DNA from: Leucothrix arctica
GTDB taxonomy: Bacteria > Pseudomonadota > Gammaproteobacteria > Thiotrichales > Thiotrichaceae
Length of the DNA: 64,000 nt
NCBI RefSeq assembly: GCF_003172895.1
Contig: NZ_QGKL01000032.1
Location: 1-64,000, forward strand
Direction: 5' to 3'
The first letter of the stretch is position 1, and each line of letters begins with the position of its first letter. The notes under the pieces are model-generated. The model worked only from the letters and a program-made list of their open reading frames with translations, made no database searches and was not told where the DNA came from. Below are positions 1 through 64,000 of the stretch, piece by piece. A program made the translations under genes and the position numbers.

Positions 1-1
1 G

Positions 2-2407
2 ACCTGCTTACGTGAGCTCTATTGCTATGAAACCAAAGTCAGCGACCTGTCGGCATTGCGTGAGATGGATTGTTTACAGGTATTCTCTTGCACTGACACA
101 CAAGTCAGTGATTTATCGCCATTGAGAAAAACAATAAGCTTAGAGACGTTACGTTGTGGAAAAACCTCAGTAATTGATCTTTCACCTGTTAATAAGCTCT
201 CTAAACTAAGTGAAGTTAAGTTTCAAAACACGAATATTAGGGATTTACTGCCTCTATCTCAGCTCAAAAATTTGAGTGTTATTGAGTGTAGCTCAACTTT
301 AGTATCTACACTTGAGCCTATTAAAGAGCAAATACAAAAAAATAGTTTAGATATATCGTTAAAAGATTGTCCCTTGATCTCGCCACCTATTGAATTTGCT
401 GAGTCTGGGAATAAAGCAATAAACGAGTATTTTGATCAAATTGGCATTGACAGTGAACCGCTGAATCAAACCAAAGTGATTTTTTTAGGCGACGGTGGCT
501 CGGGTAAAACTTCCCTAATAAAACGGCTTCGTAATGAAGTATTTGATGAAAGTGAAGGGCAAACGCACGGTATACAAATACACTCTGTTGACTTCAACAC
601 TGGCTTTGATTCTATATCCGCAAGATTATGGGACTTCGGTGGGCAAGAAGTTATGCACGCGACACATCAGTTCTTCCTGTCTCAGCGTTGTATTTACGTT
701 TTGTTGCTAAATAGCCGTACAGATGAAAAAGCGGAGTACTGGCTGAAACATGCTAATAGTTTTGGTGGTAATTCGCCTGTGTTAGTAGTGCTTAATAAGA
801 TCGATGAGAATCCATCTTTCGAAGTGGATAGAAAGCGTTTAAGTAGCAAATATAAACAAATAAAGGGATTTCATAGGGTCTCTTGCAAAACGGATGAAGG
901 TTTAGGTGAATTACAGGAAGCACTAAGAGAGCAGTTTTTATTATCTGACACTCGCCGCACACCGTTTCCGACGACGTGGTCAGCAGTTAAAAATCACTTT
1001 TTGAACATGCAAGATACATTTATTGAAAGCAGTGAGTTTCGAAAAGTGTGTCAAGCGCTTGGGGTGGATAAGAAGTTCAGTCAGGATGTTTTGCTACAAT
1101 TTCTGCATGACTTAGGAATTGTCATAAATTTCAAAAAACTTAAGCAGTTTGATACGCAGATATTGGACCCTGTTTGGTTAACTAATGGGGTTTATCGAAT
1201 AATCAATTCCCCGTTAATTACTGAAAATAAAGGTTTGCTTCAAGAAAGTGAATTTGATGATGTAATTAGTAAGTCAGAGCTAAGCACGAACCCTGATGGT
1301 ACTAAGTATCAGTATCCGCCGAGTAAGCAGCTCTATATTGTCCGTGTCATGCAGGAGTTTGAATTATGTTTTCCTCTAAATCACGAACAATACATCGTGC
1401 CTCAGTTATTACCGGTCCAAGAAGCTGACTTTGAGTTCGAAGGCGCAACGCTTCATTTTATCGTCAACTTCCCTGATTTTTTACCAGATAGTATTTTTAT
1501 ACGTTTAATGGTCAAGCTGCATGATTATATAAAAGATGACTTGAGGTGGCGGAGTGGCATGATTTTGTCTAAGCCGTTGGTCTTTGACGCCGTAGCACGA
1601 GTTAGGGCGGATAAGGAAGACCGTAAAATTGAAATCGATGTTTGTGGAAAAGAGCCAAGACGTTTTCTTAAATTTATCCGTGTCACACTTCAAGAAATTA
1701 TTGATGATTTTCCACAGCTCAACTATGAAGAAATGGTGCCTTTACCAAAGACTGATGAGTTAGTGCCTTATCTTCGATTGGTCGGAATGGAGGAGGCTGG
1801 GGTTGAACATCATTTCGTTTTAGATACCAAAGAAAATATTAAAGTCTCCAGTCTATTGGATGGTATTGAAGATTCTGAGATGAGAAGTGAGGTAAACCAA
1901 ACAATAGTGAAGGCCTTTATTTCTTATTCGCATGAAGATAAAGAGCATTTGAAAGAGCTACGCAAAGCACTTTCTCCGCTTGAAAGGCTTAATAAGTTAG
2001 AAATTTGGGATGATAGGTCTATAGATGGTGGTGATGATTGGGAGAGTGAAATTTTCCAAAAGCTTCGTGATTCAGATATCGTCTTATGTTTGGTGAGCGC
2101 CAGTTTTGTTAAGTCTGATTTTTGTCATGAACGAGAGCTTGAGCAAGCATTGAAAGATCATCAATCAGGAAAGCAAATCGTTGTTCCTATTCAGTTACGA
2201 GAGTGTAACTGGGATAGTTTACCAATAGCTAAATTACAGGGCTTGCCTGGAGATTGGATACAAAACTCAGATAATACTGATAGAGCGCTGACCTTAGTTT
2301 CTAAAGAACTAGAAGAGATTATCCATAAAATACAAGAGAAAAGAGTTAGAGCTAAACATGGTATCGGTAATCCAAGCCATTCAGGGAGGGAAGAGGGTGG
2401 CCAATAG
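2..2407 (+). CDS. LRR-Roc-COR-TIR protein (Roco family), 5' end outside window
   Basis: The reading frame is open to the left edge and already encodes leucine-rich repeats there, so the start lies outside the window. Domains in order, numbering from the Met at 56: LRR units of the VSDLSPL type (to about 85); a Roc GTPase with Walker A GDGGSGKT (145-152), G3 DFGGQE (193-198) and G4 NKID (247-250); a COR-like segment (about 300-590); and a C-terminal TIR domain from about 618 (AFISYSHED), with a SDFCHERELEQAL segment that should carry the catalytic glutamate. Roco proteins are GTP-controlled switches, and bacterial TIR domains often cleave NAD+. A cytosolic signalling or anti-phage effector role is inferred and is supported by the AbiE pair next door. 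Domain calls are strong; the biological role is uncertain. Confidence 0.88.
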   Translation, partial: TCLRELYCYETKVSDLSALREMDCLQVFSCTDTQVSDLSPLRKTISLETLRCGKTSVIDLSPVNKLSKLSEVKFQNTNIRDLLPLSQLKNLSVIECSSTLVSTLEPIKEQIQKNSLDISLKDCPLISPPIEFAESGNKAINEYFDQIGIDSEPLNQTKVIFLGDGGSGKTSLIKRLRNEVFDESEGQTHGIQIHSVDFNTGFDSISARLWDFGGQEVMHATHQFFLSQRCIYVLLLNSRTDEKAEYWLKHANSFGGNSPVLVVLNKIDENPSFEVDRKRLSSKYKQIKGFHRVSCKTDEGLGELQEALREQFLLSDTRRTPFPTTWSAVKNHFLNMQDTFIESSEFRKVCQALGVDKKFSQDVLLQFLHDLGIVINFKKLKQFDTQILDPVWLTNGVYRIINSPLITENKGLLQESEFDDVISKSELSTNPDGTKYQYPPSKQLYIVRVMQEFELCFPLNHEQYIVPQLLPVQEADFEFEGATLHFIVNFPDFLPDSIFIRLMVKLHDYIKDDLRWRSGMILSKPLVFDAVARVRADKEDRKIEIDVCGKEPRRFLKFIRVTLQEIIDDFPQLNYEEMVPLPKTDELVPYLRLVGMEEAGVEHHFVLDTKENIKVSSLLDGIEDSEMRSEVNQTIVKAFISYSHEDKEHLKELRKALSPLERLNKLEIWDDRSIDGGDDWESEIFQKLRDSDIVLCLVSASFVKSDFCHERELEQALKDHQSGKQIVVPIQLRECNWDSLPIAKLQGLPGDWIQNSDNTDRALTLVSKELEEIIHKIQEKRVRAKHGIGNPSHSGREEGGQ

Positions 2408-2541
2408 CAGTTTTCTAGGCTAGTGATGACATCTTGTAGCTTAGGGATATTGTTCAAAAACTATATCACATCCGATGCCCCAAACCTCACTTCGATTGGT
2501 ACGGCCTTATCTTGGCGTATAGTCAAGTAACAGCAGAGCTA

Positions 2542-3441
2542 CTACATCTCAAAGTTGCTCTGTGTCCGTCCATTGTTTGAAAGATAAGCCAATACCTTCC
2601 GCCCTTCTTCAACAACGGTAGTGCGCAGGTATTCCCAAAACTGTTCATTTTCCACAGTACGTTTAGCAATATCAGGCGGCAAAAATCGTCGCATTTCTTG
2701 CTCAAAACTTGCAGCTAATGAGTCGTCGTTTTCCAGCTGAGTAATACGTTGTTCTAACTTATCAATAAACTCTGTCGTTGTTTGTTTATGATCCGCTATT
2801 TTCTTAACCACTAAAGGCAATGGAAGATTAATGGCTTGCTGCTTAAGCCAAGTAATATCCCATAAGTCTCTGTTTTTCATTCGGTTAGGGCGAAGGGCTA
2901 GGGCAACCAGTTTATTCGCAAGTATCTCTTCACGACTCTCAACTTGCAAAATTAGTCCTGCTGTTCCCATATCTACACCGTAGTGGTTGAGCAGTAACAT
3001 GGGTTTTGGTTCGTAACTTGGGATAGCGCAAATATCAATGTTAATGCGCTGCATCGGCATGTTTCGTTGTTCTGGTTTAGTGATGACCTTGAGCTTCCAG
3101 GTATCAACATTCCCCGTTTCTCTGTGTGGCTCACTAACGCTAATGGAAAGGCCATACTTCGTTTGTAAGTGACTGATCAGCACTTCGCCTAAGACTTGTA
3201 GTTGCTCACGGTTGAAGTCAGCACCACCCGTAAAGTCCAAGTCTTCGCTGAGTCGGTTGGAGCCATAACAAGCACGCAGGCAAGTGCCTCCCATAAAGGT
3301 AAGGTTTTTGAGCAAACCAGCCTCAGCCATTTCTCGTAGAATATCGTGGTGCAGCATCTCTTTTTCTACGACCACTCTGAGTGGTGATAGGTCTTGGTTT
3401 GTTTTAAGCGCTTCGCTCACTAGTCCATCAAACAAGCTCAT
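2542..3441 (-). CDS. AbiEii-type nucleotidyltransferase toxin of an AbiE type IV toxin-antitoxin pair
   Basis: This 299-residue protein has the DNA polymerase beta-like nucleotidyltransferase signature of AbiEii: a GGT turn followed after a helix by SEDLDF (about residues 50-72), and a downstream ANKLVAL...RDLWDI block that matches the second conserved part of the family. AbiEii toxins transfer nucleotides to RNA targets and arrest growth, often aborting phage infection. The gene follows its antitoxin and overlaps it by 14 bp, which suggests translational coupling. It lies just after a Roco-TIR gene, so the patch is probably a defence island. The length is normal for the family and no break is visible. 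Confidence 0.85.
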   Translation of the reverse strand: MSLFDGLVSEALKTNQDLSPLRVVVEKEMLHHDILREMAEAGLLKNLTFMGGTCLRACYGSNRLSEDLDFTGGADFNREQLQVLGEVLISHLQTKYGLSISVSEPHRETGNVDTWKLKVITKPEQRNMPMQRINIDICAIPSYEPKPMLLLNHYGVDMGTAGLILQVESREEILANKLVALALRPNRMKNRDLWDITWLKQQAINLPLPLVVKKIADHKQTTTEFIDKLEQRITQLENDDSLAASFEQEMRRFLPPDIAKRTVENEQFWEYLRTTVVEEGRKVLAYLSNNGRTQSNFEM

Positions 3442-3976
3442 CAGCTAGCTCCCAGTCAATAAGGTCTTGGTTACGGTGTGTGTGTTTTATGTCTTTCAGA
3501 GCTAAGGCGACAGATGCTCGCCATAAGTGAATACGGTGATCCCAAGTGAGTTGTTGCGCTAATTTCTCGGTGGGTCTGCGAGTATGAATAAACTCAATGC
3601 GCCCGAAACTGCCACAATCAACGATGCGATTTCTGCCCGATGACATGAGTGTTATCCATCCAATGGGTATTTGTGAAATAACGCCTGCATCGCTCAAAAC
3701 AGACTCTAAACTTAAGTAGTTGAACTCACTCGCTCGCAATCTTGCAGCTGCGTGATACAGCAATAGACCGTCATGAGGGTAAGCATCTGGATGCATGTAG
3801 AGACCACGACAAACACGTTGTAGCAAGCCACGCTTTACCGCACGACTCAGCAGTAGTTGTAACGCGTCATGGTTGTGTTGTGGCAAAGCACTGCTTAGGT
3901 CGCTGAGCGTGAATAGATAATGTTCAGGACTTGCGAGTGCCTTTAGCGTTTCGCTAAGTTGAGATATTGGAGTCAT
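3428..3976 (-). CDS. AbiEi-type antitoxin / autorepressor
   Basis: This 182-residue protein is the first gene of the AbiE pair. Its N-terminus (about residues 15-60) reads as a winged helix ending in a GLLQRVCRGLY segment typical of AbiEi antitoxins. The rest is the C-terminal antitoxicity domain. In type IV systems the antitoxin does not bind the toxin; it counters its effect and represses the operon by binding inverted repeats in the promoter. A perfect 13-bp inverted repeat sits 5 nt upstream of this start codon, as that model predicts. The family call is good; its repressor activity is inferred from relatives. Confidence 0.8.
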   Translation of the reverse strand: MTPISQLSETLKALASPEHYLFTLSDLSSALPQHNHDALQLLLSRAVKRGLLQRVCRGLYMHPDAYPHDGLLLYHAAARLRASEFNYLSLESVLSDAGVISQIPIGWITLMSSGRNRIVDCGSFGRIEFIHTRRPTEKLAQQLTWDHRIHLWRASVALALKDIKHTHRNQDLIDWELADELV

Positions 3977-3980
3977 AATA

Positions 3981-4019
3981 CTCTACACTTTCCGTCAATA
4001 TATGATGGAAAGTGTAGAG
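3981..4019. promoter_or_regulatory. Inverted-repeat operator of the abiE operon
   Basis: CTCTACACTTTCC (3981-3993) and GGAAAGTGTAGAG (4007-4019) are perfect 13-bp arms with a 13-nt spacer. The inner arm begins 5 nt from the antitoxin ATG, so bound protein would block initiation as well as transcription. AbiEi antitoxins are known to autoregulate through paired inverted repeats; the match to this site is inference. Confidence 0.7.
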
Positions 4020-4169
4020 CAAAATGTTGTTTTAAGCTATCAAAACTACTACCAGTAGTTCGATCAACCTTGTTAATTATCATTGTGGTTGATAATTTAC
4101 AAGGTTGTGGTGATTACAAAGCAACCATATTTTAAGTCTCAGTGTTTCCTTTATATCATTGGTGAAAGT

Positions 4170-4613
4170 ATGTTGAATGCTATATACGAAGAAAACTGTA
4201 GTAACTGCAAAGGCGACTTAGAGTGCCATTTTTGCAGAGAAACGCTATGTGAAAAGTGTATGATTCAAGCGGAAGGCAAGCACTGTTGCCGCCCCTGTTC
4301 CGCATCCATAAGAAACGATAAAGCCTTAGTCGCTTACTTTGTAGAGTGGCATCGCACAGCCAATCTGGGCGCTATAACGCTATTAAAACCGCCAATACTG
4401 GTCGTATCCGAGTTCAAAAAGGGAAGCTTGTTCTCAGTAGCAGAGTTCGAAAACGAAAATATTATCGGTTCAATCACACTCCGCTCTGATGGCCAATCTG
4501 ATGCCGAGGCTATGGATATAGACTCGGGTAAGGCACTATTTACAGAATACCGTATCTTAGTAAACGAGAGAGAAATCGAAGAATTTCTCACGTCGCTGTA
4601 TGCCAGTGTTTAA
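4170..4613 (+). CDS. Hypothetical protein with N-terminal Cys-rich zinc-finger-like module
   Basis: I chose the ATG at 4170, because the frame upstream reads as non-coding. The 147-residue product opens with a cluster of cysteines (CSNC, CHFC, CEKC, then a His and CCRPC) within about 45 residues, which is the pattern of a B-box or RING-like double zinc site. The remainder is a mixed alpha/beta domain I do not recognise, ending near EEFLTSLYASV. No signal peptide or membrane segment is present, so it is probably cytosolic. It is divergent from the AbiE operon and shares its promoter region, which may mean a link to that locus. No function is assigned. Confidence 0.6.
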   Translation: MLNAIYEENCSNCKGDLECHFCRETLCEKCMIQAEGKHCCRPCSASIRNDKALVAYFVEWHRTANLGAITLLKPPILVVSEFKKGSLFSVAEFENENIIGSITLRSDGQSDAEAMDIDSGKALFTEYRILVNEREIEEFLTSLYASV

Positions 4614-4614
4614 A

Positions 4615-5082
4615 CTACTCAGCAGTCGAAACAGGCAGCTTCGCCGCTCGCCAGCTATCAAACCCACCATCCATATGAATAACAGACTTAAAACCAGCTT
4701 CTTTCATAAACGGTAGCGTGTTTCCACTTCTAACACCCGTTTTACAATGCACCAACCACGTGGTGTTTTTATCTAAAGCATCTACCGCTTTTTTAAAGCC
4801 GAGCGAGTAGTAGTTTATTTGTACTGCGCCAGCGATATGGCCACGGTTATATTCCCAGCCAGTTCTTACATCTAGCACCTTAATGTTTGGGTTATCCTTT
4901 AACAGCTGAGCCGCTTGAGTGGCTGACACATCAAGAATGCCGTCATTAAGCACGCCCACACCCGCATCTTTCAACGCTTCGATTGTAGTGTTCACAGGGC
5001 TTGCTTGTTCTGCTTGAAGTACTGGGCCACTCAGTACTGTCAGGCTGATACATAGCGCTAATAAATATTTAATTTTTCTCAT
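4615..5082 (-). CDS. Periplasmic rhodanese-family sulfurtransferase
   Basis: An N-terminal signal peptide (about residues 1-24, ending near LQAEQA) is followed by one rhodanese domain with the typical VLDVRTGWEY and GHIAGAVQ motifs and the active-site loop VHCKTGVRS (Cys113). Rhodaneses move sulfane sulfur through a cysteine persulfide. The export signal points to handling of sulfide, thiosulfate or persulfide in the periplasm. The gene follows the fatty acid hydroxylase on the same strand after 16 bp and is probably co-transcribed with it. The nearby periplasmic MBL-fold hydrolase and the DUF2892/Crp remnant fit a sulfur-stress cluster. Confidence 0.85.
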   Translation of the reverse strand: MRKIKYLLALCISLTVLSGPVLQAEQASPVNTTIEALKDAGVGVLNDGILDVSATQAAQLLKDNPNIKVLDVRTGWEYNRGHIAGAVQINYYSLGFKKAVDALDKNTTWLVHCKTGVRSGNTLPFMKEAGFKSVIHMDGGFDSWRAAKLPVSTAE

Positions 5083-5098
5083 GATTTCCTCAATCGTT

Positions 5099-5899
5099 TC
5101 ACAGCTTTTTATTTTTAAATGGGACAGTAATGACCCATGGAAGTTTAGACGGATTGTCTGACTGAAACTGATTCAAGCCAATCGTCATACCGTCGTGTCC
5201 TTTACTTGGTTGATCAATGTAGGTTTTAAATAACCGATCCCAAAAAGGAAGGAAGAAGCCGTAGTTACTATTTGTTTCAGCAGGGATGACCGAGTGGTGA
5301 ACACGGTGCATGTCTGGCGTCACGAAGAACAAACGTAAGATAGCATCGAACCGTTTGGGTAGTTTCATATTCGCATGGTTAAACATGGCAGAAGCATTCA
5401 AAACGATCTCAAAAATCACAACCGACAAGGCTAATGGGCCTAGCAGTAAAATGATGCCGCACTTATAAACCATAGACAGTGCAGCTTCAATCGGATGAAA
5501 ACGTATACCCGTGGTGACATCAATATCACGATCAGCGTGGTGTACTTTATGAAAACGCCAAAGCACGGGTATATGGTGCGAAGCGACGTGCTGCGCATAA
5601 ATAGCTAGATCAAGTAGGGCAACACCGAGTGCAATTTGCACGATAAATGGCAGTTCTATTGGCATGAGGTTTAGTAAACCCCAACCATTTTCGTGCGCAT
5701 ATTCAGCGGCAAGCACGGCGGTTATTGGCCCTAAAAGTCTCAATACTACTGAGTTGATCACCACTAACGAAAGGTTGGTTGTCCAGCGTGATTGACGGCT
5801 TTGAGTGCGTTCCTTTTTAGGAAACAGGGCCTCCAAAGTCGCCATCAGTGCTAGCACACCGATAAAGATAGTCAGTCGTAGTTGGTTCTCATCTAGCAT
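5099..5899 (-). CDS. Fatty acid hydroxylase / sterol desaturase family membrane protein
   Basis: This 266-residue integral membrane protein has several hydrophobic segments and the histidine boxes of the diiron hydroxylase superfamily: HVASH (104-108), HKVHH (117-121) and a late HRVHHS box (about 208-213), with additional histidines at GIRFHP and NHAN. Family members use O2 and a diiron site to hydroxylate or desaturate lipids, so the likely substrate is a membrane lipid; which one cannot be told. A good ribosome site (AGGAG) precedes the ATG. Related hydroxylases are often found beside rhodanese genes, as here. Confidence 0.85.
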   Translation of the reverse strand: MLDENQLRLTIFIGVLALMATLEALFPKKERTQSRQSRWTTNLSLVVINSVVLRLLGPITAVLAAEYAHENGWGLLNLMPIELPFIVQIALGVALLDLAIYAQHVASHHIPVLWRFHKVHHADRDIDVTTGIRFHPIEAALSMVYKCGIILLLGPLALSVVIFEIVLNASAMFNHANMKLPKRFDAILRLFFVTPDMHRVHHSVIPAETNSNYGFFLPFWDRLFKTYIDQPSKGHDGMTIGLNQFQSDNPSKLPWVITVPFKNKKL

Positions 5900-5913
5900 A
5901 TTTATTCTCCTGC

Positions 5914-6316
5914 TTACTTCTTAGTACGTGTATTAAAGTTAAATAGTTTATAAACCGGACAAAAGTTCATGAATGCCGTAACTATTAAAATGACATTGCC
6001 TAACTCTAAGGCATGCAGCTTACGGCCAACGACTTCTCGCGCGGTTCCGATCTCGTTTGCGATCTGTGTTTGAGTGGTGACAACGAGCATCTGAGGGTTG
6101 CATGCGGTAAAGAGTGAGCTCTCTACCTGACTTCGCGGTCATTTCAACGCGTATCGAGCCACTGCATAAAATGAGAAATGCTTGGCAGCTATCACCCGGT
6201 TTAAACAGAACGCTTTGCGCATTAAAGCTAATAACGGATGGTGAAATACCATGAGATTCAATAATTGACTGTGTGAGTCCTGCATCATCGCAGATTTTCT
6301 TTTGGTTAGTATTCAT
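5914..6316 (-). pseudogene. Crp/Fnr regulator remnant joined to a DUF2892 tail
   Basis: From the ATG at 6316 the frame encodes the start of a Crp/Fnr cyclic-nucleotide-binding domain (VLFKPGDSCQAFLILCSGSI) for about 70 residues, then turns to nonsense and stops at 6020. In the +1-shifted frame around 6010-6090 the recognition-helix region of a Crp HTH is clear (TQIANEIGTAREVVGRKL). That frame continues into NFCPVYKLF, like the end of a DUF2892 membrane protein, and stops at 5914. A normal Crp/Fnr protein has about 220 residues, so the middle of the gene is deleted, the frame is shifted, and the 3' end is fused to the end of what was probably the next gene. It has almost certainly lost regulatory function. 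Confidence 0.75.
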
Positions 6317-6534
6317 TGGTGTTACCAGTCAGTTAGCATGCTTTAGCGCTCATTTAGAAATATGAGTGAGTAAATTATGCGCTTATCTCTGATATTATCG
6401 CAATTGGTTTGTGATTATGCTTAACGGCGGGTGTTTTAATTTTGTCCGATTTAGACGTTTATTTGTTTGTTCAGGATCTAAGTTAGGCGCTAATTCGTAC
6501 CATTTCTTTGACCACTCAAAAAGGAAAGTAAGTC
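6317..6534. promoter_or_regulatory. Divergent intergenic region between the Crp/Fnr remnant and the MBL-fold hydrolase
   Basis: This AT-rich stretch must contain the promoter of the hydrolase, whose AAGGAA ribosome site lies just before 6535. No clear operator or credible coding frame is visible. If the lost Crp/Fnr protein acted here, its site is not obvious. Confidence 0.4.
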
Positions 6535-7362
6535 ATGTTCAAACTGATTACTGCAGTGCTAGTTACGTCCCTTTTATCCATCAGTCCTTCATTTGCCGCA
6601 GATCGAGCGATCACAAAGGTTGCGGGTGATGTGTACCGTTTTCAAAACAAGTTTCATTTTTCGATATTCGTAGTGACGGATAAAGGCGTCGTTGTTACTG
6701 ACCCTATCAATGCCGAAGCGGCTTCATGGTTGAAGTCGGAAATTAGCAAAATAACAGATAAGCCAATTACGCATCTGATCTATAGTCATAGTCATGGCGA
6801 TCACGCATCGGGTGGTGCGGCATTTGGCGATATTCCAACCATCATTGCTCACAAAAACGCACCTGAAAAGATTGATGGGGTTGAGCCTACGATACTGATT
6901 GATGGTGTAACAACGGTCAAAGTGGGCGGTAAAACAATAGAGCTAACACCACTTGGCCCAGGTCATGGGGCAGACTTGATTGCGATGGTTGTGCAGCCTG
7001 AGAACGTTGGTTTTGTGGTTGATGCGGTCGCTTCTAAACGTCTGCCATATCGCAACTTCCCCAACTCAAATGTTGATGACTGGACGGATCAGGTACGTAA
7101 AGTTGAGAGCTTAGACTTTGAAATATTTGCGGGTGGTCACGGGCCGATTGGTGTTAAAGCCGATGTCACAGAAGGGCGTGTTTACTTGGAAGAGTTGCGT
7201 GAGCAAGTATTGCAGGGACTAAAGTCTGGTAAAACTGTGGAAGAGCTAGAGAAAAGTATCAGCATGGGTAAGTACAAAGACTGGGCTTCTTTCAGTCAAT
7301 GGCGCGGGCTAAATGTGCAAGGCATGGCGCGACACCTGACAGAGATCGGTGCAGTTAAGTAG
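6535..7362 (+). CDS. Periplasmic metallo-beta-lactamase-fold hydrolase
   Basis: A signal peptide (residues 1-21, ending SFAA) precedes an MBL domain with the metal motif HSHGDH (85-90), a later GPGHG histidine, VVDAVAS for the bridging aspartate and GGHGP near the C-terminus. This is a complete two-metal set. The family includes periplasmic hydrolases found near rhodanese and DUF2892 genes, so a role in sulfur or quinoprotein-linked metabolism is plausible, but the substrate is unknown. An AAGGAA ribosome site precedes the start. The gene diverges from the decayed Crp/Fnr gene. Confidence 0.85.
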   Translation: MFKLITAVLVTSLLSISPSFAADRAITKVAGDVYRFQNKFHFSIFVVTDKGVVVTDPINAEAASWLKSEISKITDKPITHLIYSHSHGDHASGGAAFGDIPTIIAHKNAPEKIDGVEPTILIDGVTTVKVGGKTIELTPLGPGHGADLIAMVVQPENVGFVVDAVASKRLPYRNFPNSNVDDWTDQVRKVESLDFEIFAGGHGPIGVKADVTEGRVYLEELREQVLQGLKSGKTVEELEKSISMGKYKDWASFSQWRGLNVQGMARHLTEIGAVK

Positions 7363-7368
7363 CATACA

Positions 7369-7400
7369 TTCCCCAGCCGTCTGTTATGAAGGCTGGGGAA
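7369..7400 (+). terminator. 10-bp stem hairpin after the MBL hydrolase gene
   Basis: TTCCCCAGCC and GGCTGGGGAA form a perfect 10-bp stem with a 12-nt loop, 6 nt after the stop codon. A strong T-tract is missing, so it may be a weak terminator or an mRNA-stabilising hairpin. Confidence 0.5.
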
Positions 7401-7410
7401 ATAAACATCC

Positions 7411-7434
7411 GACTAAGCGCTCGACTAAGCGCTC
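7411..7434. repeat. Tandem 12-bp direct repeat
   Basis: GACTAAGCGCTC occurs twice in a row. Each unit contains the palindrome AGCGCT. It lies in the gap before the extensin-like gene and has no evident function. Confidence 0.6.
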
Positions 7435-7517
7435 ATAGCTGTTGGTGAAAAAAGGCTAAGATGCAGTGAGACTCAACGCTTGTTATGCTGTCGGTTTTTC
7501 AGTGAGTAGTGCTAAAC

Positions 7518-8222
7518 ATGGCGTCAGGCAAACCAGACAAAACGTGGGTATCTATCTTGTTGATTGGTTTGATAGGGTTTGGTATTTACAAGTTACTGAC
7601 TCACCCCAGCACGCCAATCCCCAAAGCATGGAACCCTACTAAGCCACTGGCTATTGAAGACGATGTGACGCCCTTTACTCCATTTAAACTGACGACTGCG
7701 TTGAGGTCTGATAATGGTTGTATCGATGTGCTTAAAGCAGGGAGCATAGGGTTTTCGAAAATGCCAGATTTGGTGTTATCAGGTGCATGCGGTATTGATG
7801 ATCGTGTCACTCTTTCTAAAGTAGGCACGGCTTCGGTAAAACCGCTGCAAACTTCCTGCCCGATTGCGCTACGCTCTGCCATGTGGGAGCGTCATAGTCT
7901 TCAACCAGCAGCTCGCCAATTCTTGGGTGCTGAGATCACTGAAATACTGCATTACTCGAGTTATAACTGCCGTCGAATTCGCGGTTCGAGTAATCGTTGG
8001 AGCACACATGCAACGGCTGAAGCGATTGATGTAGCGGGGTTTGTACTGTCAGATGGACGTAAAATCACGTTATTAAAAGACTGGAATAACGAACCCGCTT
8101 TTTTCGATGCAATTCAACGCGGTGCCTGCCGCTGGTTTAAAACCGTGTTAGGGCCAAACTATAATAGCCTTCACCGAGATCACTTTCACCTGCAGTCGGT
8201 GGGGCGTGGGACGTGTAGTTGA
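7518..8222 (+). CDS. Extensin-like C-terminal domain protein, membrane-anchored
   Basis: An in-frame GTG lies at 7509 and an ATG at 7518; neither has a good ribosome site and I prefer the ATG. A single N-terminal membrane helix (VSILLIGLIGFGIYKLL) anchors a periplasmic domain with the Extensin-like_C pattern: cysteine pairs, a THATAEAIDVAGF block and a C-terminal HRDHFHLQ block. The His/Asp arrangement resembles LAS/DD-peptidase-type zinc enzymes, so a role in cell-wall remodelling is possible but unproven for the family. It stands alone, followed by a VOC-family gene. Confidence 0.75.
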   Translation: MASGKPDKTWVSILLIGLIGFGIYKLLTHPSTPIPKAWNPTKPLAIEDDVTPFTPFKLTTALRSDNGCIDVLKAGSIGFSKMPDLVLSGACGIDDRVTLSKVGTASVKPLQTSCPIALRSAMWERHSLQPAARQFLGAEITEILHYSSYNCRRIRGSSNRWSTHATAEAIDVAGFVLSDGRKITLLKDWNNEPAFFDAIQRGACRWFKTVLGPNYNSLHRDHFHLQSVGRGTCS

Positions 8223-8274
8223 GTGGCATATGTTTTTGGTTAAATGAGTATAAATTCCATAAGGAGGATTTATC

Positions 8275-8697
8275 ATGAAACAGTCAATTGTCCATATTGC
8301 GCTGGTTGTAAAAGACTATGACGAAGCTATCGATTTTTACGTCAATAAACTCAAGTTCGAGCTAGTAGAAGATACTTACCAAGCTGAGCAGGATAAGCGT
8401 TGGGTTGTCGTGTCTCCACCTGGGTCAAAAGGCGTAACACTGTTGCTAGCAAAAGCTTCAAAGCCTGAGCAGTTAGATGCGATTGGAAACCAGTCTGGTG
8501 GCCGTGTGTTTTTGTTCTTAAATACGGATGACTTCTGGCGTGATTACAATCAGATGGTTGAAGAAGGGATTACCTTTGTGCGACCACCTGCAGAGCAAGA
8601 GTATGGAACAGTTGCGGTGTTTAAAGACCTCTATGGTAATCAGTGGGACTTACTGCAATTAAACGATGACCATCCAATGGTTTTGCGTAGTCATTAG
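8275..8697 (+). CDS. VOC-superfamily (glyoxalase/bleomycin-resistance fold) protein
   Basis: This compact 140-residue protein is made of two beta-alpha-beta-beta-beta modules: HIALVVKDYDEAIDFYVNKL at the start and VFKDLYGNQWDLLQL at the end. Together they give the one-domain VOC fold. His7, a mid-protein position and the glutamine/aspartate near the C-terminus could bind a metal. Substrates in this family range from glutathione adducts to antibiotics and cannot be deduced here. A very strong AAGGAGG ribosome site precedes the ATG. It is monocistronic or the first of a run of small accessory genes. Confidence 0.85.
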   Translation: MKQSIVHIALVVKDYDEAIDFYVNKLKFELVEDTYQAEQDKRWVVVSPPGSKGVTLLLAKASKPEQLDAIGNQSGGRVFLFLNTDDFWRDYNQMVEEGITFVRPPAEQEYGTVAVFKDLYGNQWDLLQLNDDHPMVLRSH

Positions 8698-8791
8698 GAT
8701 TATTGCGTACTATAAATGTAGGTATACAGGTTAATTTGACATTTATCTCCATTATTTTGGCTGGTATTATTTCCTCTTTAGGGTGTTCTTA

Positions 8792-9241
8792 ATGAGCGTC
8801 TTAAATAAAGAAAAACTAGATTCATTTTTCATAATCGCTAGCTGCTTTAACAAGGCGCTAGGCTCGGTACCAATCCTTTATGGCTCTTTAGGTTTGTCGA
8901 AAGCGATTGCAACAGATCTCAAAACTGACGATATCGACTTATTGGTAGAGGACTGCATTTTCTCAACGCGTTTAAGTGAAATCAGAGCGCTAATGGAGGA
9001 AATGGGTTTTGTGTTAATTGTCCCTAAAGAGAACAAGTTTCAACGAGGCGAACTGGAAGTTGGTATTTCTCATGATGTTGATATGATTGAGTTTTCTGGT
9101 GTAGATCCAAGCGCTTTGGAGGTGGTTGAGCTGCCGGCAAAGTACAGAGTATTGAATGCACAAGAGTATTTGAAAACGTACAAAGCCTCATCGCTAGATG
9201 GCTATCGTCGAGTGAAGGCTTCCGTTAAAGCGGCTAGTTAG
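8792..9241 (+). CDS. Nucleotidyltransferase-like protein
   Basis: I prefer the ATG at 8792 (AGGG about 8 nt upstream) to the in-frame GTG at 8783. The 149-residue product shows LYGSLGLSKA followed by DDIDLLV, which resembles the GS...DxD core of polymerase-beta-type nucleotidyltransferases, and later HDVDMIEF could supply the third acidic residue. Relatives include stand-alone minimal nucleotidyltransferases with unknown targets. There is no signal peptide. It is the first of several small unrelated enzyme genes on this strand. Confidence 0.6.
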   Translation: MSVLNKEKLDSFFIIASCFNKALGSVPILYGSLGLSKAIATDLKTDDIDLLVEDCIFSTRLSEIRALMEEMGFVLIVPKENKFQRGELEVGISHDVDMIEFSGVDPSALEVVELPAKYRVLNAQEYLKTYKASSLDGYRRVKASVKAAS

Positions 9242-9260
9242 TTTTTTTGAGGAGTATTAA

Positions 9261-9341
9261 GTGGAAATACATAACATCATAACGTTTATAGCAGTTGCTG
9301 CCTGTTGCCTTATCGTTTGGGGGGATAGTCTCTTACTTTAA
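9261..9341 (+). CDS. Small single-pass membrane peptide, possibly frameshifted
   Basis: A GTG with an AGGAG site 7 nt upstream opens a 26-codon frame that is mostly one hydrophobic helix (IITFIAVAACCLIVW). It ends soon after a run of six G residues at about 9318-9323. With five Gs the frame would continue through a basic, membrane-stop-like tail (SYFKRGSNEY) and end at 9363, overlapping the next start codon. That would be a better-formed small membrane protein. Either a real indel or a sequencing slip is possible. Confidence 0.35.
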   Translation: MEIHNIITFIAVAACCLIVWGDSLLL

Positions 9342-9352
9342 GAGAGGTTCTA

Positions 9353-9796
9353 ATGAATATTGATTTTGTTTTATCTCCTTCAGAAGAAGAAATAGCTGAA
9401 ATCTACAATGGTTTAGCAGCTTTTAATGAGCCGTACTTTCCCAACCTTGACCAGAAGGGTTTTGCTTATCTCATTCGAGATGAGGATGGTAAAATACTTG
9501 GCGGACTCACAGGAAAAACACTATTTACAGCGTTTCATGTGAACTTGCTTTGGTTGTCAGAGCCTATCCGTGGTTTAGGTTATGGAACGAAGCTGATGCA
9601 ACAGGCAGAACAAGAGGCTAAAGACCGTGGTGCTATTAATGCATTTGTAGACACTTATAGCTTTCAAGCACCAACGTTTTATGAGCGACTAGGCTATAAC
9701 GAGGTCGGCCGATATACCGACTTTCCGCGAGTAGATGTCGATAAAGTATTCTTCAAGAAGTGCTTAGTTGATAACAAATCACCAAGTCCGAGCTAG
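9353..9796 (+). CDS. GNAT-family N-acetyltransferase
   Basis: This 147-residue protein has the GNAT acetyl-CoA binding core: strand beta-4 (VNLLWLSEPIRG), the pyrophosphate loop RGLGYGTKLM, and the following helix with EAKDRGAINAFVDT, then the FYERLGYNEVGRY element common at the end of the domain. It probably acetylates an amine on a small molecule or protein; the substrate is unknown. AGAGAGG precedes the start. It sits between a small membrane peptide and a HAD phosphatase. Confidence 0.85.
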   Translation: MNIDFVLSPSEEEIAEIYNGLAAFNEPYFPNLDQKGFAYLIRDEDGKILGGLTGKTLFTAFHVNLLWLSEPIRGLGYGTKLMQQAEQEAKDRGAINAFVDTYSFQAPTFYERLGYNEVGRYTDFPRVDVDKVFFKKCLVDNKSPSPS

Positions 9797-9822
9797 AAAG
9801 AGCCGCTGGGGTTTAGCGAAAC

Positions 9823-10473
9823 ATGAAAAAGTACATTCTCTTTGACCATGACGGTGTTTTAGTTGAAACGGAGCAGTGGTATTACCGTGCAAACCAACGC
9901 GCATTAGCACCTTTCGGTATTCAGCTCCCGCGTGACGCTTATTTGGTGAATATGTCTAATGGTGTGACCACCTGGAAAGTGGCCCGAGATGCTGGCGTGC
10001 CTGAGCGTGAAATTGATCGTGCCCGAGTACTACGAGATCAGTATTACCAAGAGTACTTAGCTAGCGAAGACATCGAAATTAATGGCGTACTGGAAACGCT
10101 AGATATACTCGCGAGTGATTATCGAATGGGGATTATTACTACTTCAAAACTGTCTGACTTCGCGCTGATCCATGAAAACCGCTCTATCCTAGACTATATG
10201 GCATTCGTTATAACTCGACAAGATTATGAGCAAGCGAAACCTCATCCTGAGCCTTACTTGAAAGGTCTGCAACGCTTTGGCGTTTCGGCTGCTGAAGCTG
10301 TGGCGGTTGAAGACTCGGCGAGAGGGTTGAAGTCAGCAGTAGCTGCGGGGATTGATTGTATCGCGGTTGCGAACGAGTTTACCGTGTCGCATGACATGTC
10401 TAAGGCAGTTGCTAAGGTTGACTTATTTACCGACTTACCTTTAGCTATAAATACCTTAAAAACCACCGAGTAA
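9823..10473 (+). CDS. HAD-superfamily hydrolase (beta-phosphoglucomutase/phosphatase-like)
   Basis: The N-terminus carries motif I as FDHDGVLVETE (nucleophile Asp8, acid/base Asp10). Motif II is the TTSKLSD threonine/serine region, motif III the lysine of QAKPHPEPY, and motif IV VEDSARGLKSA. The cap inserted after motif I is alpha-helical, as in beta-PGM and phosphoglycolate phosphatase relatives. A sugar- or nucleotide-phosphate phosphatase role is expected. The gene is followed after 4 bp by a MazG-like gene, so the two are probably an operon. Confidence 0.85.
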   Translation: MKKYILFDHDGVLVETEQWYYRANQRALAPFGIQLPRDAYLVNMSNGVTTWKVARDAGVPEREIDRARVLRDQYYQEYLASEDIEINGVLETLDILASDYRMGIITTSKLSDFALIHENRSILDYMAFVITRQDYEQAKPHPEPYLKGLQRFGVSAAEAVAVEDSARGLKSAVAAGIDCIAVANEFTVSHDMSKAVAKVDLFTDLPLAINTLKTTE

Positions 10474-10477
10474 TACC

Positions 10478-10801
10478 ATGGCTGAGCTAAAAGAACTACA
10501 GACAAGAATCGTAAATACTCGTCAGGAAAGAGGCTTTGTAACCGACCCGCTGAAGTTACAAATTATGCTGACTGAAGAGGTCGGTGAAATTTCTGCTGAG
10601 CTGAAGCGGTTATGGTCAAAAAACTATGATGACTTCTCAAAAGAGCGAGTGGCAAGTGAGATAGCCGATACGTTCGTTTTATTATCGGCGCTAGCATCTG
10701 AGTTTGATATCGACTTAGAAAGCGCGGTTGAGACCAAGTTTTTTAAGTCTGATAGTCAGAGGACGTGGGTAAGTGCTGAGGCTGTTGATCACGAAAGCTA
10801 G
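10478..10801 (+). CDS. MazG-like nucleotide pyrophosphohydrolase
   Basis: This 107-residue protein shows the all-alpha NTP pyrophosphohydrolase pattern: a helix with TEEVGEISAELKR supplying the first EExxE metal ligands and a second with EIADTFVLLSAL supplying the E/D pair. Such single-domain MazG-like enzymes hydrolyse noncanonical or excess NTPs to NMP and pyrophosphate. It begins 4 bp after the HAD gene stop, which suggests coupling. That pairing fits stepwise nucleotide clean-up, but this is inference. Confidence 0.8.
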   Translation: MAELKELQTRIVNTRQERGFVTDPLKLQIMLTEEVGEISAELKRLWSKNYDDFSKERVASEIADTFVLLSALASEFDIDLESAVETKFFKSDSQRTWVSAEAVDHES

Positions 10802-10913
10802 CTCTTCCTATTAGGAAAGTACGAATCTATCTAGCGCTTTTATGGTGTTAAAATAAAAAATCCGCCCAGTTTTATAAAAAACACGGACGGATTAAATGCA
10901 GTCAAAAACCGTA

Positions 10914-11270
10914 TTACATCGCTTGATAAATGGTGATTTCAGGTGATGCTTCTAATAAAGGCTTTAGTTCACGAACCACATCATTTTTGAAAAGTTCTGT
11001 TGCAAGATACGCTTCTGCCGAAGCCGTATCTTTAAAGCCATGTAAAACCTGAACATTACCCTCATTAATTAATAAGGCTTTAGACGTGCTGTTTTCGATT
11101 TTTTCGAGAAACGGCTGTTTATACTTCTTATAAATCTCAGCAGCTGCCGGTCGATTTTCATCGGATATTTTCAAATTAATTTGCAGATAAGCACCTGTAC
11201 CGGTCGCCCATACTGACGTAGAAAACAATAATACAAATATGCTTGCTAGTAACTTTTTCATTTTGTTCAC
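10914..11270 (-). CDS. Secreted dimeric alpha/beta-barrel (ABM-like) protein
   Basis: A signal peptide (residues 1-22, SVWA) is followed by a domain of about 95 residues with the beta-alpha-beta-beta plan of the dimeric alpha/beta barrel (antibiotic biosynthesis monooxygenase-like) fold, including the VQVLHGFKDTASAEAYLA segment typical of that group. An exported ABM-like protein is less usual than a cytosolic one. The function is unknown. It diverges from a LysR-type gene 97 bp away, which is the likely regulator. Confidence 0.65.
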   Translation of the reverse strand: MNKMKKLLASIFVLLFSTSVWATGTGAYLQINLKISDENRPAAAEIYKKYKQPFLEKIENSTSKALLINEGNVQVLHGFKDTASAEAYLATELFKNDVVRELKPLLEASPEITIYQAM

Positions 11271-11367
11271 TCTTTGAGGTTTCTTACTTAGGAGTGATAA
11301 ATGGTATATAGTTTCTTACTTATAGTTAAATTTGTATTTTTGAGTTATATATTTGGTTTTTGAATAA

Positions 11368-12270
11368 ATGAATATCAAACAGCTAAAGTTTGCTAAAGCG
11401 GTAGTCGAGAACGAATCCTTTAGTCTGGCGGCTAAACAGTGCTTTGTGTCTCAGCCTACGCTATCTAATGGTATACAAGCCCTAGAGAATGAATTCGGTT
11501 TCGTATTATTTAAGCGTACGACACGAAGTGTTCAGCTATCTTCCTTTGGCGCAGAAGTTTTACCGTTTATTACTTCAATTTTGAATGCTGAAAAAGCCCT
11601 GTTTGATCATATTGAAAAATCAAAGAATGTTGAAAAGAGTATCATTCGTTTAGGTGTATCTCCTTTGGTGAACAATGAAATGATTTTGCTCATCATTGCA
11701 GCGTATAAAAAAATAAATGCTCGTTGTGAGATCTTGGTAAATGAAAATAACCTAGATGACCTTCAGCGAGAGTTAGATAACGAATTGCTAGATATTATCT
11801 TTGTACCTAATGTGCCCGGCATGAAAAGCAAGAAGGTCAATGAGGGTGTATTTCTTTATGAAGAAGCACTTCATGTCATTATGAAAAACAGCTTATTCAA
11901 TGAGGAAAAGATTACATTGAGTAGTCTTGGAGATGAGACCATCTTGATGGTGCCAGACTCCTGCGGTTTATCAGTAATTACTCGTGGTATGTTCAAAACA
12001 ACAGGGAAGATATTCAAAGAGTATGGCGGCAAAGCCAATAGTTATCATGTTCTAGCGAATTGGGCCTACAGTGGTTTAGGGGTAGCGTTGTTACCTAAAA
12101 GTAAAATACCAGACCATATAAAAGACTCTGTAACACTGTTTAAAAATGGCAACGTCGTGAAAATAAAATATGAAGCAAGATGGAGTGATCACTCCATAAT
12201 TACTCAAGAATTTCTTAACTTTTCACAAGAACATTTGGTCAACATATCAGGTGGATTAGTTAAAAACTAA
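11368..12270 (+). CDS. LysR-family transcriptional regulator
   Basis: The protein has 300 residues, normal for the family. The first about 60 residues are the winged helix (FAKAVVENESFSLAAKQC, then SQPTLSNGIQALENEFG), followed by the linker helix and a two-lobed periplasmic-binding-protein-like effector domain (about residues 90-295). It is divergently transcribed from the secreted ABM-like gene. LysR regulators usually control the adjacent divergent gene and themselves, so that gene is the likely target. The effector is unknown. Confidence 0.9.
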   Translation: MNIKQLKFAKAVVENESFSLAAKQCFVSQPTLSNGIQALENEFGFVLFKRTTRSVQLSSFGAEVLPFITSILNAEKALFDHIEKSKNVEKSIIRLGVSPLVNNEMILLIIAAYKKINARCEILVNENNLDDLQRELDNELLDIIFVPNVPGMKSKKVNEGVFLYEEALHVIMKNSLFNEEKITLSSLGDETILMVPDSCGLSVITRGMFKTTGKIFKEYGGKANSYHVLANWAYSGLGVALLPKSKIPDHIKDSVTLFKNGNVVKIKYEARWSDHSIITQEFLNFSQEHLVNISGGLVKN

Positions 12271-12288
12271 ACCTTAAAATAGTGTTAT

Positions 12289-13182
12289 TTATAACTCATC
12301 CTTACCCGAACGAACTTTCCCCGGTCCTACACCAATGACACGTTTGAAGGCTTTTGAAAAAGAGCCTTCTGATTCGTAACCACATCTTAGCGCTGCTTCA
12401 AGCGTGCTGATACCGTCGTCCGCTAACCAACGGTAAGCTTGGGTCATACGCCATTGTGTTTGATAATCTACAGGCGTTTGTCCAACGACTTCTTTAAATA
12501 AAGTAGCGAAAGCAGATCGTGACATTGCACAGGCATTTGCAAGTTCCTCTAAACTCAGGCGTTGCTCTTGTTTCTTTTTGGTAACGGTTGCATGGATTAG
12601 CTCCATCGCTTTACCTAATTGTGGATGAGCAAAGGCTGCAAATACGCCGCTATCAATATTCAAATTGTCTCTGACTAACAAGTAAAATAAACAATCGGAT
12701 AATCGATTAAGCAGCACATTATTGTGTTGATTAGAGGTGTGTGCTTCTTCCAACATCAAATCAACAAGCTTTGATATCGCATTATTATCATTTCGACGTA
12801 CGACTAGAAGTTCGGGCATTTGCTGAACTAACTTGTCAAATATTGCATGGTTATGGTTGAAATCCCCGCACACTAATCCTGTTGAGGGGGCATCTAAGCG
12901 GTCAGTCATGGGCACAGACTGAGTTGCATTTTTTGGAATATTTAGGTCAAGAGTATTCGTCAGTTTATGTTGGACATCCGAGGGTAAAAAAACCGCATCA
13001 CCTTCAAATAATTCTATATTTTCACCATTTAGCTCAAAAAAGCACTGGCCTTGAGTAACAATGTGAAAAGACATTCGTCGACTACCTGAAGTATCAACGG
13101 CCCAATTGCCACAGAATTTACCATTGTGGTAGACATTGGCTTCAATTTTCAAACTGTCTAATAACCGATTAATGCCATTCAT
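12289..13182 (-). CDS. AraC-family transcriptional regulator with cupin sensor
   Basis: The N-terminal half (about residues 1-170) is a cupin-type ligand domain (MSFHIVTQGQCFFEL, then a DAVFLPSDVQHKL strand). The C-terminal half (about 190-290) is a double HTH of the AraC type (LEELANACAMSRSAFATLF and GYESEGSFSKAFKRVIG). The gene diverges from the secreted YHS-domain gene, which is its most likely target. The ligand is unknown. Length is normal. Confidence 0.9.
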   Translation of the reverse strand: MNGINRLLDSLKIEANVYHNGKFCGNWAVDTSGSRRMSFHIVTQGQCFFELNGENIELFEGDAVFLPSDVQHKLTNTLDLNIPKNATQSVPMTDRLDAPSTGLVCGDFNHNHAIFDKLVQQMPELLVVRRNDNNAISKLVDLMLEEAHTSNQHNNVLLNRLSDCLFYLLVRDNLNIDSGVFAAFAHPQLGKAMELIHATVTKKKQEQRLSLEELANACAMSRSAFATLFKEVVGQTPVDYQTQWRMTQAYRWLADDGISTLEAALRCGYESEGSFSKAFKRVIGVGPGKVRSGKDEL

Positions 13183-13347
13183 GGATGATTGGACCTAACT
13201 CTTGGGTTTTCAAACATAGGGTGCATTTCGGATTCTCTATATTATTTATTTCATCAGGACGCCACGTAGCAGAACAGTGTGCGGAGGTACTGTTGTTAGC
13301 GACAAGTCTTGGATTGATCAATTTTAACTTAAATAGGAAAGACGAAA

Positions 13348-13827
13348 ATGAAAACTTTAAACCCATTGTCAAAGTCTCTTAAAACGTTGGTACTACTGTC
13401 AGGTATGTTAGTCAGCAGCCTGAGTTTCGCTGGTATAGCAACGGACACCAATGATAATGACGTTATTCTTTCAGGCTACGACACAGTCTCTTATTTTACG
13501 AAAGAAGCACCAGTTCAAGGGAAGTCAGACATTAGCGCGGTTTATAACGGTGCTATTTATCACTTTACATCAGAAGATAACCGAGACGCGTTTAAGGCTG
13601 ACCCTGCTAAATACGCACCGCAATACGGTGGGTTTTGTGCATTCGGAACATCAATAAGCCAAAAAATTCCTGTAGATCCTACGATTTATGAAGTTCTTGA
13701 CGGTAAGTTGTACGTACAATCAGGCGCTAAAGCAATGGAACTTTGGGTGCCAGAGAAAGTAAGCAGAATCACATCTGCAGATAAGATTTGGGTAGAAATC
13801 AAAGATATTGCTGCTGACGAATTATAA
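13348..13827 (+). CDS. Secreted YHS-domain protein
   Basis: A signal peptide (about residues 1-29, ending SLSFAG) is followed by a YHS-type domain: SGYDTVSYFT, then a YHFTSEDNRDAF segment and QYGGFCAFGTS. The domain is associated with metal and heavy-metal handling (it occurs in copper ATPases and haem/copper-linked proteins). Here it is alone and exported. GGAAAGACGAAAATG gives an acceptable ribosome site. A strong terminator follows, so the gene is monocistronic. The divergent AraC regulator probably controls it. Confidence 0.8.
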   Translation: MKTLNPLSKSLKTLVLLSGMLVSSLSFAGIATDTNDNDVILSGYDTVSYFTKEAPVQGKSDISAVYNGAIYHFTSEDNRDAFKADPAKYAPQYGGFCAFGTSISQKIPVDPTIYEVLDGKLYVQSGAKAMELWVPEKVSRITSADKIWVEIKDIAADEL

Positions 13828-13854
13828 AACGTAGCGACATTATTCTAATTAACC

Positions 13855-13886
13855 AAGCCGTATACTAATGTATGCGGCTTTTTTTT
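13855..13886 (+). terminator. Rho-independent terminator of the YHS gene
   Basis: AAGCCGTATAC (13855-13865) pairs with GTATGCGGCTT (13870-13880) with one wobble, and an eight-base T run follows. It lies 28 bp after the stop codon. Confidence 0.88.
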
Positions 13887-14186
13887 GCATTCGTCATATT
13901 TAAACTCAGTTTCATTGGTAGGGGATAAACCTAGGTTTTATGAAAATTAGGCTGTAAATAAGGTATGGTGTGTATAATATATAAATATAAACGCTACTTT
14001 AAGTGATATAAAATTTATTTTAGTATATTTGTGCTTTATTTATAAGCATAATGTGTTTTTAATCACTGGATTATTCCTGTATAACTTGTAATACAGAAGT
14101 AACTGCTTTCTGTTTAAGAGTGATTTGTAGCACTTAAATATTAGACAGTAAGAAAAAATAGAGTCGGTCAAGGAGGGGGCAACTTC
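13887..14186. promoter_or_regulatory. AT-rich leader region of the BLUF gene
   Basis: This 300-bp stretch has no credible CDS. A consensus-like TATAAT lies at 13973-13978, but without a convincing -35 element. The BLUF ribosome site AGGAGGGGG is at 14171-14179. If 13973 is the -10 element, the mRNA leader would be about 200 nt. Confidence 0.35.
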
Positions 14187-14618
14187 GTGAGTAACTTATT
14201 TCATTTGATATATGCAAGCCAAGCAGTTCATGAGTTCAGCCGACAAGATATTGTTGAATTACTATCAGACGTTAAGCAGAAAAATCAGCAGCTAGATGTT
14301 CATGGCATGTTGCTTTATGACAAAGGCTCTTTCTTTCATATTCTTGAAGGTGATAAAGAGATTATTCACGATTTGTTTGATCAAATCGTGAAAGACGAAA
14401 AATACCAAAAGGTTACTAAAATTATATTTGAGGCCATACCTAAAATGTTCTTTTCTGATTGGAGTATGGGGTATTCTTCACTTTCTAGAAGTGAGTTAGA
14501 ACAGATGGATGGCATGAACGATTTTTTTGTCGGACAGACGTGTCTATCGGGCATTGATCAAGGTAGAGCAACAAAGTTGCTCAGAGCATTTTCTTGTGGA
14601 AGATGGCGCTCGACCTAG
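14187..14618 (+). CDS. BLUF-domain photoreceptor with Gln-to-His at the key site
   Basis: A GTG start with a strong AGGAGGGGG site opens a 143-residue BLUF protein. The flavin pocket residues line up with AppA at a constant offset of 12: Tyr9 (Y21), Asn33 (N45), Trp92 (W104) and Met94 (M106). The glutamine that drives the BLUF photocycle (Q63) is His51 here, in GSFFHILEG. The C-terminus GRWRST matches the end of BLUF domains that continue into EAL domains, but an amber codon (14616-14618) ends it. An EAL gene follows in the same frame. It may be a broken BLUF-EAL fusion or a two-protein light sensor. Confidence 0.9.
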   Translation: MSNLFHLIYASQAVHEFSRQDIVELLSDVKQKNQQLDVHGMLLYDKGSFFHILEGDKEIIHDLFDQIVKDEKYQKVTKIIFEAIPKMFFSDWSMGYSSLSRSELEQMDGMNDFFVGQTCLSGIDQGRATKLLRAFSCGRWRST

Positions 14619-14648
14619 GTTTTATTTATCACTATCCATTGGTATCTT

Positions 14649-15407
14649 ATGTTCAAAGGAATTGATTTCTCTCATGCATTTCAACCTATTATCGATATCA
14701 ATAAAGGCGATATCGTTTCATATGAGGTCTTGTTAAGAGGGAAAAGCCACGAAGCACCGTGGGTAGTTTTCAACAAAGTCGAGAAACAAGATCTGCCTTT
14801 ATTTGATCAATATAATCGAGAGAAAGCAATTGCACTAGCATCGCGTCTAGGGCTAGATCGTTCCATTAATTTAAACTTTTTACCCCGAGATATTTTAGCG
14901 GATGAGGGTAGTTGTTTAATAAAAACGATTGAAGCGTGTAGACGGCATGGTTTTAACTCAAAGCAACTGACTATTGAGATTACAGAGAGTGAGTTTGTTG
15001 AGAACTACGACGCGTTAAGCAATATTCTAAATAATGTTCGTCGAGAGAATATAGTGATTGCGATTGATGACTTTGGAGCAGGGTATGCAGGTCTTAACCT
15101 GCTTGCGTCTATCCAACCTGACTTGATCAAAGTTGATATGTCCCTACTACGTCATATAAATGAAAATGGCCCTCGCCAAGCGATTGTGAGGGCAATGAGT
15201 AGAGTCTGCTTAGACTTGGGTATTGATGTCTTGGCTGAAGGTGTCGAGACGGAGGAAGAGTTTGATTGGCTACGAAGTATTGATATATCGTTGTATCAAG
15301 GCTTTTTGTTTGCAAAACCAGTGTTTGAGTCTTTGCCAACGGTCGATGATTTGAAGTTCAAAATCCCAACAAACTCGTTCACAAGTGTCTGCTGCTACGG
15401 CACCTGA
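14649..15407 (+). CDS. EAL-domain cyclic-di-GMP phosphodiesterase
   Basis: This 252-residue protein is essentially a lone EAL domain. All main catalytic and metal residues are seen: YEVLLRG (Glu26), Asn76 in LNF, Glu110 in TIEIT, IDDFGAGY (Asp140-Asp141), Lys161 in IKVD, AEGVE (Glu197, Glu200) and YQGF (Gln217). It should hydrolyse c-di-GMP to pGpG. The start has no Shine-Dalgarno site and lies 30 bp after the BLUF stop in the same frame, so expression may need translational coupling or readthrough. In relatives such as BlrP1 and YcgF the two domains form one polypeptide. Confidence 0.92.
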   Translation: MFKGIDFSHAFQPIIDINKGDIVSYEVLLRGKSHEAPWVVFNKVEKQDLPLFDQYNREKAIALASRLGLDRSINLNFLPRDILADEGSCLIKTIEACRRHGFNSKQLTIEITESEFVENYDALSNILNNVRRENIVIAIDDFGAGYAGLNLLASIQPDLIKVDMSLLRHINENGPRQAIVRAMSRVCLDLGIDVLAEGVETEEEFDWLRSIDISLYQGFLFAKPVFESLPTVDDLKFKIPTNSFTSVCCYGT

Positions 15408-15489
15408 TTCAGTCATATCATTGCAAAAGAATGTGTACGGATATCACAAAGCTTAAAACCGTTCTTTCTAATGTTATTTAGCACGACCG

Positions 15490-16518
15490 TTACTGCGGCT
15501 TCATGATCTGATTAAGAATAATCTCGCCAGCAACCAATAATGGCACGGCCATAAATATCCCCGCCATACCCCAGAGCCAACCCCAGATAAGTACAAATAA
15601 GAAAATAATTACAGGGTTGATGGTAAACATACGACCAATAAATAACGGTTGAATGAACTGACCTTCCAGTAAATTTAACGCTAATATTAATGCGGGTGGC
15701 AATAATATGTGAGTCAGACTATCAAATGTCATCAACGACACCATCGTGATAATACCGATATTAATTGCCGGGCCAACGTAGGGAATAAAGTTAAAGAAGG
15801 CCGTAGATGCGCCCCAAACAGCGGGTGTCGGCATGCCCACAAACCACATGACAATACCGACAACAATGCCAAGTACGATGTTTATCGCGGTTATTAGCAG
15901 AAGATAGCGACTAATGTTGTGTTGTACATCACGGGTTATCCGTAGGATGTTTGTCTTGTAACCTTGCTCGCGCAACATGGAGCCAATGCTGTCGCCTAGC
16001 GAGTGACCAAAAGCCAGCATGAAATAAAGCAGCACAATAAAGGATAGGGCGCTGATCAATAGCTCTTGAGTGCCATTTAATAGGGTATAAAAAATATTCG
16101 GCCCTTTGACAACTACATCAGACTCATTTTGGTCAGGTGTTATCGACGCCATTTCTTTAACAGTATCGGTAGTCTTTTGAACGGTTTCTATGGAGTCTTT
16201 AAACGGCAGAAGCTTTTTCTGAATATCACCAATTTCAGCAGGAAAACGTTCCAGCCAGTTAGCTGCTGGGTCTGTTAAATAGTTCGCGGAGCCAACAACA
16301 AGACCAGTTAGCACGAAAATGATAATGGCACTGCCTAATGCACGGGGCACATAATATTTCCGCAGTAGCTCGATCAAGGGAGACAACATAAAGGCGATGA
16401 GTGTCGCCAGAAAAATAGGGATGAAAATGGCTTGGGCAAAATACAGAACACTCAGCAAACTAATGATGAATAATCCCCAAACAGGGATAGCCAGGCCGGA
16501 AAGCTTATCGTTATTCAT
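15490..16518 (-). CDS. AI-2E family (PerM-like) membrane transporter
   Basis: I chose the ATG at 16518; the upstream in-frame alternative at 16554 is a TTG that overlaps the preceding gene. The 342-residue product has about eight hydrophobic segments, the central soluble stretch characteristic of AI-2E/PerM exporters (about residues 60-160), and the conserved NFIPYVGPAIN motif in its second half. Family members export autoinducer-like signals or act as Na+/H+ antiporters. It is the last gene of a four-gene run with YqjD/YqjE-like proteins, starting 7 bp after the previous stop. Confidence 0.85.
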   Translation of the reverse strand: MNNDKLSGLAIPVWGLFIISLLSVLYFAQAIFIPIFLATLIAFMLSPLIELLRKYYVPRALGSAIIIFVLTGLVVGSANYLTDPAANWLERFPAEIGDIQKKLLPFKDSIETVQKTTDTVKEMASITPDQNESDVVVKGPNIFYTLLNGTQELLISALSFIVLLYFMLAFGHSLGDSIGSMLREQGYKTNILRITRDVQHNISRYLLLITAINIVLGIVVGIVMWFVGMPTPAVWGASTAFFNFIPYVGPAINIGIITMVSLMTFDSLTHILLPPALILALNLLEGQFIQPLFIGRMFTINPVIIFLFVLIWGWLWGMAGIFMAVPLLVAGEIILNQIMKPQ

Positions 16519-16525
16519 AATAGCG

Positions 16526-16744
16526 CTAGAGTTTTTTGAGTAGTTGAAAACCAATGGACAGCAAGCTGGGAGGAAATGAGCCGATACCTACTTTTCTAAT
16601 AAGCATACCCGCTACAAATGCAGCGCCCACACTCGCGACAGGGTGTTTTTTTACCGGTGCAAGGTAGTCGAGCTGTTGTGAGGTTGCGCGCAGTTTTTGC
16701 TTAGCTTCTTCTACTGTCTGCGGTTTAGTTTGATTGCGACCCAT
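16526..16744 (-). CDS. Small YqjK-like protein
   Basis: This 72-residue basic protein has an N-terminal charged helix (VEEAKQKLRATSQQL), a KHPVASVGAAFVAGMLIRK segment and a hydrophobic C-terminus. The KxPxxSVGAAFVAG pattern resembles the membrane-anchoring end of DUF883/YqjD and YqjK-type proteins. TGGAGGG precedes its ATG. The start overlaps the end of the holin-like gene by 34 bp. By position after YqjD- and YqjE-like genes it corresponds to yqjK of enterobacteria; the sequence match is weak. Confidence 0.6.
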   Translation of the reverse strand: MGRNQTKPQTVEEAKQKLRATSQQLDYLAPVKKHPVASVGAAFVAGMLIRKVGIGSFPPSLLSIGFQLLKKL

Positions 16745-16986
16745 AAAATCCCTCCAGCCATGAGAATAGAAAGTATCGCCATTAATAGAAACACTACGGA
16801 CGGAGGCAGAACGTTAGCCAAAGCATGGTAGAGAGAGGTTAGGATAAGCCCCAGTCCTGTCAGTAACATGGCGGCTGCCATCGACACTAACAACGCGACA
16901 ACGAGGGTTTCAACTACCTTTTTCTTGAGTAGTCGGCCTTCTGCCTCCGCAAGATCAAAGAAGTCGATAATGGCGTCAGTAAGCAT
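16711..16986 (-). CDS. Phage-holin-family (YqjE-like) membrane protein
   Basis: I place the start at the ATG at 16986; an in-frame TTG lies at 16992. An amphipathic N-terminal helix (FFDLAEAEGRLLKKKV) is followed by two long hydrophobic helices, the plan of the Phage_holin_3_6/YqjE family. Despite the name these are usually housekeeping inner-membrane proteins. It lies 11 bp after the DUF883 gene and overlaps the next gene, so the group is an operon. Confidence 0.8.
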   Translation of the reverse strand: MLTDAIIDFFDLAEAEGRLLKKKVVETLVVALLVSMAAAMLLTGLGLILTSLYHALANVLPPSVVFLLMAILSILMAGGILWVAIKLNRRQ

Positions 16987-16997
16987 TTTCAATGGTG

Positions 16998-17318
16998 TTA
17001 TTTCTTACCTTGATCCATCATTTTAGATATTATGTAACCTAAACCGAAAGCAACACATAAGCTGCCAACAGGGTTTTTGCGGATACGACCACTAATTTCT
17101 TCAATACCTTCAGCGCCTTTTTCATAAGCCGCTTCAACGCCGTCGGTGACCTTTTCTTGGTAATCCTCTAGCTTCTCTTCTGCTTTAGCAGTAATTGTTT
17201 CGGCCTCGGCACTGGCTTTTCCTTTTAGCAGCGCCATCATTTCGGTGACTTCACCGCGTAGTGCTTCAAACTCTTCTCGTAAGTCTTCATTTGCCTTTGT
17301 TTCTTTTGCTGCTGGCAT
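16998..17318 (-). CDS. DUF883 (ElaB/YqjD-like) membrane-anchored protein
   Basis: This 106-residue protein is a long charged amphipathic helix (about residues 8-75, rich in Glu/Lys/Ala) followed by RIRKNPVGSLCVAFGLGYI, the hallmark C-terminal anchor of the ElaB/YgaM/YqjD family. E. coli members bind stationary-phase ribosomes and the inner membrane. AAAGGA lies before the ATG. It is the first gene of the YqjD-YqjE-YqjK-like-AI-2E operon and so its promoter drives the set. A stationary-phase or stress role is inferred from the family. Confidence 0.85.
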   Translation of the reverse strand: MPAAKETKANEDLREEFEALRGEVTEMMALLKGKASAEAETITAKAEEKLEDYQEKVTDGVEAAYEKGAEGIEEISGRIRKNPVGSLCVAFGLGYIISKMMDQGKK

Positions 17319-17406
17319 AGGATATTCCTTTCGTTGGTTCGAATAAGTTTACAGTGTAGATCTTTATCATATCCGAAAATTAATTTTATGTGTCTGTAAC
17401 AGGTGA

Positions 17407-18246
17407 TTAGTTTTTTAGTGACTCAACCTCAAAGGTTGTTGAAGCCCATAGACTCATCCATGCAATTTTTTCTGTGCCACCGATTGAGTCATCGGGAATA
17501 ATCATATGGACGGCATTGATAAGAAACAAGCCCCCATCAACGACAGATACATCCACTTTTCCATCATCATCTGTTGTCAGTTTAACTTGTTCAATCTTAT
17601 CGTCACGTTTGATAAACACATTAACCATGGAGTCTGAAAATGGCTTTCCCTCATAAAACAGCTGTGCCGTTACTGTTTTTAGAGATGGGTCAGTATAAGG
17701 GTTCGTTAGCATTACCCACTCAAACGCCATGCCCATGTTGCTATCTTCACCTTTACCTTCGCCTACTTTGATCAGTGATTTTGCAAAGCGTTTAAAGAAC
17801 TCGGTAAAGTCGAGTTCAGGCAGGCCTCTTTTCTCATGCGCTTCTAGTACCCAATCAAGGCCTTCTGCTTTTAAAAAGCTTTCAAACTTCTCACGCTTTT
17901 CATAACGTAAGCGGGAAGGTCTGGATTGATAAGTCAGTACATGTAGGCCATCTTTGGAGGTTGGTTGGTCAACGGCTGGTTTTTGAGCAAACCGATATCT
18001 CAGAGTGTCCGTACTACCATTAGCTGTTAAATCAAAACGGTCAAAGTTAGCGGGGTAAAAGGCATAAGTATCACCGTCTAAGCCTTGTCCTACCTTGATA
18101 TGAGCTTCAATGTTAGCGCCTCTTTCCACTTTAAACTGTAATGGTTCTAACCAAAATTCATGAGCGGTTGCAGTACTGGTAAGGCTCATCACAGGCATGA
18201 TAGCCAGCACTAAATAGAGTAATTTGAACAAAAATTTATTGAGCAT
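17407..18246 (-). CDS. Periplasmic DUF4198-domain protein
   Basis: A signal peptide (about residues 1-28, ending TATAHEFW) precedes a DUF4198 domain. HEFWLEP right at the mature N-terminus is typical and could bind metal. The C-terminal half looks like an Ig-like fold (VTAQLFYEGKPFSDSMV, then a DDDGKVDVSV strand). Family members are linked to nickel/cobalt uptake or act as secreted carrier-like proteins. It diverges from the gene at 18286 across only about 40 bp, so their promoters must overlap. Confidence 0.8.
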   Translation of the reverse strand: MLNKFLFKLLYLVLAIMPVMSLTSTATAHEFWLEPLQFKVERGANIEAHIKVGQGLDGDTYAFYPANFDRFDLTANGSTDTLRYRFAQKPAVDQPTSKDGLHVLTYQSRPSRLRYEKREKFESFLKAEGLDWVLEAHEKRGLPELDFTEFFKRFAKSLIKVGEGKGEDSNMGMAFEWVMLTNPYTDPSLKTVTAQLFYEGKPFSDSMVNVFIKRDDKIEQVKLTTDDDGKVDVSVVDGGLFLINAVHMIIPDDSIGGTEKIAWMSLWASTTFEVESLKN

Positions 18247-18285
18247 GTAATATTACCTATGACTTATATTATTGAGAGAATTAGT

Positions 18286-18888
18286 ATGCGCCCACTCCAA
18301 TTCAGGCTGCAAGAAACCATTAAACGATTCAACGTTTTGTTACTTTCACTGACGTGTTTGCTAGTATTTTCACAAACAAGTCAAGCACATGAAAATAAAC
18401 CTGCTGTAGCTACAATTACCATCGATAATGATGACTTGGTGAGTATCGACATTAGCCTCAACCTTGAAGCAATGATTGCGGGCGTTGGTGTTGACCATAC
18501 GGTGGTCAACTTTGCTAAGGCCGCACGTTACCTTGCACTCAGTAAGCTATCTGCCGCAGACTTAACGCTAGAGCTCAATGATTACACGGCTAGTCTCCTA
18601 TCAGGACTTGAGATTCGTGCTGACGAAACGCTACTTATTACCAGTCTAGAAGCCAGTCAAATACCAGAGTCTGACAACCCGTTACTGGCTCGTGAGTCGG
18701 TCATCAGGGTGAAAACAAAACTGCCTGAAGACGCTAAAACAATCAGTTGGCAATGGAATAAGGACTTTGGTGTTATTGCGCTACGTCTCCACTCACCGAG
18801 TAAAGAGGATATGTTTAACGCTTACCTCGAACCTGGGATTCGTAGTGAGGCATTTGACCTGACGAAACTTCGTGAAGATCCATCCTAA
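18286..18888 (+). CDS. Hypothetical secreted protein
   Basis: I chose the ATG at 18286, preceded by GAGAG, over the ATG at 18259, which has no ribosome site and lies almost on the divergent gene. The 200-residue product has a signal peptide ending near TSQAHE and then a beta-rich domain of about 170 residues with no motif I recognise. The mature protein starts with a His-Glu pair, as does its divergent DUF4198 neighbour, and the two may work together in the periplasm. It is convergent with the sigma factor gene. Confidence 0.6.
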   Translation: MRPLQFRLQETIKRFNVLLLSLTCLLVFSQTSQAHENKPAVATITIDNDDLVSIDISLNLEAMIAGVGVDHTVVNFAKAARYLALSKLSAADLTLELNDYTASLLSGLEIRADETLLITSLEASQIPESDNPLLARESVIRVKTKLPEDAKTISWQWNKDFGVIALRLHSPSKEDMFNAYLEPGIRSEAFDLTKLREDPS

Positions 18889-18907
18889 AAAATATTATTA
18901 AATCCAC

Positions 18908-19501
18908 CTAGCCTGTCACCTCCGTATCATAGGCTAGGGGAGTCGCTACTTTTAACCCTGATCTCAGCAGTTTTTGTGCACGTCTCAGCGTTGTTTTTAC
19001 ACTGCCTAGAGGCTTTCCTGTGCGTAATGAAATTTCTCTATGAGACATGTCTTGGTAAAAAGCGAGCATGATCATTTGACGTTCTGACTTGCTTAAGCTG
19101 CCAAGTAAGCGTTTTAATTTTGCTTTTTTTTCGCCTTCAAGTGCTTTAGTTAGTGGCCCTAGTTCGTCTTCATCAGCAACATCATAGTCTTCAATGAGCG
19201 GTAGTTGGTTTCTAGTCGCTGATTTTTCACGTCTTAATGCATCGATCGCTCTACATCGGGCAATCATTAATACCCAAGTCATGGGTGCAGCTAAGTCTGC
19301 ATCATATTTTTTAGCGGTTTGCCACACTTGTATATAAACGTCACTAGCAACCTCTTCGGCCAACTGCTTGTTTACAGTGATTTTCATAATAACGGAGAAG
19401 GTGAGACTAACCGTCGAGTCATAAAACTGATCGAATGCTTGTTTATTACCTTCTGACATAAGGGGAATTAGTTTATAGAGTTCTGTTTGATCAAAAGCCA
19501 T
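18908..19501 (-). CDS. ECF-type sigma-70 factor
   Basis: I chose the ATG at 19501, which has GGAGA about 7 nt upstream. Region 2 is seen in ASDVYIQVWQTAKKYD and WVLMIARCRAIDALRR, and region 4 in LSKSERQMIMLAFYQDMSHREI and GKPLGSVKTTLRRA. The length (197 residues) suits an ECF factor. It is divergent from the DUF4331-lipoprotein pair, which is a likely target. No anti-sigma gene is adjacent on either side, although related sigma factors usually sit beside one. The next gene on its 3' side faces the other way. Confidence 0.88.
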   Translation of the reverse strand: MAFDQTELYKLIPLMSEGNKQAFDQFYDSTVSLTFSVIMKITVNKQLAEEVASDVYIQVWQTAKKYDADLAAPMTWVLMIARCRAIDALRREKSATRNQLPLIEDYDVADEDELGPLTKALEGEKKAKLKRLLGSLSKSERQMIMLAFYQDMSHREISLRTGKPLGSVKTTLRRAQKLLRSGLKVATPLAYDTEVTG

Positions 19502-19768
19502 AGTCATTCTCCAATACTGCTTTGCTTCTGGGTAATCCATTGCTTTTTATGCAGCATTATTGAGAGTCACGAACGGTGTTGATGAAAAGTTTCAATCATT
19601 TTTGTTTATTATGAATTTTTCTTAAGTACTTATAAGTAGAGCGAATATTATCATTTTTTTCTATTTTAAAATAATATGAAAAAAATTAAATCCGGCTGAT
19701 TATCGAGTTGCGTAGAACTTGATGAATGGTGATTACATCATCCGACATCAACTGAGTTGAGGATCAAT

Positions 19769-21241
19769 ATGAAAATTATTACAACATTGAGCAGCGCTGT
19801 TCTTGCGCTGGCTGTCGCAGGAACTTCTCAAGCATCTAGTCATCGTGAGGCACCGTTTGTTGCTGAGCTTCCAAAAGCGGATGCGACTGACTTTTATGCT
19901 TTTAGAAGTTATGAGCCAGATAGAGAAGGTTTCGTTACATTGATTGCAAACTATAACCCTCTGCAAGACCCTTATGGTGGCCCTAACTATTTCAGCTTAT
20001 CTCGCGATACGCTGTATGAAATTCATGTTGATAATACGGGTGATGCCGTTGAAGATTTGACCTTCCAGTTCCGCTTTAGTGACAAACTAGGTGGTGAAAA
20101 TAACACAGGTATTACCTTAAATGTGGGTGGTATAGACGTTGCAGTACCGCTTAAAAATGTGGGTGGTGTAACCGCCGCAGACAGCTCTGCACTGAACTAC
20201 CATGAGTCATATACAGTCACAACAGTGACTGGGGATCGACGTACAGGAACTAAAAATACAGCGACTAACGTTGTCGGTGGTGCGAGTGTATTTGCGAAGC
20301 CTTACGATAACGTTGGCGAGAAAACTTTCGGTACCAGCTACGATGCTTATGCAGATAGCTTTGTTCACTCAGTAAAGCTGGCTGGTTGCCCAGCAGGTTC
20401 TGACATTGGTAAAGTATTCGTTGGTCAGCGTAAAGATTCTTTCGCTGTTAACTTAGGTGAGATCTTTGACCTAGTGAACACCAACCCTCTGGGTGGCGTG
20501 GATGATGAAACAAATGACTTAGCGGATAAGAACGTAACAACGCTAGCATTGGAAGTTCCTATTGAGTGCTTAACCGGTGGTAATGAAAACGGCATTATTG
20601 GTGCATGGACGACGGCAAGTATGTCTCAAGTACGTGTGTTAGACCCAACACCTAAAGCATTGGTAACACAGGTTAGCAGTGGTGCTTGGACGCAGGTGTC
20701 TCGTTTAGGAATGCCATTAGTTAATGAAGTGGTTATCGGCTTACCGGATAAGAACTTGTTTAATGCGAGTGAGCCAAAGGATGACGGTCAATTCATTGAC
20801 TATGTAACGAACCCTACGTTACCTGCATTGATTCAAGCGCTTTACCCTTCAGCACCAGCACCAACAAACTTCCCTAGAAATGACTTGGTTGCTGCTTTCT
20901 TGACCGGTCTTGAAGGCATTAATAAAGACGGTTCTGTTGGTGAAATGATTCGTTTGAATACGAGCATAGCGGTAACGCTGAAAGCTGATCAAAGTAACTT
21001 CGGTGTTGCAGGTGGCGATGCTGCTGGTTTCCCGAACGGTCGTCGTCCAGGTGATGATGTCGTTGATGCTGAGCTTCGTGTCGCGATGGGTTTATTGTGT
21101 CACTTAGAACTGGGCCTATGTGAGCCTACTGACGCACTGGCTGGATTAGCGCCAATTACTGATGGTGTTGAACAGAGAGCTGACCAGTTCGACAACTCTT
21201 TTCCTTATGTGACTACGCCAATCAGTGGTTCACCAAACTAA
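19769..21241 (+). CDS. Secreted DUF4331-domain protein
   Basis: The ATG at 19769 follows GAGGATCAAT; an earlier in-frame TTG is not needed. A signal peptide (residues 1-22) leads to the diagnostic SSHREAP mature N-terminus of DUF4331, followed by KADATDFYAFRSYEP. The 490-residue protein is rich in beta-strands and acidic loops. DUF4331 genes commonly lie beside ECF sigma factors, as here, which suggests ECF-controlled expression of an envelope protein. The biochemical role is unknown. A small lipoprotein gene follows after 10 bp. Confidence 0.88.
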   Translation: MKIITTLSSAVLALAVAGTSQASSHREAPFVAELPKADATDFYAFRSYEPDREGFVTLIANYNPLQDPYGGPNYFSLSRDTLYEIHVDNTGDAVEDLTFQFRFSDKLGGENNTGITLNVGGIDVAVPLKNVGGVTAADSSALNYHESYTVTTVTGDRRTGTKNTATNVVGGASVFAKPYDNVGEKTFGTSYDAYADSFVHSVKLAGCPAGSDIGKVFVGQRKDSFAVNLGEIFDLVNTNPLGGVDDETNDLADKNVTTLALEVPIECLTGGNENGIIGAWTTASMSQVRVLDPTPKALVTQVSSGAWTQVSRLGMPLVNEVVIGLPDKNLFNASEPKDDGQFIDYVTNPTLPALIQALYPSAPAPTNFPRNDLVAAFLTGLEGINKDGSVGEMIRLNTSIAVTLKADQSNFGVAGGDAAGFPNGRRPGDDVVDAELRVAMGLLCHLELGLCEPTDALAGLAPITDGVEQRADQFDNSFPYVTTPISGSPN

Positions 21242-21251
21242 GAGGTATCGC

Positions 21252-21527
21252 ATGAATATTTTAAAACTATCAAGTGCTTGCCTGTTGGCTGTTTTGTTGA
21301 GTGCTTGCCACTTTAGCAATGATGATCATGACGTTGAAGTAACTAATGGTCTGACGACCTTAGGTGAGATATCTGCTGATGGTGATCCTGTAGAGATATA
21401 TGATCCTGAGTCATTAAAGCAAGACATTGCTAGCCTGTTTGGCAACGCAGATGACGATCCCCTGGCTGTCGAGTGCGGCAATACTGACACATTACAGTCA
21501 GTCATTGATCGAGGCGGTAGAGCTTAG
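21252..21527 (+). CDS. Small acidic lipoprotein
   Basis: The ATG at 21252 has AGAGG upstream. The signal sequence ends in the lipobox LLSAC (Cys19), and the mature part is a short acidic chain of about 70 residues (SNDDHDVEV, GNADDDPLA) with one further cysteine. It is co-transcribed with the DUF4331 gene and closed by a strong terminator, so it is probably a partner or anchor of that protein. The family is not recognised. Confidence 0.75.
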   Translation: MNILKLSSACLLAVLLSACHFSNDDHDVEVTNGLTTLGEISADGDPVEIYDPESLKQDIASLFGNADDDPLAVECGNTDTLQSVIDRGGRA

Positions 21528-21544
21528 CGCCAACGCAGTATAAG

Positions 21545-21570
21545 AAACGGGGCTTTTGCCCCGTTTTTTT
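21545..21570 (+). terminator. Rho-independent terminator after the DUF4331-lipoprotein unit
   Basis: AAACGGGGC and GCCCCGTTT form a perfect 9-bp stem with a 4-nt loop, followed by a seven-base T run. Confidence 0.93.
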
Positions 21571-21618
21571 ATGCGCCAAATATTGGTTAGGTTCTAGCTT
21601 ATCCCTCTTTCGTTTTTG

Positions 21619-21647
21619 CAAAAAAAGCCGACCCTAAAAGGGTCGGC
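21619..21647 (-). terminator. Rho-independent terminator of DUF4360 copy 1
   Basis: GCCGACCC (21627-21634) and GGGTCGGC (21640-21647) form an 8-bp stem. On the minus strand the hairpin is followed by a run of eight T. Confidence 0.9.
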
Positions 21648-21695
21648 AAATGTCTAACGTCAATCTATCTTTCTATCTGGGCAGTTAGACCAAAT

Positions 21696-22316
21696 TTAGC
21701 AAGCTCTGTAACGGAAGTTGTAACGGTAAATTGTCTTTGTTTTTAGATCTACCGAGTCAACCATCATAAGGGCTTCATTACCACGTTGAGTACGTACTGT
21801 TGCTGCTGTCTTTGAGCGAAGTACAACGTCTGCACCACATGCTGACCATACATTTGCAAATACACCTAAACGATCTTTGATTAGGAAGTCATCACTACGA
21901 GTACCACGCCAGTTTTTAGTCAAGCTAGGGCCACGTGAGCCAGCGAAGAAGTAGTCACGTTTAAAGCTAGCACGCGCACCACGAGGTAAGTCGTTGTAAC
22001 CACGGTAATCAGCATCGACCAGTGATACGCTAATACCGCTTGGAATCTTAAGACCAAATGCTAAGTCACATTTCTTACGGTCAAACGTACGTTGTCCGTG
22101 GCCACCTGCTTCTGCAATGTACTCATCAAATAACAATGAAACACTCTTCTTGTCTGGTGAAATTACAACGGAAGCTGATCCTGAAGGACATCCATTTCCT
22201 GCATAACCAACGTTTTGAATCTGTACCGAGTTAAGGTTTGGAGCAGCGCTTGCTGCCTGAGTTGCTAGTAGTAAAAGTGAGCTTGCTGTCAGTAATGTTT
22301 TGCTAAGTGCTTTCAT
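21696..22316 (-). CDS. Secreted DUF4360 protein, copy 1
   Basis: A signal peptide (about residues 1-24, ending ASAAPN) leads to a domain of about 180 residues with the DUF4360 pattern: GNGCPSGSASVVISPD, a SVSLLFDEYIAEAGG strand, FDRKKC, DYRGYNDLP and a C-terminal RYNFRYRAC. Four conserved cysteines suggest disulfides. It is one of three tandem paralogues on this strand and differs mainly in the middle (SKTAATVRTQRGNEA region). GAGGG is the ribosome site. It has its own terminator and upstream motif, so each copy is a separate transcription unit. The function of the family is unknown. Confidence 0.88.
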   Translation of the reverse strand: MKALSKTLLTASSLLLLATQAASAAPNLNSVQIQNVGYAGNGCPSGSASVVISPDKKSVSLLFDEYIAEAGGHGQRTFDRKKCDLAFGLKIPSGISVSLVDADYRGYNDLPRGARASFKRDYFFAGSRGPSLTKNWRGTRSDDFLIKDRLGVFANVWSACGADVVLRSKTAATVRTQRGNEALMMVDSVDLKTKTIYRYNFRYRAC

Positions 22317-22397
22317 TGTCGTATCCCTCGAATCAACTAAAAAAATTAAGTATTAGAGCGGTGTGTTATGTCTTTCGTTTATTGCTGCTCTTATTTA

Positions 22398-22409
22398 GTA
22401 AAGCGTCAA
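22398..22409 (-). promoter_or_regulatory. Shared upstream motif, DUF4360 copy 1
   Basis: On the minus strand TTGACGCTTTAC lies about 80 nt upstream of the start codon. The same 12-mer, with at most one change, precedes all three DUF4360 copies, with AT-rich tracts upstream of it. TTGACG would serve as a -35 element; the -10 element is not clear. Confidence 0.5.
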
Positions 22410-22479
22410 TTGGCGCTAAAAAGGCTCATTTTTTTTAAAATAAATTAAAATAAAGTTTAATTAAATCAATTATTTGAAA

Positions 22480-22520
22480 TAAAAAAAGGCCACCAGTGTC
22501 AAACAGACAAAGGCAGCCTT
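22480..22520 (-). terminator. Rho-independent terminator of DUF4360 copy 2
   Basis: On the minus strand AAGGCTGCC pairs with GGTGGCCTT (two G-T wobbles) around a 17-nt loop and is followed by seven T. Confidence 0.75.
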
Positions 22521-22548
22521 CTGGGTACTAACTAAAGTACGTTTTTAC

Positions 22549-23166
22549 TTAGCAAGTTCTGTAACGGAAGTTATAACGGAACAACGTTTTAGACTTAAGA
22601 TCGATTGAATCAACCATCATAAGTGCTTCGTGACCACGCTTAGTTTTCACTGTTGCAGCAGACTTAGAGCGTAAAATCACATCCGTTCCACACTTAGACC
22701 AAACGTTAGCTAATACAGCTAAGTTATCCGTCACTTTAAAGTCATCACTACGAGCACCGCGCCATGTCTTCTTCATGGTTGGGCCAGTTTTACCCGCGAA
22801 GAAATAGTCACGAGTAAAGGTTGATGTTGCGCCACGAGGTAAGTCATGGAAACCACGGTAGTCAGCGTTAACCAGTGAAACACTAATGCCACGTGGAATC
22901 TTAAGACCCAAAGCGATATCGCATTTCTTACGGTCAAAAGTACGTTGTCCCTGGCCACCCGCTTCAGCGATATACTCGTCAAACAAAAACGATACGCTAG
23001 TCTTATCTGGTGAAATCACAACAGACGCAGAGCCAGAAGAGCAACCGTTACCTGCGTATGCAGTGCTGTTGATTTTAACGCCACTGACGTTTGGTGCTGC
23101 TTGTGCTTGGCTAGCAAATAATACAAGTGCGCTAGCGGCTAATACTGTGTTGGTAAACTTTTTCAT
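22549..23166 (-). CDS. Secreted DUF4360 protein, copy 2
   Basis: I chose the ATG at 23166, which has GAGGGAAC upstream and gives the same length (205 residues) as the sister copies. The signal peptide ends near AQAAPN. Conserved family blocks are GNGCSSGSASVVISPD, FLFDEYIAEAGGQ, FDRKKC, DYRGFHDLP and RYNFRYRTC. It is the most lysine-rich copy (TMKKTWRGARSDDFKV). No catalytic motif is apparent in any copy, so a structural or ligand-binding secreted role is as likely as an enzymatic one. Confidence 0.87.
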   Translation of the reverse strand: MKKFTNTVLAASALVLFASQAQAAPNVSGVKINSTAYAGNGCSSGSASVVISPDKTSVSFLFDEYIAEAGGQGQRTFDRKKCDIALGLKIPRGISVSLVNADYRGFHDLPRGATSTFTRDYFFAGKTGPTMKKTWRGARSDDFKVTDNLAVLANVWSKCGTDVILRSKSAATVKTKRGHEALMMVDSIDLKSKTLFRYNFRYRTC

Positions 23167-23244
23167 GAGTGTTCCCTCTATGTTATCTAATTTAGTGTCG
23201 ATGTGTATGCAGTCTTGAATTTGCATATTTATTGCTCTTATCTA

Positions 23245-23256
23245 GTAAAGCGTTAA
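23245..23256 (-). promoter_or_regulatory. Shared upstream motif, DUF4360 copy 2
   Basis: TTAACGCTTTAC on the minus strand, one base different from the other two copies, lies about 80 nt before the start codon. Confidence 0.5.
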
Positions 23257-23330
23257 GTCGTCAGATAAAAGGTCATTTATTTTTAATTATTATAATTAAA
23301 TCAATATTTTAAAATAAAAGTGACGAACAT

Positions 23331-23363
23331 AAAAAAACGCACTCACCTTGCGATGAGCACGTT
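23331..23363 (-). terminator. Rho-independent terminator of DUF4360 copy 3
   Basis: AACGTGCTCA pairs with TGAGTGCGTT on the minus strand (10 bp with two wobbles, 8-nt loop), followed by a T run. Confidence 0.85.
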
Positions 23364-23399
23364 TTTATAGAGGTCTAGCTTGACCTGCTTGTTATGTTA

Positions 23400-24020
23400 T
23401 TAACAAGCTCTGTAACGGAAGTTGTAACGGAATGTTGTTTTAGTTTTAAGATCCGCTGAGTCAACCATCATTAGTGCTTCGTGACCACGTTGAGTACGTA
23501 CTGTCGCAGCTGTCTTAGATCGAAGGATTACATCTTCACCACATGCTGACCATACGTTAGCCATTACACCCATACGATCTTTAACAATGAAGTCATCACT
23601 TGTAGAGCCACGGAAGTTCTTAGTAAGGCTTGGACCACGCTCACCAGCAAAGAAGTAAGTACGTGAGAATGTTGCACGTGCTCTACTTGGTAGGTCAGCA
23701 AAGCCACGGTAGTCAGCGTCGATCATTGCTACTGAGATGCCGTTTGGAATTTTTAGACCGAATGCGATATCACACTTCTTACGATCAAAAGTACGTTGAC
23801 CTTGACCACCTGCTTCAGCGATGTAGTCATCAAACAAAACTGAAACACTTTGCTTATCAGGAGCAAGAACAACTGAAGCCGAACCACCTGGGCAACCGTT
23901 ACCTGCATAACCTACTTTTTCGATGGTAACGCCACCAAGATTTTGGCCAGCAACTGCTGCTTGTGAAGCGATTAAAGCTAGAACTGAAGTTGCGAATAAT
24001 GAAGTAATTGTGTTTTTCAT
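23400..24020 (-). CDS. Secreted DUF4360 protein, copy 3
   Basis: This is the first-transcribed position of the three-gene array. The signal peptide ends near AAVAGQ. Family blocks are GNGCPGGSASVVLAPD, VLFDDYIAEAGGQ, FDRKKC, DYRGFADLP and RYNFRYRAC. It has ADLKTKTTFRYNF where copy 1 has VDLKTKTIYRYNF. Sequence similarity runs along the whole length, so the array arose by tandem duplication rather than from unrelated sources. AGGGAC precedes the ATG. Confidence 0.87.
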   Translation of the reverse strand: MKNTITSLFATSVLALIASQAAVAGQNLGGVTIEKVGYAGNGCPGGSASVVLAPDKQSVSVLFDDYIAEAGGQGQRTFDRKKCDIAFGLKIPNGISVAMIDADYRGFADLPSRARATFSRTYFFAGERGPSLTKNFRGSTSDDFIVKDRMGVMANVWSACGEDVILRSKTAATVRTQRGHEALMMVDSADLKTKTTFRYNFRYRAC

Positions 24021-24131
24021 GATGTTGTCCCTAATTCAATTAATGTTTTATTTATCAAGTAGATGATTAATATGTTTTTTGTTTAGCGGCGGTAACATTT
24101 TGTGTTGTTATGTTTTTGCTGCTGTTGTTTT

Positions 24132-24143
24132 GTAAAGCGTCAA
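24132..24143 (-). promoter_or_regulatory. Shared upstream motif, DUF4360 copy 3
   Basis: TTGACGCTTTAC on the minus strand lies about 112 nt before the start codon and is identical to the copy-1 element. Confidence 0.5.
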
Positions 24144-24282
24144 CGAACAAAAAAGTGGCTCATATATTTTTAAAATAAATTAAAAAAAGGTGAAATAAAG
24201 TTGAACAGGGTGAGTAGATAACTACCTCACAAGTGCTGTATAAAGGAACTAGGATTAGGAAAATCAATAGCTTGGAGGCAGT

Positions 24283-25110
24283 ATGAAGTTTGTACACATT
24301 AGTGATTTACACGTTGGAGAAAATTCGACACGAGATGCGTTGGTAGAGAAGCTTTTTAACAAAATTATAAAAAAATACGCTCAACTTAGAGAGAAACCGC
24401 TGATATTAATCACCGGAGACTTCGTTCACGACGGTCAAGCAGAGCAGTATCAGCAAGCTGAGAAGTTTATGAATAAGCTTCACTCGGCAGGTTTCCAAGT
24501 CCTTATGTGTCCAGGTAACCATGACTACGGCCAGCAAGGTTTGACTGATGACTACGACGCACGCCAGCGATATAGCCGCTTTGCCATACAGTTCACCACG
24601 CGAAAGTCTGACAATGACAGTGGCTTTCAGAATATACAGGGTGGTCAGTGGAACTTCCCAATCGTTAATAAGTTTGATGACGTCTACTTTATCGGCCTAG
24701 ATACGATGCAGGGAGTGTTTCGTTTGAGTTGGTGGTCTCGCTTTCTTTCAAGCTTTACCGCATCAGGCTGGTTGGGTGCGCCTCAGCTAGATAAGTTAGA
24801 TGTCGCGATTAAGAAGATTAAACAGAAGAGCCCAAACTCAACTGTTGTTCTATATATGCACCATCATCCGTTTTACTTTAACTTCCGCTTTCGTGCCATG
24901 CAGCTGCATGACCGCCAACGTCTTCATCAAATGATGGCGAATAAGGTCGATATTTTATTATTCGGACACAACCATGTAGAGAAGCGCCTGCAAGATCAGG
25001 AGGGCAAGCATGGTATAGATATCGTTCAGGTGTTTGGAAACTGCGTGCACGACGTTAATGTACCGTTTTATGAGGTAGACACTGAAACAAAAGGAATACA
25101 GCGTTTATAA
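24283..25110 (+). CDS. Calcineurin-like metallophosphoesterase
   Basis: All metal-binding motifs of the superfamily are present: HISDLHVG at the N-terminus, TGDFVHDG, CPGNHDYG, YMHHHPF and FGHNHVEK. It is therefore a two-metal phosphoesterase of 275 residues with no signal peptide, likely cytosolic and related to 3',5'-cAMP phosphodiesterases (CpdA-like) or DNA repair-type esterases. TTGGAGGC precedes the ATG. It is convergent with the AraC gene at 25130. The substrate cannot be assigned from sequence. Confidence 0.88.
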   Translation: MKFVHISDLHVGENSTRDALVEKLFNKIIKKYAQLREKPLILITGDFVHDGQAEQYQQAEKFMNKLHSAGFQVLMCPGNHDYGQQGLTDDYDARQRYSRFAIQFTTRKSDNDSGFQNIQGGQWNFPIVNKFDDVYFIGLDTMQGVFRLSWWSRFLSSFTASGWLGAPQLDKLDVAIKKIKQKSPNSTVVLYMHHHPFYFNFRFRAMQLHDRQRLHQMMANKVDILLFGHNHVEKRLQDQEGKHGIDIVQVFGNCVHDVNVPFYEVDTETKGIQRL

Positions 25111-25129
25111 GGCCTGTGCTTGTTTGCGC

Positions 25130-26062
25130 TTAGCCACCGAAGCGGGCAGCACCTTGACGACGGAATTCACTTGGCGTCATGCCTTTGACTTCCATAAAGC
25201 GTCGGTTGAAGTTGGCCACGTTATTAAAGCCGACCTTATAACAAATGGTACTGATGTACTGATCCGTTTCCATGAGTAACTGGCAAGAGCGGTTAATGCG
25301 TAAACGGTTTACAAAGTCAGTAAAAGTATTACCTGTGGCACGTCTAAAGTAGCGAGAGAATCGACTTTCATTCATGTGAAAGTTCTCCGCTATTTCGGCC
25401 ATCGTAAAGGGTGTGGAATAGTTCTCAGAGATGTAATCAACCACTTCACTGATTTGCTGTAGGGTCGCATCGTCATCAAAACTTTGCAGCTGTACACTAG
25501 AGAGTAGTCGATACTCTGAGTGATTAGCCAATGCAGACAACAGACTGATAAATTCAGAGAAGCGCTCTAAGCCAGAGCTTTCTTGAATCTTCTTCATACT
25601 GTCGTGCGCTTCCTGAGTGATGTTATCAAACTCAATACCGTGTTTTGCACGCTCCAATAACGGTAATGCATCACGTAATTCAGGAATTAATTTACTAGCA
25701 TTTTTGATAGGTTCGTCAGTAAATTGCATAGCGAGGTCACGTGCTTCCACGCCACCTTCAGGCATGTCAGTCGATATCCAGTTGTGCGGTAAGCGTGGCC
25801 CAGTCAGCACCAAGTTACCCGGCTCGAAGCGACCAATGTAATCACCGACAAACATCTTTCCACTAGTCTCTAGTATCAGATGAAGTTCGTACTCTTCATG
25901 GAAGTGCCAACGAATCAGTGGGTTAGGTGCACCATGCGATAAACAACGAATGTAACCAAACGACCCTTCTGGCTCGTAACCAAGCTCAGGGTTTCTTTGA
26001 AAGTCTCGTTCCAGTTCCGGAATGAGCGCTTTATTTTTCGCTGTTTGCGCTAGCTGCACCAT
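25130..26062 (-). CDS. AraC-family regulator of polyol metabolism (inferred)
   Basis: The N-terminal cupin has a metal-binding-like HFHEEYELHLIL strand and GDYIGRFEPGNLVL. The C-terminal double HTH (about residues 205-305) has FTMAEIAENFHMNESRFSRYF and GFNNVANFNRRFMEVKGMTP. Its end PSEFRRQGA is standard. The gene lies immediately upstream of the mannitol-type dehydrogenase on the same strand, reversed in order of other operon members, so it is the likely local activator. The polyol ligand is not known. Confidence 0.87.
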   Translation of the reverse strand: MVQLAQTAKNKALIPELERDFQRNPELGYEPEGSFGYIRCLSHGAPNPLIRWHFHEEYELHLILETSGKMFVGDYIGRFEPGNLVLTGPRLPHNWISTDMPEGGVEARDLAMQFTDEPIKNASKLIPELRDALPLLERAKHGIEFDNITQEAHDSMKKIQESSGLERFSEFISLLSALANHSEYRLLSSVQLQSFDDDATLQQISEVVDYISENYSTPFTMAEIAENFHMNESRFSRYFRRATGNTFTDFVNRLRINRSCQLLMETDQYISTICYKVGFNNVANFNRRFMEVKGMTPSEFRRQGAARFGG

Positions 26063-26143
26063 ATAACCTCCTATTAATACCGCGCTCCATGCCTTATGAC
26101 ATAGAGCGCAATATCATTTTACTGTTTCATTGAGCGATTCCCA

Positions 26144-27544
26144 TTATAGCTCAATTTTTACTAAATTATTTACCTGTGCTTCAGCAAGTCTCAGTGCGGC
26201 TACCAGCTCCACGTTTCCAGCTAACTGACCAAACAATAATGGCTCAGAAGCGAAGCTCAAGATGCTGTCTTCAGCATTGCAGTAGCGCTGTGGGTTATCA
26301 GCCGGCATTGCAGCATCCTGATAAGTATAAGCCAACTTACCACGCTGTTGAATCTTAATAAATGCCAAGAACAGAGCAGGTAGAATCGCAACGGCATCAA
26401 TACTACGGCCAGCAGCAAGTGCTTCGCTGATTGTTGGTAAGATAAAGCCAGGAATCTTAGAGTAACCATCCATCACTACACGTTGGTTAGTATCTTCAAC
26501 GTTAGGGTTACTAAAACGCTCAAGTACTACGTCACGGTAGTCCGCAAGGTTAAGCGGGCTAGGGTGCTCTTCGCTGTCTAGGCAAGGCATAACGTCATCA
26601 GTCACATAGTTATACGCAAGCTGACGAACGACAGGATCTTGTGCGCCTTCATGAATGAACTGGTAACCGCGCAGTGTGCCTGCCCAAGCAATACAGCTAT
26701 GCGTCGCATTCAGTAAGCGAATCTTAGCTTCTTCATACGGCATAACGTCAGCGACCATCTCAACACCGACATTCTGCCAGCTTGGACGACCTGCGATAAA
26801 CTTATCTTCAACAACCCACTGAATGAATGTCTCAGACATAAGCGCTGCTTGATCAAGTACACCGACCACGCCAGAAACACGAGCAACCACTTCAGGCGTT
26901 GGACGCGGCGTAATGCGATCAACCATAGAGTCAGGTGCAGACGTATTGTTCTCAACCCACTCAAGTAACTCAGCTTCACCGCTTAACTGAAGGTACTGAA
27001 TCAAACCGCCGTAAAAACGGTGGCCATTACTGCGTAAGTTATCGCAGTTCATGAGTGTCACAGGGCCTGCTTTACTCTTCATACGTGCAGACAGAAGTGC
27101 TGACATTGCACCATAAATAGTGCAGCGAGTGTCGCCCGCTAAGTCACTTTTAATATCCGCAAGCTTTGGATCTAGGTTGTGATGCTCATCTAGGTAATAA
27201 CCAGCTTCAGTCACGGTGAAAGAAATGATACGAGTATTTGGGTTAACCGCAAACTCTATCAGACCAGCTAGTTTTGCGTCCCATTCAACCAAGGTTTTGA
27301 TTGAAGCGATCTTTTGATACTGACGCTCACCAGCAGGGCTGACAGTTTCAAGGTGATATTCACCCTTCTGCGCTTTTAGCGTATTGATCGTATCTTCCAT
27401 GTCAGGACGGATGTTTCCGCCAACAAGGTGCCAAGATTCGTCACCAGCTTCGTGCAAATTTTGCATATAAACGGCTTGGTGTGCTCGGTGAAAAGAACCG
27501 ACGCCTAAGTGTAGTTGGATTAAACCGTTGTCGACTGTGCTCAT
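26144..27544 (-). CDS. Mannitol/arabinitol-type long-chain polyol dehydrogenase
   Basis: The N-terminus LHLGVGSFHRAHQAVY is the signature of the mannitol dehydrogenase family, with NAD-binding up to about residue 200 (a TLMNCDNLRSNG motif) and the C-terminal domain after. The catalytic Kx4Nx2H motif is seen as KIRLLNATH. Members oxidise D-mannitol, D-arabinitol, D-sorbitol or fructuronate with NAD+. Length (466) is normal. It overlaps the stop of the ABC-ATPase gene by 1 nt, so both are translated from one message. A strong AGGAGC site precedes the ATG. Confidence 0.9.
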   Translation of the reverse strand: MSTVDNGLIQLHLGVGSFHRAHQAVYMQNLHEAGDESWHLVGGNIRPDMEDTINTLKAQKGEYHLETVSPAGERQYQKIASIKTLVEWDAKLAGLIEFAVNPNTRIISFTVTEAGYYLDEHHNLDPKLADIKSDLAGDTRCTIYGAMSALLSARMKSKAGPVTLMNCDNLRSNGHRFYGGLIQYLQLSGEAELLEWVENNTSAPDSMVDRITPRPTPEVVARVSGVVGVLDQAALMSETFIQWVVEDKFIAGRPSWQNVGVEMVADVMPYEEAKIRLLNATHSCIAWAGTLRGYQFIHEGAQDPVVRQLAYNYVTDDVMPCLDSEEHPSPLNLADYRDVVLERFSNPNVEDTNQRVVMDGYSKIPGFILPTISEALAAGRSIDAVAILPALFLAFIKIQQRGKLAYTYQDAAMPADNPQRYCNAEDSILSFASEPLLFGQLAGNVELVAALRLAEAQVNNLVKIEL

Positions 27545-28605
27545 TAAAGTGCTCCTGATGAGGCTAATTTTAGTGTTTGACCATCATTGTTGAAAAAGTG
27601 AATACGTGAGTTGTCCCATACTACCGATACAACATCGCCCGCTTGCCAGTTGCAACGCTCGTGTTGTCTGATAACTACAGGGCCCTTTTTATCGCCAGCA
27701 AGGTTCACATGAATAAGTGACTCGCTGCCTAAAGGTTCGACGAACTCCACATAACCTTTTAACAGGTCAGGTGTGTACTCGGTCACAGATAAGTGTTCTG
27801 GGCGAATGCCAAGCTGACAAGCACCTTTAGGCGTAACGCCTTTTTGGTAATGTATCGGCAAGATATTCAAATGTACGGGTAAAATGTTTACTTGCGGCAT
27901 ACCAATGAACTGAGCTACAAAGCGATTCGCAGGGTGCTCGTATAGTTCTTTGGGAGTTCCAACTTGTTGGATCTCGCCGTCTTTTAGTACCACTACGCGA
28001 TCTGCCAGCGTCATTGCTTCCGTCTGGTCATTGGTTACGTAGAGCGTCGTTGCAGAAAGGTCACGGTTAAGTGATGCTATTTCTACACGAATTTGTCCTC
28101 GTAGAGAGGCGTCTAAATTTGATAATGGCTCATCAAATAGAAATAATTTGGGTATTTTGACGAATGCGCGGCCAATGGCAACACGCTGTTTTTGACCACC
28201 TGATAACTGTCTTGGCAGACGTTTAAGTAGGGAAACTAGGTCTAATTTATCTGCGGCCAATGCAACCTTTTCTTCGATTTCTTGTTCAGGCATTTTGGCT
28301 AAACGTAGTGCAAATGACATGTTTTCTTGGACAGTCATGTGCGAGTATAAGTCGAATGACTGAGATACCATTGCTAGGTCACGCTTCGATGACTCTAAGG
28401 TTGCGATATTTGTATTATCTAAAACGATATTGCCGCCACTAATCTCTTCTAGGCCTGCAACCATATTAAGTAACGTCGACTTGCCTGAGCCTGAAGGGCC
28501 GACAAATACAATGAACTCGCCTTGTTCTATTTTTAGATCAACGCCTTTGACTGCTTGCATATCGTCATAATATTTCTCTACATTGTTCAGTTCTAAAAAT
28601 GCCAT
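27544..28605 (-). CDS. MalK/UgpC-type ABC transporter ATPase with altered H-loop
   Basis: I chose the ATG at 28605; an upstream in-frame TTG (28620) is less likely. The protein has Walker A GPSGSGKST, a Q-loop VSQSFDLYS, signature LSGGQKQRV, Walker B LFLFDEP and a C-terminal TOBE/regulatory domain (GIRPEHL). The switch histidine in YVTHDQ of MalK is asparagine here (YVTNDQ), which should weaken ATP hydrolysis. No sugar permease or binding-protein gene is next to it, though such operons normally carry them. It may serve another transporter in trans or be decaying. Confidence 0.88.
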   Translation of the reverse strand: MAFLELNNVEKYYDDMQAVKGVDLKIEQGEFIVFVGPSGSGKSTLLNMVAGLEEISGGNIVLDNTNIATLESSKRDLAMVSQSFDLYSHMTVQENMSFALRLAKMPEQEIEEKVALAADKLDLVSLLKRLPRQLSGGQKQRVAIGRAFVKIPKLFLFDEPLSNLDASLRGQIRVEIASLNRDLSATTLYVTNDQTEAMTLADRVVVLKDGEIQQVGTPKELYEHPANRFVAQFIGMPQVNILPVHLNILPIHYQKGVTPKGACQLGIRPEHLSVTEYTPDLLKGYVEFVEPLGSESLIHVNLAGDKKGPVVIRQHERCNWQAGDVVSVVWDNSRIHFFNNDGQTLKLASSGAL

Positions 28606-28644
28606 TTCATTGAATCCCAATAATTACTTAGAGGTTTAATTGCT

Positions 28645-28833
28645 TTACGTTTTTCGGGTCGAGAGACCGCCAAAAGGTGAAAACAAGGGTTTGAGATTCA
28701 GGGGCAGCAGCGAACTGAATACAAATATAGAGTAAAAGCTTGTCATAGAGGTACGGGCTATTTTGGTGCGATAACGTGTTTTAAGTATCAATAAACTATC
28801 AGTCAGGATAGTCATTAGACTTATGTGTTTCAT
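28645..28833 (-). CDS. Short ORF with a strong ribosome site, possible remnant of a deleted operon gene
   Basis: On the minus strand GGAGG lies 6 nt before an ATG at 28833 that opens a 62-codon frame. Its product is hydrophobic and basic with no family I recognise. In polyol ABC operons the solute-binding-protein and permease genes usually lie just upstream of the ATPase, where this sits, so it may be the residue of a deletion. Coding status is doubtful. Confidence 0.3.
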   Translation of the reverse strand: MKHISLMTILTDSLLILKTRYRTKIARTSMTSFYSIFVFSSLLPLNLKPLFSPFGGLSTRKT

Positions 28834-28860
28834 ACTATTTCCTCCGATATTTTCACAAGC

Positions 28861-28909
28861 AATCAACAATGATACTCTAATGTATCAATCGCCAAATTTA
28901 ATGTTGATT
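28861..28909. promoter_or_regulatory. Nested inverted repeats upstream of the polyol genes
   Basis: TGATAC (28870-28875) and GTATCA (28882-28887) are perfect arms around 6 nt. They are enclosed by AATCAAC (28861-28867) and GTTGATT (28903-28909). It may be the operator of the polyol operon, placed just before the short ORF. The binding protein is unknown. Confidence 0.45.
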
Positions 28910-29214
28910 GCATGAATTATAGTAGCACCTGATACGTACTCCCAGTAATACGCTCTTGCAGACTTATAATATGGATTTGAGGTTAGGTTAAATAAACGCC
29001 TTGTATACATTTGGTTAAGGGAGTTATATTAATGCACATGTTTACTTACCTAACATTAACAAATACTCAAATCAGAAAAATCTGGTGGCTTCTCTGTGAA
29101 AAAAAAGAGCGGTCAGGGATTGATATTTATTAATGATTACTTGGCTGCGGGGATAACCCGGGCCATTAATAGGTAAACATCCGGTATACTCGCAGCCCAC
29201 TTCGGAGCACCAAC
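28910..29214. other. Intergenic region upstream of the EamA gene
   Basis: About 300 bp without a convincing gene. A 33-codon frame at 29032-29133 has GGGAG upstream and a short product ending in basic residues; I cannot support it as a gene. The EamA ribosome site GGAG is just before 29215. Confidence 0.4.
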
Positions 29215-30150
29215 ATGCGAGACCCAGCCGTGAATAATCAGGCAGACATCAAACAAACACGCTATGTACGCACAGGCTTACTACTGGCTGCCGCTGGTAC
29301 AGGTTTGTTTGCAATGAAATCCATCTTTATAAAAATGGCCTTTCAAGAAGGTGTGGATACTTCCACGCTGATGACACTAAGAATGTTAGTGGCACTCCCG
29401 TTTTACCTCGGCATGATGTTTTGGCTGTTCACTAAAAACCAAGATCGCAAACCACTACCGACAGTTCAGCAATGGCTAACGGTGTTTGGCTTGGGCTTTT
29501 TTGGTTACTACTTAGCATCGTTCTTAGATATAGAAGGGCTTAATCACATCACCGCGCAATTGGAGCGTCTGACTTTATATACATATCCTTTGATGACGAC
29601 GATATTGGGTTGGTTGTTTTTGAAAGACGTGATTACTAAGCGGATTGTGCTGGCACTGGTGGTGAGTTATGCAGGTATTATGCTGTTGTATTTGCACGAG
29701 GCTAGCCTTGAAGGTGCAGATGTTACCTTAGGTGTGTTGCTAGTCTTAGGCTCAGCACTGAGCTTTTCTTGTTATATCGTGTTTAGTAAGTCTTATATAA
29801 GTCAGCTAGGAAGCCGCTTATTTACGAGTATGGCCATGTTGGCGTCGGCTATTTATGCGTTTATTCACTTTGCCGTGACAGGACATAGTATTGATGACTT
29901 GTTTGCGATTACCAATATGGCGTGGGTGTATGTATTTTTGCTAGCGATCTTTAGTACGCTAATTCCAAGCTTTATGGTGAGCGAGGCGATTGCGCGGATT
30001 GGACCAGCGAAGGCGAGTATTGTGGGGACGGCAGGGCCGGTATTTACGATTATCTTGGCGGTGTTGTTGCTTGATGAGGCGTTTGGCTGGTATCACCTTG
30101 GTGGAATGTTGCTGGTGATGGGTGGGGTGTCGATTTTAGGTAAGAAGTAG
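29215..30150 (+). CDS. EamA/DMT-superfamily permease
   Basis: This 311-residue protein has ten hydrophobic segments in two EamA repeats. The first half contains ITAQLERLTLYTYPLMTTILG and the second IGPAKASIVGTAGPVFTIIL, the paired motifs of the DMT family near helices 4 and 9. Family members export or import metabolites such as amino acids and nucleotides; the substrate is unknown. A ribosome site GGAG precedes the ATG. It is followed by a 12-bp hairpin terminator. Confidence 0.85.
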   Translation: MRDPAVNNQADIKQTRYVRTGLLLAAAGTGLFAMKSIFIKMAFQEGVDTSTLMTLRMLVALPFYLGMMFWLFTKNQDRKPLPTVQQWLTVFGLGFFGYYLASFLDIEGLNHITAQLERLTLYTYPLMTTILGWLFLKDVITKRIVLALVVSYAGIMLLYLHEASLEGADVTLGVLLVLGSALSFSCYIVFSKSYISQLGSRLFTSMAMLASAIYAFIHFAVTGHSIDDLFAITNMAWVYVFLLAIFSTLIPSFMVSEAIARIGPAKASIVGTAGPVFTIILAVLLLDEAFGWYHLGGMLLVMGGVSILGKK

Positions 30151-30156
30151 TCATAT

Positions 30157-30184
30157 ATGGCGCGGTTTAATAAAACCGCGCCAT
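30157..30184 (+). terminator. Terminator hairpin between EamA gene and the opposite gene
   Basis: ATGGCGCGGTTT and AAACCGCGCCAT form a perfect 12-bp stem with a 4-nt loop. The T-tract is short, so it may act in both directions between these convergent genes. Confidence 0.7.
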
Positions 30185-30196
30185 TCTTATATCATC

Positions 30197-30571
30197 TTAT
30201 TTCGATGAATCTTTTACTGCACCTTCCGGTGCTTCAGGTACTTCTTTTACCTTCACTTCTACTTTAGCTTCAACCGTTGCTTTGACCATAGTCTTGGCTT
30301 CAATTTGAGTGTCATGCTTATTTGTCGACTGAATGATAGGTTGGTTCCTAACACACATCATGTGTAACGAAATAGACTGGCAAGTACCAATATATCGCTC
30401 ATCATGAGCACCTGTATATTCACAGGCTTGCGACTTTTGCTTAGCAGTACACGCTTTCCATGGCTCATTACCCGTTGAGCCAGAATGTGCGTAGGAGTAG
30501 CTAGCAGGTAACAGCAAAGTAAATGCTGACAGCACAAGTAACTTCTTTACTAAAGTGCATTGAAATTTCAT
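30197..30571 (-). CDS. Secreted Cys-rich protein partner of YHYH lipoprotein
   Basis: A signal peptide (about residues 1-28, ending SYAHSG) precedes a small domain with ACTAKQKSQACEY, HDERYIGTC and MMCVRNQPI. Four cysteines in this small domain suggest disulfides. The C-terminal 45 residues are a low-complexity Lys/Glu/Val stretch (VEAKVEVKVKEVPEAP). The gene is 12 bp after the YHYH gene on the same strand and is probably co-transcribed. No domain name is secure. Confidence 0.6.
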   Translation of the reverse strand: MKFQCTLVKKLLVLSAFTLLLPASYSYAHSGSTGNEPWKACTAKQKSQACEYTGAHDERYIGTCQSISLHMMCVRNQPIIQSTNKHDTQIEAKTMVKATVEAKVEVKVKEVPEAPEGAVKDSSK

Positions 30572-30583
30572 GGTAAGTACCTA

Positions 30584-31708
30584 TTATTGGTTTGGTGGGC
30601 CACCCGCTGGAGGGCCACCTGCATCGGTATCTGATGCAACGGTCTTACCGTGGAAACAACCAATGAACAAGTTCTCGCCTGGGCTTGCAGCATGGTAGTG
30701 ATAACCACGAACGTCATCTTCTTCACCACGACACTCATCAAGTCCCGTTGCTTCGTCACCATTTTCATCTCTCATACCATAGATACCGTAACCATCTAGT
30801 GCGTATCCAAGTAGTGCTGCGTGGCCGTCGTCTTGAGTACCGACTTCAGCACAACCGCCTGCAGCAGCATGGTAGTGATAACCTTGGTGTAGATTAATAT
30901 GACCACCACAATCGTCAAATGCCGCAATTGTGTAGTTACCTAAGATGTCATCAACTGGCGCAGGCGCAGATAGCTCAGTACCATTTAGTGCAACACCTAC
31001 TTGAGAAACACTACCTGTGGTATCAGCAACTTGAGGCGTGACAGGGATAAGGTATGTTGCTGTCACATCAAGGTCAGCAAGGTAATCCATTGAGCACTCT
31101 ACGCAATGTTGTTTAAACTCATCTTCAACATTTGGCTGTGCAGCACCGTCACAAGACTCGAGAGTCTCGGTAACAAATACTTCGAGTGTATTCTCGTCGT
31201 AAAGCTTCCAGTTACTATCATTATAAGTGACTGCTAAGTCCATAATGTAGTTACCCGTTAAGTCTACGATACCGTCAGTACCTGACTCATCAAACCAAAT
31301 ACCGACATCAGCTGGGTCATTATCCGTCGTTGATCTTGGACAGAAAGGACCCGGTGTTTGCTCAGCTGGCGTCCCCGTTGTGACAATCTCATAACACTGA
31401 GTCTCGGTACCATCACTCAACGTACAGTCAACAATCTCGTTTGATGTGAATGCACCATCAACAAACATAGTTGGGTCTAATGCGCCTAATACGATGTCTG
31501 AAGAAGTATCAGTTGTTGTATCGGTAGACGAGTCTGTTGTCGTATCAGTAGATGTGTCGGTATCGGTATCTGTTGAGCTATCAGTAGTAGAAGACTCTGT
31601 TGTTGAGTCCGTTGTATCGTCTGATGACGACTCTGACACGCAGCCGCCGAGGGCAAACAAACTGAAAGCAACGACGCCAACTAGAGATCGGTAATTTGAA
31701 ATTCGCAT
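30584..31708 (-). CDS. YHYH-domain lipoprotein with Ser/Thr/Asp-rich linker
   Basis: The lipobox FALGGC (Cys22) is followed by a low-complexity linker of about 45 residues of Ser, Thr and Asp repeats. The DNA for it, about 31500-31620 on the plus strand, is a repetitive tract. The C-terminal half holds the YHYH domain twice marked by GYHYHAA, with LGYALDGYGIYG between. Histidine-rich YHYH proteins are periplasmic or surface proteins of unknown function, often in oxidative or copper-related settings. The linker probably extends the domain from the outer membrane. It precedes the small Cys-rich gene. Confidence 0.85.
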   Translation of the reverse strand: MRISNYRSLVGVVAFSLFALGGCVSESSSDDTTDSTTESSTTDSSTDTDTDTSTDTTTDSSTDTTTDTSSDIVLGALDPTMFVDGAFTSNEIVDCTLSDGTETQCYEIVTTGTPAEQTPGPFCPRSTTDNDPADVGIWFDESGTDGIVDLTGNYIMDLAVTYNDSNWKLYDENTLEVFVTETLESCDGAAQPNVEDEFKQHCVECSMDYLADLDVTATYLIPVTPQVADTTGSVSQVGVALNGTELSAPAPVDDILGNYTIAAFDDCGGHINLHQGYHYHAAAGGCAEVGTQDDGHAALLGYALDGYGIYGMRDENGDEATGLDECRGEEDDVRGYHYHAASPGENLFIGCFHGKTVASDTDAGGPPAGGPPNQ

Positions 31709-31815
31709 AGATGATAGACCTAATAGTTATAATAATTTATTAAAGTATCGTACCTACCAATTGTGAAGTAACTATGGAGAATTGTTAATAATTTAGTTTT
31801 TCTATATCCACAAAC

Positions 31816-31840
31816 AAAAAACGGCGACCCGAAGGCCGCC
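31816..31840 (-). terminator. Rho-independent terminator with UUCG tetraloop
   Basis: On the minus strand GGCGGCC and GGTCGCC form a 7-bp stem (one wobble) closed by a TTCG loop, followed by a six-base T run. It terminates the gene at 31869-32321. Confidence 0.9.
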
Positions 31841-31868
31841 TACTTAAACTACTTCAACGAAGTAAACT

Positions 31869-32321
31869 TTAGAAAACGTTACGAACTGTTACAGCGATAG
31901 AGCCTCTGCTGTTACTGCTACGCTGGCCATAGTTGTTTGAACCATTATGACGGTCTTGTGATGCACCATGCTTGCGTCCTTGCGAGTGGCGATCAGTACG
32001 ACAAGTTGAACGGTTTTTTGTCATTTTATTAATATCAACACGTGCTGCATGAAGCTTGTCTTGAAGTGTTTTACGTTCCCACTTAGAGAGGCCGTTAGCT
32101 TTAAACTTATGCTCTAATTTAGCAATACGCTGTTGAGTACTTTTCAACTTGCTTGCTTCAGAAGGCGTAATTGCACAGGTCTTAATACCTTGCTTAATCA
32201 TTGTAGCTTGCTCGCGCTGCTCTTGATTAACACTAGACTCGTGCTTGCTGTATGCACTTGCCTGCATGCTGATTAGTAAAGTAGAAGCGGCGATTGTTGT
32301 CAAAGCGATTTTCTTAAACAT
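31869..32321 (-). CDS. Hypothetical secreted basic helical protein
   Basis: I start at the ATG at 32321 (GGAG upstream), which gives a clean signal peptide ending near ASAYSK. The 150-residue product has a helical stretch (LKSTQQRIAKLEHKFKANGL then WERKTLQDKLHAARVDINKM) and a C-terminal part rich in Gly/Ser/Asn/His. Two cysteines could pair. Arg/Lys content is high. No family is recognised. It is closed by a strong terminator. Confidence 0.6.
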   Translation of the reverse strand: MFKKIALTTIAASTLLISMQASAYSKHESSVNQEQREQATMIKQGIKTCAITPSEASKLKSTQQRIAKLEHKFKANGLSKWERKTLQDKLHAARVDINKMTKNRSTCRTDRHSQGRKHGASQDRHNGSNNYGQRSSNSRGSIAVTVRNVF

Positions 32322-32626
32322 GATGAAACTCCGTGTAATTTTATGAGTGCATTTTTTGTGCTTGTATCTATAAAAGCGCAGAGGCTCATAAAATAGGTTC
32401 ACTCTTTACACATTCCTTACATAGAACAATGAGCTAAGTAACTGCTCACCCAGTAAGTTCAAAGGAATAAAAACTCTAGCGTTATGTTTTTAATCAAGAT
32501 TTATGAGTGTCCAAACTCGGCTATGTGAAAAATATAGATTTAATGGATTGCAGCATTTACTGCTATGCATTACTGTTAGTATATCGGTATACCTGTTTTA
32601 AAACCGCAAAACACAGACTCTATATT
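32322..32626. other. Divergent promoter region, secreted protein and MFS genes
   Basis: About 305 bp. I see no well-formed gene here; frames that run into the MFS gene from 32507 begin with a sequence that does not look like protein. AT-rich tracts around 32340-32420 probably include the promoter of the minus-strand gene. Confidence 0.4.
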
Positions 32627-33823
32627 ATGATCAACCTCAGCCGCACCTTCTCGCGCATTAACCCTCAAATCATTTCATTAGTGATGATCTCGCTACTGGC
32701 ACACGTCACCCTGTCAGGTGGGCGTGTTGCATCTTCTTTATATGTACTTCAAGAAGGTCACTCTGAGTTGGTTGCCGGTCTGACTTACGGGCTATACAGT
32801 TTAATGCCTGCCTTATTGTCGTTGTATATCGGGCAATGGGTTGACCGAGTAGGGCCACGTCTTATTATGCGCTTAAGCCTTATAACCATTGTATTGGGGC
32901 TGTTGTTACCCGCACTTCACTTATCGCTAGTGTCTATATTAATGTGCGCAGCACTTAGTGGTTTGGGCTTTGGTGGCTACATTTTGTCAGCGCATGTTTC
33001 AGTGTCCCAAATGAAAGTAGCGCAAGATGCCGATAGAACGGCTCTGTTCGGATGGCTACAAATGGGAACGGCCGTGTCCGCAGTGCTTGGGCCATCATTT
33101 GTAGGCTTGTTAATTGATAACGGCAACTTCTCGATTGCTTATGCTTGTTTGGCATTGATTGTGGGTGGTGGTCTGTTTTGGTCATTCCGCGCCAGTATTC
33201 TTGAGGGTGTGCGTACTGCGAAAGACTCAAAGCGTTCTAACATTGTGCAGGACGTTGTTAAAGATCCTGCCTTGCGCCGCATCTATTTATTGTCGATGGC
33301 AGTGTATTTAGCGTGGGATTGCTTTGGGTTTATGATCCCAGTGCTAGGTTCTGAGCGAGGTTACTCAGCATCAGCCATTGGTTTAGTGTTGTCATTCTTT
33401 GCAGCAGGCACCTTTATAGTTCGCGCCTTATTACCTTGGTTATCTCGTAAAAGTACTGAGTGGCGTACGCTATGTATTTCATGTGCTTTAGCGGCTGTAG
33501 TGTTCTTCCTATTACCGTTTGCTGACAGCCTTTTTTTACTAACGGTCTTGAGCTTGGCATTTGGTCTTTCGGCGGGTGTAGGCCACCCCAACGTACTTAA
33601 CCTGTTACTTCGTACGGTTAGCTCTAATAAGTCGGGTGAAGCATCTGGCTTGCGAATAATGACAGGGAACTTGGCTGGTCTGTTAGGTACTGCGACCTGT
33701 GGTGCAGTAACCGCGGCTGCAGGTGTACTTCCCGTGTTTATGGGGATTGCTGCGATTATGAGTGTATCTAGTTGGCAAGCGAATCGTGGGCAACAAAAAG
33801 GCGCGAAAAATACTGAGAACTAA
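32627..33823 (+). CDS. Major facilitator superfamily transporter
   Basis: I chose the ATG at 32627, which starts directly with the first cytosolic segment; an earlier GTG (32507) would add a region that looks non-coding. The 398-residue product has 12 hydrophobic segments, the loop 2-3 motif YIGQWVDRVGPRLIMR typical of MFS (GxxxDRxGRR-like) and the GLGFGG turn. The sequence lies nearest to drug-efflux-like MFS; the substrate is unknown. It is monocistronic as far as can be seen. Confidence 0.8.
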   Translation: MINLSRTFSRINPQIISLVMISLLAHVTLSGGRVASSLYVLQEGHSELVAGLTYGLYSLMPALLSLYIGQWVDRVGPRLIMRLSLITIVLGLLLPALHLSLVSILMCAALSGLGFGGYILSAHVSVSQMKVAQDADRTALFGWLQMGTAVSAVLGPSFVGLLIDNGNFSIAYACLALIVGGGLFWSFRASILEGVRTAKDSKRSNIVQDVVKDPALRRIYLLSMAVYLAWDCFGFMIPVLGSERGYSASAIGLVLSFFAAGTFIVRALLPWLSRKSTEWRTLCISCALAAVVFFLLPFADSLFLLTVLSLAFGLSAGVGHPNVLNLLLRTVSSNKSGEASGLRIMTGNLAGLLGTATCGAVTAAAGVLPVFMGIAAIMSVSSWQANRGQQKGAKNTEN

Positions 33824-34025
33824 GCCCATAGAAGGCTAATTCTCTTGTTAATAATAAGCGTGTTAAATTTGTATTTATGCTTAAATTTATGCCTGTTTGT
33901 TTCTGTTCTCTTGTCTTGAAGACCACTTATCCTGAACTAATATCCGCTCATAAATTAACTAGGTTTCATCTTAAGTGCTTTAGGTAATAGTGCCCAAGAC
34001 TATTAAAATCAGGGGTAATTTGGGT

Positions 34026-36890
34026 ATGAAACACGGTGTTATAGAGCGGTCATTATTAATCATCCCCTTGCTGTTATCAGCAAATGTCTACGCGGCCAAC
34101 TCAGATACAGGCAGTTGGTCAGCGGTCATCGATATGCCCATTATCCCAGTTGCCGTCGCTAACTTGCCCAATGGTAATGTGCTGACGTGGGCGGCTAAAG
34201 ATAGGAATGCATTTGGTGGAGTGACGGGACGTACCTACACCGCAATATTTGACCCTTATAACGGCACCTCGACCGAAGCGCTCATCTCATACACCAATCA
34301 CGATATGTTCTGCCCAGGGATTAATAATTTACCGGATGGCCGCATACTCGTTGCCGGTGGTTCGGGTAACGAAAAAACTAGCATCTATGACCCAGCAACT
34401 GGCGCATGGGCGACTGGCGACCCGATGAATACCGTACGAGGTTATCAAGGAAACGTGACCTTAACTGATGGTTCGTTGCTGACGCTGGGTGGTTCGTGGA
34501 GTGACCAAGCAGGTAATAAAAATGCAGAGCGTTGGACGCTAGAAGCAGGTTGGATTCCTTACCCTGCGATCAAATCTATCGATACTGTGCGTGATGGTTC
34601 GCCTGATCCTGCTGGCGAGTTTCGTGATGATAACCACGCATGGTTATGGGCTGCTCCCAATGGCAAAGTGTTTCACGCAGGGCCAAGCAGCAATATGCAC
34701 TGGGTAGACTTTGCAGGTGATGGAACTGTGACAGCAGCGGGCACGCGAGGTAATGACCCTTACTCCATGAATGGCACAACCGTGATGTATGACGCGGGGA
34801 AAATCTTGAAAACAGGTGGCGCGCAAGCGTATGACGGGCTTCCGGGACAGTATCCTGCAACCAAAAGTAGCTACACCATTGACATTAATAATGATACGGC
34901 TGTTGTGCAGCAAGTCCAAGACATGGCTTACTCGCGCGCCTTTCATAATTCGGTCGTGTTACCGAGTGGTGAGGTATTTGTTTCTGGTGGTATGACAGCA
35001 CCGATTGGTTTTTCAGATGAAGATGCTGTACTAGTCGGTGAAATTTGGAATCCTAGTACTCAAGCATGGACGCAAACCGCAGCCATGGTAAAGCCGCGTA
35101 CTTATCATAGTGTGTCGATACTACTGAATGATGGACGTGTGCTCGTCGGCGGTGGTGGTTTATGTGCAGGTTGTGCAGTGAACCATCCAGATGTTGAGAT
35201 CTTCTCGCCACCGTATTTATACGTTAATGGCACAGATACTTTGGCGACTCGCCCAGTGATTACTCAAGCGCCAGACACCGCTGCTTATAATAGTAATATC
35301 ACGGTACAGACCAACTCAGCAGTTACCGCCTTTGCTCTGGTACGTGCAAACTCAGCAACGCACAGTGTCAATAACGAACAGCGAAGAGTACCAGTGACAT
35401 TTACACGTATATCGGCAACCAACTACCAAGTGAATATGCCGAGTCGTAATGTCGCACCTCCGGGTAATTACATGTTGTTTGCGCTTAATGCAGCAGGTAC
35501 ACCGAGTGTTTCTCAAACTATAAAAGTCGGTAGTGCGGATGTTGCACCAACACTGGCAAATGGTCTTTATGAAATAGAATCACCAACCAGCGCACAGCGT
35601 TTGGGCGCACCTGAGTGGAATAACTTTCAAGCACGTATGGTAGGCGCAGGTGACTGGACAGACCAGCATTGGGATATCGAGCACCTAGGCGGGTTAGTGT
35701 ATACCGTTCAAAACGTCGCAACTCAAAAGTACCTTGAAGTAAATAACGCATTTTGTGGCACAGAAGGTTTTGATTACATTGTTGGGTCAGATACTTCAGC
35801 CTCTAAAAACCAACGCTGGATCATTACCCAAGGGGCAAGTGGCAACTACAGCTTCCGTCCACAACATTGTAAAACCAAAGGCTTGGATAGAGAGCAAGAT
35901 CTGTTAAATGCCAGCGCGATTGTCTGGGACTATGCACCCAATCACGCACCTCAGCTATGGAAGTTAAACGCGCTAAGCACAACGCCAGTGGTAGAGCCAC
36001 CAACAGGTGATGGTGTTGTTATGCCAGATGGTGAGTACTGGTTGGAATCACCGATTCAAGGGCAGCGTTTAACGCTACCAGAGTGGAGTAACTTCATTCC
36101 TCGCATGGTTGATTCAGCAGAGTGGTCAGATCAAAAGTGGATTGTTAAGCACCTTGGCGATGGTGTTCACACCATTCAAAACACTTACCACCAGCAGTAC
36201 TTACAAGTAACAGGCTCGTTCTGTGCGGATGGTTTAGGTAGTATCTCAGGGTCTGCGACTAGTGCTAGCGCCAATCAACAGTGGCGCATCTATCAAAGCG
36301 GTACGAACTACACGCTAAAGCCAGCGCACTGTTTAACCAAGAGTCTTGACCGTGAAGGTGGCTTTGTAAATGCCAACGCCATTGTCTGGAACTCAGAAGA
36401 TAATCATGTGCCGCAGCTATGGAAACTAGCATCAACCAGTAACTCTGTAGTGGTAGAGCCAGGCGCTATTGCAGATGGTCGCTATTGGATTGAGTCTCCA
36501 TCATTTGGTCAGCGTTTGTTAGCGCCAGAGTGGAATAACTTCGATGCACGTATGGTTGGTACTGGTGTCTGGGACGATCAGAAGTGGGACATTACACACC
36601 TAGGCGGTGGCGAGTACACCATTAAAAACGTTTACTCTAATAAGTACCTACAAGTAGCTAATAGTTTCTGTGGTACAGGTTTAGGCGCTATTAACGGTGG
36701 TGATACTGGGACAGCAGATAATCAGAAGTGGCTCATCACAACCAGTGGTTCTAGCTATAACTTTAGACCAGTGCATTGCCCTACCAAAGGCTTAGATAGA
36801 GAAGAAGGTTTGGTAAATGCGAACGCGATTGTTTGGGACTTTATAGCGAACCATGGCCCGCAGTTGTGGAATGTTGTTTTGGCAAACTAA
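34026..36890 (+). CDS. Secreted galactose-oxidase-like copper radical oxidase with three lectin-like repeats
   Basis: The ATG at 34026 gives a signal peptide (residues 1-24). The next 480 residues align with fungal galactose oxidase and keep all radical-copper residues at the same spacing: Cys96 (C228) in MFCPG, Tyr140 (Y272) in RGYQG, Trp158 (W290), Tyr360 and His361 (Y495/H496) in TYHS, and His446 (H581) in THSVN. Then come three homologous repeats of about 150 residues (508-650, 665-800, 814-953), each starting YxIESPxxxQRL and ending in QLW, like ricin-type beta-trefoil domains. It should oxidise primary alcohols of sugars to aldehydes, giving H2O2. The repeats probably bind a glycan. A strong terminator follows. 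Confidence 0.9.
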   Translation: MKHGVIERSLLIIPLLLSANVYAANSDTGSWSAVIDMPIIPVAVANLPNGNVLTWAAKDRNAFGGVTGRTYTAIFDPYNGTSTEALISYTNHDMFCPGINNLPDGRILVAGGSGNEKTSIYDPATGAWATGDPMNTVRGYQGNVTLTDGSLLTLGGSWSDQAGNKNAERWTLEAGWIPYPAIKSIDTVRDGSPDPAGEFRDDNHAWLWAAPNGKVFHAGPSSNMHWVDFAGDGTVTAAGTRGNDPYSMNGTTVMYDAGKILKTGGAQAYDGLPGQYPATKSSYTIDINNDTAVVQQVQDMAYSRAFHNSVVLPSGEVFVSGGMTAPIGFSDEDAVLVGEIWNPSTQAWTQTAAMVKPRTYHSVSILLNDGRVLVGGGGLCAGCAVNHPDVEIFSPPYLYVNGTDTLATRPVITQAPDTAAYNSNITVQTNSAVTAFALVRANSATHSVNNEQRRVPVTFTRISATNYQVNMPSRNVAPPGNYMLFALNAAGTPSVSQTIKVGSADVAPTLANGLYEIESPTSAQRLGAPEWNNFQARMVGAGDWTDQHWDIEHLGGLVYTVQNVATQKYLEVNNAFCGTEGFDYIVGSDTSASKNQRWIITQGASGNYSFRPQHCKTKGLDREQDLLNASAIVWDYAPNHAPQLWKLNALSTTPVVEPPTGDGVVMPDGEYWLESPIQGQRLTLPEWSNFIPRMVDSAEWSDQKWIVKHLGDGVHTIQNTYHQQYLQVTGSFCADGLGSISGSATSASANQQWRIYQSGTNYTLKPAHCLTKSLDREGGFVNANAIVWNSEDNHVPQLWKLASTSNSVVVEPGAIADGRYWIESPSFGQRLLAPEWNNFDARMVGTGVWDDQKWDITHLGGGEYTIKNVYSNKYLQVANSFCGTGLGAINGGDTGTADNQKWLITTSGSSYNFRPVHCPTKGLDREEGLVNANAIVWDFIANHGPQLWNVVLAN

Positions 36891-36919
36891 TGAGTTCGTT
36901 AAATTAAAAGGCATAAGCA

Positions 36920-36950
36920 AGCCCCTAGCTAAACGCTAGGGGCTTTTTTA
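36920..36950 (+). terminator. Rho-independent terminator of the galactose-oxidase-like gene
   Basis: AGCCCCTAGC and GCTAGGGGCT form a perfect 10-bp stem with a 5-nt loop, followed by T6. Confidence 0.93.
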
Positions 36951-36977
36951 CAATTAGCGATAAAACTAACACGCTGA

Positions 36978-39236
36978 TTATTTTTTAGTAGCGTTAACCA
37001 GTTGCACTCGCAATGAACTTGCTGCGCCTAGCTCAACACTCGTCTGAGCACCTAAGCCACGCATTCTAGTTGCAATTTTGCGCAGTCCTTTAGATAAAGC
37101 AATATCCAATGGTGTCTTCTCATAGTCATTAGCTACATTAACTTCCGCACCTTTTTGCAATAGGTACTGAGCGATATCTAGCTTACGATTGAGTAGCGCA
37201 TTAAGTAATGGCGTATTACCTTGTTTATCTACACTATTTGGGTTTGCACCTGCATTGAGTAAGATGCGAGTGATTAGCGTATTGTGGTTGTTAACCGCAA
37301 GGTGCAGTGGCGTGAATGCTTCATTATCTGACATCGTGAATTTAGGTTTGTAGGCCAGTAACAACTGAACAAGTTTTTCATCATCTTTACCAACCGCATA
37401 GTGTAAAGCGGTACGTTTAGACTTAGTGCTGGTTGCATTGACGTTAGCACCTGCGACCAATAACAGGCGCATCTTTTTCATATCACCCGCACGCGTTGCA
37501 AGGTGCAGCGGCGTTTGGCCGTACATATAACGGTCTTCCTCGTTAACCGCATTTACATCCGCTCTTGCGGCTAATAGAAGCTGCAAAATCGTTGTGTCTT
37601 CTTGCGCAACTGCAATATGAAGCGGCGTATTACCCGTCTCTTTATCACTCGTCTTTTGTCTAACGCCCGACGCAATCAACAACTTAACTAATGGAATGTT
37701 TTGTGTTTTTACCGCAGTCATTAATGGTGACTGTGTACGATCACTGATTTTGTTGATATTTACCTTTTTAGCAATGAGTAACTTGGCATAGCTTAAGTTC
37801 TTCTTAGTCAAAGCGTTACCAATAGGTGAGCGACCATATTTATCACCAACATGCGGGTTTGCGCCTATTTTTAAGAGCGTTCGAGTGATTGCCAACTCAT
37901 CGTTCTGGATAGCCAGTAACAATGCTGTTTCACCCTTATCATTTTTCTGATGAATATTGACGCGATCAGCCAGCAGCTGAGTAACAATATTTGTCTTTCC
38001 GTTCACCGCTGCACGGTGTAACAGGCTGTTACCATCCTTATCTTTCACGTATACATTGGCACCGCTACTCAGTAGTAATTGCGTAAAGCGAGAGTCGTTT
38101 TTTTCGATGGCAATTTGAATAGGCGTACGTTCGTAAGCATCTTTAATATTGACGTCCACACCTTTGGCAATCAATGCCTGCGCTAGCTCCATCTCGGTAT
38201 TCGCAATGGCGCGATGGATTAAGTATTGCCCTGAATACTCTAAGTTTGGGTTAGCCCCGATAGCCAATAGAAAACGAATCATATCGTTGTTCTTAGCTTC
38301 AGCCATCAGCACCAAAGGTGGTTTTTTATTGGTGACATTGATGTTGGTTTTGTACTTCACCAATAGACGCATCGCTGCCTTATCGCCTTTTTCCAACGCT
38401 TGCATAAACAAAGGGAAAAAGTCGATCTTGTCACTCTTATAAACACGTTTTAAAAACATCTCTAAAACAGGGTAGTTGCTTGGTTTACTGGTGATTAGCG
38501 TACTTAACATCGGCACGTAGTTTTGCAGTAGCTCAACATCCTTACCATGATCTAAGAATGACTTCGCGACATTCCACTTTCCAAGCTTGATGACCTCAGG
38601 CAGCAGGCGGTTGTTTTGATAGTGTATCGCAAGCGGTTCAATACGTAATACGTTGGCAGCTTTTATGTGATCGTTTTCTTTAACCGCATCAGCTAAAACT
38701 ACACCTGCAGAAATAATCTTAGCGCGTTGCTTATAAGGAAAATTTAGGTAGTCAGTCGGATAGTATTGTTCGAAGTCCATAGACTCGATATGGTTCTGAA
38801 AGAAGCCAGCCGCAGGGTTAGCCCCTTGCGCGATTACCCACTTTGCCAGCTTGGTATAACCTTGCGATAAAGCAATGTCGTAAGCCGTTCCACTCGCATA
38901 CTCGTAACGACGTTTACCCGTAACATAACGGTTGAGTTTGTCAGCGCGTACATTCACCTGCTGAATGAGTGAGCGACTATTTGAACGGTAGTCGATTGGG
39001 AATTGTTTTTTGAATAGCTGCTGTGCGCGTTGTAAATTGTTATCTGCAACTGCTAATAAAAACTGGTCTGCCTCTGATAAGCATTGCACGGAGCCTTTAG
39101 TGACAACGACTTGCTTTGTGTTGTTTGTATCAATGGTGCACTCTGCCGAAACAGTAGCACTTGTTAGGGCAAGTACTACTGCTGAGGTTAGCTTTAGAAG
39201 TGCGCTTGGATTTTGCTTTGTAGTGAGTGTAAACAT
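36978..39236 (-). CDS. Secreted ankyrin-repeat protein
   Basis: A signal peptide (about residues 1-31, ending SAECT) leads to a non-repeat region (to about 250) and then to some 14 ankyrin repeats, for example GETALLLAIQNDELAITRTLL, and TPLHLAVNNHNTLITRILL with GANPNSVDKQGNTPL. Such repeats form a scaffold for protein binding. An exported ankyrin protein of 752 residues is unusual. It is transcribed away from the sigma/SUMF1-like pair across a 226-bp gap. A link to that pair is inference. Confidence 0.88.
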   Translation of the reverse strand: MFTLTTKQNPSALLKLTSAVVLALTSATVSAECTIDTNNTKQVVVTKGSVQCLSEADQFLLAVADNNLQRAQQLFKKQFPIDYRSNSRSLIQQVNVRADKLNRYVTGKRRYEYASGTAYDIALSQGYTKLAKWVIAQGANPAAGFFQNHIESMDFEQYYPTDYLNFPYKQRAKIISAGVVLADAVKENDHIKAANVLRIEPLAIHYQNNRLLPEVIKLGKWNVAKSFLDHGKDVELLQNYVPMLSTLITSKPSNYPVLEMFLKRVYKSDKIDFFPLFMQALEKGDKAAMRLLVKYKTNINVTNKKPPLVLMAEAKNNDMIRFLLAIGANPNLEYSGQYLIHRAIANTEMELAQALIAKGVDVNIKDAYERTPIQIAIEKNDSRFTQLLLSSGANVYVKDKDGNSLLHRAAVNGKTNIVTQLLADRVNIHQKNDKGETALLLAIQNDELAITRTLLKIGANPHVGDKYGRSPIGNALTKKNLSYAKLLIAKKVNINKISDRTQSPLMTAVKTQNIPLVKLLIASGVRQKTSDKETGNTPLHIAVAQEDTTILQLLLAARADVNAVNEEDRYMYGQTPLHLATRAGDMKKMRLLLVAGANVNATSTKSKRTALHYAVGKDDEKLVQLLLAYKPKFTMSDNEAFTPLHLAVNNHNTLITRILLNAGANPNSVDKQGNTPLLNALLNRKLDIAQYLLQKGAEVNVANDYEKTPLDIALSKGLRKIATRMRGLGAQTSVELGAASSLRVQLVNATKK

Positions 39237-39462
39237 CCGTTTTACCTGTAATTAATGAATCAACACCTATACAGACGGGGCAAAATTCAAATCTTTACTA
39301 GGGGATGTAAATTATTTTTATTTATTTGCGGAGCACCTGACAAAGCCTTCTCTGGACACTTCCTATAATATAGAATGTTTATTTTGCATTAAAATAGCAT
39401 ATAAATTAATCTTTAGTTTGCTGTAGTAGATACAAACTTTATAACAGAAGGAACGGTTAGCT

Positions 39463-40062
39463 TTGTCCAACGCTGTGTCATATACCGATAAAAACTCCGA
39501 AAGCGAATGTCGCCAAATGCTGGATAACTTTGTCTTTCAAAAAGGTGACCTCGGAACTGCGCTGCTCGCAACTTTGACCCAGTACATCAAGTTCTGTAGT
39601 TATAAAATGCAGCCTTTGAGTGTCGAAGACCAACAAGAAGTGTTGCAGGAAGTAGGTATTAAATTACTCAATAAACATAAGCAACTAACAGGCAACTGTA
39701 GTGGCTGGCTGTTTAAAATTGTGCGAAATGAGATTATTGACCAGCTGCGTAAACAGAAAAGTCGGCCAACATTATTAGAGCCTGATAACAGTGGTAATCT
39801 CGTTGAAGTGCAGCCCCAGTATCCTGCGGAAGTGCTTCATCATAAAAATCTGTATCACGAGACGGACTGCATCGAAAAAGTTTTCGATGAGATTGAGAGT
39901 CAACCCACAGGTGGTGAGGATTTATCAATCTATACGCACTTTGCGATGGGCAAAAGTAATGCTGAGATTGCCGAAGAAACTGGGCGAACCAGCGGTGCGA
40001 TTGCTAAGCGTATCTCGATTTTGCGTCAGCGTGTTAAACAGCTAAAACAAGTACTTTGCTGA
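39463..40062 (+). CDS. Sigma-70-family (ECF-like) sigma factor
   Basis: The frame opens with a TTG after AGAAGGAA, with no nearer ATG that keeps region 2. Region 2 is seen as LSVEDQQEVLQEVGIKLL and NCSGWLFKIVRNEIIDQLRK. The region-4 HTH includes MGKSNAEIAEETGRTSGAIAKRI. The 199-residue size suits an ECF sigma factor. Its stop is 12 bp before the gene for a membrane protein with a cytosolic N-terminus, the usual place of an anti-sigma factor. Target promoters are unknown. Confidence 0.85.
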   Translation: MSNAVSYTDKNSESECRQMLDNFVFQKGDLGTALLATLTQYIKFCSYKMQPLSVEDQQEVLQEVGIKLLNKHKQLTGNCSGWLFKIVRNEIIDQLRKQKSRPTLLEPDNSGNLVEVQPQYPAEVLHHKNLYHETDCIEKVFDEIESQPTGGEDLSIYTHFAMGKSNAEIAEETGRTSGAIAKRISILRQRVKQLKQVLC

Positions 40063-40074
40063 GGACTAACGATA

Positions 40075-41262
40075 ATGGCAACTAGTAACGGCGAAGATCA
40101 GGACGATCAAAAACAATGGGAAACGGTGTTGTCTGGCGAACATTTGCCTGTTGAACATAGTAGTGCAGAGCAGGAAGCGGATGCTTTACGTCAGGTACTC
40201 ATTTGGCGTAACGCTAAGCAAATGAACACTCAGCACACGCCAGAAGATGCCGCTGCGTTTTACCAGCACTTGCAGGGTATACAACGTCAGCGGAAACGCG
40301 CTCGCATACTGCGTTGGGCGAAAATTGTTATTTCAAGTATTCTTGTTTTCGTGATAGCCGCTAGCGTGTGGTTTTATCTTGAGGGCAGAGGTACAGATGT
40401 AACTCCAACGGTTGAATCAACGGGTAAAAAAATAACAACTCAAGCGCCTCAGCAAGGAGCCATAAAGATACTTCCACTAATGCCTGAGTTGGTTAGTATC
40501 CCTGCTGGCGAATTTGTGATGGGTTGTACTGCTGGTTGGGATGATGCTGTTGGTGGTTGCCGTACCAATGAATTCCCAGCACATACGGTAGAAGTTGCGG
40601 CCTTTAGCATGGGGCGCTATGAAGTGACGATGGGGCAGTTTAAGCACTTTGTGAGTGAAACTAACTATCAAACAGTGGCTGAGCAAAATAATCAGGGTTG
40701 CTCGGTATTAGATCCAAATAACCCTAGTCAGTGGATGATGGTACCTGCTAATAACTGGCGTAACCCTGGATTCACTCAGACAGATTCACACCCAGTGGTT
40801 TGCCTGAGTTGGCAAGACACACAGTATTATGTGTCTTGGTTAACGGACAAAACCAATCAGCAATATCGACTGCCTAGCGAGTCAGAGTGGGAGTATGCTG
40901 CACGAGCAGGGCGTGTCACTGCGTTTTACTGGGGAAGCAAAGGCGATAGGCGTTTTGCTAATTACCAAGGCACTGCCACACATGATAGTTGGCTAAACAC
41001 GGCACCTGTGGGCCTTCATTCTAGTAATAAGTTTGGCCTGCATGATATGGCAGGAAATGCTTGGGAGTGGACGGCTAGTTGCTGGCGTGAGAGTTATCAA
41101 ACACCAGAGCTGTCTAATGAAAACTGTACAAGCAAGCTAAGATCGAGACGTGGCGGTGGCTGGGATAATAATCCGCCAAGTATTCGTTCGGCTTATCGTA
41201 GCTCTGGGAATGAAGTGGAGCGGAGTAATTTGTATGGTTTTCGGGTAGTAACCGATCATTAG
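40075..41262 (+). CDS. One-pass membrane protein with periplasmic SUMF1-like (pseudo-FGE) domain
   Basis: The first 80 residues are cytosolic, charged and helical (EDAAAFYQHLQGIQRQRKRAR), followed by one membrane helix (about 86-106, IVISSILVFVIAASVWFYL). The C-terminal half is a formylglycine-generating-enzyme-like domain: FVMGCTAGWDD, MGRYEVTMGQF, YRLPSESEWEYAARAG, MAGNAWEWTAS and RGGGWDNNPPSIRSAYR. The two catalytic cysteines expected after GGSW are absent. Six other cysteines suggest disulfides. With the sigma gene 12 bp upstream, the layout is that of a membrane anti-sigma factor or sensor with a SUMF1-type ligand domain; this is inference. Confidence 0.82.
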   Translation: MATSNGEDQDDQKQWETVLSGEHLPVEHSSAEQEADALRQVLIWRNAKQMNTQHTPEDAAAFYQHLQGIQRQRKRARILRWAKIVISSILVFVIAASVWFYLEGRGTDVTPTVESTGKKITTQAPQQGAIKILPLMPELVSIPAGEFVMGCTAGWDDAVGGCRTNEFPAHTVEVAAFSMGRYEVTMGQFKHFVSETNYQTVAEQNNQGCSVLDPNNPSQWMMVPANNWRNPGFTQTDSHPVVCLSWQDTQYYVSWLTDKTNQQYRLPSESEWEYAARAGRVTAFYWGSKGDRRFANYQGTATHDSWLNTAPVGLHSSNKFGLHDMAGNAWEWTASCWRESYQTPELSNENCTSKLRSRRGGGWDNNPPSIRSAYRSSGNEVERSNLYGFRVVTDH

Positions 41263-41286
41263 AATGCGTCGCTAATTATTGTAGCC

Positions 41287-41310
41287 AGAGGAGTCAGCTG
41301 TGACTCCTCT
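41287..41310 (+). terminator. Hairpin terminator of the sigma/SUMF1-like unit
   Basis: AGAGGAGTCA and TGACTCCTCT form a perfect 10-bp stem with a 4-nt loop. The T-tract is short. It may also serve the convergent gene. Confidence 0.65.
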
Positions 41311-41317
41311 TTGACGC

Positions 41318-42196
41318 TTACTCAATAGGTGACTTATTGTCATCAGACTTATCTAGACTCGCTTTCTCGCCCTTATTTTTCTTAGCCTGCTCATTCACGT
41401 TATCACTCAGCGTCGTGGAGCGTTTGGGCGTTAAGCCTTCCTTCTTCTCGTTCACATGCTTATGTAAACGCTCACCCAGCGAGTTCACTGGCCCATCAAT
41501 ATGTTTCTCAATAATGCGTCGTCTACGTGAATGAAAACGTCGCAGTTGCCACTTGATCAATATGCGAGTACGCCTAAAAAATCCCCCAATAAACGGGATC
41601 TTCTCGACATAAGTCACTAATAACGTAATCACAATGAAATCAATATAAGGCTGTATCCAGTTACGCCACAGACTTTGGAAGAACACAAAAAACACAGTGA
41701 TAAACTTGAGAATAAGCGTCAGAAACTTAGCCAGCGAAAAGCCCTTCATCAGCAGCCAGATAGCGTCAGCGATACCGACTAACCACAGACCCAGCGACGT
41801 TGGGATGGTGCCAAATATGACCGTCCAAAACTTCTGCCACAGGTTAGAGGCTTTGAATATACGCCATCTTACTTTGAGGTAACGTGTGAGGGGGTGGATC
41901 AGTGGTTTAACAATACGGTCTTGGAAGAACCCAGTAAAAGTATTGATAATGGCGCGTTTGCTCAGTGCAAAAAATGAGCTAACAGCAACGTGTTTCCAAG
42001 CAACCGTAGAGAGAGAAACAATGCCTTTTTTGAAGAAAAACTTCTTCAAAATCACAAGGAACTTGAACAACAATCCCTTAGAAAAAAGTACGCCTAATAG
42101 AACGACACTCCAAATAACATCACTGTAAATGATGGCGAGTGCGGTAAGAATACAAAGGAAGAGGGTAATGAGTAATTTTGTTGTTCTATTTAACAT
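41318..42196 (-). CDS. Hypothetical membrane protein
   Basis: The protein has 292 residues with four or more hydrophobic helices in the first 200 (LITLFLCILTALAIIYSD; FLTLILKFITVFFVFF) and a basic, then acidic, hydrophilic C-terminus of about 80 residues. No recognised domain. GGAGAGGG precedes the ATG. It lies downstream of the small membrane gene at 42275 on the same strand with a 78-bp gap. Perhaps a shared operon. Confidence 0.55.
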   Translation of the reverse strand: MLNRTTKLLITLFLCILTALAIIYSDVIWSVVLLGVLFSKGLLFKFLVILKKFFFKKGIVSLSTVAWKHVAVSSFFALSKRAIINTFTGFFQDRIVKPLIHPLTRYLKVRWRIFKASNLWQKFWTVIFGTIPTSLGLWLVGIADAIWLLMKGFSLAKFLTLILKFITVFFVFFQSLWRNWIQPYIDFIVITLLVTYVEKIPFIGGFFRRTRILIKWQLRRFHSRRRRIIEKHIDGPVNSLGERLHKHVNEKKEGLTPKRSTTLSDNVNEQAKKNKGEKASLDKSDDNKSPIE

Positions 42197-42274
42197 TACC
42201 CTCTCCTAGTTATAATTATTTTAGGTATCCTGAAAGTTTATTTACCTCCAACTTAGTGATTAAACGACAGAGGC

Positions 42275-42682
42275 TTACTCTGTATCAACATCATCAACAC
42301 TACGCGTCTTGAACAGTGAGTACTTGATACGCGGGTAAAACATACCCCATAAAAAGAATACATACAGCACGCCGATAACAAACCATGATGTTGTGTAGCG
42401 GTTCATGAATGCGCCCATGGTAAATGCGATAAACGTTGCAGCTGCCAGTAGGATGATAAAGATGAACTTTCCAACGAATTCAGTCGTGCGCCATGCAGAC
42501 CAAAAGAAAAACAGAACAATACACAAAAGCACCAAGCCACCAAGTGCCATGAAGCCACTTTGAGTGTTAACAGCCCAAGGGTAGTTAAGTGCGTAGTGGA
42601 TGTAACTGTAACCCGTTGGGTTGGCAAAAATTACCAATGAAAGTAACGCGATAAGCGTAAACAGCTTTCCAAAAATGGCCAT
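42275..42682 (-). CDS. Small integral membrane protein
   Basis: The protein has 135 residues with four predicted membrane helices (FTLIALLSLVIFAN; GGLVLLCIVLFFFWSAW; FIFIILLAAATFIAFTMGAF; WFVIGVLYVFFLWGMFY). The C-terminus is polar and acidic. There is no family I recognise and the start has only a weak ribosome site. It may be co-transcribed with the next membrane gene. Confidence 0.6.
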   Translation of the reverse strand: MAIFGKLFTLIALLSLVIFANPTGYSYIHYALNYPWAVNTQSGFMALGGLVLLCIVLFFFWSAWRTTEFVGKFIFIILLAAATFIAFTMGAFMNRYTTSWFVIGVLYVFFLWGMFYPRIKYSLFKTRSVDDVDTE

Positions 42683-42911
42683 GAGTTCTTATGTCTCCGA
42701 TTATTATAAATAATATTTTTTATTGGTTAATTATTGATATCCGAATCAATAATGTTTGTATATATTATAGATAGTTATGTCGAATAAGGGAACAAGTACC
42801 GGCAATTATCAGCCGTAATGATATTGTCATAATCCCCTAACAATCATCCTGTATGGTGGTTTGCTGTTTTGTGTTTATACCCCAGTTATTGTTCAATCAA
42901 ATGGAGCTCCT

Positions 42912-44072
42912 ATGCAGCAAGTTTTTGAGATATTTTGGCGGTTTCTTGCGCTAGGTTGTGTCAGTTTTGGTGGGCCAGCGGCACACATGGGGTACTTTCA
43001 AAAAACATTTGTTCAACGTTTAAACTGGCTCGATGATGCAGCCTATGCACGACTCGTTTCCCTCAGTCAGTTTTTACCCGGCCCCGGCTCCAGTCAGGTC
43101 GGCTTCTCCATCGGTTTACAGCGCTCTGGTATTGCTGGCGGAATAGCTGCCTTCTTAGGGTTCACACTTCCTTCGTTTGTACTCATGTATATATTGGCAA
43201 TCAATGCCTTTGGCGATACACACAGTCTGTGGTTTGACGGTGCAATTGATGGACTAAAGCTACTCGCAGTCGTCGTCGTGGCCGATGCTACGCTGAGTAT
43301 GTTCAACACTTTTTGCAAAGAAAAAGGCGCGATGGCGATGGCAATAGTCACAGCCAGTGCCTTGTTATTATTCCCTAGTATTTGGACACAAATGGGCGTG
43401 TTGCTCGGAGCGGCCTTAATCGGCTTTGTCATGCATACCGATGAAACAGTGCCAGTGGTTAAGTCAGTCGGCATCAAGTGGGGAATCGTCATTGTATTTG
43501 CAGTGTTATTTGTAGCGCTGCCACTACTGGCCAACTTTTCTGCGTGGTTCGCGTTGGCTTCAGACTTTTACCATTCGGGTAGCTTGGTGTTTGGTGGCGG
43601 TCACGTTGTCTTACCATTACTTCAGCAAACCGTGGGAGACTCGGTGACACCGGATAGCTTTTTAACAGGCTACGCAGCGGCACAGGCAGTCCCCGGCCCA
43701 ATGTTTACCTTTGCAACGTTCTTAGGTGCTGATATGGCCGAGTCGAGTCCGTTACTCGGTGCGGTCGTTGCGACGCTAGCAATATTTTTACCAGGGTTCT
43801 TATTGGTCATCAGCTTGCAAGGCGCGTGGGAAACATTAGCTGCAAACCCAAAAGTAGCAGGTGCTATTTGGGGAATAAATGCTGCCGTTGTCGGTTTGCT
43901 CATGTCTGCGCTGTATCAGCCTGTCTTTACTAGTGGCGTCATCAAACCCATCGATATGGTATTCGTTATGATCGGTTTCTTTTTATTACGCGTACTAAAA
44001 GCACCAATATTGCTACTGGTGCTCGGTTTTATTAGCGTTGGTATTTTAAACACACTGCTGGTCGTTGCTTAG
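42912..44072 (+). CDS. chrA: ChrA-family chromate efflux transporter
   Basis: I chose the ATG at 42912 behind GGAGCTCCT; the upstream in-frame start adds non-conserved residues. The 386-residue product has two homologous CHR halves. The first has RFLALGCVSFGGPAAHMGYF and LSQFLPGPGSSQVGFSIG, and the second has FGGGHVVLPLLQ and GYAAAQAVPGPMFTFATFLG. Members extrude chromate with proton or sulfate antiport. Its 3' end overlaps the convergent mgsA gene by 4 bp. No chrB regulator is adjacent. Confidence 0.9.
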   Translation: MQQVFEIFWRFLALGCVSFGGPAAHMGYFQKTFVQRLNWLDDAAYARLVSLSQFLPGPGSSQVGFSIGLQRSGIAGGIAAFLGFTLPSFVLMYILAINAFGDTHSLWFDGAIDGLKLLAVVVVADATLSMFNTFCKEKGAMAMAIVTASALLLFPSIWTQMGVLLGAALIGFVMHTDETVPVVKSVGIKWGIVIVFAVLFVALPLLANFSAWFALASDFYHSGSLVFGGGHVVLPLLQQTVGDSVTPDSFLTGYAAAQAVPGPMFTFATFLGADMAESSPLLGAVVATLAIFLPGFLLVISLQGAWETLAANPKVAGAIWGINAAVVGLLMSALYQPVFTSGVIKPIDMVFVMIGFFLLRVLKAPILLLVLGFISVGILNTLLVVA

Positions 44073-44518
44073 TCTATCTTACGTGCCAGATAGTCTTGGA
44101 ACTGATGGTCCACTGGATCAGCACCCGGTGCTAGCTCAGGGTTATCAAAGTAAGGGCTAGTAATCATATAGTTCGCAGTACTAGGGTTACCTGCCATCGG
44201 AATATCATAGACCTGAGCCAGACGTGCCAATGCGCGAATGTCAGAGTCATGTGGCTGCGGTGTCATTGGGTCTTGGAAGAAGAAAAGGGCTTCTAGTTGA
44301 CCCTCAGCAATCATCGCACCAATCTGTTGATCACCACCGAGTGGGCCACTTTTCAAACAGGTGATGTCTAGCTCTGGTGCATGTTCTGCCAGCAATTTCC
44401 CTGTTGTTCCCGTTGCAACGATACGTAGGTCTTTAAACTGTAGTCGGTTCTTAACGACCCACTCAGCTAGCTCTGTTTTCATGCGGTCATGTGCCACCAT
44501 CGCAACTGCTTTACTCAT
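44069..44518 (-). CDS. mgsA: Methylglyoxal synthase
   Basis: This 149-residue protein has the full-length family sequence: VAHDRMK at the start, VATGTTGKLL for phosphate binding, CLKSGPLGGDQQIG with the catalytic aspartate, FFQDPMTPQPHDSDI with the conserved histidine, and GNPSTANYMI. It converts dihydroxyacetone phosphate to methylglyoxal and phosphate in the cytosol as a bypass of glycolysis when phosphate is low. It stands alone and ends inside the end of chrA. No unusual feature is seen. Confidence 0.95.
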   Translation of the reverse strand: MSKAVAMVAHDRMKTELAEWVVKNRLQFKDLRIVATGTTGKLLAEHAPELDITCLKSGPLGGDQQIGAMIAEGQLEALFFFQDPMTPQPHDSDIRALARLAQVYDIPMAGNPSTANYMITSPYFDNPELAPGADPVDHQFQDYLARKID

Positions 44519-44627
44519 TGTTTCCTGCCTTCTTTATTGATTATTAGGGTAAACATACTGGTTTATTCTGTGACTCGCAAATGGGCGCTTAACTGTTAGA
44601 ATGTTAAAAAGCCATTGAGAGTTTCCC

Positions 44628-45644
44628 ATGACCCCAGCACACGCGATTAAACGAGTAATCATGATCCCTGTTTGGTTGGTTCAGTTAGTCACAACCAGCA
44701 AATCATTTGAAGCCAACCCGATTATCGGCAGCCTATTGTTGAACCGCTTAGGCCTGCACGTGATTCGTCTAGTACTGTCTCACAGTGTCATGGGCTTGCG
44801 AATGTACTTACTGAGTTGGCAAGTCTCGAAAGAAGACAGACAGTTTTATCGGCAAAATGGTTACCTCCTCAAAACAGACTTTTTGGATGTTGAAGAATTT
44901 AAGCAACTAGTAGAGGAAGCGCAGAATTACGACGGTGAAACGCGGGAAGGGCGACAAGGAAATACCTTAACCCAGCGCGCAGTGATGTCGCCTGAGGCCC
45001 GCCAACAGGTTCCTGCTATTGGACGTTTACTTGAGTCGAAAGCGTTGTCACGCTTGGCACAATTTACCGCTGGCTCATTTCGTGCGCCTTTTTACTATAT
45101 TGAGCAAGTCAAAAACCACTACTTAGAAGGCGAAGAAGACCCACAAAAAAGCTTTCACACCGACACCTTTCACCCGACCATGAAGTGCTGGTATTTTCTC
45201 GAAGACGTTACTTTAGAGAAAGGCCCGTTTACCTATGTGCCAGAGTCTAACCGACTAACGTGGGCGCGTATAAAGATGGAATACAGAAAGAGTGTGAAGG
45301 GTAAGCACCAAGAAAACCGCTACGCCAAACGCGGCTCTATGCGTTATAGCGATGAAGAGTTGGCGGAGTTAGGTTTGCCAGAACCAAAGGCGTTTGTGGT
45401 GCCAGCGAACAGCTTGGTGATTGCGAATACGTTTGGTATTCATAAGCGGACTGAGTCTGAGAAAAGTACGCGACTTGGGATATATGGCGATAGTCGAACG
45501 AATCCGTTTATGCCGATACCGAGTGTGCCGAGTCAGTTGTTGGATGAGTGGCAGTATAAGTTATTGGACTTGTTTCGGTTGAAGGCTGATAGGAAGGCGG
45601 CTAAGCGTGGGGGGAGGTCGCCTTGGTATGTTGTTGATGATTGA
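44628..45644 (+). CDS. Phytanoyl-CoA dioxygenase (PhyH)-family oxygenase
   Basis: This 338-residue protein of the Fe(II)/2-oxoglutarate fold has the motif HTDTFHPTMKCWYFLEDVT, where His-x-Asp gives two iron ligands, and GIHKRTESEKSTRLGIYG with the distal histidine and the 2-OG arginine. The VTLEKGPFTYVPESN strand is typical of PhyH. Possible substrates include small hydroxylated natural products or osmolytes; none can be chosen. A basic C-terminal tail is present. It is convergent with the large NACHT gene. Confidence 0.8.
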   Translation: MTPAHAIKRVIMIPVWLVQLVTTSKSFEANPIIGSLLLNRLGLHVIRLVLSHSVMGLRMYLLSWQVSKEDRQFYRQNGYLLKTDFLDVEEFKQLVEEAQNYDGETREGRQGNTLTQRAVMSPEARQQVPAIGRLLESKALSRLAQFTAGSFRAPFYYIEQVKNHYLEGEEDPQKSFHTDTFHPTMKCWYFLEDVTLEKGPFTYVPESNRLTWARIKMEYRKSVKGKHQENRYAKRGSMRYSDEELAELGLPEPKAFVVPANSLVIANTFGIHKRTESEKSTRLGIYGDSRTNPFMPIPSVPSQLLDEWQYKLLDLFRLKADRKAAKRGGRSPWYVVDD

Positions 45645-45658
45645 CATGACTACAAACC

Positions 45659-48600
45659 TTATACAAAGAGTTTCAAGATTTCTGAAGCTCTTTCTCGTAT
45701 TTCTTCTTCAGTATCATCAAGCATTAAAGTTACATACTTCTTTTTATCATCTTCATACAGAAAATCTAAATCGAATAAGTCCATCGAAGCAAATCTTATC
45801 TCTGGATTTTTATGTACGATGAGTGCTTCCCACTTTTTAAACTCATTGTCTCCGAGTGGAAGCATTGCCTCAATTGCCTGACGAAGTAGTGATGCTGACA
45901 AGGCCTCATTGTCAATTTCATCGAGAAATACTGAGTGATTAGTTCTCGATGACTTGAAGCTTTTTATGAGTTCAGTTCTTGCTATATTTTTTATATCAGA
46001 TCGAGGATCATTCAAAAAAAGCTTGATTTCGTCATAATTCAGCTGCCTGGTTTTTATTAATGCCTCTAAGAGTTTTTCACGTGGACTGATAGGAATAACT
46101 CCTCCCTTCACGGGATAAGGTTCTTCATTTTTTGCCCAGTAATCTAGACCATAGGTAAACAGGTTGAACAATTTAGTGTGTTCGGGGTCAGTGAGCTCAT
46201 AAAGATGTTCAGCCACAACAACAGCAGTCTTAGGATTACTGCTCAGACCATTTTTAAATATTGAAAAGAGCTTATCACTGTACTCCAAATCAACTTTTTT
46301 TAGCTGCTGAAAAAGGTACTCACAGCCATCTACAAGTGGTTCAGATAATCGTTTGAATAACAGTCTCCTCGATTCATCTTGATCTAACTGCGCAATCAAG
46401 GCAGCTGCTCCACCTAGGGCATATCCTTGGCCAGTATCTAGTAATTCTTCTACAAGTATTAGTTGGTCAGGTTTAGGTAGTAAATTTTCAATAAAGTTAA
46501 CAGCAATCCAAACAATTAAGTGCGAGGGGTGATGAAGTGCAGATTCAACCTTTTTTATATTTAAATCCAGAGTTGAAGCTAAATTCCAGTCAATTTCGGT
46601 TGGGTCAACATCAACTTGGAGGTCATAAAAACTTCTCTTGTCATTATTTTCCGCATACAAGTAGTTTCTTGCATGCTGAGCTTCTTGTTGAAGAGCTACT
46701 GTATCAATACCTGTCAACTTAACAAAGTTTCTAAGTATTTCATTAGTTACTTCTTGGTCAAAACCTTCAGTCCAGTTCCAGACAATATTTTTTTCGAAGT
46801 GCATTGAAGCTAAAAGCGCGCTAAGGTTTATCAGTGGCTTTGGTTCAACATTATTTGAATCTATTTCTTCTGATGCGCCTAGAGCATCAAAAACAGCTGT
46901 GTAGGCTATACGGTTAGCATTGTCATATTTATCATTACCTGAAAGTACGCCTGACAAACGAGCTAGATTTTTTTCGTGCAGTTTGTTTTTTGCCCAAACT
47001 ATATTTTTTTCTTTTAATATTTTATAGAGTCCATTACTAAATGTCGTTGATCCGTAACGTTCTCTTTCTAATAACTCTTCTATGAACTCATCTATTAGTG
47101 GTGCAGGTTTTGTTTCAATTAAAACGGGTAATATAGATAGAGTGAATGACTCTAGTAGCTCATAACCATAGTTTTTGCTAAATATCATTCCATTACCGCC
47201 TAACGATTGGGACCATGGGCTTTTGATTCTTTTCTGGTTAACACGTAAAGCACTTTCGAGCTCCTCAACGGGGTAATAACTCTTTCCTGCGGCAAGTGAT
47301 GATGTCCAAGCTGCCAAATATGTCCATGGTTGTTCATGCTTTAATAGTTTTTTGGCTCGCAAACCGACTTCATTTGGGTAGTGCTTCGCAACTAAAGATA
47401 ATGACATACCAACTTGAAAAGCCTCATCTTTTTTCTCTGACTGTACAATTTTAAACGCTCTTTCAAGAATTTTTATTCTCAAACTGCTTTCAACCGAATT
47501 CTCTTTTGTTATCATAATCTCCAGTGCAAGAACTATAGATTTATAAGCGCAATCTGATTCATCTGAAACCAGTGCAGAACTAACCTTGTCCGCAAGCCCT
47601 AATAAAACAGCAAACCTCAGAACTTCCTTAAACTCAGACTTTCGATAAACACTATTTAAATATGTATCTTGCTCTGGAGGTGTTAAAGAAATTAGATAAC
47701 GAGCAGCTACAAATTCGCCAAAACTTTTATGGATAAAGGAAACGGTCTTCTCGGAGTTGATACCAATACGTTCAACTACTCCAATACTCTCCCAGTACTG
47801 AAGAAGTTTTTCTACCTCCGAATGAGCTTTGACAAGGCTACACTCAAGGTCTGATTTAATACTAATAGCGCAGGGTTCTAGTAGTTCATTGAGTCTAGTT
47901 AACGGATCGTTAGTAAGGTGCCAACCTAAAATATTCAAGAACTTTTTGCGCAATATTAAAGATTCTGGTGCCTCAGCAATACGAGGGTTAGGTGTCTCAT
48001 CAATAATTTCGAATATCTGCTCAAATAATTTTTCTTTCGTCTCACCTAAATGCCGACCACGCACCAGTACTGATGCTGAAAGTCCTAAAAGTAAAGGGCT
48101 TCTAGCTACTACTTCTTTAAATTCCTTATTGGTGAGCTCTTTGTCGCAGAGCTTATTTATATCATTTTGGTGTTCAAAATTGCTTGGCATGCTTGCGTAG
48201 ACCAACGTTGCCAAATTTGAGACGGCAGATGAAGGTTCCATCGTGGCCAATCTATAATGCCGCCAATCACTAAAGTGAGCTGTATCGTAGCCAACAGGGC
48301 GTGTAGTTACTAATACACGAGCGCTTGGATAGCCAATGGCAAAACGTTCAACACCAGCCGCTACTTCTTCTTGCAAAGAACCGCATTCGTCTAAACCGTC
48401 ACAAAGCAGTAACCAACTCTGGAACTTAGACTCCTTCGCTTCCGCTGAGCTAATGCCACTTCCATCTAATGATAAGTCAAAGATAGCCTCTTCAAAGCTG
48501 TAGCCACTCTGCATACGAGCAGCCACAGCTTTTAATTTCATATTTAGAACCGGAATACGATCCTCGCTATAACGCCGAGCTATCCGTTTTAATAAAGTAG

Positions 48601-49600
48601 TTTTCCCCATTCCTGGGCCACCTATCAAAACACCACGCTGAATAAATCGTCCAAGAGTTTCAGGGTCGACAATAGTTTCATCATTGCTAATAGACCTTGA
48701 GCTCAAGGATTGATATTTTTTCAGGGCTTCAGCAAGGGTATCAGTTGCTTCATCGGGAGTCTTTTCTACAACCACACGCACGGGAATCCATGCTTGGTCA
48801 ACTTTTAGTTTCTTTTGTACACCAAGTATTGAAAAGTACTCTTGTGTATCAGAAATCCACTCGCATAGCTTATTTAACAACACAACTGGGGCTTTAGATG
48901 TCTCTTGAGAAAGCTTGATTCCTTCAGATTTGAGTAAGCGAGATATAGATGACATCTCTCGCCTTCCCTTCAATTCAATTAAGCGCGCTGCATCTTTGCA
49001 AATGCTATTCCAAGCAGCAGTGGTTTGCGTATGGTCACTACAAAGGTCGTTAAGCATATTCTGTGCAGTGCGGATATCAGCTTCGTCAGCAGGTGTGGCA
49101 CTTATTGTTTGAATACGAATATTTTGACAGGTTGAACGAGTGGGTAGATTATCTTTCGTGAGTCTTTCAAGAAACTCTTTTGAAATGGGGGCAATTTCAT
49201 CTTCGCGTCCATCGCCGAGCCTAGTAATATCTTTGCTTAAGTTCTGAGTAATTGTACTACTGCTGCTGGGTGATACGATTAGAACGCCATAACTTATTGT
49301 TTTATCATTAATAGCCTTGGCCAGAGCCATCAGAGAATCCCATAATTTATTGCCTCTTTGGAGCCCTTTTTTTACCTGAACTTCAACCACATCACCTGAC
49401 TTTAAGATAAGTCGGATGTCATCACCGGGTCCATTTGTTTCAGCTTCGATAGCTACAGGAATATCTTCAATTAGCCCGTGAAGCCATTGCAATGATTGTC
49501 CTTTCATCATGTAAACAGTTGCGATTGCTGAGACCGTAGCCTGATAGTTTATTCCGCCACCTGTTGCTGCCCCACCTGCTGGAGATTTATTTTTAGACAC
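45659..49600 (-). CDS. Nuclease-NACHT-HEAT STAND NTPase, predicted anti-phage protein
   Basis: A GTG start with AGGG upstream opens a 1313-residue protein. Residues 10-150 look like a DUF4297/Cap4-type PD-(D/E)xK nuclease (IEAETNGPGDDI at 51-62 and VEVQVKKG at 72-79). The NACHT domain has Walker A IGGPGMGKTT at about 327 and Walker B LLLCDGLDEC at about 400, followed by the VTTRP element. The C-terminal half is helical, HEAT-like repeats that probably sense a phage product. Bacterial NACHT proteins with nuclease ends kill infected cells by DNA cleavage; this role is inferred. It stands alone on the minus strand. Confidence 0.85.
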   Translation of the reverse strand: MSKNKSPAGGAATGGGINYQATVSAIATVYMMKGQSLQWLHGLIEDIPVAIEAETNGPGDDIRLILKSGDVVEVQVKKGLQRGNKLWDSLMALAKAINDKTISYGVLIVSPSSSSTITQNLSKDITRLGDGREDEIAPISKEFLERLTKDNLPTRSTCQNIRIQTISATPADEADIRTAQNMLNDLCSDHTQTTAAWNSICKDAARLIELKGRREMSSISRLLKSEGIKLSQETSKAPVVLLNKLCEWISDTQEYFSILGVQKKLKVDQAWIPVRVVVEKTPDEATDTLAEALKKYQSLSSRSISNDETIVDPETLGRFIQRGVLIGGPGMGKTTLLKRIARRYSEDRIPVLNMKLKAVAARMQSGYSFEEAIFDLSLDGSGISSAEAKESKFQSWLLLCDGLDECGSLQEEVAAGVERFAIGYPSARVLVTTRPVGYDTAHFSDWRHYRLATMEPSSAVSNLATLVYASMPSNFEHQNDINKLCDKELTNKEFKEVVARSPLLLGLSASVLVRGRHLGETKEKLFEQIFEIIDETPNPRIAEAPESLILRKKFLNILGWHLTNDPLTRLNELLEPCAISIKSDLECSLVKAHSEVEKLLQYWESIGVVERIGINSEKTVSFIHKSFGEFVAARYLISLTPPEQDTYLNSVYRKSEFKEVLRFAVLLGLADKVSSALVSDESDCAYKSIVLALEIMITKENSVESSLRIKILERAFKIVQSEKKDEAFQVGMSLSLVAKHYPNEVGLRAKKLLKHEQPWTYLAAWTSSLAAGKSYYPVEELESALRVNQKRIKSPWSQSLGGNGMIFSKNYGYELLESFTLSILPVLIETKPAPLIDEFIEELLERERYGSTTFSNGLYKILKEKNIVWAKNKLHEKNLARLSGVLSGNDKYDNANRIAYTAVFDALGASEEIDSNNVEPKPLINLSALLASMHFEKNIVWNWTEGFDQEVTNEILRNFVKLTGIDTVALQQEAQHARNYLYAENNDKRSFYDLQVDVDPTEIDWNLASTLDLNIKKVESALHHPSHLIVWIAVNFIENLLPKPDQLILVEELLDTGQGYALGGAAALIAQLDQDESRRLLFKRLSEPLVDGCEYLFQQLKKVDLEYSDKLFSIFKNGLSSNPKTAVVVAEHLYELTDPEHTKLFNLFTYGLDYWAKNEEPYPVKGGVIPISPREKLLEALIKTRQLNYDEIKLFLNDPRSDIKNIARTELIKSFKSSRTNHSVFLDEIDNEALSASLLRQAIEAMLPLGDNEFKKWEALIVHKNPEIRFASMDLFDLDFLYEDDKKKYVTLMLDDTEEEIRERASEILKLFV

Positions 49601-49741
49601 GGCAGTACCCTATGATGTTCGTTGATATATTTGCTATTTAAATGAAAGAAGTCATTTTACTCAAGTGTAATTCAAATGATCATAAAGTGTCGTCTTTGCA
49701 GGTCTGCTTAGAAGGTAATATTTTTTTACCTTAAAAGTTTA

Positions 49742-49861
49742 CTTACTGAGTTAGCGGAACAAGTCGCAGAGGTAACAGAAGAGATACCCGAGGATCGAGT
49801 AATCTAGCTTGAAGTCGAACTAGGAGATGTTCTTTGGTGTTATTTAAATACGGATGCTTAG
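49742..49861 (+). pseudogene. MazG-like pyrophosphohydrolase remnant
   Basis: In this frame the sequence reads LTELAEQVAEVTEEI, then an in-frame stop, then LEVELGDVLWCYLN. The E-rich helix followed by ELGDVLW is the metal-binding signature of MazG. The stop and the lack of a start and end show it is a fragment of about 40 codons. It lies between the NACHT and Fic genes. Confidence 0.55.
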
Positions 49862-49874
49862 ATAATAGTAAGTA

Positions 49875-49883
49875 TGGTATAAA
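49875..49883 (+). promoter_or_regulatory. Extended -10 promoter of the fic gene
   Basis: TGGTATAAA matches the extended -10 form (TGnTATAAT-like). Transcription would start at about 49890, next to the GTG at 49892, so the mRNA would have almost no leader. No good -35 element is seen, which is usual with an extended -10. Confidence 0.55.
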
Positions 49884-49910
49884 AGCGTAAAGTGTCACTT
49901 TATGGTTTTA
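49880..49910. repeat. 31-bp direct repeat, 5' copy, with central dyad
   Basis: It is identical to 50909-50939 downstream of the fic gene. Its centre is the palindrome TAAAGTG-T-CACTTTA. The 5' copy covers the promoter and GTG start, so a protein bound here could repress fic. The MerR-like domain of the Fic protein is the obvious candidate. Confidence 0.8.
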
Positions 49911-50905
49911 CTATGTACGAAGCGTTAAGCAAGAAAAAAACAGAGCTCGATCAATGCCGACCGATGCCACCAGAGCTGGTCACAAACCTCGAAGATTGGT
50001 TTCGAGTAGAGCTGACGTACACCTCAAATGCGATTGAGGGCAACACCCTGACTCGTCAAGAGACAGCCCTAGTGGTGGAAAAGGGTTTAACGGTTCGTGG
50101 TAAAAGCCTCAACGAACACTTAGAAGCGCGCAATCACGCCAATGCCCTAGAGCATGTTAAGACGCTGATTGACCGACCCAGTATAACCATCACCGAGCAA
50201 GACATTTTAGCGATTCATCATCTAATCCTTCATGCGATTGATGATCCAAATGCGGGTGCATATCGCGCTTTCCCTGTACGAATTTCTGGTTCTCTAGTGG
50301 TGTTGCCAAACCACGTTAAAGTCTCACGTTTGATGGCAGAGTTTGTGAGTAAGATTCACGACGATGCATCTAAGCTGCACCCTGTCGCCTTAGCGACTTG
50401 GGCGCATTATGAGTTGGTGACGATTCATCCCTTTGCAGATGGTAACGGGCGAACAGCTCGCTTATTAATGAATCTGATTTTGATGCAAAACGGTTACCCG
50501 CCCGCCATTATTAGTAAGCGTCAACGTGACCGATACATCAAGTCTTTGGAGCAGGCACAGCTTGGTGGGAGTCGCGATAACTTCGATAAGCTGATTGCGG
50601 CATCTGTTGATAAATCACTGGATATCTATCTCAAGGCGGCTCGTGGTGAGGATGCGCCACAGCCAATTAACCCAACCAAGTTATTGAAGATTGGGGAGTT
50701 GTCGAAGCTTAGTGGGCAAACGACTCCGACCATTCGTTACTGGACGAGTCTTGGCTTACTCGATGTCGCGAGCAAAACAGAAAAAGGCTATACCTTGTAT
50801 GCGCGTGATCAGCTGAAACGTATTGAGGAGATTATTGAGCTAAAAGGCCAGCGCTTCAGTCTGGAGGAGATTGGGCTAAAGCTTGTAAATAAAACGAATG
50901 GTTAA
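49892..50905 (+). CDS. Fic-domain AMPylase with C-terminal MerR-like HTH
   Basis: The active loop is HPFADGNGRTARLL (about residue 179 from the GTG). The N-terminal stretch TSNAIEGNTL matches the inhibitory motif (S/TxxxEG/N), so it is a self-inhibited Fic protein. The C-terminus has a MerR-type HTH (KIGELSKLSGQTTPTIRYW). Fic enzymes transfer AMP to target proteins. The GTG at 49892 lies inside the repeat; the ATG at 49913 is an alternative, and neither has a ribosome site. A toxin-like or stress role with autoregulation through the repeats is inferred. Confidence 0.87.
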   Translation: MSLYGFTMYEALSKKKTELDQCRPMPPELVTNLEDWFRVELTYTSNAIEGNTLTRQETALVVEKGLTVRGKSLNEHLEARNHANALEHVKTLIDRPSITITEQDILAIHHLILHAIDDPNAGAYRAFPVRISGSLVVLPNHVKVSRLMAEFVSKIHDDASKLHPVALATWAHYELVTIHPFADGNGRTARLLMNLILMQNGYPPAIISKRQRDRYIKSLEQAQLGGSRDNFDKLIAASVDKSLDIYLKAARGEDAPQPINPTKLLKIGELSKLSGQTTPTIRYWTSLGLLDVASKTEKGYTLYARDQLKRIEEIIELKGQRFSLEEIGLKLVNKTNG

Positions 50906-50908
50906 AGC

Positions 50909-50939
50909 TAAAAGCGTAAAGTGTCACTTTATGGTTTTA
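50909..50939. repeat. 31-bp direct repeat, 3' copy, with central dyad
   Basis: It is an exact copy of 49880-49910, beginning 3 nt after the fic stop codon. Only the 5' copy is beside a promoter-like sequence. The two copies may be operators that loop DNA around the gene, or the direct repeats left by insertion of the fic unit. Confidence 0.8.
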
Positions 50940-51074
50940 TCTATAAAATTATGGAGAAAGTAAGAACCAATATTTAACAAACCTTTACAAGCAGGCTGCT
51001 ATTTCAAGGTTTTAGAGCGTGTTAATGTTCAAGCTTAGTTAAATATAAGAGTGACGATGAGTCACGGAGAGAAA

Positions 51075-51662
51075 ATGAGCATTAGAAACACCGCTGAAAA
51101 CTACGGCGTAATAGCGAAGTGGCTGCACTGGATAACGGCCGCACTTTTCTTAGGCGCGTACATGACTTATTACTACCGACACTGGTTTACCGAAGGTCGC
51201 TCGCCTGAGGGGTTTACCGCGCTACAAATTCACGCATCGATTGGTATTACGGTATTTGTGGTAGTGGTGCTTCGTTTGTTGTGGCGTTTCACTAATCGTG
51301 CGCCCAATGAAGAGCCGGGTACAAAGCTGACACACTTGGCTGCAAAGCTTGGTCATTATGCGCTTTACGCGATTATGATTCTAATGCCTGTCACGGGTTA
51401 CTTTGGGTTTGGCGGAAGCACTAATTACTTCTTCTTGTTTGAGATCCCACGCTTCGCAGACACTCAGATATTCGAGATGCTTGTCACTAACGGTTTGGGT
51501 ATGACATTTGAAGAGTTTGAAGCGCCAATCGATTTCATTCATAAAGATATTTTAGGCGCTTGGCTCGTTTGGATATTGATCGTCGGTCATGCTACCGCAG
51601 CGCTATATCATCACTATGTGCTAGAAGATCGCACGCTTAAAAAGATGACTAACGGCAAATGA
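51075..51662 (+). CDS. Cytochrome b561
   Basis: I chose the ATG at 51075 (GGAGAG upstream). The 195-residue protein has four or more membrane helices with haem-ligand histidines in the expected places: WLHWITAALF in helix 1, QIHASIG in helix 2, KLGHYALYAIMILMPVTGY in helix 3, and GHATAALYHHY in helix 4. It is a bacterial CybB-type di-haem quinol:acceptor protein, often a superoxide:ubiquinone oxidoreductase. It ends 1 nt before the convergent Nudix-MBL gene. Confidence 0.88.
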   Translation: MSIRNTAENYGVIAKWLHWITAALFLGAYMTYYYRHWFTEGRSPEGFTALQIHASIGITVFVVVVLRLLWRFTNRAPNEEPGTKLTHLAAKLGHYALYAIMILMPVTGYFGFGGSTNYFFLFEIPRFADTQIFEMLVTNGLGMTFEEFEAPIDFIHKDILGAWLVWILIVGHATAALYHHYVLEDRTLKKMTNGK

Positions 51663-51663
51663 T

Positions 51664-53010
51664 TTAACGCACTTTACCCTCTGAATAAAGCCCAAGCTTT
51701 CTTAAGTGCTGGCGAATATTCTGCTCAGCATAGGGGATAAGCTGTTCAGCAAGCTGAGGGTAAAGTGCTCCCAATAACTCCTCGTCTCGTAAACCGTTAT
51801 TGTGCGCTTCCAGTATCTGTCGCTCGCGCAATATTCGATGCTCCAAGGTCTTACTCAACAGCGACGTCCCAACCACGGGTAAACCATGTGATGGGATAAT
51901 GTGTTTAGGCTGCATCGCAATCACTCGTTCAAGGCTCTCAAAGTACACCGCCATGTCGCCCTCAGGCTCAGGGATCACCACGGTCGTACCCGGCTCAACC
52001 AAGTCTGCGACATAAAACCACTCCAGATTTTTAGCGGCTAGTCCAACCATCGTATCGTCATGCCCCGGTAGTTCGTGGCAGATCACATCATCCCCATGCC
52101 ACTGCGTCACCACGTCATTTTGTTGAATATGGCGCACATCAATATCATCTAGGTAGTCACTGCCAAAGCGTTGCAGTAGCCGTTGTTGACACTTTTGCGA
52201 GCAGAGAATAGGGATGTTCCAATCCTTAGCCAGTTGTGGCGCACGCTCGTGGTGGTCAGGGTGGTGATGGCTTAATAAAATCGCGTCTGGTTTGTATTCG
52301 GCTAAACTGGTTTTGAGTAACTCAAGTATCTCGTTACTGCTCGGTGATGGGTCGGTCAGTATGCGCAGCGAGCCTTTATCACCAATCAATAGTGAGTTGG
52401 TGGTCGTAGCCGGTGGTAGCGTGTGAGAGGGCACGGCTATGTGCATGACATCATGAATGAAGGGTACGAGCGGCAGCATGTCACTGTCTTCAAAGCCGCT
52501 CTCAATATCGGCCGACTCAAGCGTGACATCATCTGCCAGTGCCTTGAGGATTTTTAGTGTAGCACTGACCACCATCGCGTCACCGTCGAAGTAGTGTTGC
52601 AGCAACTTTTTAGGCGCTAACCATGTGCCGCTAGCCACTTCTTTTGGCTCAAGTGCAAAGGTGGGTAGGCTGTTTAACGTGATTTTATAAAACTGAATAT
52701 CGAAGCGGTGCTTTTGGTAGGTTGGGGTGGTCGATGTACCAAACTGACTGATACTAACGACCTGATTTTGTTCAAGTGATTGGACTAGGTCAAAACCTAA
52801 CTCCTCACGTATTTCACGGATGAGCGCACCAATATTTTCCTGAGAGAACGTGCTTAATAAGGGATGCTGACAGGCGAACACTTCATCGCCACTATCAATC
52901 TTGCCACCGGGAAAAGCGGTAAAGCCAGGAAACGCAGCTAGGCTTGTTTGTCGCAAAATACTAAAGACTTGATTGTCGTAAATAAAGATTGCTGCTACTG
53001 CACCGCGCAT
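51664..53010 (-). CDS. Nudix-hydrolase / metallo-beta-lactamase-fold fusion protein
   Basis: The N-terminal half has a Nudix domain with FPGGKIDSGD (33-42), a 20-residue insertion, and REIREELGF (65-73). This split box resembles the NUDT19-like family. The C-terminal half (from about 200) is an MBL fold with LSHHHPDHHE, HELPGHDDTM, DLVEP and IIPSHGLP, a complete metal set. The fused enzyme could cleave a nucleoside diphosphate and a thioester in turn, for example a CoA compound; this is inference. AGGAAATC precedes the ATG. Convergent with cytochrome b561. Confidence 0.85.
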   Translation of the reverse strand: MRGAVAAIFIYDNQVFSILRQTSLAAFPGFTAFPGGKIDSGDEVFACQHPLLSTFSQENIGALIREIREELGFDLVQSLEQNQVVSISQFGTSTTPTYQKHRFDIQFYKITLNSLPTFALEPKEVASGTWLAPKKLLQHYFDGDAMVVSATLKILKALADDVTLESADIESGFEDSDMLPLVPFIHDVMHIAVPSHTLPPATTTNSLLIGDKGSLRILTDPSPSSNEILELLKTSLAEYKPDAILLSHHHPDHHERAPQLAKDWNIPILCSQKCQQRLLQRFGSDYLDDIDVRHIQQNDVVTQWHGDDVICHELPGHDDTMVGLAAKNLEWFYVADLVEPGTTVVIPEPEGDMAVYFESLERVIAMQPKHIIPSHGLPVVGTSLLSKTLEHRILRERQILEAHNNGLRDEELLGALYPQLAEQLIPYAEQNIRQHLRKLGLYSEGKVR

Positions 53011-53100
53011 TGTGATTTCCTGCTTATTATTAAAGATTTTTCTTTAGACTAAAGTCTATAATAGACCATAAATAAAATTTTATTGAATGGGACATCAATA

Positions 53101-53544
53101 ATGAATATCTTAATTTCTATCATCTTGCTGATAGTACTTTCAATCTCTGCTTTCTTTGTATACTTATCGATCACTGCGGTCGCACCAAATACAGCACTTA
53201 TTGAGGGCAAGTTACGTCCTTGCTCAGAAAAACCAAACTGCGTAAGTAGTGAGACAACGGGTGAGAAATTCATTGAGCCACTGAGTGGCACAGGGTCTAT
53301 GGATGAGTTGTGGCAAGCCGCTCAAACAGCCGTCGTTGCACAGGGCGCAATGGTTAAGTCATCTCAACCAACTCACTTTTGGGCGACGTATCAGTCTAAG
53401 TTGTTTAAGTTTAAAGATGACCTTGAGCTAAGACGTGATGATGCAGCCGGCGTAATACATATTCGCTCTGGCTCTCGCTCAGGTACGTCTGATTTAGGCG
53501 TCAACCGTAAGCGTGTTGAGTCAATCCGAGCTGCTATTAAATAA
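53101..53544 (+). CDS. DUF1499 lipoprotein-like protein
   Basis: The ATG at 53101 gives 147 residues. A hydrophobic N-terminal segment (IIILLIVLSISAFFVYL-like, about residues 1-22) is followed by the DUF1499 domain with PCSEKPNCVSSET and a ATYQSKLFKFKDDLELR strand and a GVIHIRSGSRSGTSDLGVNRKRVE end. The family is found in bacteria and plastids without a known function. The membrane helix probably keeps it at the inner membrane or exports it. A 14-bp hairpin follows. Confidence 0.83.
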   Translation: MNILISIILLIVLSISAFFVYLSITAVAPNTALIEGKLRPCSEKPNCVSSETTGEKFIEPLSGTGSMDELWQAAQTAVVAQGAMVKSSQPTHFWATYQSKLFKFKDDLELRRDDAAGVIHIRSGSRSGTSDLGVNRKRVESIRAAIK

Positions 53545-53550
53545 GAGAGT

Positions 53551-53591
53551 TAAAGTAGCTGCCTGTTCAGTCGAGCGAGGCAGCTACTTTA
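53551..53591. terminator. Hairpin between convergent DUF1499 and adenosyltransferase genes
   Basis: TAAAGTAGCTGCCT and AGGCAGCTACTTTA form a perfect 14-bp stem with a 13-nt loop. T-runs are poor, so it is likely a weak bidirectional terminator. Confidence 0.6.
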
Positions 53592-53610
53592 GGTCATTAC
53601 CGAATAGGTG

Positions 53611-54198
53611 TTACTTTGTTCGGTGACTCGACCACATGATCTCGTCACTGTTGGCGCGTTTGTTTAACAAGCGGCCAATGGTGAATAGCAGGTCAGACAA
53701 ACGATTCACATACTTACTCGCACCCACCAATTGCTCAGAACTCGCAGACTCAAACTGTGCAGGCTCAGCTTGGTAAAAGTGGTTTAGCGTGACCAGTCGG
53801 CGTTCAACACGGCGGCAAACCGCTCTAGTCTTTTGCGCATGCGCTGCACCCTGTGTTCCACCGGGTAAGATGAACTCTTTGAGTGGCGCTAGCTCTTCAT
53901 TATAAAGATCAATCAACGCTTCCAAAGCATCCACGCGCTGTGCGGTGAAACCGTCAAACTGTGGGTACGACAACATGCCGCCCAAGTTAAACAAGTCGTG
54001 TTGAATGCCCTGCAATTGTTGATTAACTTCTTCATCATCACAGAACGCAACGACGACACCAATATCTGAGTTTAGCTCGTCCACTTCACCGATTGCTTCA
54101 ATAAGTGGGTTATCTTTTGCTAAACGAATATCGCCTGAGATGCCGGTTGTACCATCGTCACCGGTACGGGTGTAAACCTTTGAAATACGGTTGCCCAC
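53611..54198 (-). CDS. PduO-type cob(I)alamin adenosyltransferase
   Basis: A GTG start with AAGGAA upstream gives 195 residues. The N-terminus RISKVYTRTGDDGTTGI is the ATP-binding signature of PduO-type ATR. EVDELNSDIG, the LFNLGGMLSY segment and KTRAVCRRVERRLV with a conserved Arg/Glu pair are also present. It adds the adenosyl group to cob(I)alamin or cobyrinate to make coenzyme B12. No other cobalamin gene is near, so it probably serves salvage. Length is normal. Confidence 0.9.
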   Translation of the reverse strand: MGNRISKVYTRTGDDGTTGISGDIRLAKDNPLIEAIGEVDELNSDIGVVVAFCDDEEVNQQLQGIQHDLFNLGGMLSYPQFDGFTAQRVDALEALIDLYNEELAPLKEFILPGGTQGAAHAQKTRAVCRRVERRLVTLNHFYQAEPAQFESASSEQLVGASKYVNRLSDLLFTIGRLLNKRANSDEIMWSSHRTK

Positions 54199-54327
54199 GT
54201 TGTTTCCTTGCTCGTTATATGTGAGGTGAGTCTAAACATATAACGCTTTTGAAGCTAATAGTGGTGTTATTGGAGGTGTTTTTAGTTACGAAAAAGAAGT
54301 GAAATGCGTACTAATTCGTAAGTTAAC

Positions 54328-54402
54328 TTCCAAAAAGTCTTGACCATTTGGAAATGGGATTCCAAAAAGTCTTGACTATTTGGAAGTTGAATTCCAAAAT
54401 GG
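54328..54402. repeat. Operator-like palindromes at a 32-bp period upstream of the DUF4143 ATPase
   Basis: A 26-bp near-palindrome with outer arms TTCCAAA and TTTGGAA and inner GTC-TT-GAC occurs at 54328-54353 and 54360-54385 (one base different). A half site TTCCAAAATGG starts at 54392. The starts are exactly 32 bp apart. They lie 30-100 bp before the ATPase start, and the TTGAC in each unit could be a -35 element. Confidence 0.8.
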
Positions 54403-54424
54403 CTGCTAATATTAGACTAGATAA

Positions 54425-55570
<1,146 letters not shown>

Positions 55571-55638
55571 GTGAGTAATGACTTTTATAGCCATCGCTAC
55601 GGAGGTAGTACGGTTGCCCACTTTAGTTTAGGACTTAT

Positions 55639-55755
55639 CGGTGGAGCCTGGGGGAATCGAACCCCCGTGGCGCACTCCTAGGTAACTACAGTTCCTGTGT
55701 CAATCTGCTACTCGCTTAGAGTAGAGTCTACTGCCAGCGAAGCATCAAAATTCAC
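55639..55755 (-). ncRNA. tmRNA (ssrA)-like 3' fragment: T arm and acceptor end
   Basis: On the minus strand GGGGGTTCGATTCCCCC (55650-55666) forms a perfect T arm, followed by AGGCTCC and ACCG, in the form of gammaproteobacterial tmRNA 3' ends; the final CCA is CCG. About 100 nt upstream resemble the last pseudoknot/H2 region (TGTAGT-ACC-AGG). No 5' half (a GGGGCCT-like start, tag ORF) fits before the acyl-CoA dehydrogenase gene. It is probably a displaced 3' fragment such as an attachment remnant of an element inserted in ssrA. The left limit of the homology is approximate. Confidence 0.6.
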
Positions 55756-55820
55756 ATTTCCTGTAATCACTGTTCCCAAGTCGGCTTTAATAAACTAATA
55801 ACAAAAGCAAAGCTTATGGC

Positions 55821-57605
55821 TTAGAAAGCATCAACCGCCATCGTCATAGTACTCTCTTCACCATTTAACACCGCCGTCTTATGCGCCAAAACTCTCGGCA
55901 ACATCTGCTCTGCATAAAAGCGAGCGGTAGTGACTTTACTCGTATAAAACGCGTCAGTATTACCACCATCAATCTCCGCTTGAGCAGCAACCGCAGACTT
56001 AGTCATTAACCATCCACCTGTCATCACACCCATGCACATCATGTAGTTAAACGCAGCAGCTGCGGCAATATTTGGATCTTTGCTACCTGTCTCAAGCAAG
56101 TACAACGTCGCATCTTCAAATGCATGCAATGAGTCAGTAAACATCGTCGCAATGGTTGCGATTTCGCTATTCTCGTGACCACTTGCTTGCTCTGTAAACT
56201 CAGTCAGTTCAGCGATCAGCTCGTTAACCGCAACACCTTTATCACGCAGGAGTTTACGACCTACTAAGTCATTCGCTTGAATGCCGTTGGTACCTTCGTA
56301 AATAGGGAAGATACGCGCGTCACGCATGTATTGCTCAGCGCCCGTCTCCTGCATATAACCCATACCGCCATGCACTTGCACACCCAACGAAGTCACTTCC
56401 ATGCCGACTTCCGTACACCATGCTTTAGACACAGGTGTCAGCAAGCCTAAGCGACGGCTGTAGTAAGCGCGCTCTTCAGCATCAGGTGAGTTGTGACTAA
56501 CGTCATGAGCATGCGAAGACATAAACGAAATAGCACGCGCCGCTTCCGTCAAACTACGCATCTGCATCAACATACGACGCACATCAGGATGGTTGATAAT
56601 CGCTACGCGACCTTCGTGGCCATGTGCGTGACCTTGAGTACGTTCTTTCGCGTAACTTACCGCATGTTGGTAAGCACGGTCAGAAATACCAACACCTTGC
56701 ATACCGACTTCCAAACGCGCGTGGTTCATCATGGTAAACATGCATGCAAGGCCGTTATTTTCTTCACCAATGAGGTAACCAATCGCACCATCATTGTCAC
56801 CAAAACTCATGACGCAGGTTGGACTCGCGTGGATACCCATTTTGTGTTCTAGCGAGATAGCGTAAGCGTCGTTACGCTCACCTAAACTACCGTCTGCATT
56901 CACCATAAACTTAGGCACTAAGAATAACGAAATACCTTTCACACCCTCTGGTGCATCCGGTAGACGTGCTAACACTAAGTGAACGATATTCTCGGACATC
57001 TCATGATCACCCCAGGTGATATAGATTTTTTGTCCTTTGATTTTGTAATGATCGCCTTCCGGTGTCGCTTGTGTGCGAACCGCGGCTAAGTCAGAGCCAG
57101 CCTGTGGCTCAGTCAGGTTCATCGTACCTGTCCAGTTACCCGACACCATGTGCTCAAGGTAAATAGCATTTAACTCATCAGAGCCATGGGCAATCAGTGA
57201 CTCAACAGCACCTGCGGTCAGTAATGGGCACAACGCAAACGAGGCATTGGACGCATTCCACAGCTCAGTGGCTGCACTTTGAATAAGGAAGGGAAGGCCT
57301 TGGCCGCCGTATTGCTCAGGCATATTGACTGAGGTCCAGCCGCTTTCTGCGAACTGCTGGTAAGCTTCTTTGAAGCCATCGGCTGCTTGTACTTTGCCAT
57401 CAACCAACTTGGCGCCTTGCTGGTCACCACTGAGGTTAATTGGGTCGAGGACGTGAGTCGCCAGTTTACCGGCTTCTTCTAAAATGGCTTCGATCATGTC
57501 TGGAGTGGCTTCTTCAAAGCCCGGAAACTTGGCGATTGACTCGATATCGGCCAGTTCCTTCATCACAAACTGAAGCTCCTTTGTAGGTGCAACATAATTA
57601 GACAT
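55821..57605 (-). CDS. Acyl-CoA dehydrogenase, DmdC/FadE-like large type
   Basis: The 594-residue size and the extra C-terminal domain mark the large acyl-CoA dehydrogenase type related to 3-methylmercaptopropionyl-CoA dehydrogenase. FAD-binding and catalytic parts include TGTMNLTEPQAGSDL, YKIKGQKIYITWGDHEM, the central ARLEVGMQGVG region and QVHGGMGYMQETGAEQYMRDAR with IFPIYEGTNGIQAN, where the catalytic glutamate lies. It oxidises an acyl-CoA and passes electrons to the ETF encoded upstream. GAGGAGTAAG precedes the ATG. A 12-bp palindrome lies between it and etfA. Confidence 0.92.
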   Translation of the reverse strand: MSNYVAPTKELQFVMKELADIESIAKFPGFEEATPDMIEAILEEAGKLATHVLDPINLSGDQQGAKLVDGKVQAADGFKEAYQQFAESGWTSVNMPEQYGGQGLPFLIQSAATELWNASNASFALCPLLTAGAVESLIAHGSDELNAIYLEHMVSGNWTGTMNLTEPQAGSDLAAVRTQATPEGDHYKIKGQKIYITWGDHEMSENIVHLVLARLPDAPEGVKGISLFLVPKFMVNADGSLGERNDAYAISLEHKMGIHASPTCVMSFGDNDGAIGYLIGEENNGLACMFTMMNHARLEVGMQGVGISDRAYQHAVSYAKERTQGHAHGHEGRVAIINHPDVRRMLMQMRSLTEAARAISFMSSHAHDVSHNSPDAEERAYYSRRLGLLTPVSKAWCTEVGMEVTSLGVQVHGGMGYMQETGAEQYMRDARIFPIYEGTNGIQANDLVGRKLLRDKGVAVNELIAELTEFTEQASGHENSEIATIATMFTDSLHAFEDATLYLLETGSKDPNIAAAAAFNYMMCMGVMTGGWLMTKSAVAAQAEIDGGNTDAFYTSKVTTARFYAEQMLPRVLAHKTAVLNGEESTMTMAVDAF

Positions 57606-57648
57606 GACTTACTCCTCAGTAATTTCATCTTTTATCTGTTTTTATAAG

Positions 57649-57680
57649 CGCCTAACGCAGACTGATTTCTGCGTTAGGCG
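57649..57680 (-). promoter_or_regulatory. Perfect 12-bp palindrome between etfA and the acyl-CoA dehydrogenase gene
   Basis: CGCCTAACGCAG and CTGCGTTAGGCG form a 12-bp stem with an 8-nt loop. It is a strong RNA hairpin without a T-run. Placed inside the operon, it may alter the ratio of transcripts. Confidence 0.6.
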
Positions 57681-57714
57681 TGGTTGTTTACTTCATAGGT
57701 AAACTAGTCGGGGG

Positions 57715-58641
57715 TTATAACGCGCCTGTCATTTCTGGTACTACGTCAAACAAGTCAGCGACTAAACCGTAGTCAGCGACTTGGAAGATAGGTGCATCTT
57801 CGTCTTTGTTGATGGCAACAATAACTTTACTGTCTTTCATACCGGCCAAATGCTGGATAGCACCCGAGATACCGATAGCGATGTATAAGCTCGGTGCAAC
57901 CACTTTACCGGTTTGACCGACCTGGTAATCGTTAGGCACATAGCCTGCGTCAACAGCAGCACGGGATGCACCAACGGCTGCGCCAAGCTTGTCAGCAAGG
58001 GCTTCGATAATGGCAAAGTTTTCTGCACTACCTACACCACGGCCACCAGATACAATCACTTCAGCAGCGCCTAGTTCAGGTCTGTTAGAAACGGTTAGCT
58101 CACGGCCAACTAGTGTGACAGTACCGACTGCATCACTTGCTGCTAGTGCTTCTACTGACGCCGAACCACCTGTTGTCTCTGCTGCTTCAAAGGCTGTTGT
58201 ACGGATGGTTAGTACTTTCTTAGCGTCACTGCTTTGTACTGTTTCTAGTGCGTTACCCGCATAAACAGGGTGTACAAACGTGTCTGCTGAAACCACTGAC
58301 GTCACATCAGAGATTTGCTCAACATCAAGCAGTGCTGAAACGCGTGGTAATAAGTTCTTACCAAAGGTTGTTGCTGCTGTGATGACATAGTCAAAAGAAG
58401 CCGCTGTACTTACTACTAGTGGTGTAAGTTCTTCTGCAATACCGTTTTCATAATGTGCTGCGTCACTGTGTAAAACAGCTGAAACTCCAGCAACTTGAGC
58501 CGCTGCGTCGGCTACACTTTGGCTACCAGAACCCGCAACTAGTACTGTGACATCGCCAAGTTCTTTAGCCGCAGTGATAGCGTTTAATGTCGCTGATTTC
58601 AGTTCACTATTATCATGTTCTGCAATTACTAATACACTCAT
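57715..58641 (-). CDS. etfA: Electron transfer flavoprotein alpha subunit
   Basis: This 308-residue protein has an N-terminal alpha/beta domain and the C-terminal FAD-binding domain with the diagnostic [52 protein letters not shown] (in parts) and [18 protein letters not shown] motifs. It pairs with EtfB to carry electrons from acyl-CoA dehydrogenases to ETF:quinone oxidoreductase. It begins 1 nt after the etfB stop, so translation is coupled. All expected conserved blocks are present. Confidence 0.97.
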
Positions 58642-58642
58642 C

Positions 58643-59392
58643 CTAGATCACCCGCGCTTCGTTTTTCAGTTTTTCGATTAGCTCATTAATATCCGCTACC
58701 TTAATACCTGCTTGTCTCTCCGCTGGCTCGTCTACACGCTGTACCGCTAGCGTAGAAGCGGTAGAAACACCTAAGTCAGCGATCTCAATAGCTTCGATAG
58801 GCTTCTTTTTCGCTTTCATGATATTAGGTAGTTTTGGATAACGAGGCTCATTCAAACGTAAGTCACTGGTCACAACCGCCGGAAGTGCCATTGTTAATGT
58901 TTCTAGACCGCCGTCAATCTCGCGTGTCACGGTGACTTTGTCAGCTTCGACCGTTACTTCTGAAGCAAAAGTCGCTTGAGGCCAGTTTAATAAGGCCGCG
59001 AGCATTTGACCGGTTTGGTTGTTGTCAGCATCAATAGACTGCTTACCTGTGATAACCAGTTGTGGTGCTTCTTTCTCAACCAGTTTAGCCAGTGCTTTAG
59101 CGATTGCTAATGGCCGTAGTACATTGTCAGTCTTGATGTGAATGGCACGATCAACACCAAATGCAAGGGCACTACGTAAGGTAGTTTCGCAGTCTTTGTC
59201 ACCAATAGTGACGACAATAACTTCGTCAGCAAGTCCTTTTTCTTTTAGGCGCATCGCTTCTTCGACAGCGATTTCACAGAATGGATTGAGTGACTTCTTC
59301 ACGTTGTCAGTGTCGACACCAGTGTTATCACTTTTAACGCGAACGCTGACATAAGCATCAACTACACGTTTAACGGGAACCAAAATTTTCAC
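58643..59392 (-). CDS. etfB: Electron transfer flavoprotein beta subunit
   Basis: A GTG start with AGGAG upstream gives 249 residues. Family features are [18 protein letters not shown] at the start, [19 protein letters not shown] and the AMP-binding region including [20 protein letters not shown], then [12 protein letters not shown] and [21 protein letters not shown]. It forms the AMP-containing half of ETF. It lies 35 bp after the TetR gene and directly before etfA in one operon with the acyl-CoA dehydrogenase. Confidence 0.97.
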
Positions 59393-59427
59393 AGATTTCT
59401 TTCTCCTAGAGCAGGTTTAGCGATGGA

Positions 59428-60060
59428 CTAGAGTAATAATTGTCGTTGCACGGATAACTTAAGGTCATCATGTAACTGCTTGACCGTTGATAGTGCCTCT
59501 GGCTCTAATAACCAGTTGTACAAAATCCCGATACTGCTCGCTAAAAACAACTTTGCCACTGCTTCAGCGTTTATTTCGTTACTTATGTTTCCGTTTGAAA
59601 TGTCTTCATTTATCCACTTTTCAACATCACTCTGGCGATGTTGGTGGATTTTGACCATACTTTCTCTCACTTCCGAACTAATATCAGTCGCGTTGAACCA
59701 GAGTAAGTAAAACGCACGGCGGGTGAGCGGAGCATTAACACAAAATTCGTAGTGAGTATCGATTGAGAGGGCAATTGCTTCAAAGCCAGTTTTACCCTCG
59801 GTGGCACTCAGTAATTCTTTAGACCACTCTTCGCCAACACGTTTGATGACATAGTTGAATAGGTTGCCCTTAGTACCGAAGCGGTAACCTGCCAAACTGC
59901 GGCTATAGCCTGCGATTTCACCCACTTCTTTAAGTGTGGTTTTATCGAGGCCTTTTTCAACGATCAAAGAGACGGCGGCTTCAAACATTTTGGTATCAGA
60001 CAGCTCGGTACGTTCAGCATGAGTCATACGAGTACTTGAGCTAGTTTGAGTGCTGTTCAT
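59428..60060 (-). CDS. TetR-family regulator of the ETF/acyl-CoA dehydrogenase operon
   Basis: I chose the ATG at 60060; an in-frame TTG lies at 60072. The N-terminal HTH (about residues 22-60) is KMFEAAVSLIVEKGLDKTTL and EIAGYSRSLAGYRFGTKGNL, the TetR recognition region. The C-terminal ligand domain is helical (FYLLWFNATDISSEV). By position upstream of etfB it is expected to control the operon in response to an acyl-CoA or related molecule. Relatives of this kind regulate fatty acid breakdown. The operator was not located. Confidence 0.87.
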   Translation of the reverse strand: MNSTQTSSSTRMTHAERTELSDTKMFEAAVSLIVEKGLDKTTLKEVGEIAGYSRSLAGYRFGTKGNLFNYVIKRVGEEWSKELLSATEGKTGFEAIALSIDTHYEFCVNAPLTRRAFYLLWFNATDISSEVRESMVKIHQHRQSDVEKWINEDISNGNISNEINAEAVAKLFLASSIGILYNWLLEPEALSTVKQLHDDLKLSVQRQLLL

Positions 60061-60153
60061 TTTGGTAGCCAAATGGTTTATCCAGTCATAAATTTATTTA
60101 CTTGTTCCGAACAAGAATATGGTTAGCAGCACACTTTGTCAACTTAGTTGATG

Positions 60154-60180
60154 ATTTAGCGGCTAAAACAGCCGCTAAAT
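60154..60180 (-). terminator. Hairpin terminator downstream of the DNA ligase gene
   Basis: ATTTAGCGGCT and AGCCGCTAAAT form a perfect 11-bp stem with a 5-nt loop, 10 bp after the ligase stop. The T-run is weak. Confidence 0.65.
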
Positions 60181-60189
60181 TTCCGTCGT

Positions 60190-62049
60190 TTAGTCGCTAA
60201 TAAGTGCCAAGTAGTCTGCAACGGTGATGACTTGAGTGCCTAATGATTCGGCCTTCTCAATCTTCTTAGCACCAACTTTGTCACCAATCACCAGCATCTC
60301 AGTTTTCTTATTTACGCTGGTCTGAACGGTTGCGCCTAACTTACGTGCTTGCTCCTGCATATCGCCGCGTGGCAGCTCCATTGAGCCAGTAAAGACAATG
60401 TGTTTGCCGGTAATGGGGCTTTCAATGGCTTCGACAGGTTCGTCAGAAAGTAGGGTGAAATTAAGCGCTAGCATCTCTGAAATCACAGGCCAGTTTTTGG
60501 CGAGTGATATCGGAATGGCTTCTGCGGTAATTTCCCCAAAGCCAACAATCTCAAGCATTTGATCTTTGGTTAAGGTGTTTAAAGTTTCTAGTTTGTGGAC
60601 GCGTAATAATTTTCGAGAGTCCCCACGACCAAGGTGGTGAATACCGAAGGCTGCAAGGAAACGCCAGTCTTCCACGGGTTCGCTGCGGGAGCGCTCAAGT
60701 TGCTCAACTAAGTTGGTAGACTGCTTTGCACCAAAGCCCATTGCTTCAAAGTCAGCAGCGGTTTGTTTGTAAATAGTTGGTAGGTCTACCACGTTATTCG
60801 ACACGAGTATTTCGATAGTGCGTGGGCCAAATAAGTCGATATTGCCAAGTATAGTAAAGAAGTGTTGTAAGCGCGCTTCGACCTTAGCCACACATTCATT
60901 GTTTTGGCAGACTAAGAAGTCACGTTCCATTTCTGCGGGTGCGTCACATGCCGAGCAGGTTGCTGGAATGACGGCTTCTTCGCCTTCTTTAACCACGGCG
61001 AGTAGCTTTGGAATGACTTCACCACTACGAACGATCTCTATTTGAGCGCCAATACCAACATTCAAATTACGGATATTACCGGCGTTGTGGCCCGTGACAT
61101 TAGAGATGTCAGCGCCAGACAAATTAATCGTTGTGACATTTAATACAGGGGTGATGCGACCCGTACGGCCTGTTTGCCAAGTGATCCCTTCAACCGTAGT
61201 CGTAGCGGTTTCACCGGCCAGTTTTTTAGCGATCTGCCAGTTGTGATGATGGTTAGTTGAGCCCATTTCGGCCCGCAGTTGCTCATCCATGACATCGATG
61301 ACGCTGCCATCAACCGGGTATTCACATTCACTTTCAACCTTAGCGCACAGTTCTTCGGCTCTAGTCGATAAGGTGTTGGCGTTGCAAAGCTCTTGGTTGA
61401 GCAGGGTGTAAGGTACAAAGCGAACCACTTTATCTTGCATGGCTTCAACGGCTTCAGGGCTGAGATTATCCGCACCAATTAGGCCTGTGACGAAGTTGCG
61501 AGGGTGTGAGAACTGGTCGCTGAGATTATCGTCAAAGTAACGCTTACTGATGACGATTTCTCCGGTGCCTGCGTTTGCGCCACCCAGCGTTTGTAAGCCT
61601 CTCGCGATGTTTCGAGTAATGTCGTTACCTAGTTGGCCATTACCACGAGTTGCCAGTATGTCATTGCTATATCGAGCGGCCATACCGTCTAGCTTAGGAG
61701 TGATACGGAACTGGATAGTGTCGAGCGGCAGCTTTAGTTTCTCAGCAATTTTGAGTACGCGGTTAACGTAAGCAGTAATTTCTTCCTGCGTGTAAGCTTT
61801 GTCTGTTGAGAGCATAGGCGTCTCGTGGCGCACTTTTTTATTAGTGCTAACAACATCGGACTCCGGTTCTACTGCGTTTAAGAATGGGTGATTAGGCTCA
61901 CGTTGTTGCAACGTTTTGAGATAAATCTGGTCATAAGTCTCATCAGCAATGATTGGCTCACCACTTCTGTAGGCTTGGTTAGCTTCTTGTAGAAATGTAA
62001 CCAACTCTTTAGTGGTCATATCAGCAGCAGGTTTTATGGCTTGGCTCAC
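60190..62049 (-). CDS. Divergent NAD+-dependent DNA ligase (LigA-like)
   Basis: A GTG start (GGAG upstream) gives 619 residues, shorter than the usual about 670. The adenylation domain has RHETPMLSTDKAYT, the nucleotide-binding lysine in PKLDGMAARY (Lys119), TRGNGQLGNDITRN, and YPVDGSVI. Then come an OB fold (WQTGRTGRITPVL), a zinc site CSAC...CQNNEC (about 363-388), HhH helices (GFGEITAEAI) and a BRCT domain (KHIVFTGSMELPRGDM). All parts are present, but several consensus positions differ (for example GNG for GDG). It is probably a second, specialised ligase beside the housekeeping LigA. Confidence 0.85.
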   Translation of the reverse strand: MSQAIKPAADMTTKELVTFLQEANQAYRSGEPIIADETYDQIYLKTLQQREPNHPFLNAVEPESDVVSTNKKVRHETPMLSTDKAYTQEEITAYVNRVLKIAEKLKLPLDTIQFRITPKLDGMAARYSNDILATRGNGQLGNDITRNIARGLQTLGGANAGTGEIVISKRYFDDNLSDQFSHPRNFVTGLIGADNLSPEAVEAMQDKVVRFVPYTLLNQELCNANTLSTRAEELCAKVESECEYPVDGSVIDVMDEQLRAEMGSTNHHHNWQIAKKLAGETATTTVEGITWQTGRTGRITPVLNVTTINLSGADISNVTGHNAGNIRNLNVGIGAQIEIVRSGEVIPKLLAVVKEGEEAVIPATCSACDAPAEMERDFLVCQNNECVAKVEARLQHFFTILGNIDLFGPRTIEILVSNNVVDLPTIYKQTAADFEAMGFGAKQSTNLVEQLERSRSEPVEDWRFLAAFGIHHLGRGDSRKLLRVHKLETLNTLTKDQMLEIVGFGEITAEAIPISLAKNWPVISEMLALNFTLLSDEPVEAIESPITGKHIVFTGSMELPRGDMQEQARKLGATVQTSVNKKTEMLVIGDKVGAKKIEKAESLGTQVITVADYLALISD

Positions 62050-62318
62050 GCAGTACTCCGGTGCGAATAGTTAGCCAGCCATTCTATCATTAAATAGAAT
62101 TATGGAGAAAACAATGGATGTAGTGACATTTCGGCCGTTTATCTGGCGATTACTTATTTAAGGATATGATGGCTAATTATCGATATTAAGTGTCTTTAAT
62201 GATGTTAGTATGTTTTTTTGTCACATATGCACTCTACAAATAGAGAAGTATTAAGCGTTTCCCCTAAGGCGCCGATTACTTGCATAACATCTTTGGGCAG
62301 GCGGGAAGTAACTAAATT

Positions 62319-63242
62319 ATGCATCTGCAGCGGGCGATTTTGCGCCTATTAATCAGCGTAGTACTTATGCTCTCAATCAGTTCGATTGCGACTGCAAATG
62401 AATGCCTAGCGTATGCGCATAAAAGTGTAGAGCAAAACAGCCGTAACCTATTTAATCAGTGTGGCTTTCATGGTTCTCAGTGGTCTAGCGACTTCAACCG
62501 TTGGAATACAGAATGTAATAGCATGAGTGGAAGAGATCGCCGTCATCGTTTACAGATGCGCGAAGGTTTTCTTTCTCAGTGCCCAACAGTTGCTTACTCG
62601 GGTGCAGGGCGTAATTATCAACGTAAACTGTCCTTGGCCTTACTAAAAGCAGTGCAAGAGGGCAGCTTAAGACGTACTGAGCTGTTAGTTCAAGCAGGTG
62701 CTAACCTGTCAGCACAGCCTCAATGGCTTCCAGCATCGCCTTTGTATACCGCTATTAAAAGCAAATCGTATCATTTAGTGCGCTTCTTGCTGCGTAACGG
62801 GGCTAAGTCGCACCTGTTAGCGAACGGTGAGATGAATATGTTGAGTTTGTTATTGCAGAGTCAGGACACAAACTACGCTATGTTTGAGTTCTTGCTGCAA
62901 AACGGTGCCAATCCAAACTTATTAGGCAAGCAAGCGGATGTTGATTATCCACTTGTGATTGCGGCTGCCAAGGGTGACTTTCGTTCGGCTGACTTGTTGC
63001 TACGTTATAAAGCAGATCCTAATTTGTACCTTGGTCGCTCTGCATTGCAGTTAGCGGTTGAGCAAGACCATTACCCGCTGTCACGTGCGCTTATTCAGCG
63101 AGGTGCTAACCCAAACTTGGGGATAGGTGGCAAACGATGCGATGGGATTATGGCTTTAGACTTGGCCTTTCGTAATGCGCAAGAGCGTGTCGTTGACTTG
63201 TTAATGGATAATCACGCATTAGCACAGCGAGAATGTCACTGA
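62319..63242 (+). CDS. Secreted ankyrin-repeat protein, shorter
   Basis: A signal peptide (about residues 1-27, ending IATANE) is followed by a Cys-containing segment and five ankyrin repeats (ALLKAVQEGSLRRTELLVQAGAN, LYTAIKSKSYHLVRFLLRNGA, FEFLLQNGANPNLL, DFRSADLLLRYKADPN, LQLAVEQDHYPLSRALIQRGANPNL). The C-terminus has one Cys pair. It is like a short version of the exported ankyrin protein at 36978-39236 and probably binds proteins in the periplasm. It stands alone between the ligase and the glycosyltransferase. Confidence 0.83.
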   Translation: MHLQRAILRLLISVVLMLSISSIATANECLAYAHKSVEQNSRNLFNQCGFHGSQWSSDFNRWNTECNSMSGRDRRHRLQMREGFLSQCPTVAYSGAGRNYQRKLSLALLKAVQEGSLRRTELLVQAGANLSAQPQWLPASPLYTAIKSKSYHLVRFLLRNGAKSHLLANGEMNMLSLLLQSQDTNYAMFEFLLQNGANPNLLGKQADVDYPLVIAAAKGDFRSADLLLRYKADPNLYLGRSALQLAVEQDHYPLSRALIQRGANPNLGIGGKRCDGIMALDLAFRNAQERVVDLLMDNHALAQRECH

Positions 63243-63334
63243 GTTTTAGCCGCAGTTCAGCGGAACGATGTTGCGGCAGTTAGTCTTATTTTGTATGGTT
63301 AATAGATAATAAAAATAAACGGGATTTAAAGCCC

Positions 63335-64000
63335 ATGTTAGCCTTATCAGGGCGTACGCCTTCACTATTCTTGATCAGCCTATTGCTACTGCTGTGTGGC
63401 TCTGCCTTCCTGCGGACGCAGTTTGGCTTTAACGCAGGCCACATGGATGAGTATGACTACCTGTTCGTTGGCCGCCAGTTGTGGGCAGGCAAGGCTTGGG
63501 CGACTTATATTTATATCTTTGGCTCGGACTTAAATTGGTATCTCTTAGGTTGGGGCGAGCGGGTTTTAGGTGGCTTTCATGGTGCACGCATGGTGGCAGG
63601 CGCGTTTGGTTTATTGTCTTTGGTGGGTCTGTACGCGTTTGTGTATGCACTTTGGCGAAGCCACCTGACGGCATTAATTGCGGTGACATTGCTTGCCACA
63701 CAATCCATACATCTGTTTATTAGTCGCTTTGCAACCTACGACATTATTAGCTTTGCCTTCTTTGCACTGTCATTAGCACCCATAGTTTTGGCCTGTCAGC
63801 GGCAGTCTACTTCTCGCTATTTATACTTACTGCTCTCTATTGTCTTCATCAGTCTGTCGGTGACGAGTAAATATGTCGTGGTGTTATACCTGCCTTTCTT
63901 GTCGATCATTATGCTTGTGCGTTCCCCGCGAATGGCTATCTTATTTGGTCTGGGTGTTGGCGGTATTTTATTGGCGTATGCCGCGTTGCACTGGGAGTCA
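63335..64000 (+). CDS. Membrane glycosyltransferase (GT39/ArnT-like), 3' end outside window
   Basis: The frame from the ATG at 63335 is open to the right edge and encodes at least 222 residues. It has a first membrane helix (SLFLISLLLLLCGSAF), then FNAGHMDEYDYLFVGRQLW, with the DE pair that is the usual catalytic aspartate site in GT-C enzymes, and several more membrane helices (ALIAVTLLATQSIHLFIS, FAFFALSLAPIVLA). Such enzymes use a lipid-linked sugar to glycosylate lipid A or proteins. Substrate is unknown. Confidence 0.8.
   Translation, partial: MLALSGRTPSLFLISLLLLLCGSAFLRTQFGFNAGHMDEYDYLFVGRQLWAGKAWATYIYIFGSDLNWYLLGWGERVLGGFHGARMVAGAFGLLSLVGLYAFVYALWRSHLTALIAVTLLATQSIHLFISRFATYDIISFAFFALSLAPIVLACQRQSTSRYLYLLLSIVFISLSVTSKYVVVLYLPFLSIIMLVRSPRMAILFGLGVGGILLAYAALHWES

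Follow-up and report, generated by a model that had tools for sequence, protein, structure and literature searches.

The gene pair and its parts

The window analyzed is a 64,000-nucleotide stretch of Leucothrix arctica DNA (NCBI RefSeq assembly GCF_003172895.1, contig NZ_QGKL01000032.1, positions 1 to 64,000 of the forward strand). Within it, a gene for an ECF-type sigma factor is followed on the same strand by a gene for a membrane protein with a SUMF1-like outer domain (Table 1). The sigma start codon is TTG, with AGAAGGA upstream. The initial annotation had placed the stop of the sigma gene 12 bp before the second gene, and the coordinates read from the sequence agree with this exactly. The inverted repeat downstream of the pair was not scored as a terminator by the terminator scan.

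Table 1. Coordinates of the gene pair, its parts and its neighbors.
Feature	Position	Strand	Basis
752-aa ankyrin protein, signal-peptide-like start (by eye), divergent to the sigma gene	36978..39236	-	
ECF-type sigma factor, 199 aa, regions 2 and 4	39463..40062	+	Pfam/NCBIfam, relatives
Sigma Cys136 (position -64), invariant	39868..39870	+	18/18 complete sigmas
Sigma Cys199 (last residue), invariant	40057..40059	+	18/18 complete sigmas
12-bp gap between the sigma and membrane-protein genes	40063..40074	+	sequence
Membrane protein with SUMF1-like outer domain, 395 aa, proposed anti-sigma factor	40075..41262	+	
Cytosolic helical domain (N-domain), residues 1-78, proposed sigma-binding	40075..40308	+	alignments, models
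Membrane helix, residues 84-102	40324..40380	+	hydrophobicity, charge bias
Flexible outer linker, residues 103-136	40381..40482	+	pLDDT <50 at residues 105-128
FGE/SUMF1-like domain, residues 137-392, six conserved Cys	40483..41250	+	
Cys151-Cys162 loop (MGC..GWDD..GGCR in most)	40525..40560	+	alignment, motifs
Position of the FGE catalytic Cys pair; membrane protein reads RGGGWDNNPPSI	41149..41184	+	
10-bp inverted repeat 3' of the pair, between converging genes	41287..41310	+	read from sequence
Ankyrin protein, signal-peptide-like start, probable orthologue of the pair-adjacent ankyrin protein	62319..63242	+	
Short similar proteins directly 3' of the pair in other genomes	L066:4652-5125, L068:7895-8311, L070:10931-11353, L073:11188-11601, L074:11551-11934		

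Occurrence of the pair in related genomes

Co-occurrence of the two genes in relatives had been proposed as a check, its absence counting as refutation; viewed from the sigma, FGE and N-domain sides, the two genes do co-occur. A sigma-family search of 63 genomes of the family returned 21 places in 14 genomes, and at 17 of these the sigma gene runs into an FGE-type gene (interrupted in the L077 copy and cut by the contig end in the L076 copy). Three sigma places themselves end at contig ends (G069:C14, G002:C24 and G033:C74), and one, the divergent sigma of L079 (G009:C1), has a different membrane partner. A looser sigma cut-off (1e-10 in place of 1e-20) yielded nothing beyond these 21 in the 63 genomes of the order; the group of sigma/FGE pairs is sharply bounded.

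Viewed from the FGE side, a sigma homologue lies directly upstream in 15 of the best 17 proteins by score from 57 relatives, a set to which the contig-edge copy L012 and a half copy on G003:C46 do not belong. Two full-length membrane-FGE proteins (L025:4227-5504 and L026:4247-5509) have no adjacent sigma gene; their partner sigmas could be encoded elsewhere in the genome. A profile of the N-domain matched 19 places in 12 of the 63 genomes at E up to 0.01. Sixteen lie behind a sigma gene, two are orphans and one is at a contig start, and all 19 matches are membrane-FGE-type proteins, cut and interrupted copies included. The L027/L070 pair was missed by this profile because its membrane protein, although sigma-paired, lacks the first two helices.

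The genome of L. arctica carries three paralogous sigma/FGE pairs, and three of its eight FGE places lie directly behind a sigma gene of the studied family. With 21 TIGR02937 matches and approximately 4,300 genes (estimated from 4.75 Mb), well under one neighboring sigma/FGE pair would be expected there by chance. Gaps at the 17 junctions are short, or start and stop codons overlap as TGATG or TAATG (3 of 17); junction start codons in the relatives were picked manually. Pairing and gene order hold in several genera as well as among paralogues.

Among the matches listed for 369 genomes of the class, the sigma profile found three genomes at 1e-20 and the N-domain profile matched three strongly, all of the same family, and neither profile gave a convincing match outside the family. 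Seven further N-domain matches in that listing (E 0.002-0.008) were taken as noise. A contig scan with one degenerate pattern found ten loci; eight belong to the sigma group by similarity and the remaining two are Bacteroidota sigmas (37-38% over 84 and 50 residues). A generic ECF profile found no ECF sigma around 67 other FGE loci, in flanks of up to 1.5 kb. These loci comprise sets of 27, 9 and 26 and five from the L. arctica genome; the 27 and the 26 were taken from the matches listed, a few loci were entered twice, and one locus, L012, holds a member of the family truncated at the contig end. The generic profile was built from 13 L. arctica sigmas and finds five of five control loci, two of which are inside the profile.

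Gene neighborhood and promoters

Two gene contexts surround the pair, and the branches were named here Thiothrix-type and Leucothrix-type. The Thiothrix-type branch comprises seven loci (the window, L062, L063, L064, L065, L071 and L072). In five of the seven, a gene for a small ankyrin protein adjoins the pair; the N-terminus of this protein is Cys-rich and begins like a signal peptide. At L062 the end of the ankyrin gene alone is present, at the contig end. The distance from the ankyrin gene to the pair is about 2.7 kb in L065 and 21 kb in L. arctica. The best seven matches of a profile of the ankyrin N-terminus (151-206 bits; next 102 bits) are exactly the seven branch genomes, of which six are contained in the profile and thereby favored, while G028 (180 bits) is outside it. 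Any tie between the pair and the larger, divergent ankyrin gene upstream of the sigma gene is hypothetical.

In the Leucothrix-type branch an upstream gene, presumably cobS from its appearance, is common to six loci, and a short downstream gene is common to five (Table 1). The short protein of L066, the one of the five examined, is a stand-alone DUF772 (transposase part). Inspection of 18 upstream regions by eye revealed no common motif, and a promoter scan covering sigma-70 types only returned four sites vs 4.0 expected from shuffles. Neither the sigma factor nor the membrane protein matched PADLOC at 1e-5.

Topology and N-terminal domain of the membrane protein

The membrane protein has one strongly hydrophobic stretch, the membrane helix of Table 1. 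Lys and Arg number seven in the 15 residues before it and one in the 15 after, a bias that makes an N-in/C-out orientation probable. The layout given in the initial annotation (a helix-rich cytosolic N-terminus, one membrane helix and an FGE/SUMF1-like outer part) was borne out, and this topology is conserved in relatives.

The N-domain is short, helical and divergent, with W15, G21, A35, L42, Y63 and R73 invariant in 16 rows. Models place helices near residues 7-19 and 30-51, then one long helix from residue 56 through the membrane. When the 16 N-domains were run with hmmscan against Pfam, no known anti-sigma family was found (one member matched Sigma_reg_N at E 0.21), and searching the PDB by profile gave no sensible chain. 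Behind the divergent sigma of L079 (the 18th, 115 bits; G009) lies the gene for a 240-aa protein that has a hydrophobic helix, a different outer part and a weakly similar N-terminus, in which W15, G21, L42 and Y63 are kept. Of the non-members, this N-terminus scores best against the N-domain profile, although at a weak value (E 0.033 in 310 proteins). A partner with another outer part is the expected picture if the N-domain binds the sigma factor and the sensor has been swapped. The confinement of the N-domain, across the 63 genomes, to membrane-FGE-type proteins likewise speaks indirectly for sigma binding.

The N-terminus was also modelled together with the sigma factor, as proposed earlier. 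The pLDDT of the N-domain rises (block means 71-90 when joined with the sigma factor in one chain vs 51-79 for residues 11-80 in a model of the membrane protein alone; pTM of the joined model 0.60), but the gain is partly unspecific because values for the membrane helix rise too (71-80 to 92-98), and the prediction is weak. In a fold search with the joined model sigma factors rank first, none at E <0.001. Whole-chain alignments gave 15.1 Å for 1or7 and 12.6 Å for 4nqw, both anti-sigma-bound, vs about 21-25 Å for RNAP-bound sigmas; at such values the nearer fit is only a hint. Sigma and partner distances co-vary over 15 pairs (r 0.73 for the N-domain and 0.85 for the FGE domain; 0 of 5000 permutations each), while among the eight Leucothrix-type pairs the sigma/N-domain co-variation is not significant (r 0.36, fraction 0.084). 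Common descent alone could also yield such co-variation.

Gene order, topology and pairing would also fit a regulator of the FecR sort, in which the membrane protein does more than hold the sigma factor, being needed to activate it, and its outer domain relays a signal from another envelope protein. The ankyrin protein that one branch carries near the pair could serve as relay partner. No FecR-type family, however, is among the 22 Pfam families listed for the 16 N-domains; we consider this arrangement unlikely.

Outer FGE/SUMF1-like domain

Residues 137-392 match Pfam FGE-sulfatase (PF03781) with 186 bits. The site of the FGE Cys pair reads RGG[GAS]W[DN] in 17 of 17 family proteins, vs GGSYMSHRSYCYRY in the human FGE C336S chain, so the initial annotation was right that the FGE active-site cysteines are absent. 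Such absence is usual in the superfamily: of 38 rows of FGE-type proteins from outside the family, several of them duplicates, 28 show the motif and ten do not, and among the 28 none has both cysteines and two have one.

The domain had further been called catalytically dead. That description stands for the formylglycine reaction and is overstated otherwise, because PvdO, whose sequence likewise lacks the FGE Cys pair, is needed in the final oxidation step of dihydropyoverdine, although inactive when purified (PMC6206403, in the portion available). The outer domain might be an active enzyme, with PvdO-like oxidase or other FGE-superfamily chemistry, which the sigma factor controls or is co-made with and does not bind. 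In its favor, PvdO is the first Foldseek match of the outer domain (E 4e-18) and ties with human FGE at the top of the VIA ranking (Z 26.1). The NCBIfam PvdO model, on the other hand, scores 149 bits, far under its cut-off of 500. An enzyme would also leave unexplained both the conserved N-terminal helical domain, which in 63 genomes is confined to proteins of the paired type, and the different outer part behind the divergent L079 sigma. We regard the enzyme reading as improbable beside that of a sigma-binding membrane protein.

Six cysteines follow the membrane helix in 17 of 17 proteins. Five of the six columns are invariant, those of Cys151 and Cys162 included (17 rows), and the sixth (Cys351) is present in all, with a shifting alignment. 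Additional cysteines number none in 15 proteins and one in two, and the pattern as a whole makes three disulfides likely.

In a protein of another genome of the family (L013:1489-2919, on G019:C23) a TIR domain, a hydrophobic stretch and an FGE domain are combined, with a similar Cys loop (MGC..GRDD..GGC). PF03781 domains are proposed, in the available portion of PMC8195603, as lectin-like sensors fused to many outputs, e.g. TIR. Together, the TIR-FGE protein and this proposal suggest that the FGE domain is a receptor module, the output of which would be transcription in the sigma pair. In the region of the divergent sigma of L079 and its partner (L079:8942-11538, on G009:C1), a gene just upstream encodes a caspase-domain protein with a C-terminus that appears FGE-like by eye; Pfam detects the caspase domain and no FGE in it.

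Sigma factor

The sigma factor matches Pfam Sigma70_r2 with 29.3 bits (cut-off 24) and the ECF superfamily model TIGR02937 with 43.4 bits, just over the cut-off of 42.9. For Sigma70_r4_2 the score is 18.7 bits, below the cut-off of 25.7. Of the paralogues, the sigma on C37 scores 34.7 against TIGR02937, under the cut-off, and that on C33 is not among the matches at E 1e-5. The sigma model matches region-4 structures, e.g. 3hug_G (Z 7.7, 73 residues, 2.4 Å), such Z values being common for helical models.

A Cys as last residue and a second exactly at position -64 are found in 18 of 18 complete sigmas, L079 included, at constant spacing, and neither is found in any of the 19 other TIGR02937 matches of the L. 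arctica genome. From this pattern, region 4 may contain a thiol or metal switch. That the sigma factor is itself the main switch, sensing thiols or metal through this pair with the membrane protein secondary, is very unlikely, for the cysteines may be structural, and such a switch would not account for the conservation of a membrane-protein partner.

Proposed function and comparison with known systems

The two genes probably encode a sigma factor and its membrane anti-sigma factor, as gene order, topology and a weak structural prediction together suggest. Most likely the membrane protein works like a class I anti-sigma factor; it is not filed as one here because its N-domain has no family match and the model is weak. 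Speaking against it are the missing family match, the sigma-paired L027/L070 protein that lacks its first two helices, the two full-length proteins with no adjacent sigma gene, and the lack of a common motif in the 18 upstream regions. The earlier proposal of an envelope sensor for the sigma factor keeps its footing in the conserved pairing, order and topology, and less so in the structural prediction, which is weak and partly unspecific. In the proposed mechanism the N-terminal helices (residues 1-78) would hold the sigma factor at the membrane and the outer domain would bind a ligand or partner in the periplasm. Binding would lead to proteolysis of the linker or to a conformational change, and the freed sigma factor would then transcribe a gene set. 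In one branch the ankyrin protein, probably exported, may be the partner or a target.

With class I anti-sigma factors of the RseA, RskA and RsiW type, too, the sigma gene is directly followed by a gene whose product spans the membrane once and has a helical N-terminus in the cytosol. Unlike them, the protein studied here has an N-domain that matches no Pfam anti-sigma family and an outer domain that is FGE/SUMF1-like. The ASDI is given as a three-helix bundle plus a fourth helix in the available portion of PMC7406223, whereas in the present models two helices are followed by a long one that continues into the membrane, with no clear four-helix ASDI.

The fold is that of FGE/SUMF1 (VIA Z about 26), but the catalytic Cys pair is missing in all 17 proteins. 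PvdO, a periplasmic protein of pyoverdine maturation, shares both fold and missing pair and is the best match by sequence as well as by Foldseek; the protein described here differs in being sigma-paired and in falling far under the NCBIfam PvdO cut-off. To our knowledge PvdO has no comparable membrane anchor. In the Thr-phosphorylation pathway of type VI secretion, the periplasmic FGE-like protein TagR passes a signal on to a membrane kinase; unlike the sigma-paired protein it is a separate protein with a kinase output. We know of no sigma factor in the TagR pathway. In the available portion of PMC7253367, tagR1 is labelled 'FGE-sulfatase domain-containing protein'. The FGS (PF03781) domains of bacterial conflict systems belong to the same Pfam domain, but in the portion of PMC8195603 available they are intracellular and tied to NTPases or DGRs, whereas the domain described here follows a membrane helix and is linked to a sigma factor.

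A sigma factor with a membrane anti-sigma factor is already known as a kind; an FGE/SUMF1-like sensor domain in that role looks like the new part. No description of FGE/SUMF1 paired with an ECF sigma or anti-sigma factor was found in the literature covered, which did not extend to the 2021 ECF classification, where the pairing may be listed. It does not appear in the available portions of PMC7253367, PMC12452194, PMC9736018 and PMC8195603, and the words 'sulfatase' and 'FGE' are absent from the main text of the ECF papers PMC7406223 and PMC8103513. FGE/SUMF1-fold domains lacking the catalytic cysteines are common in bacteria, mostly with functions not known. If such a domain is an anti-sigma sensor, the target genes of the sigma factor would reveal what these domains detect, and envelope signalling would have one more type of sensor.

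A three-part system can also be envisaged, although we regard it as doubtful. It would consist of a disulfide-rich FGE/SUMF1-like receptor, lectin-like or peptide-binding; an exported Cys-rich ankyrin protein as ligand or adaptor; and a sigma factor with a thiol switch formed by Cys -64 and the C-terminal Cys. Different outputs could share the outer module (anti-sigma in this pair, TIR in a related genome), which would be exchangeable, and surface sensing of invaders or stress would be coupled to transcription or to a death-type response.

Other genes in the window

A second ECF sigma gene (18908-19540) is divergent from the gene of a DUF4331 protein (19757-21241). At the start of the window (56-2407) is a gene for an LRR-Roc-COR-TIR protein of 783 aa with a ThsB-like TIR part, followed at 2542-3976 by a toxin-antitoxin pair of the AbiEi/AbiEii type. 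A NACHT protein of 1313 aa (45659-49600) is weakly similar to the candidate defence family PDC-M54A. Three similar proteins of 206-225 aa are encoded in tandem at 21696-24020, the one examined being a DUF4360 protein, and a galactose-oxidase-like protein of 966 aa with three ricin-type lectin stretches is encoded at 33990-36890.
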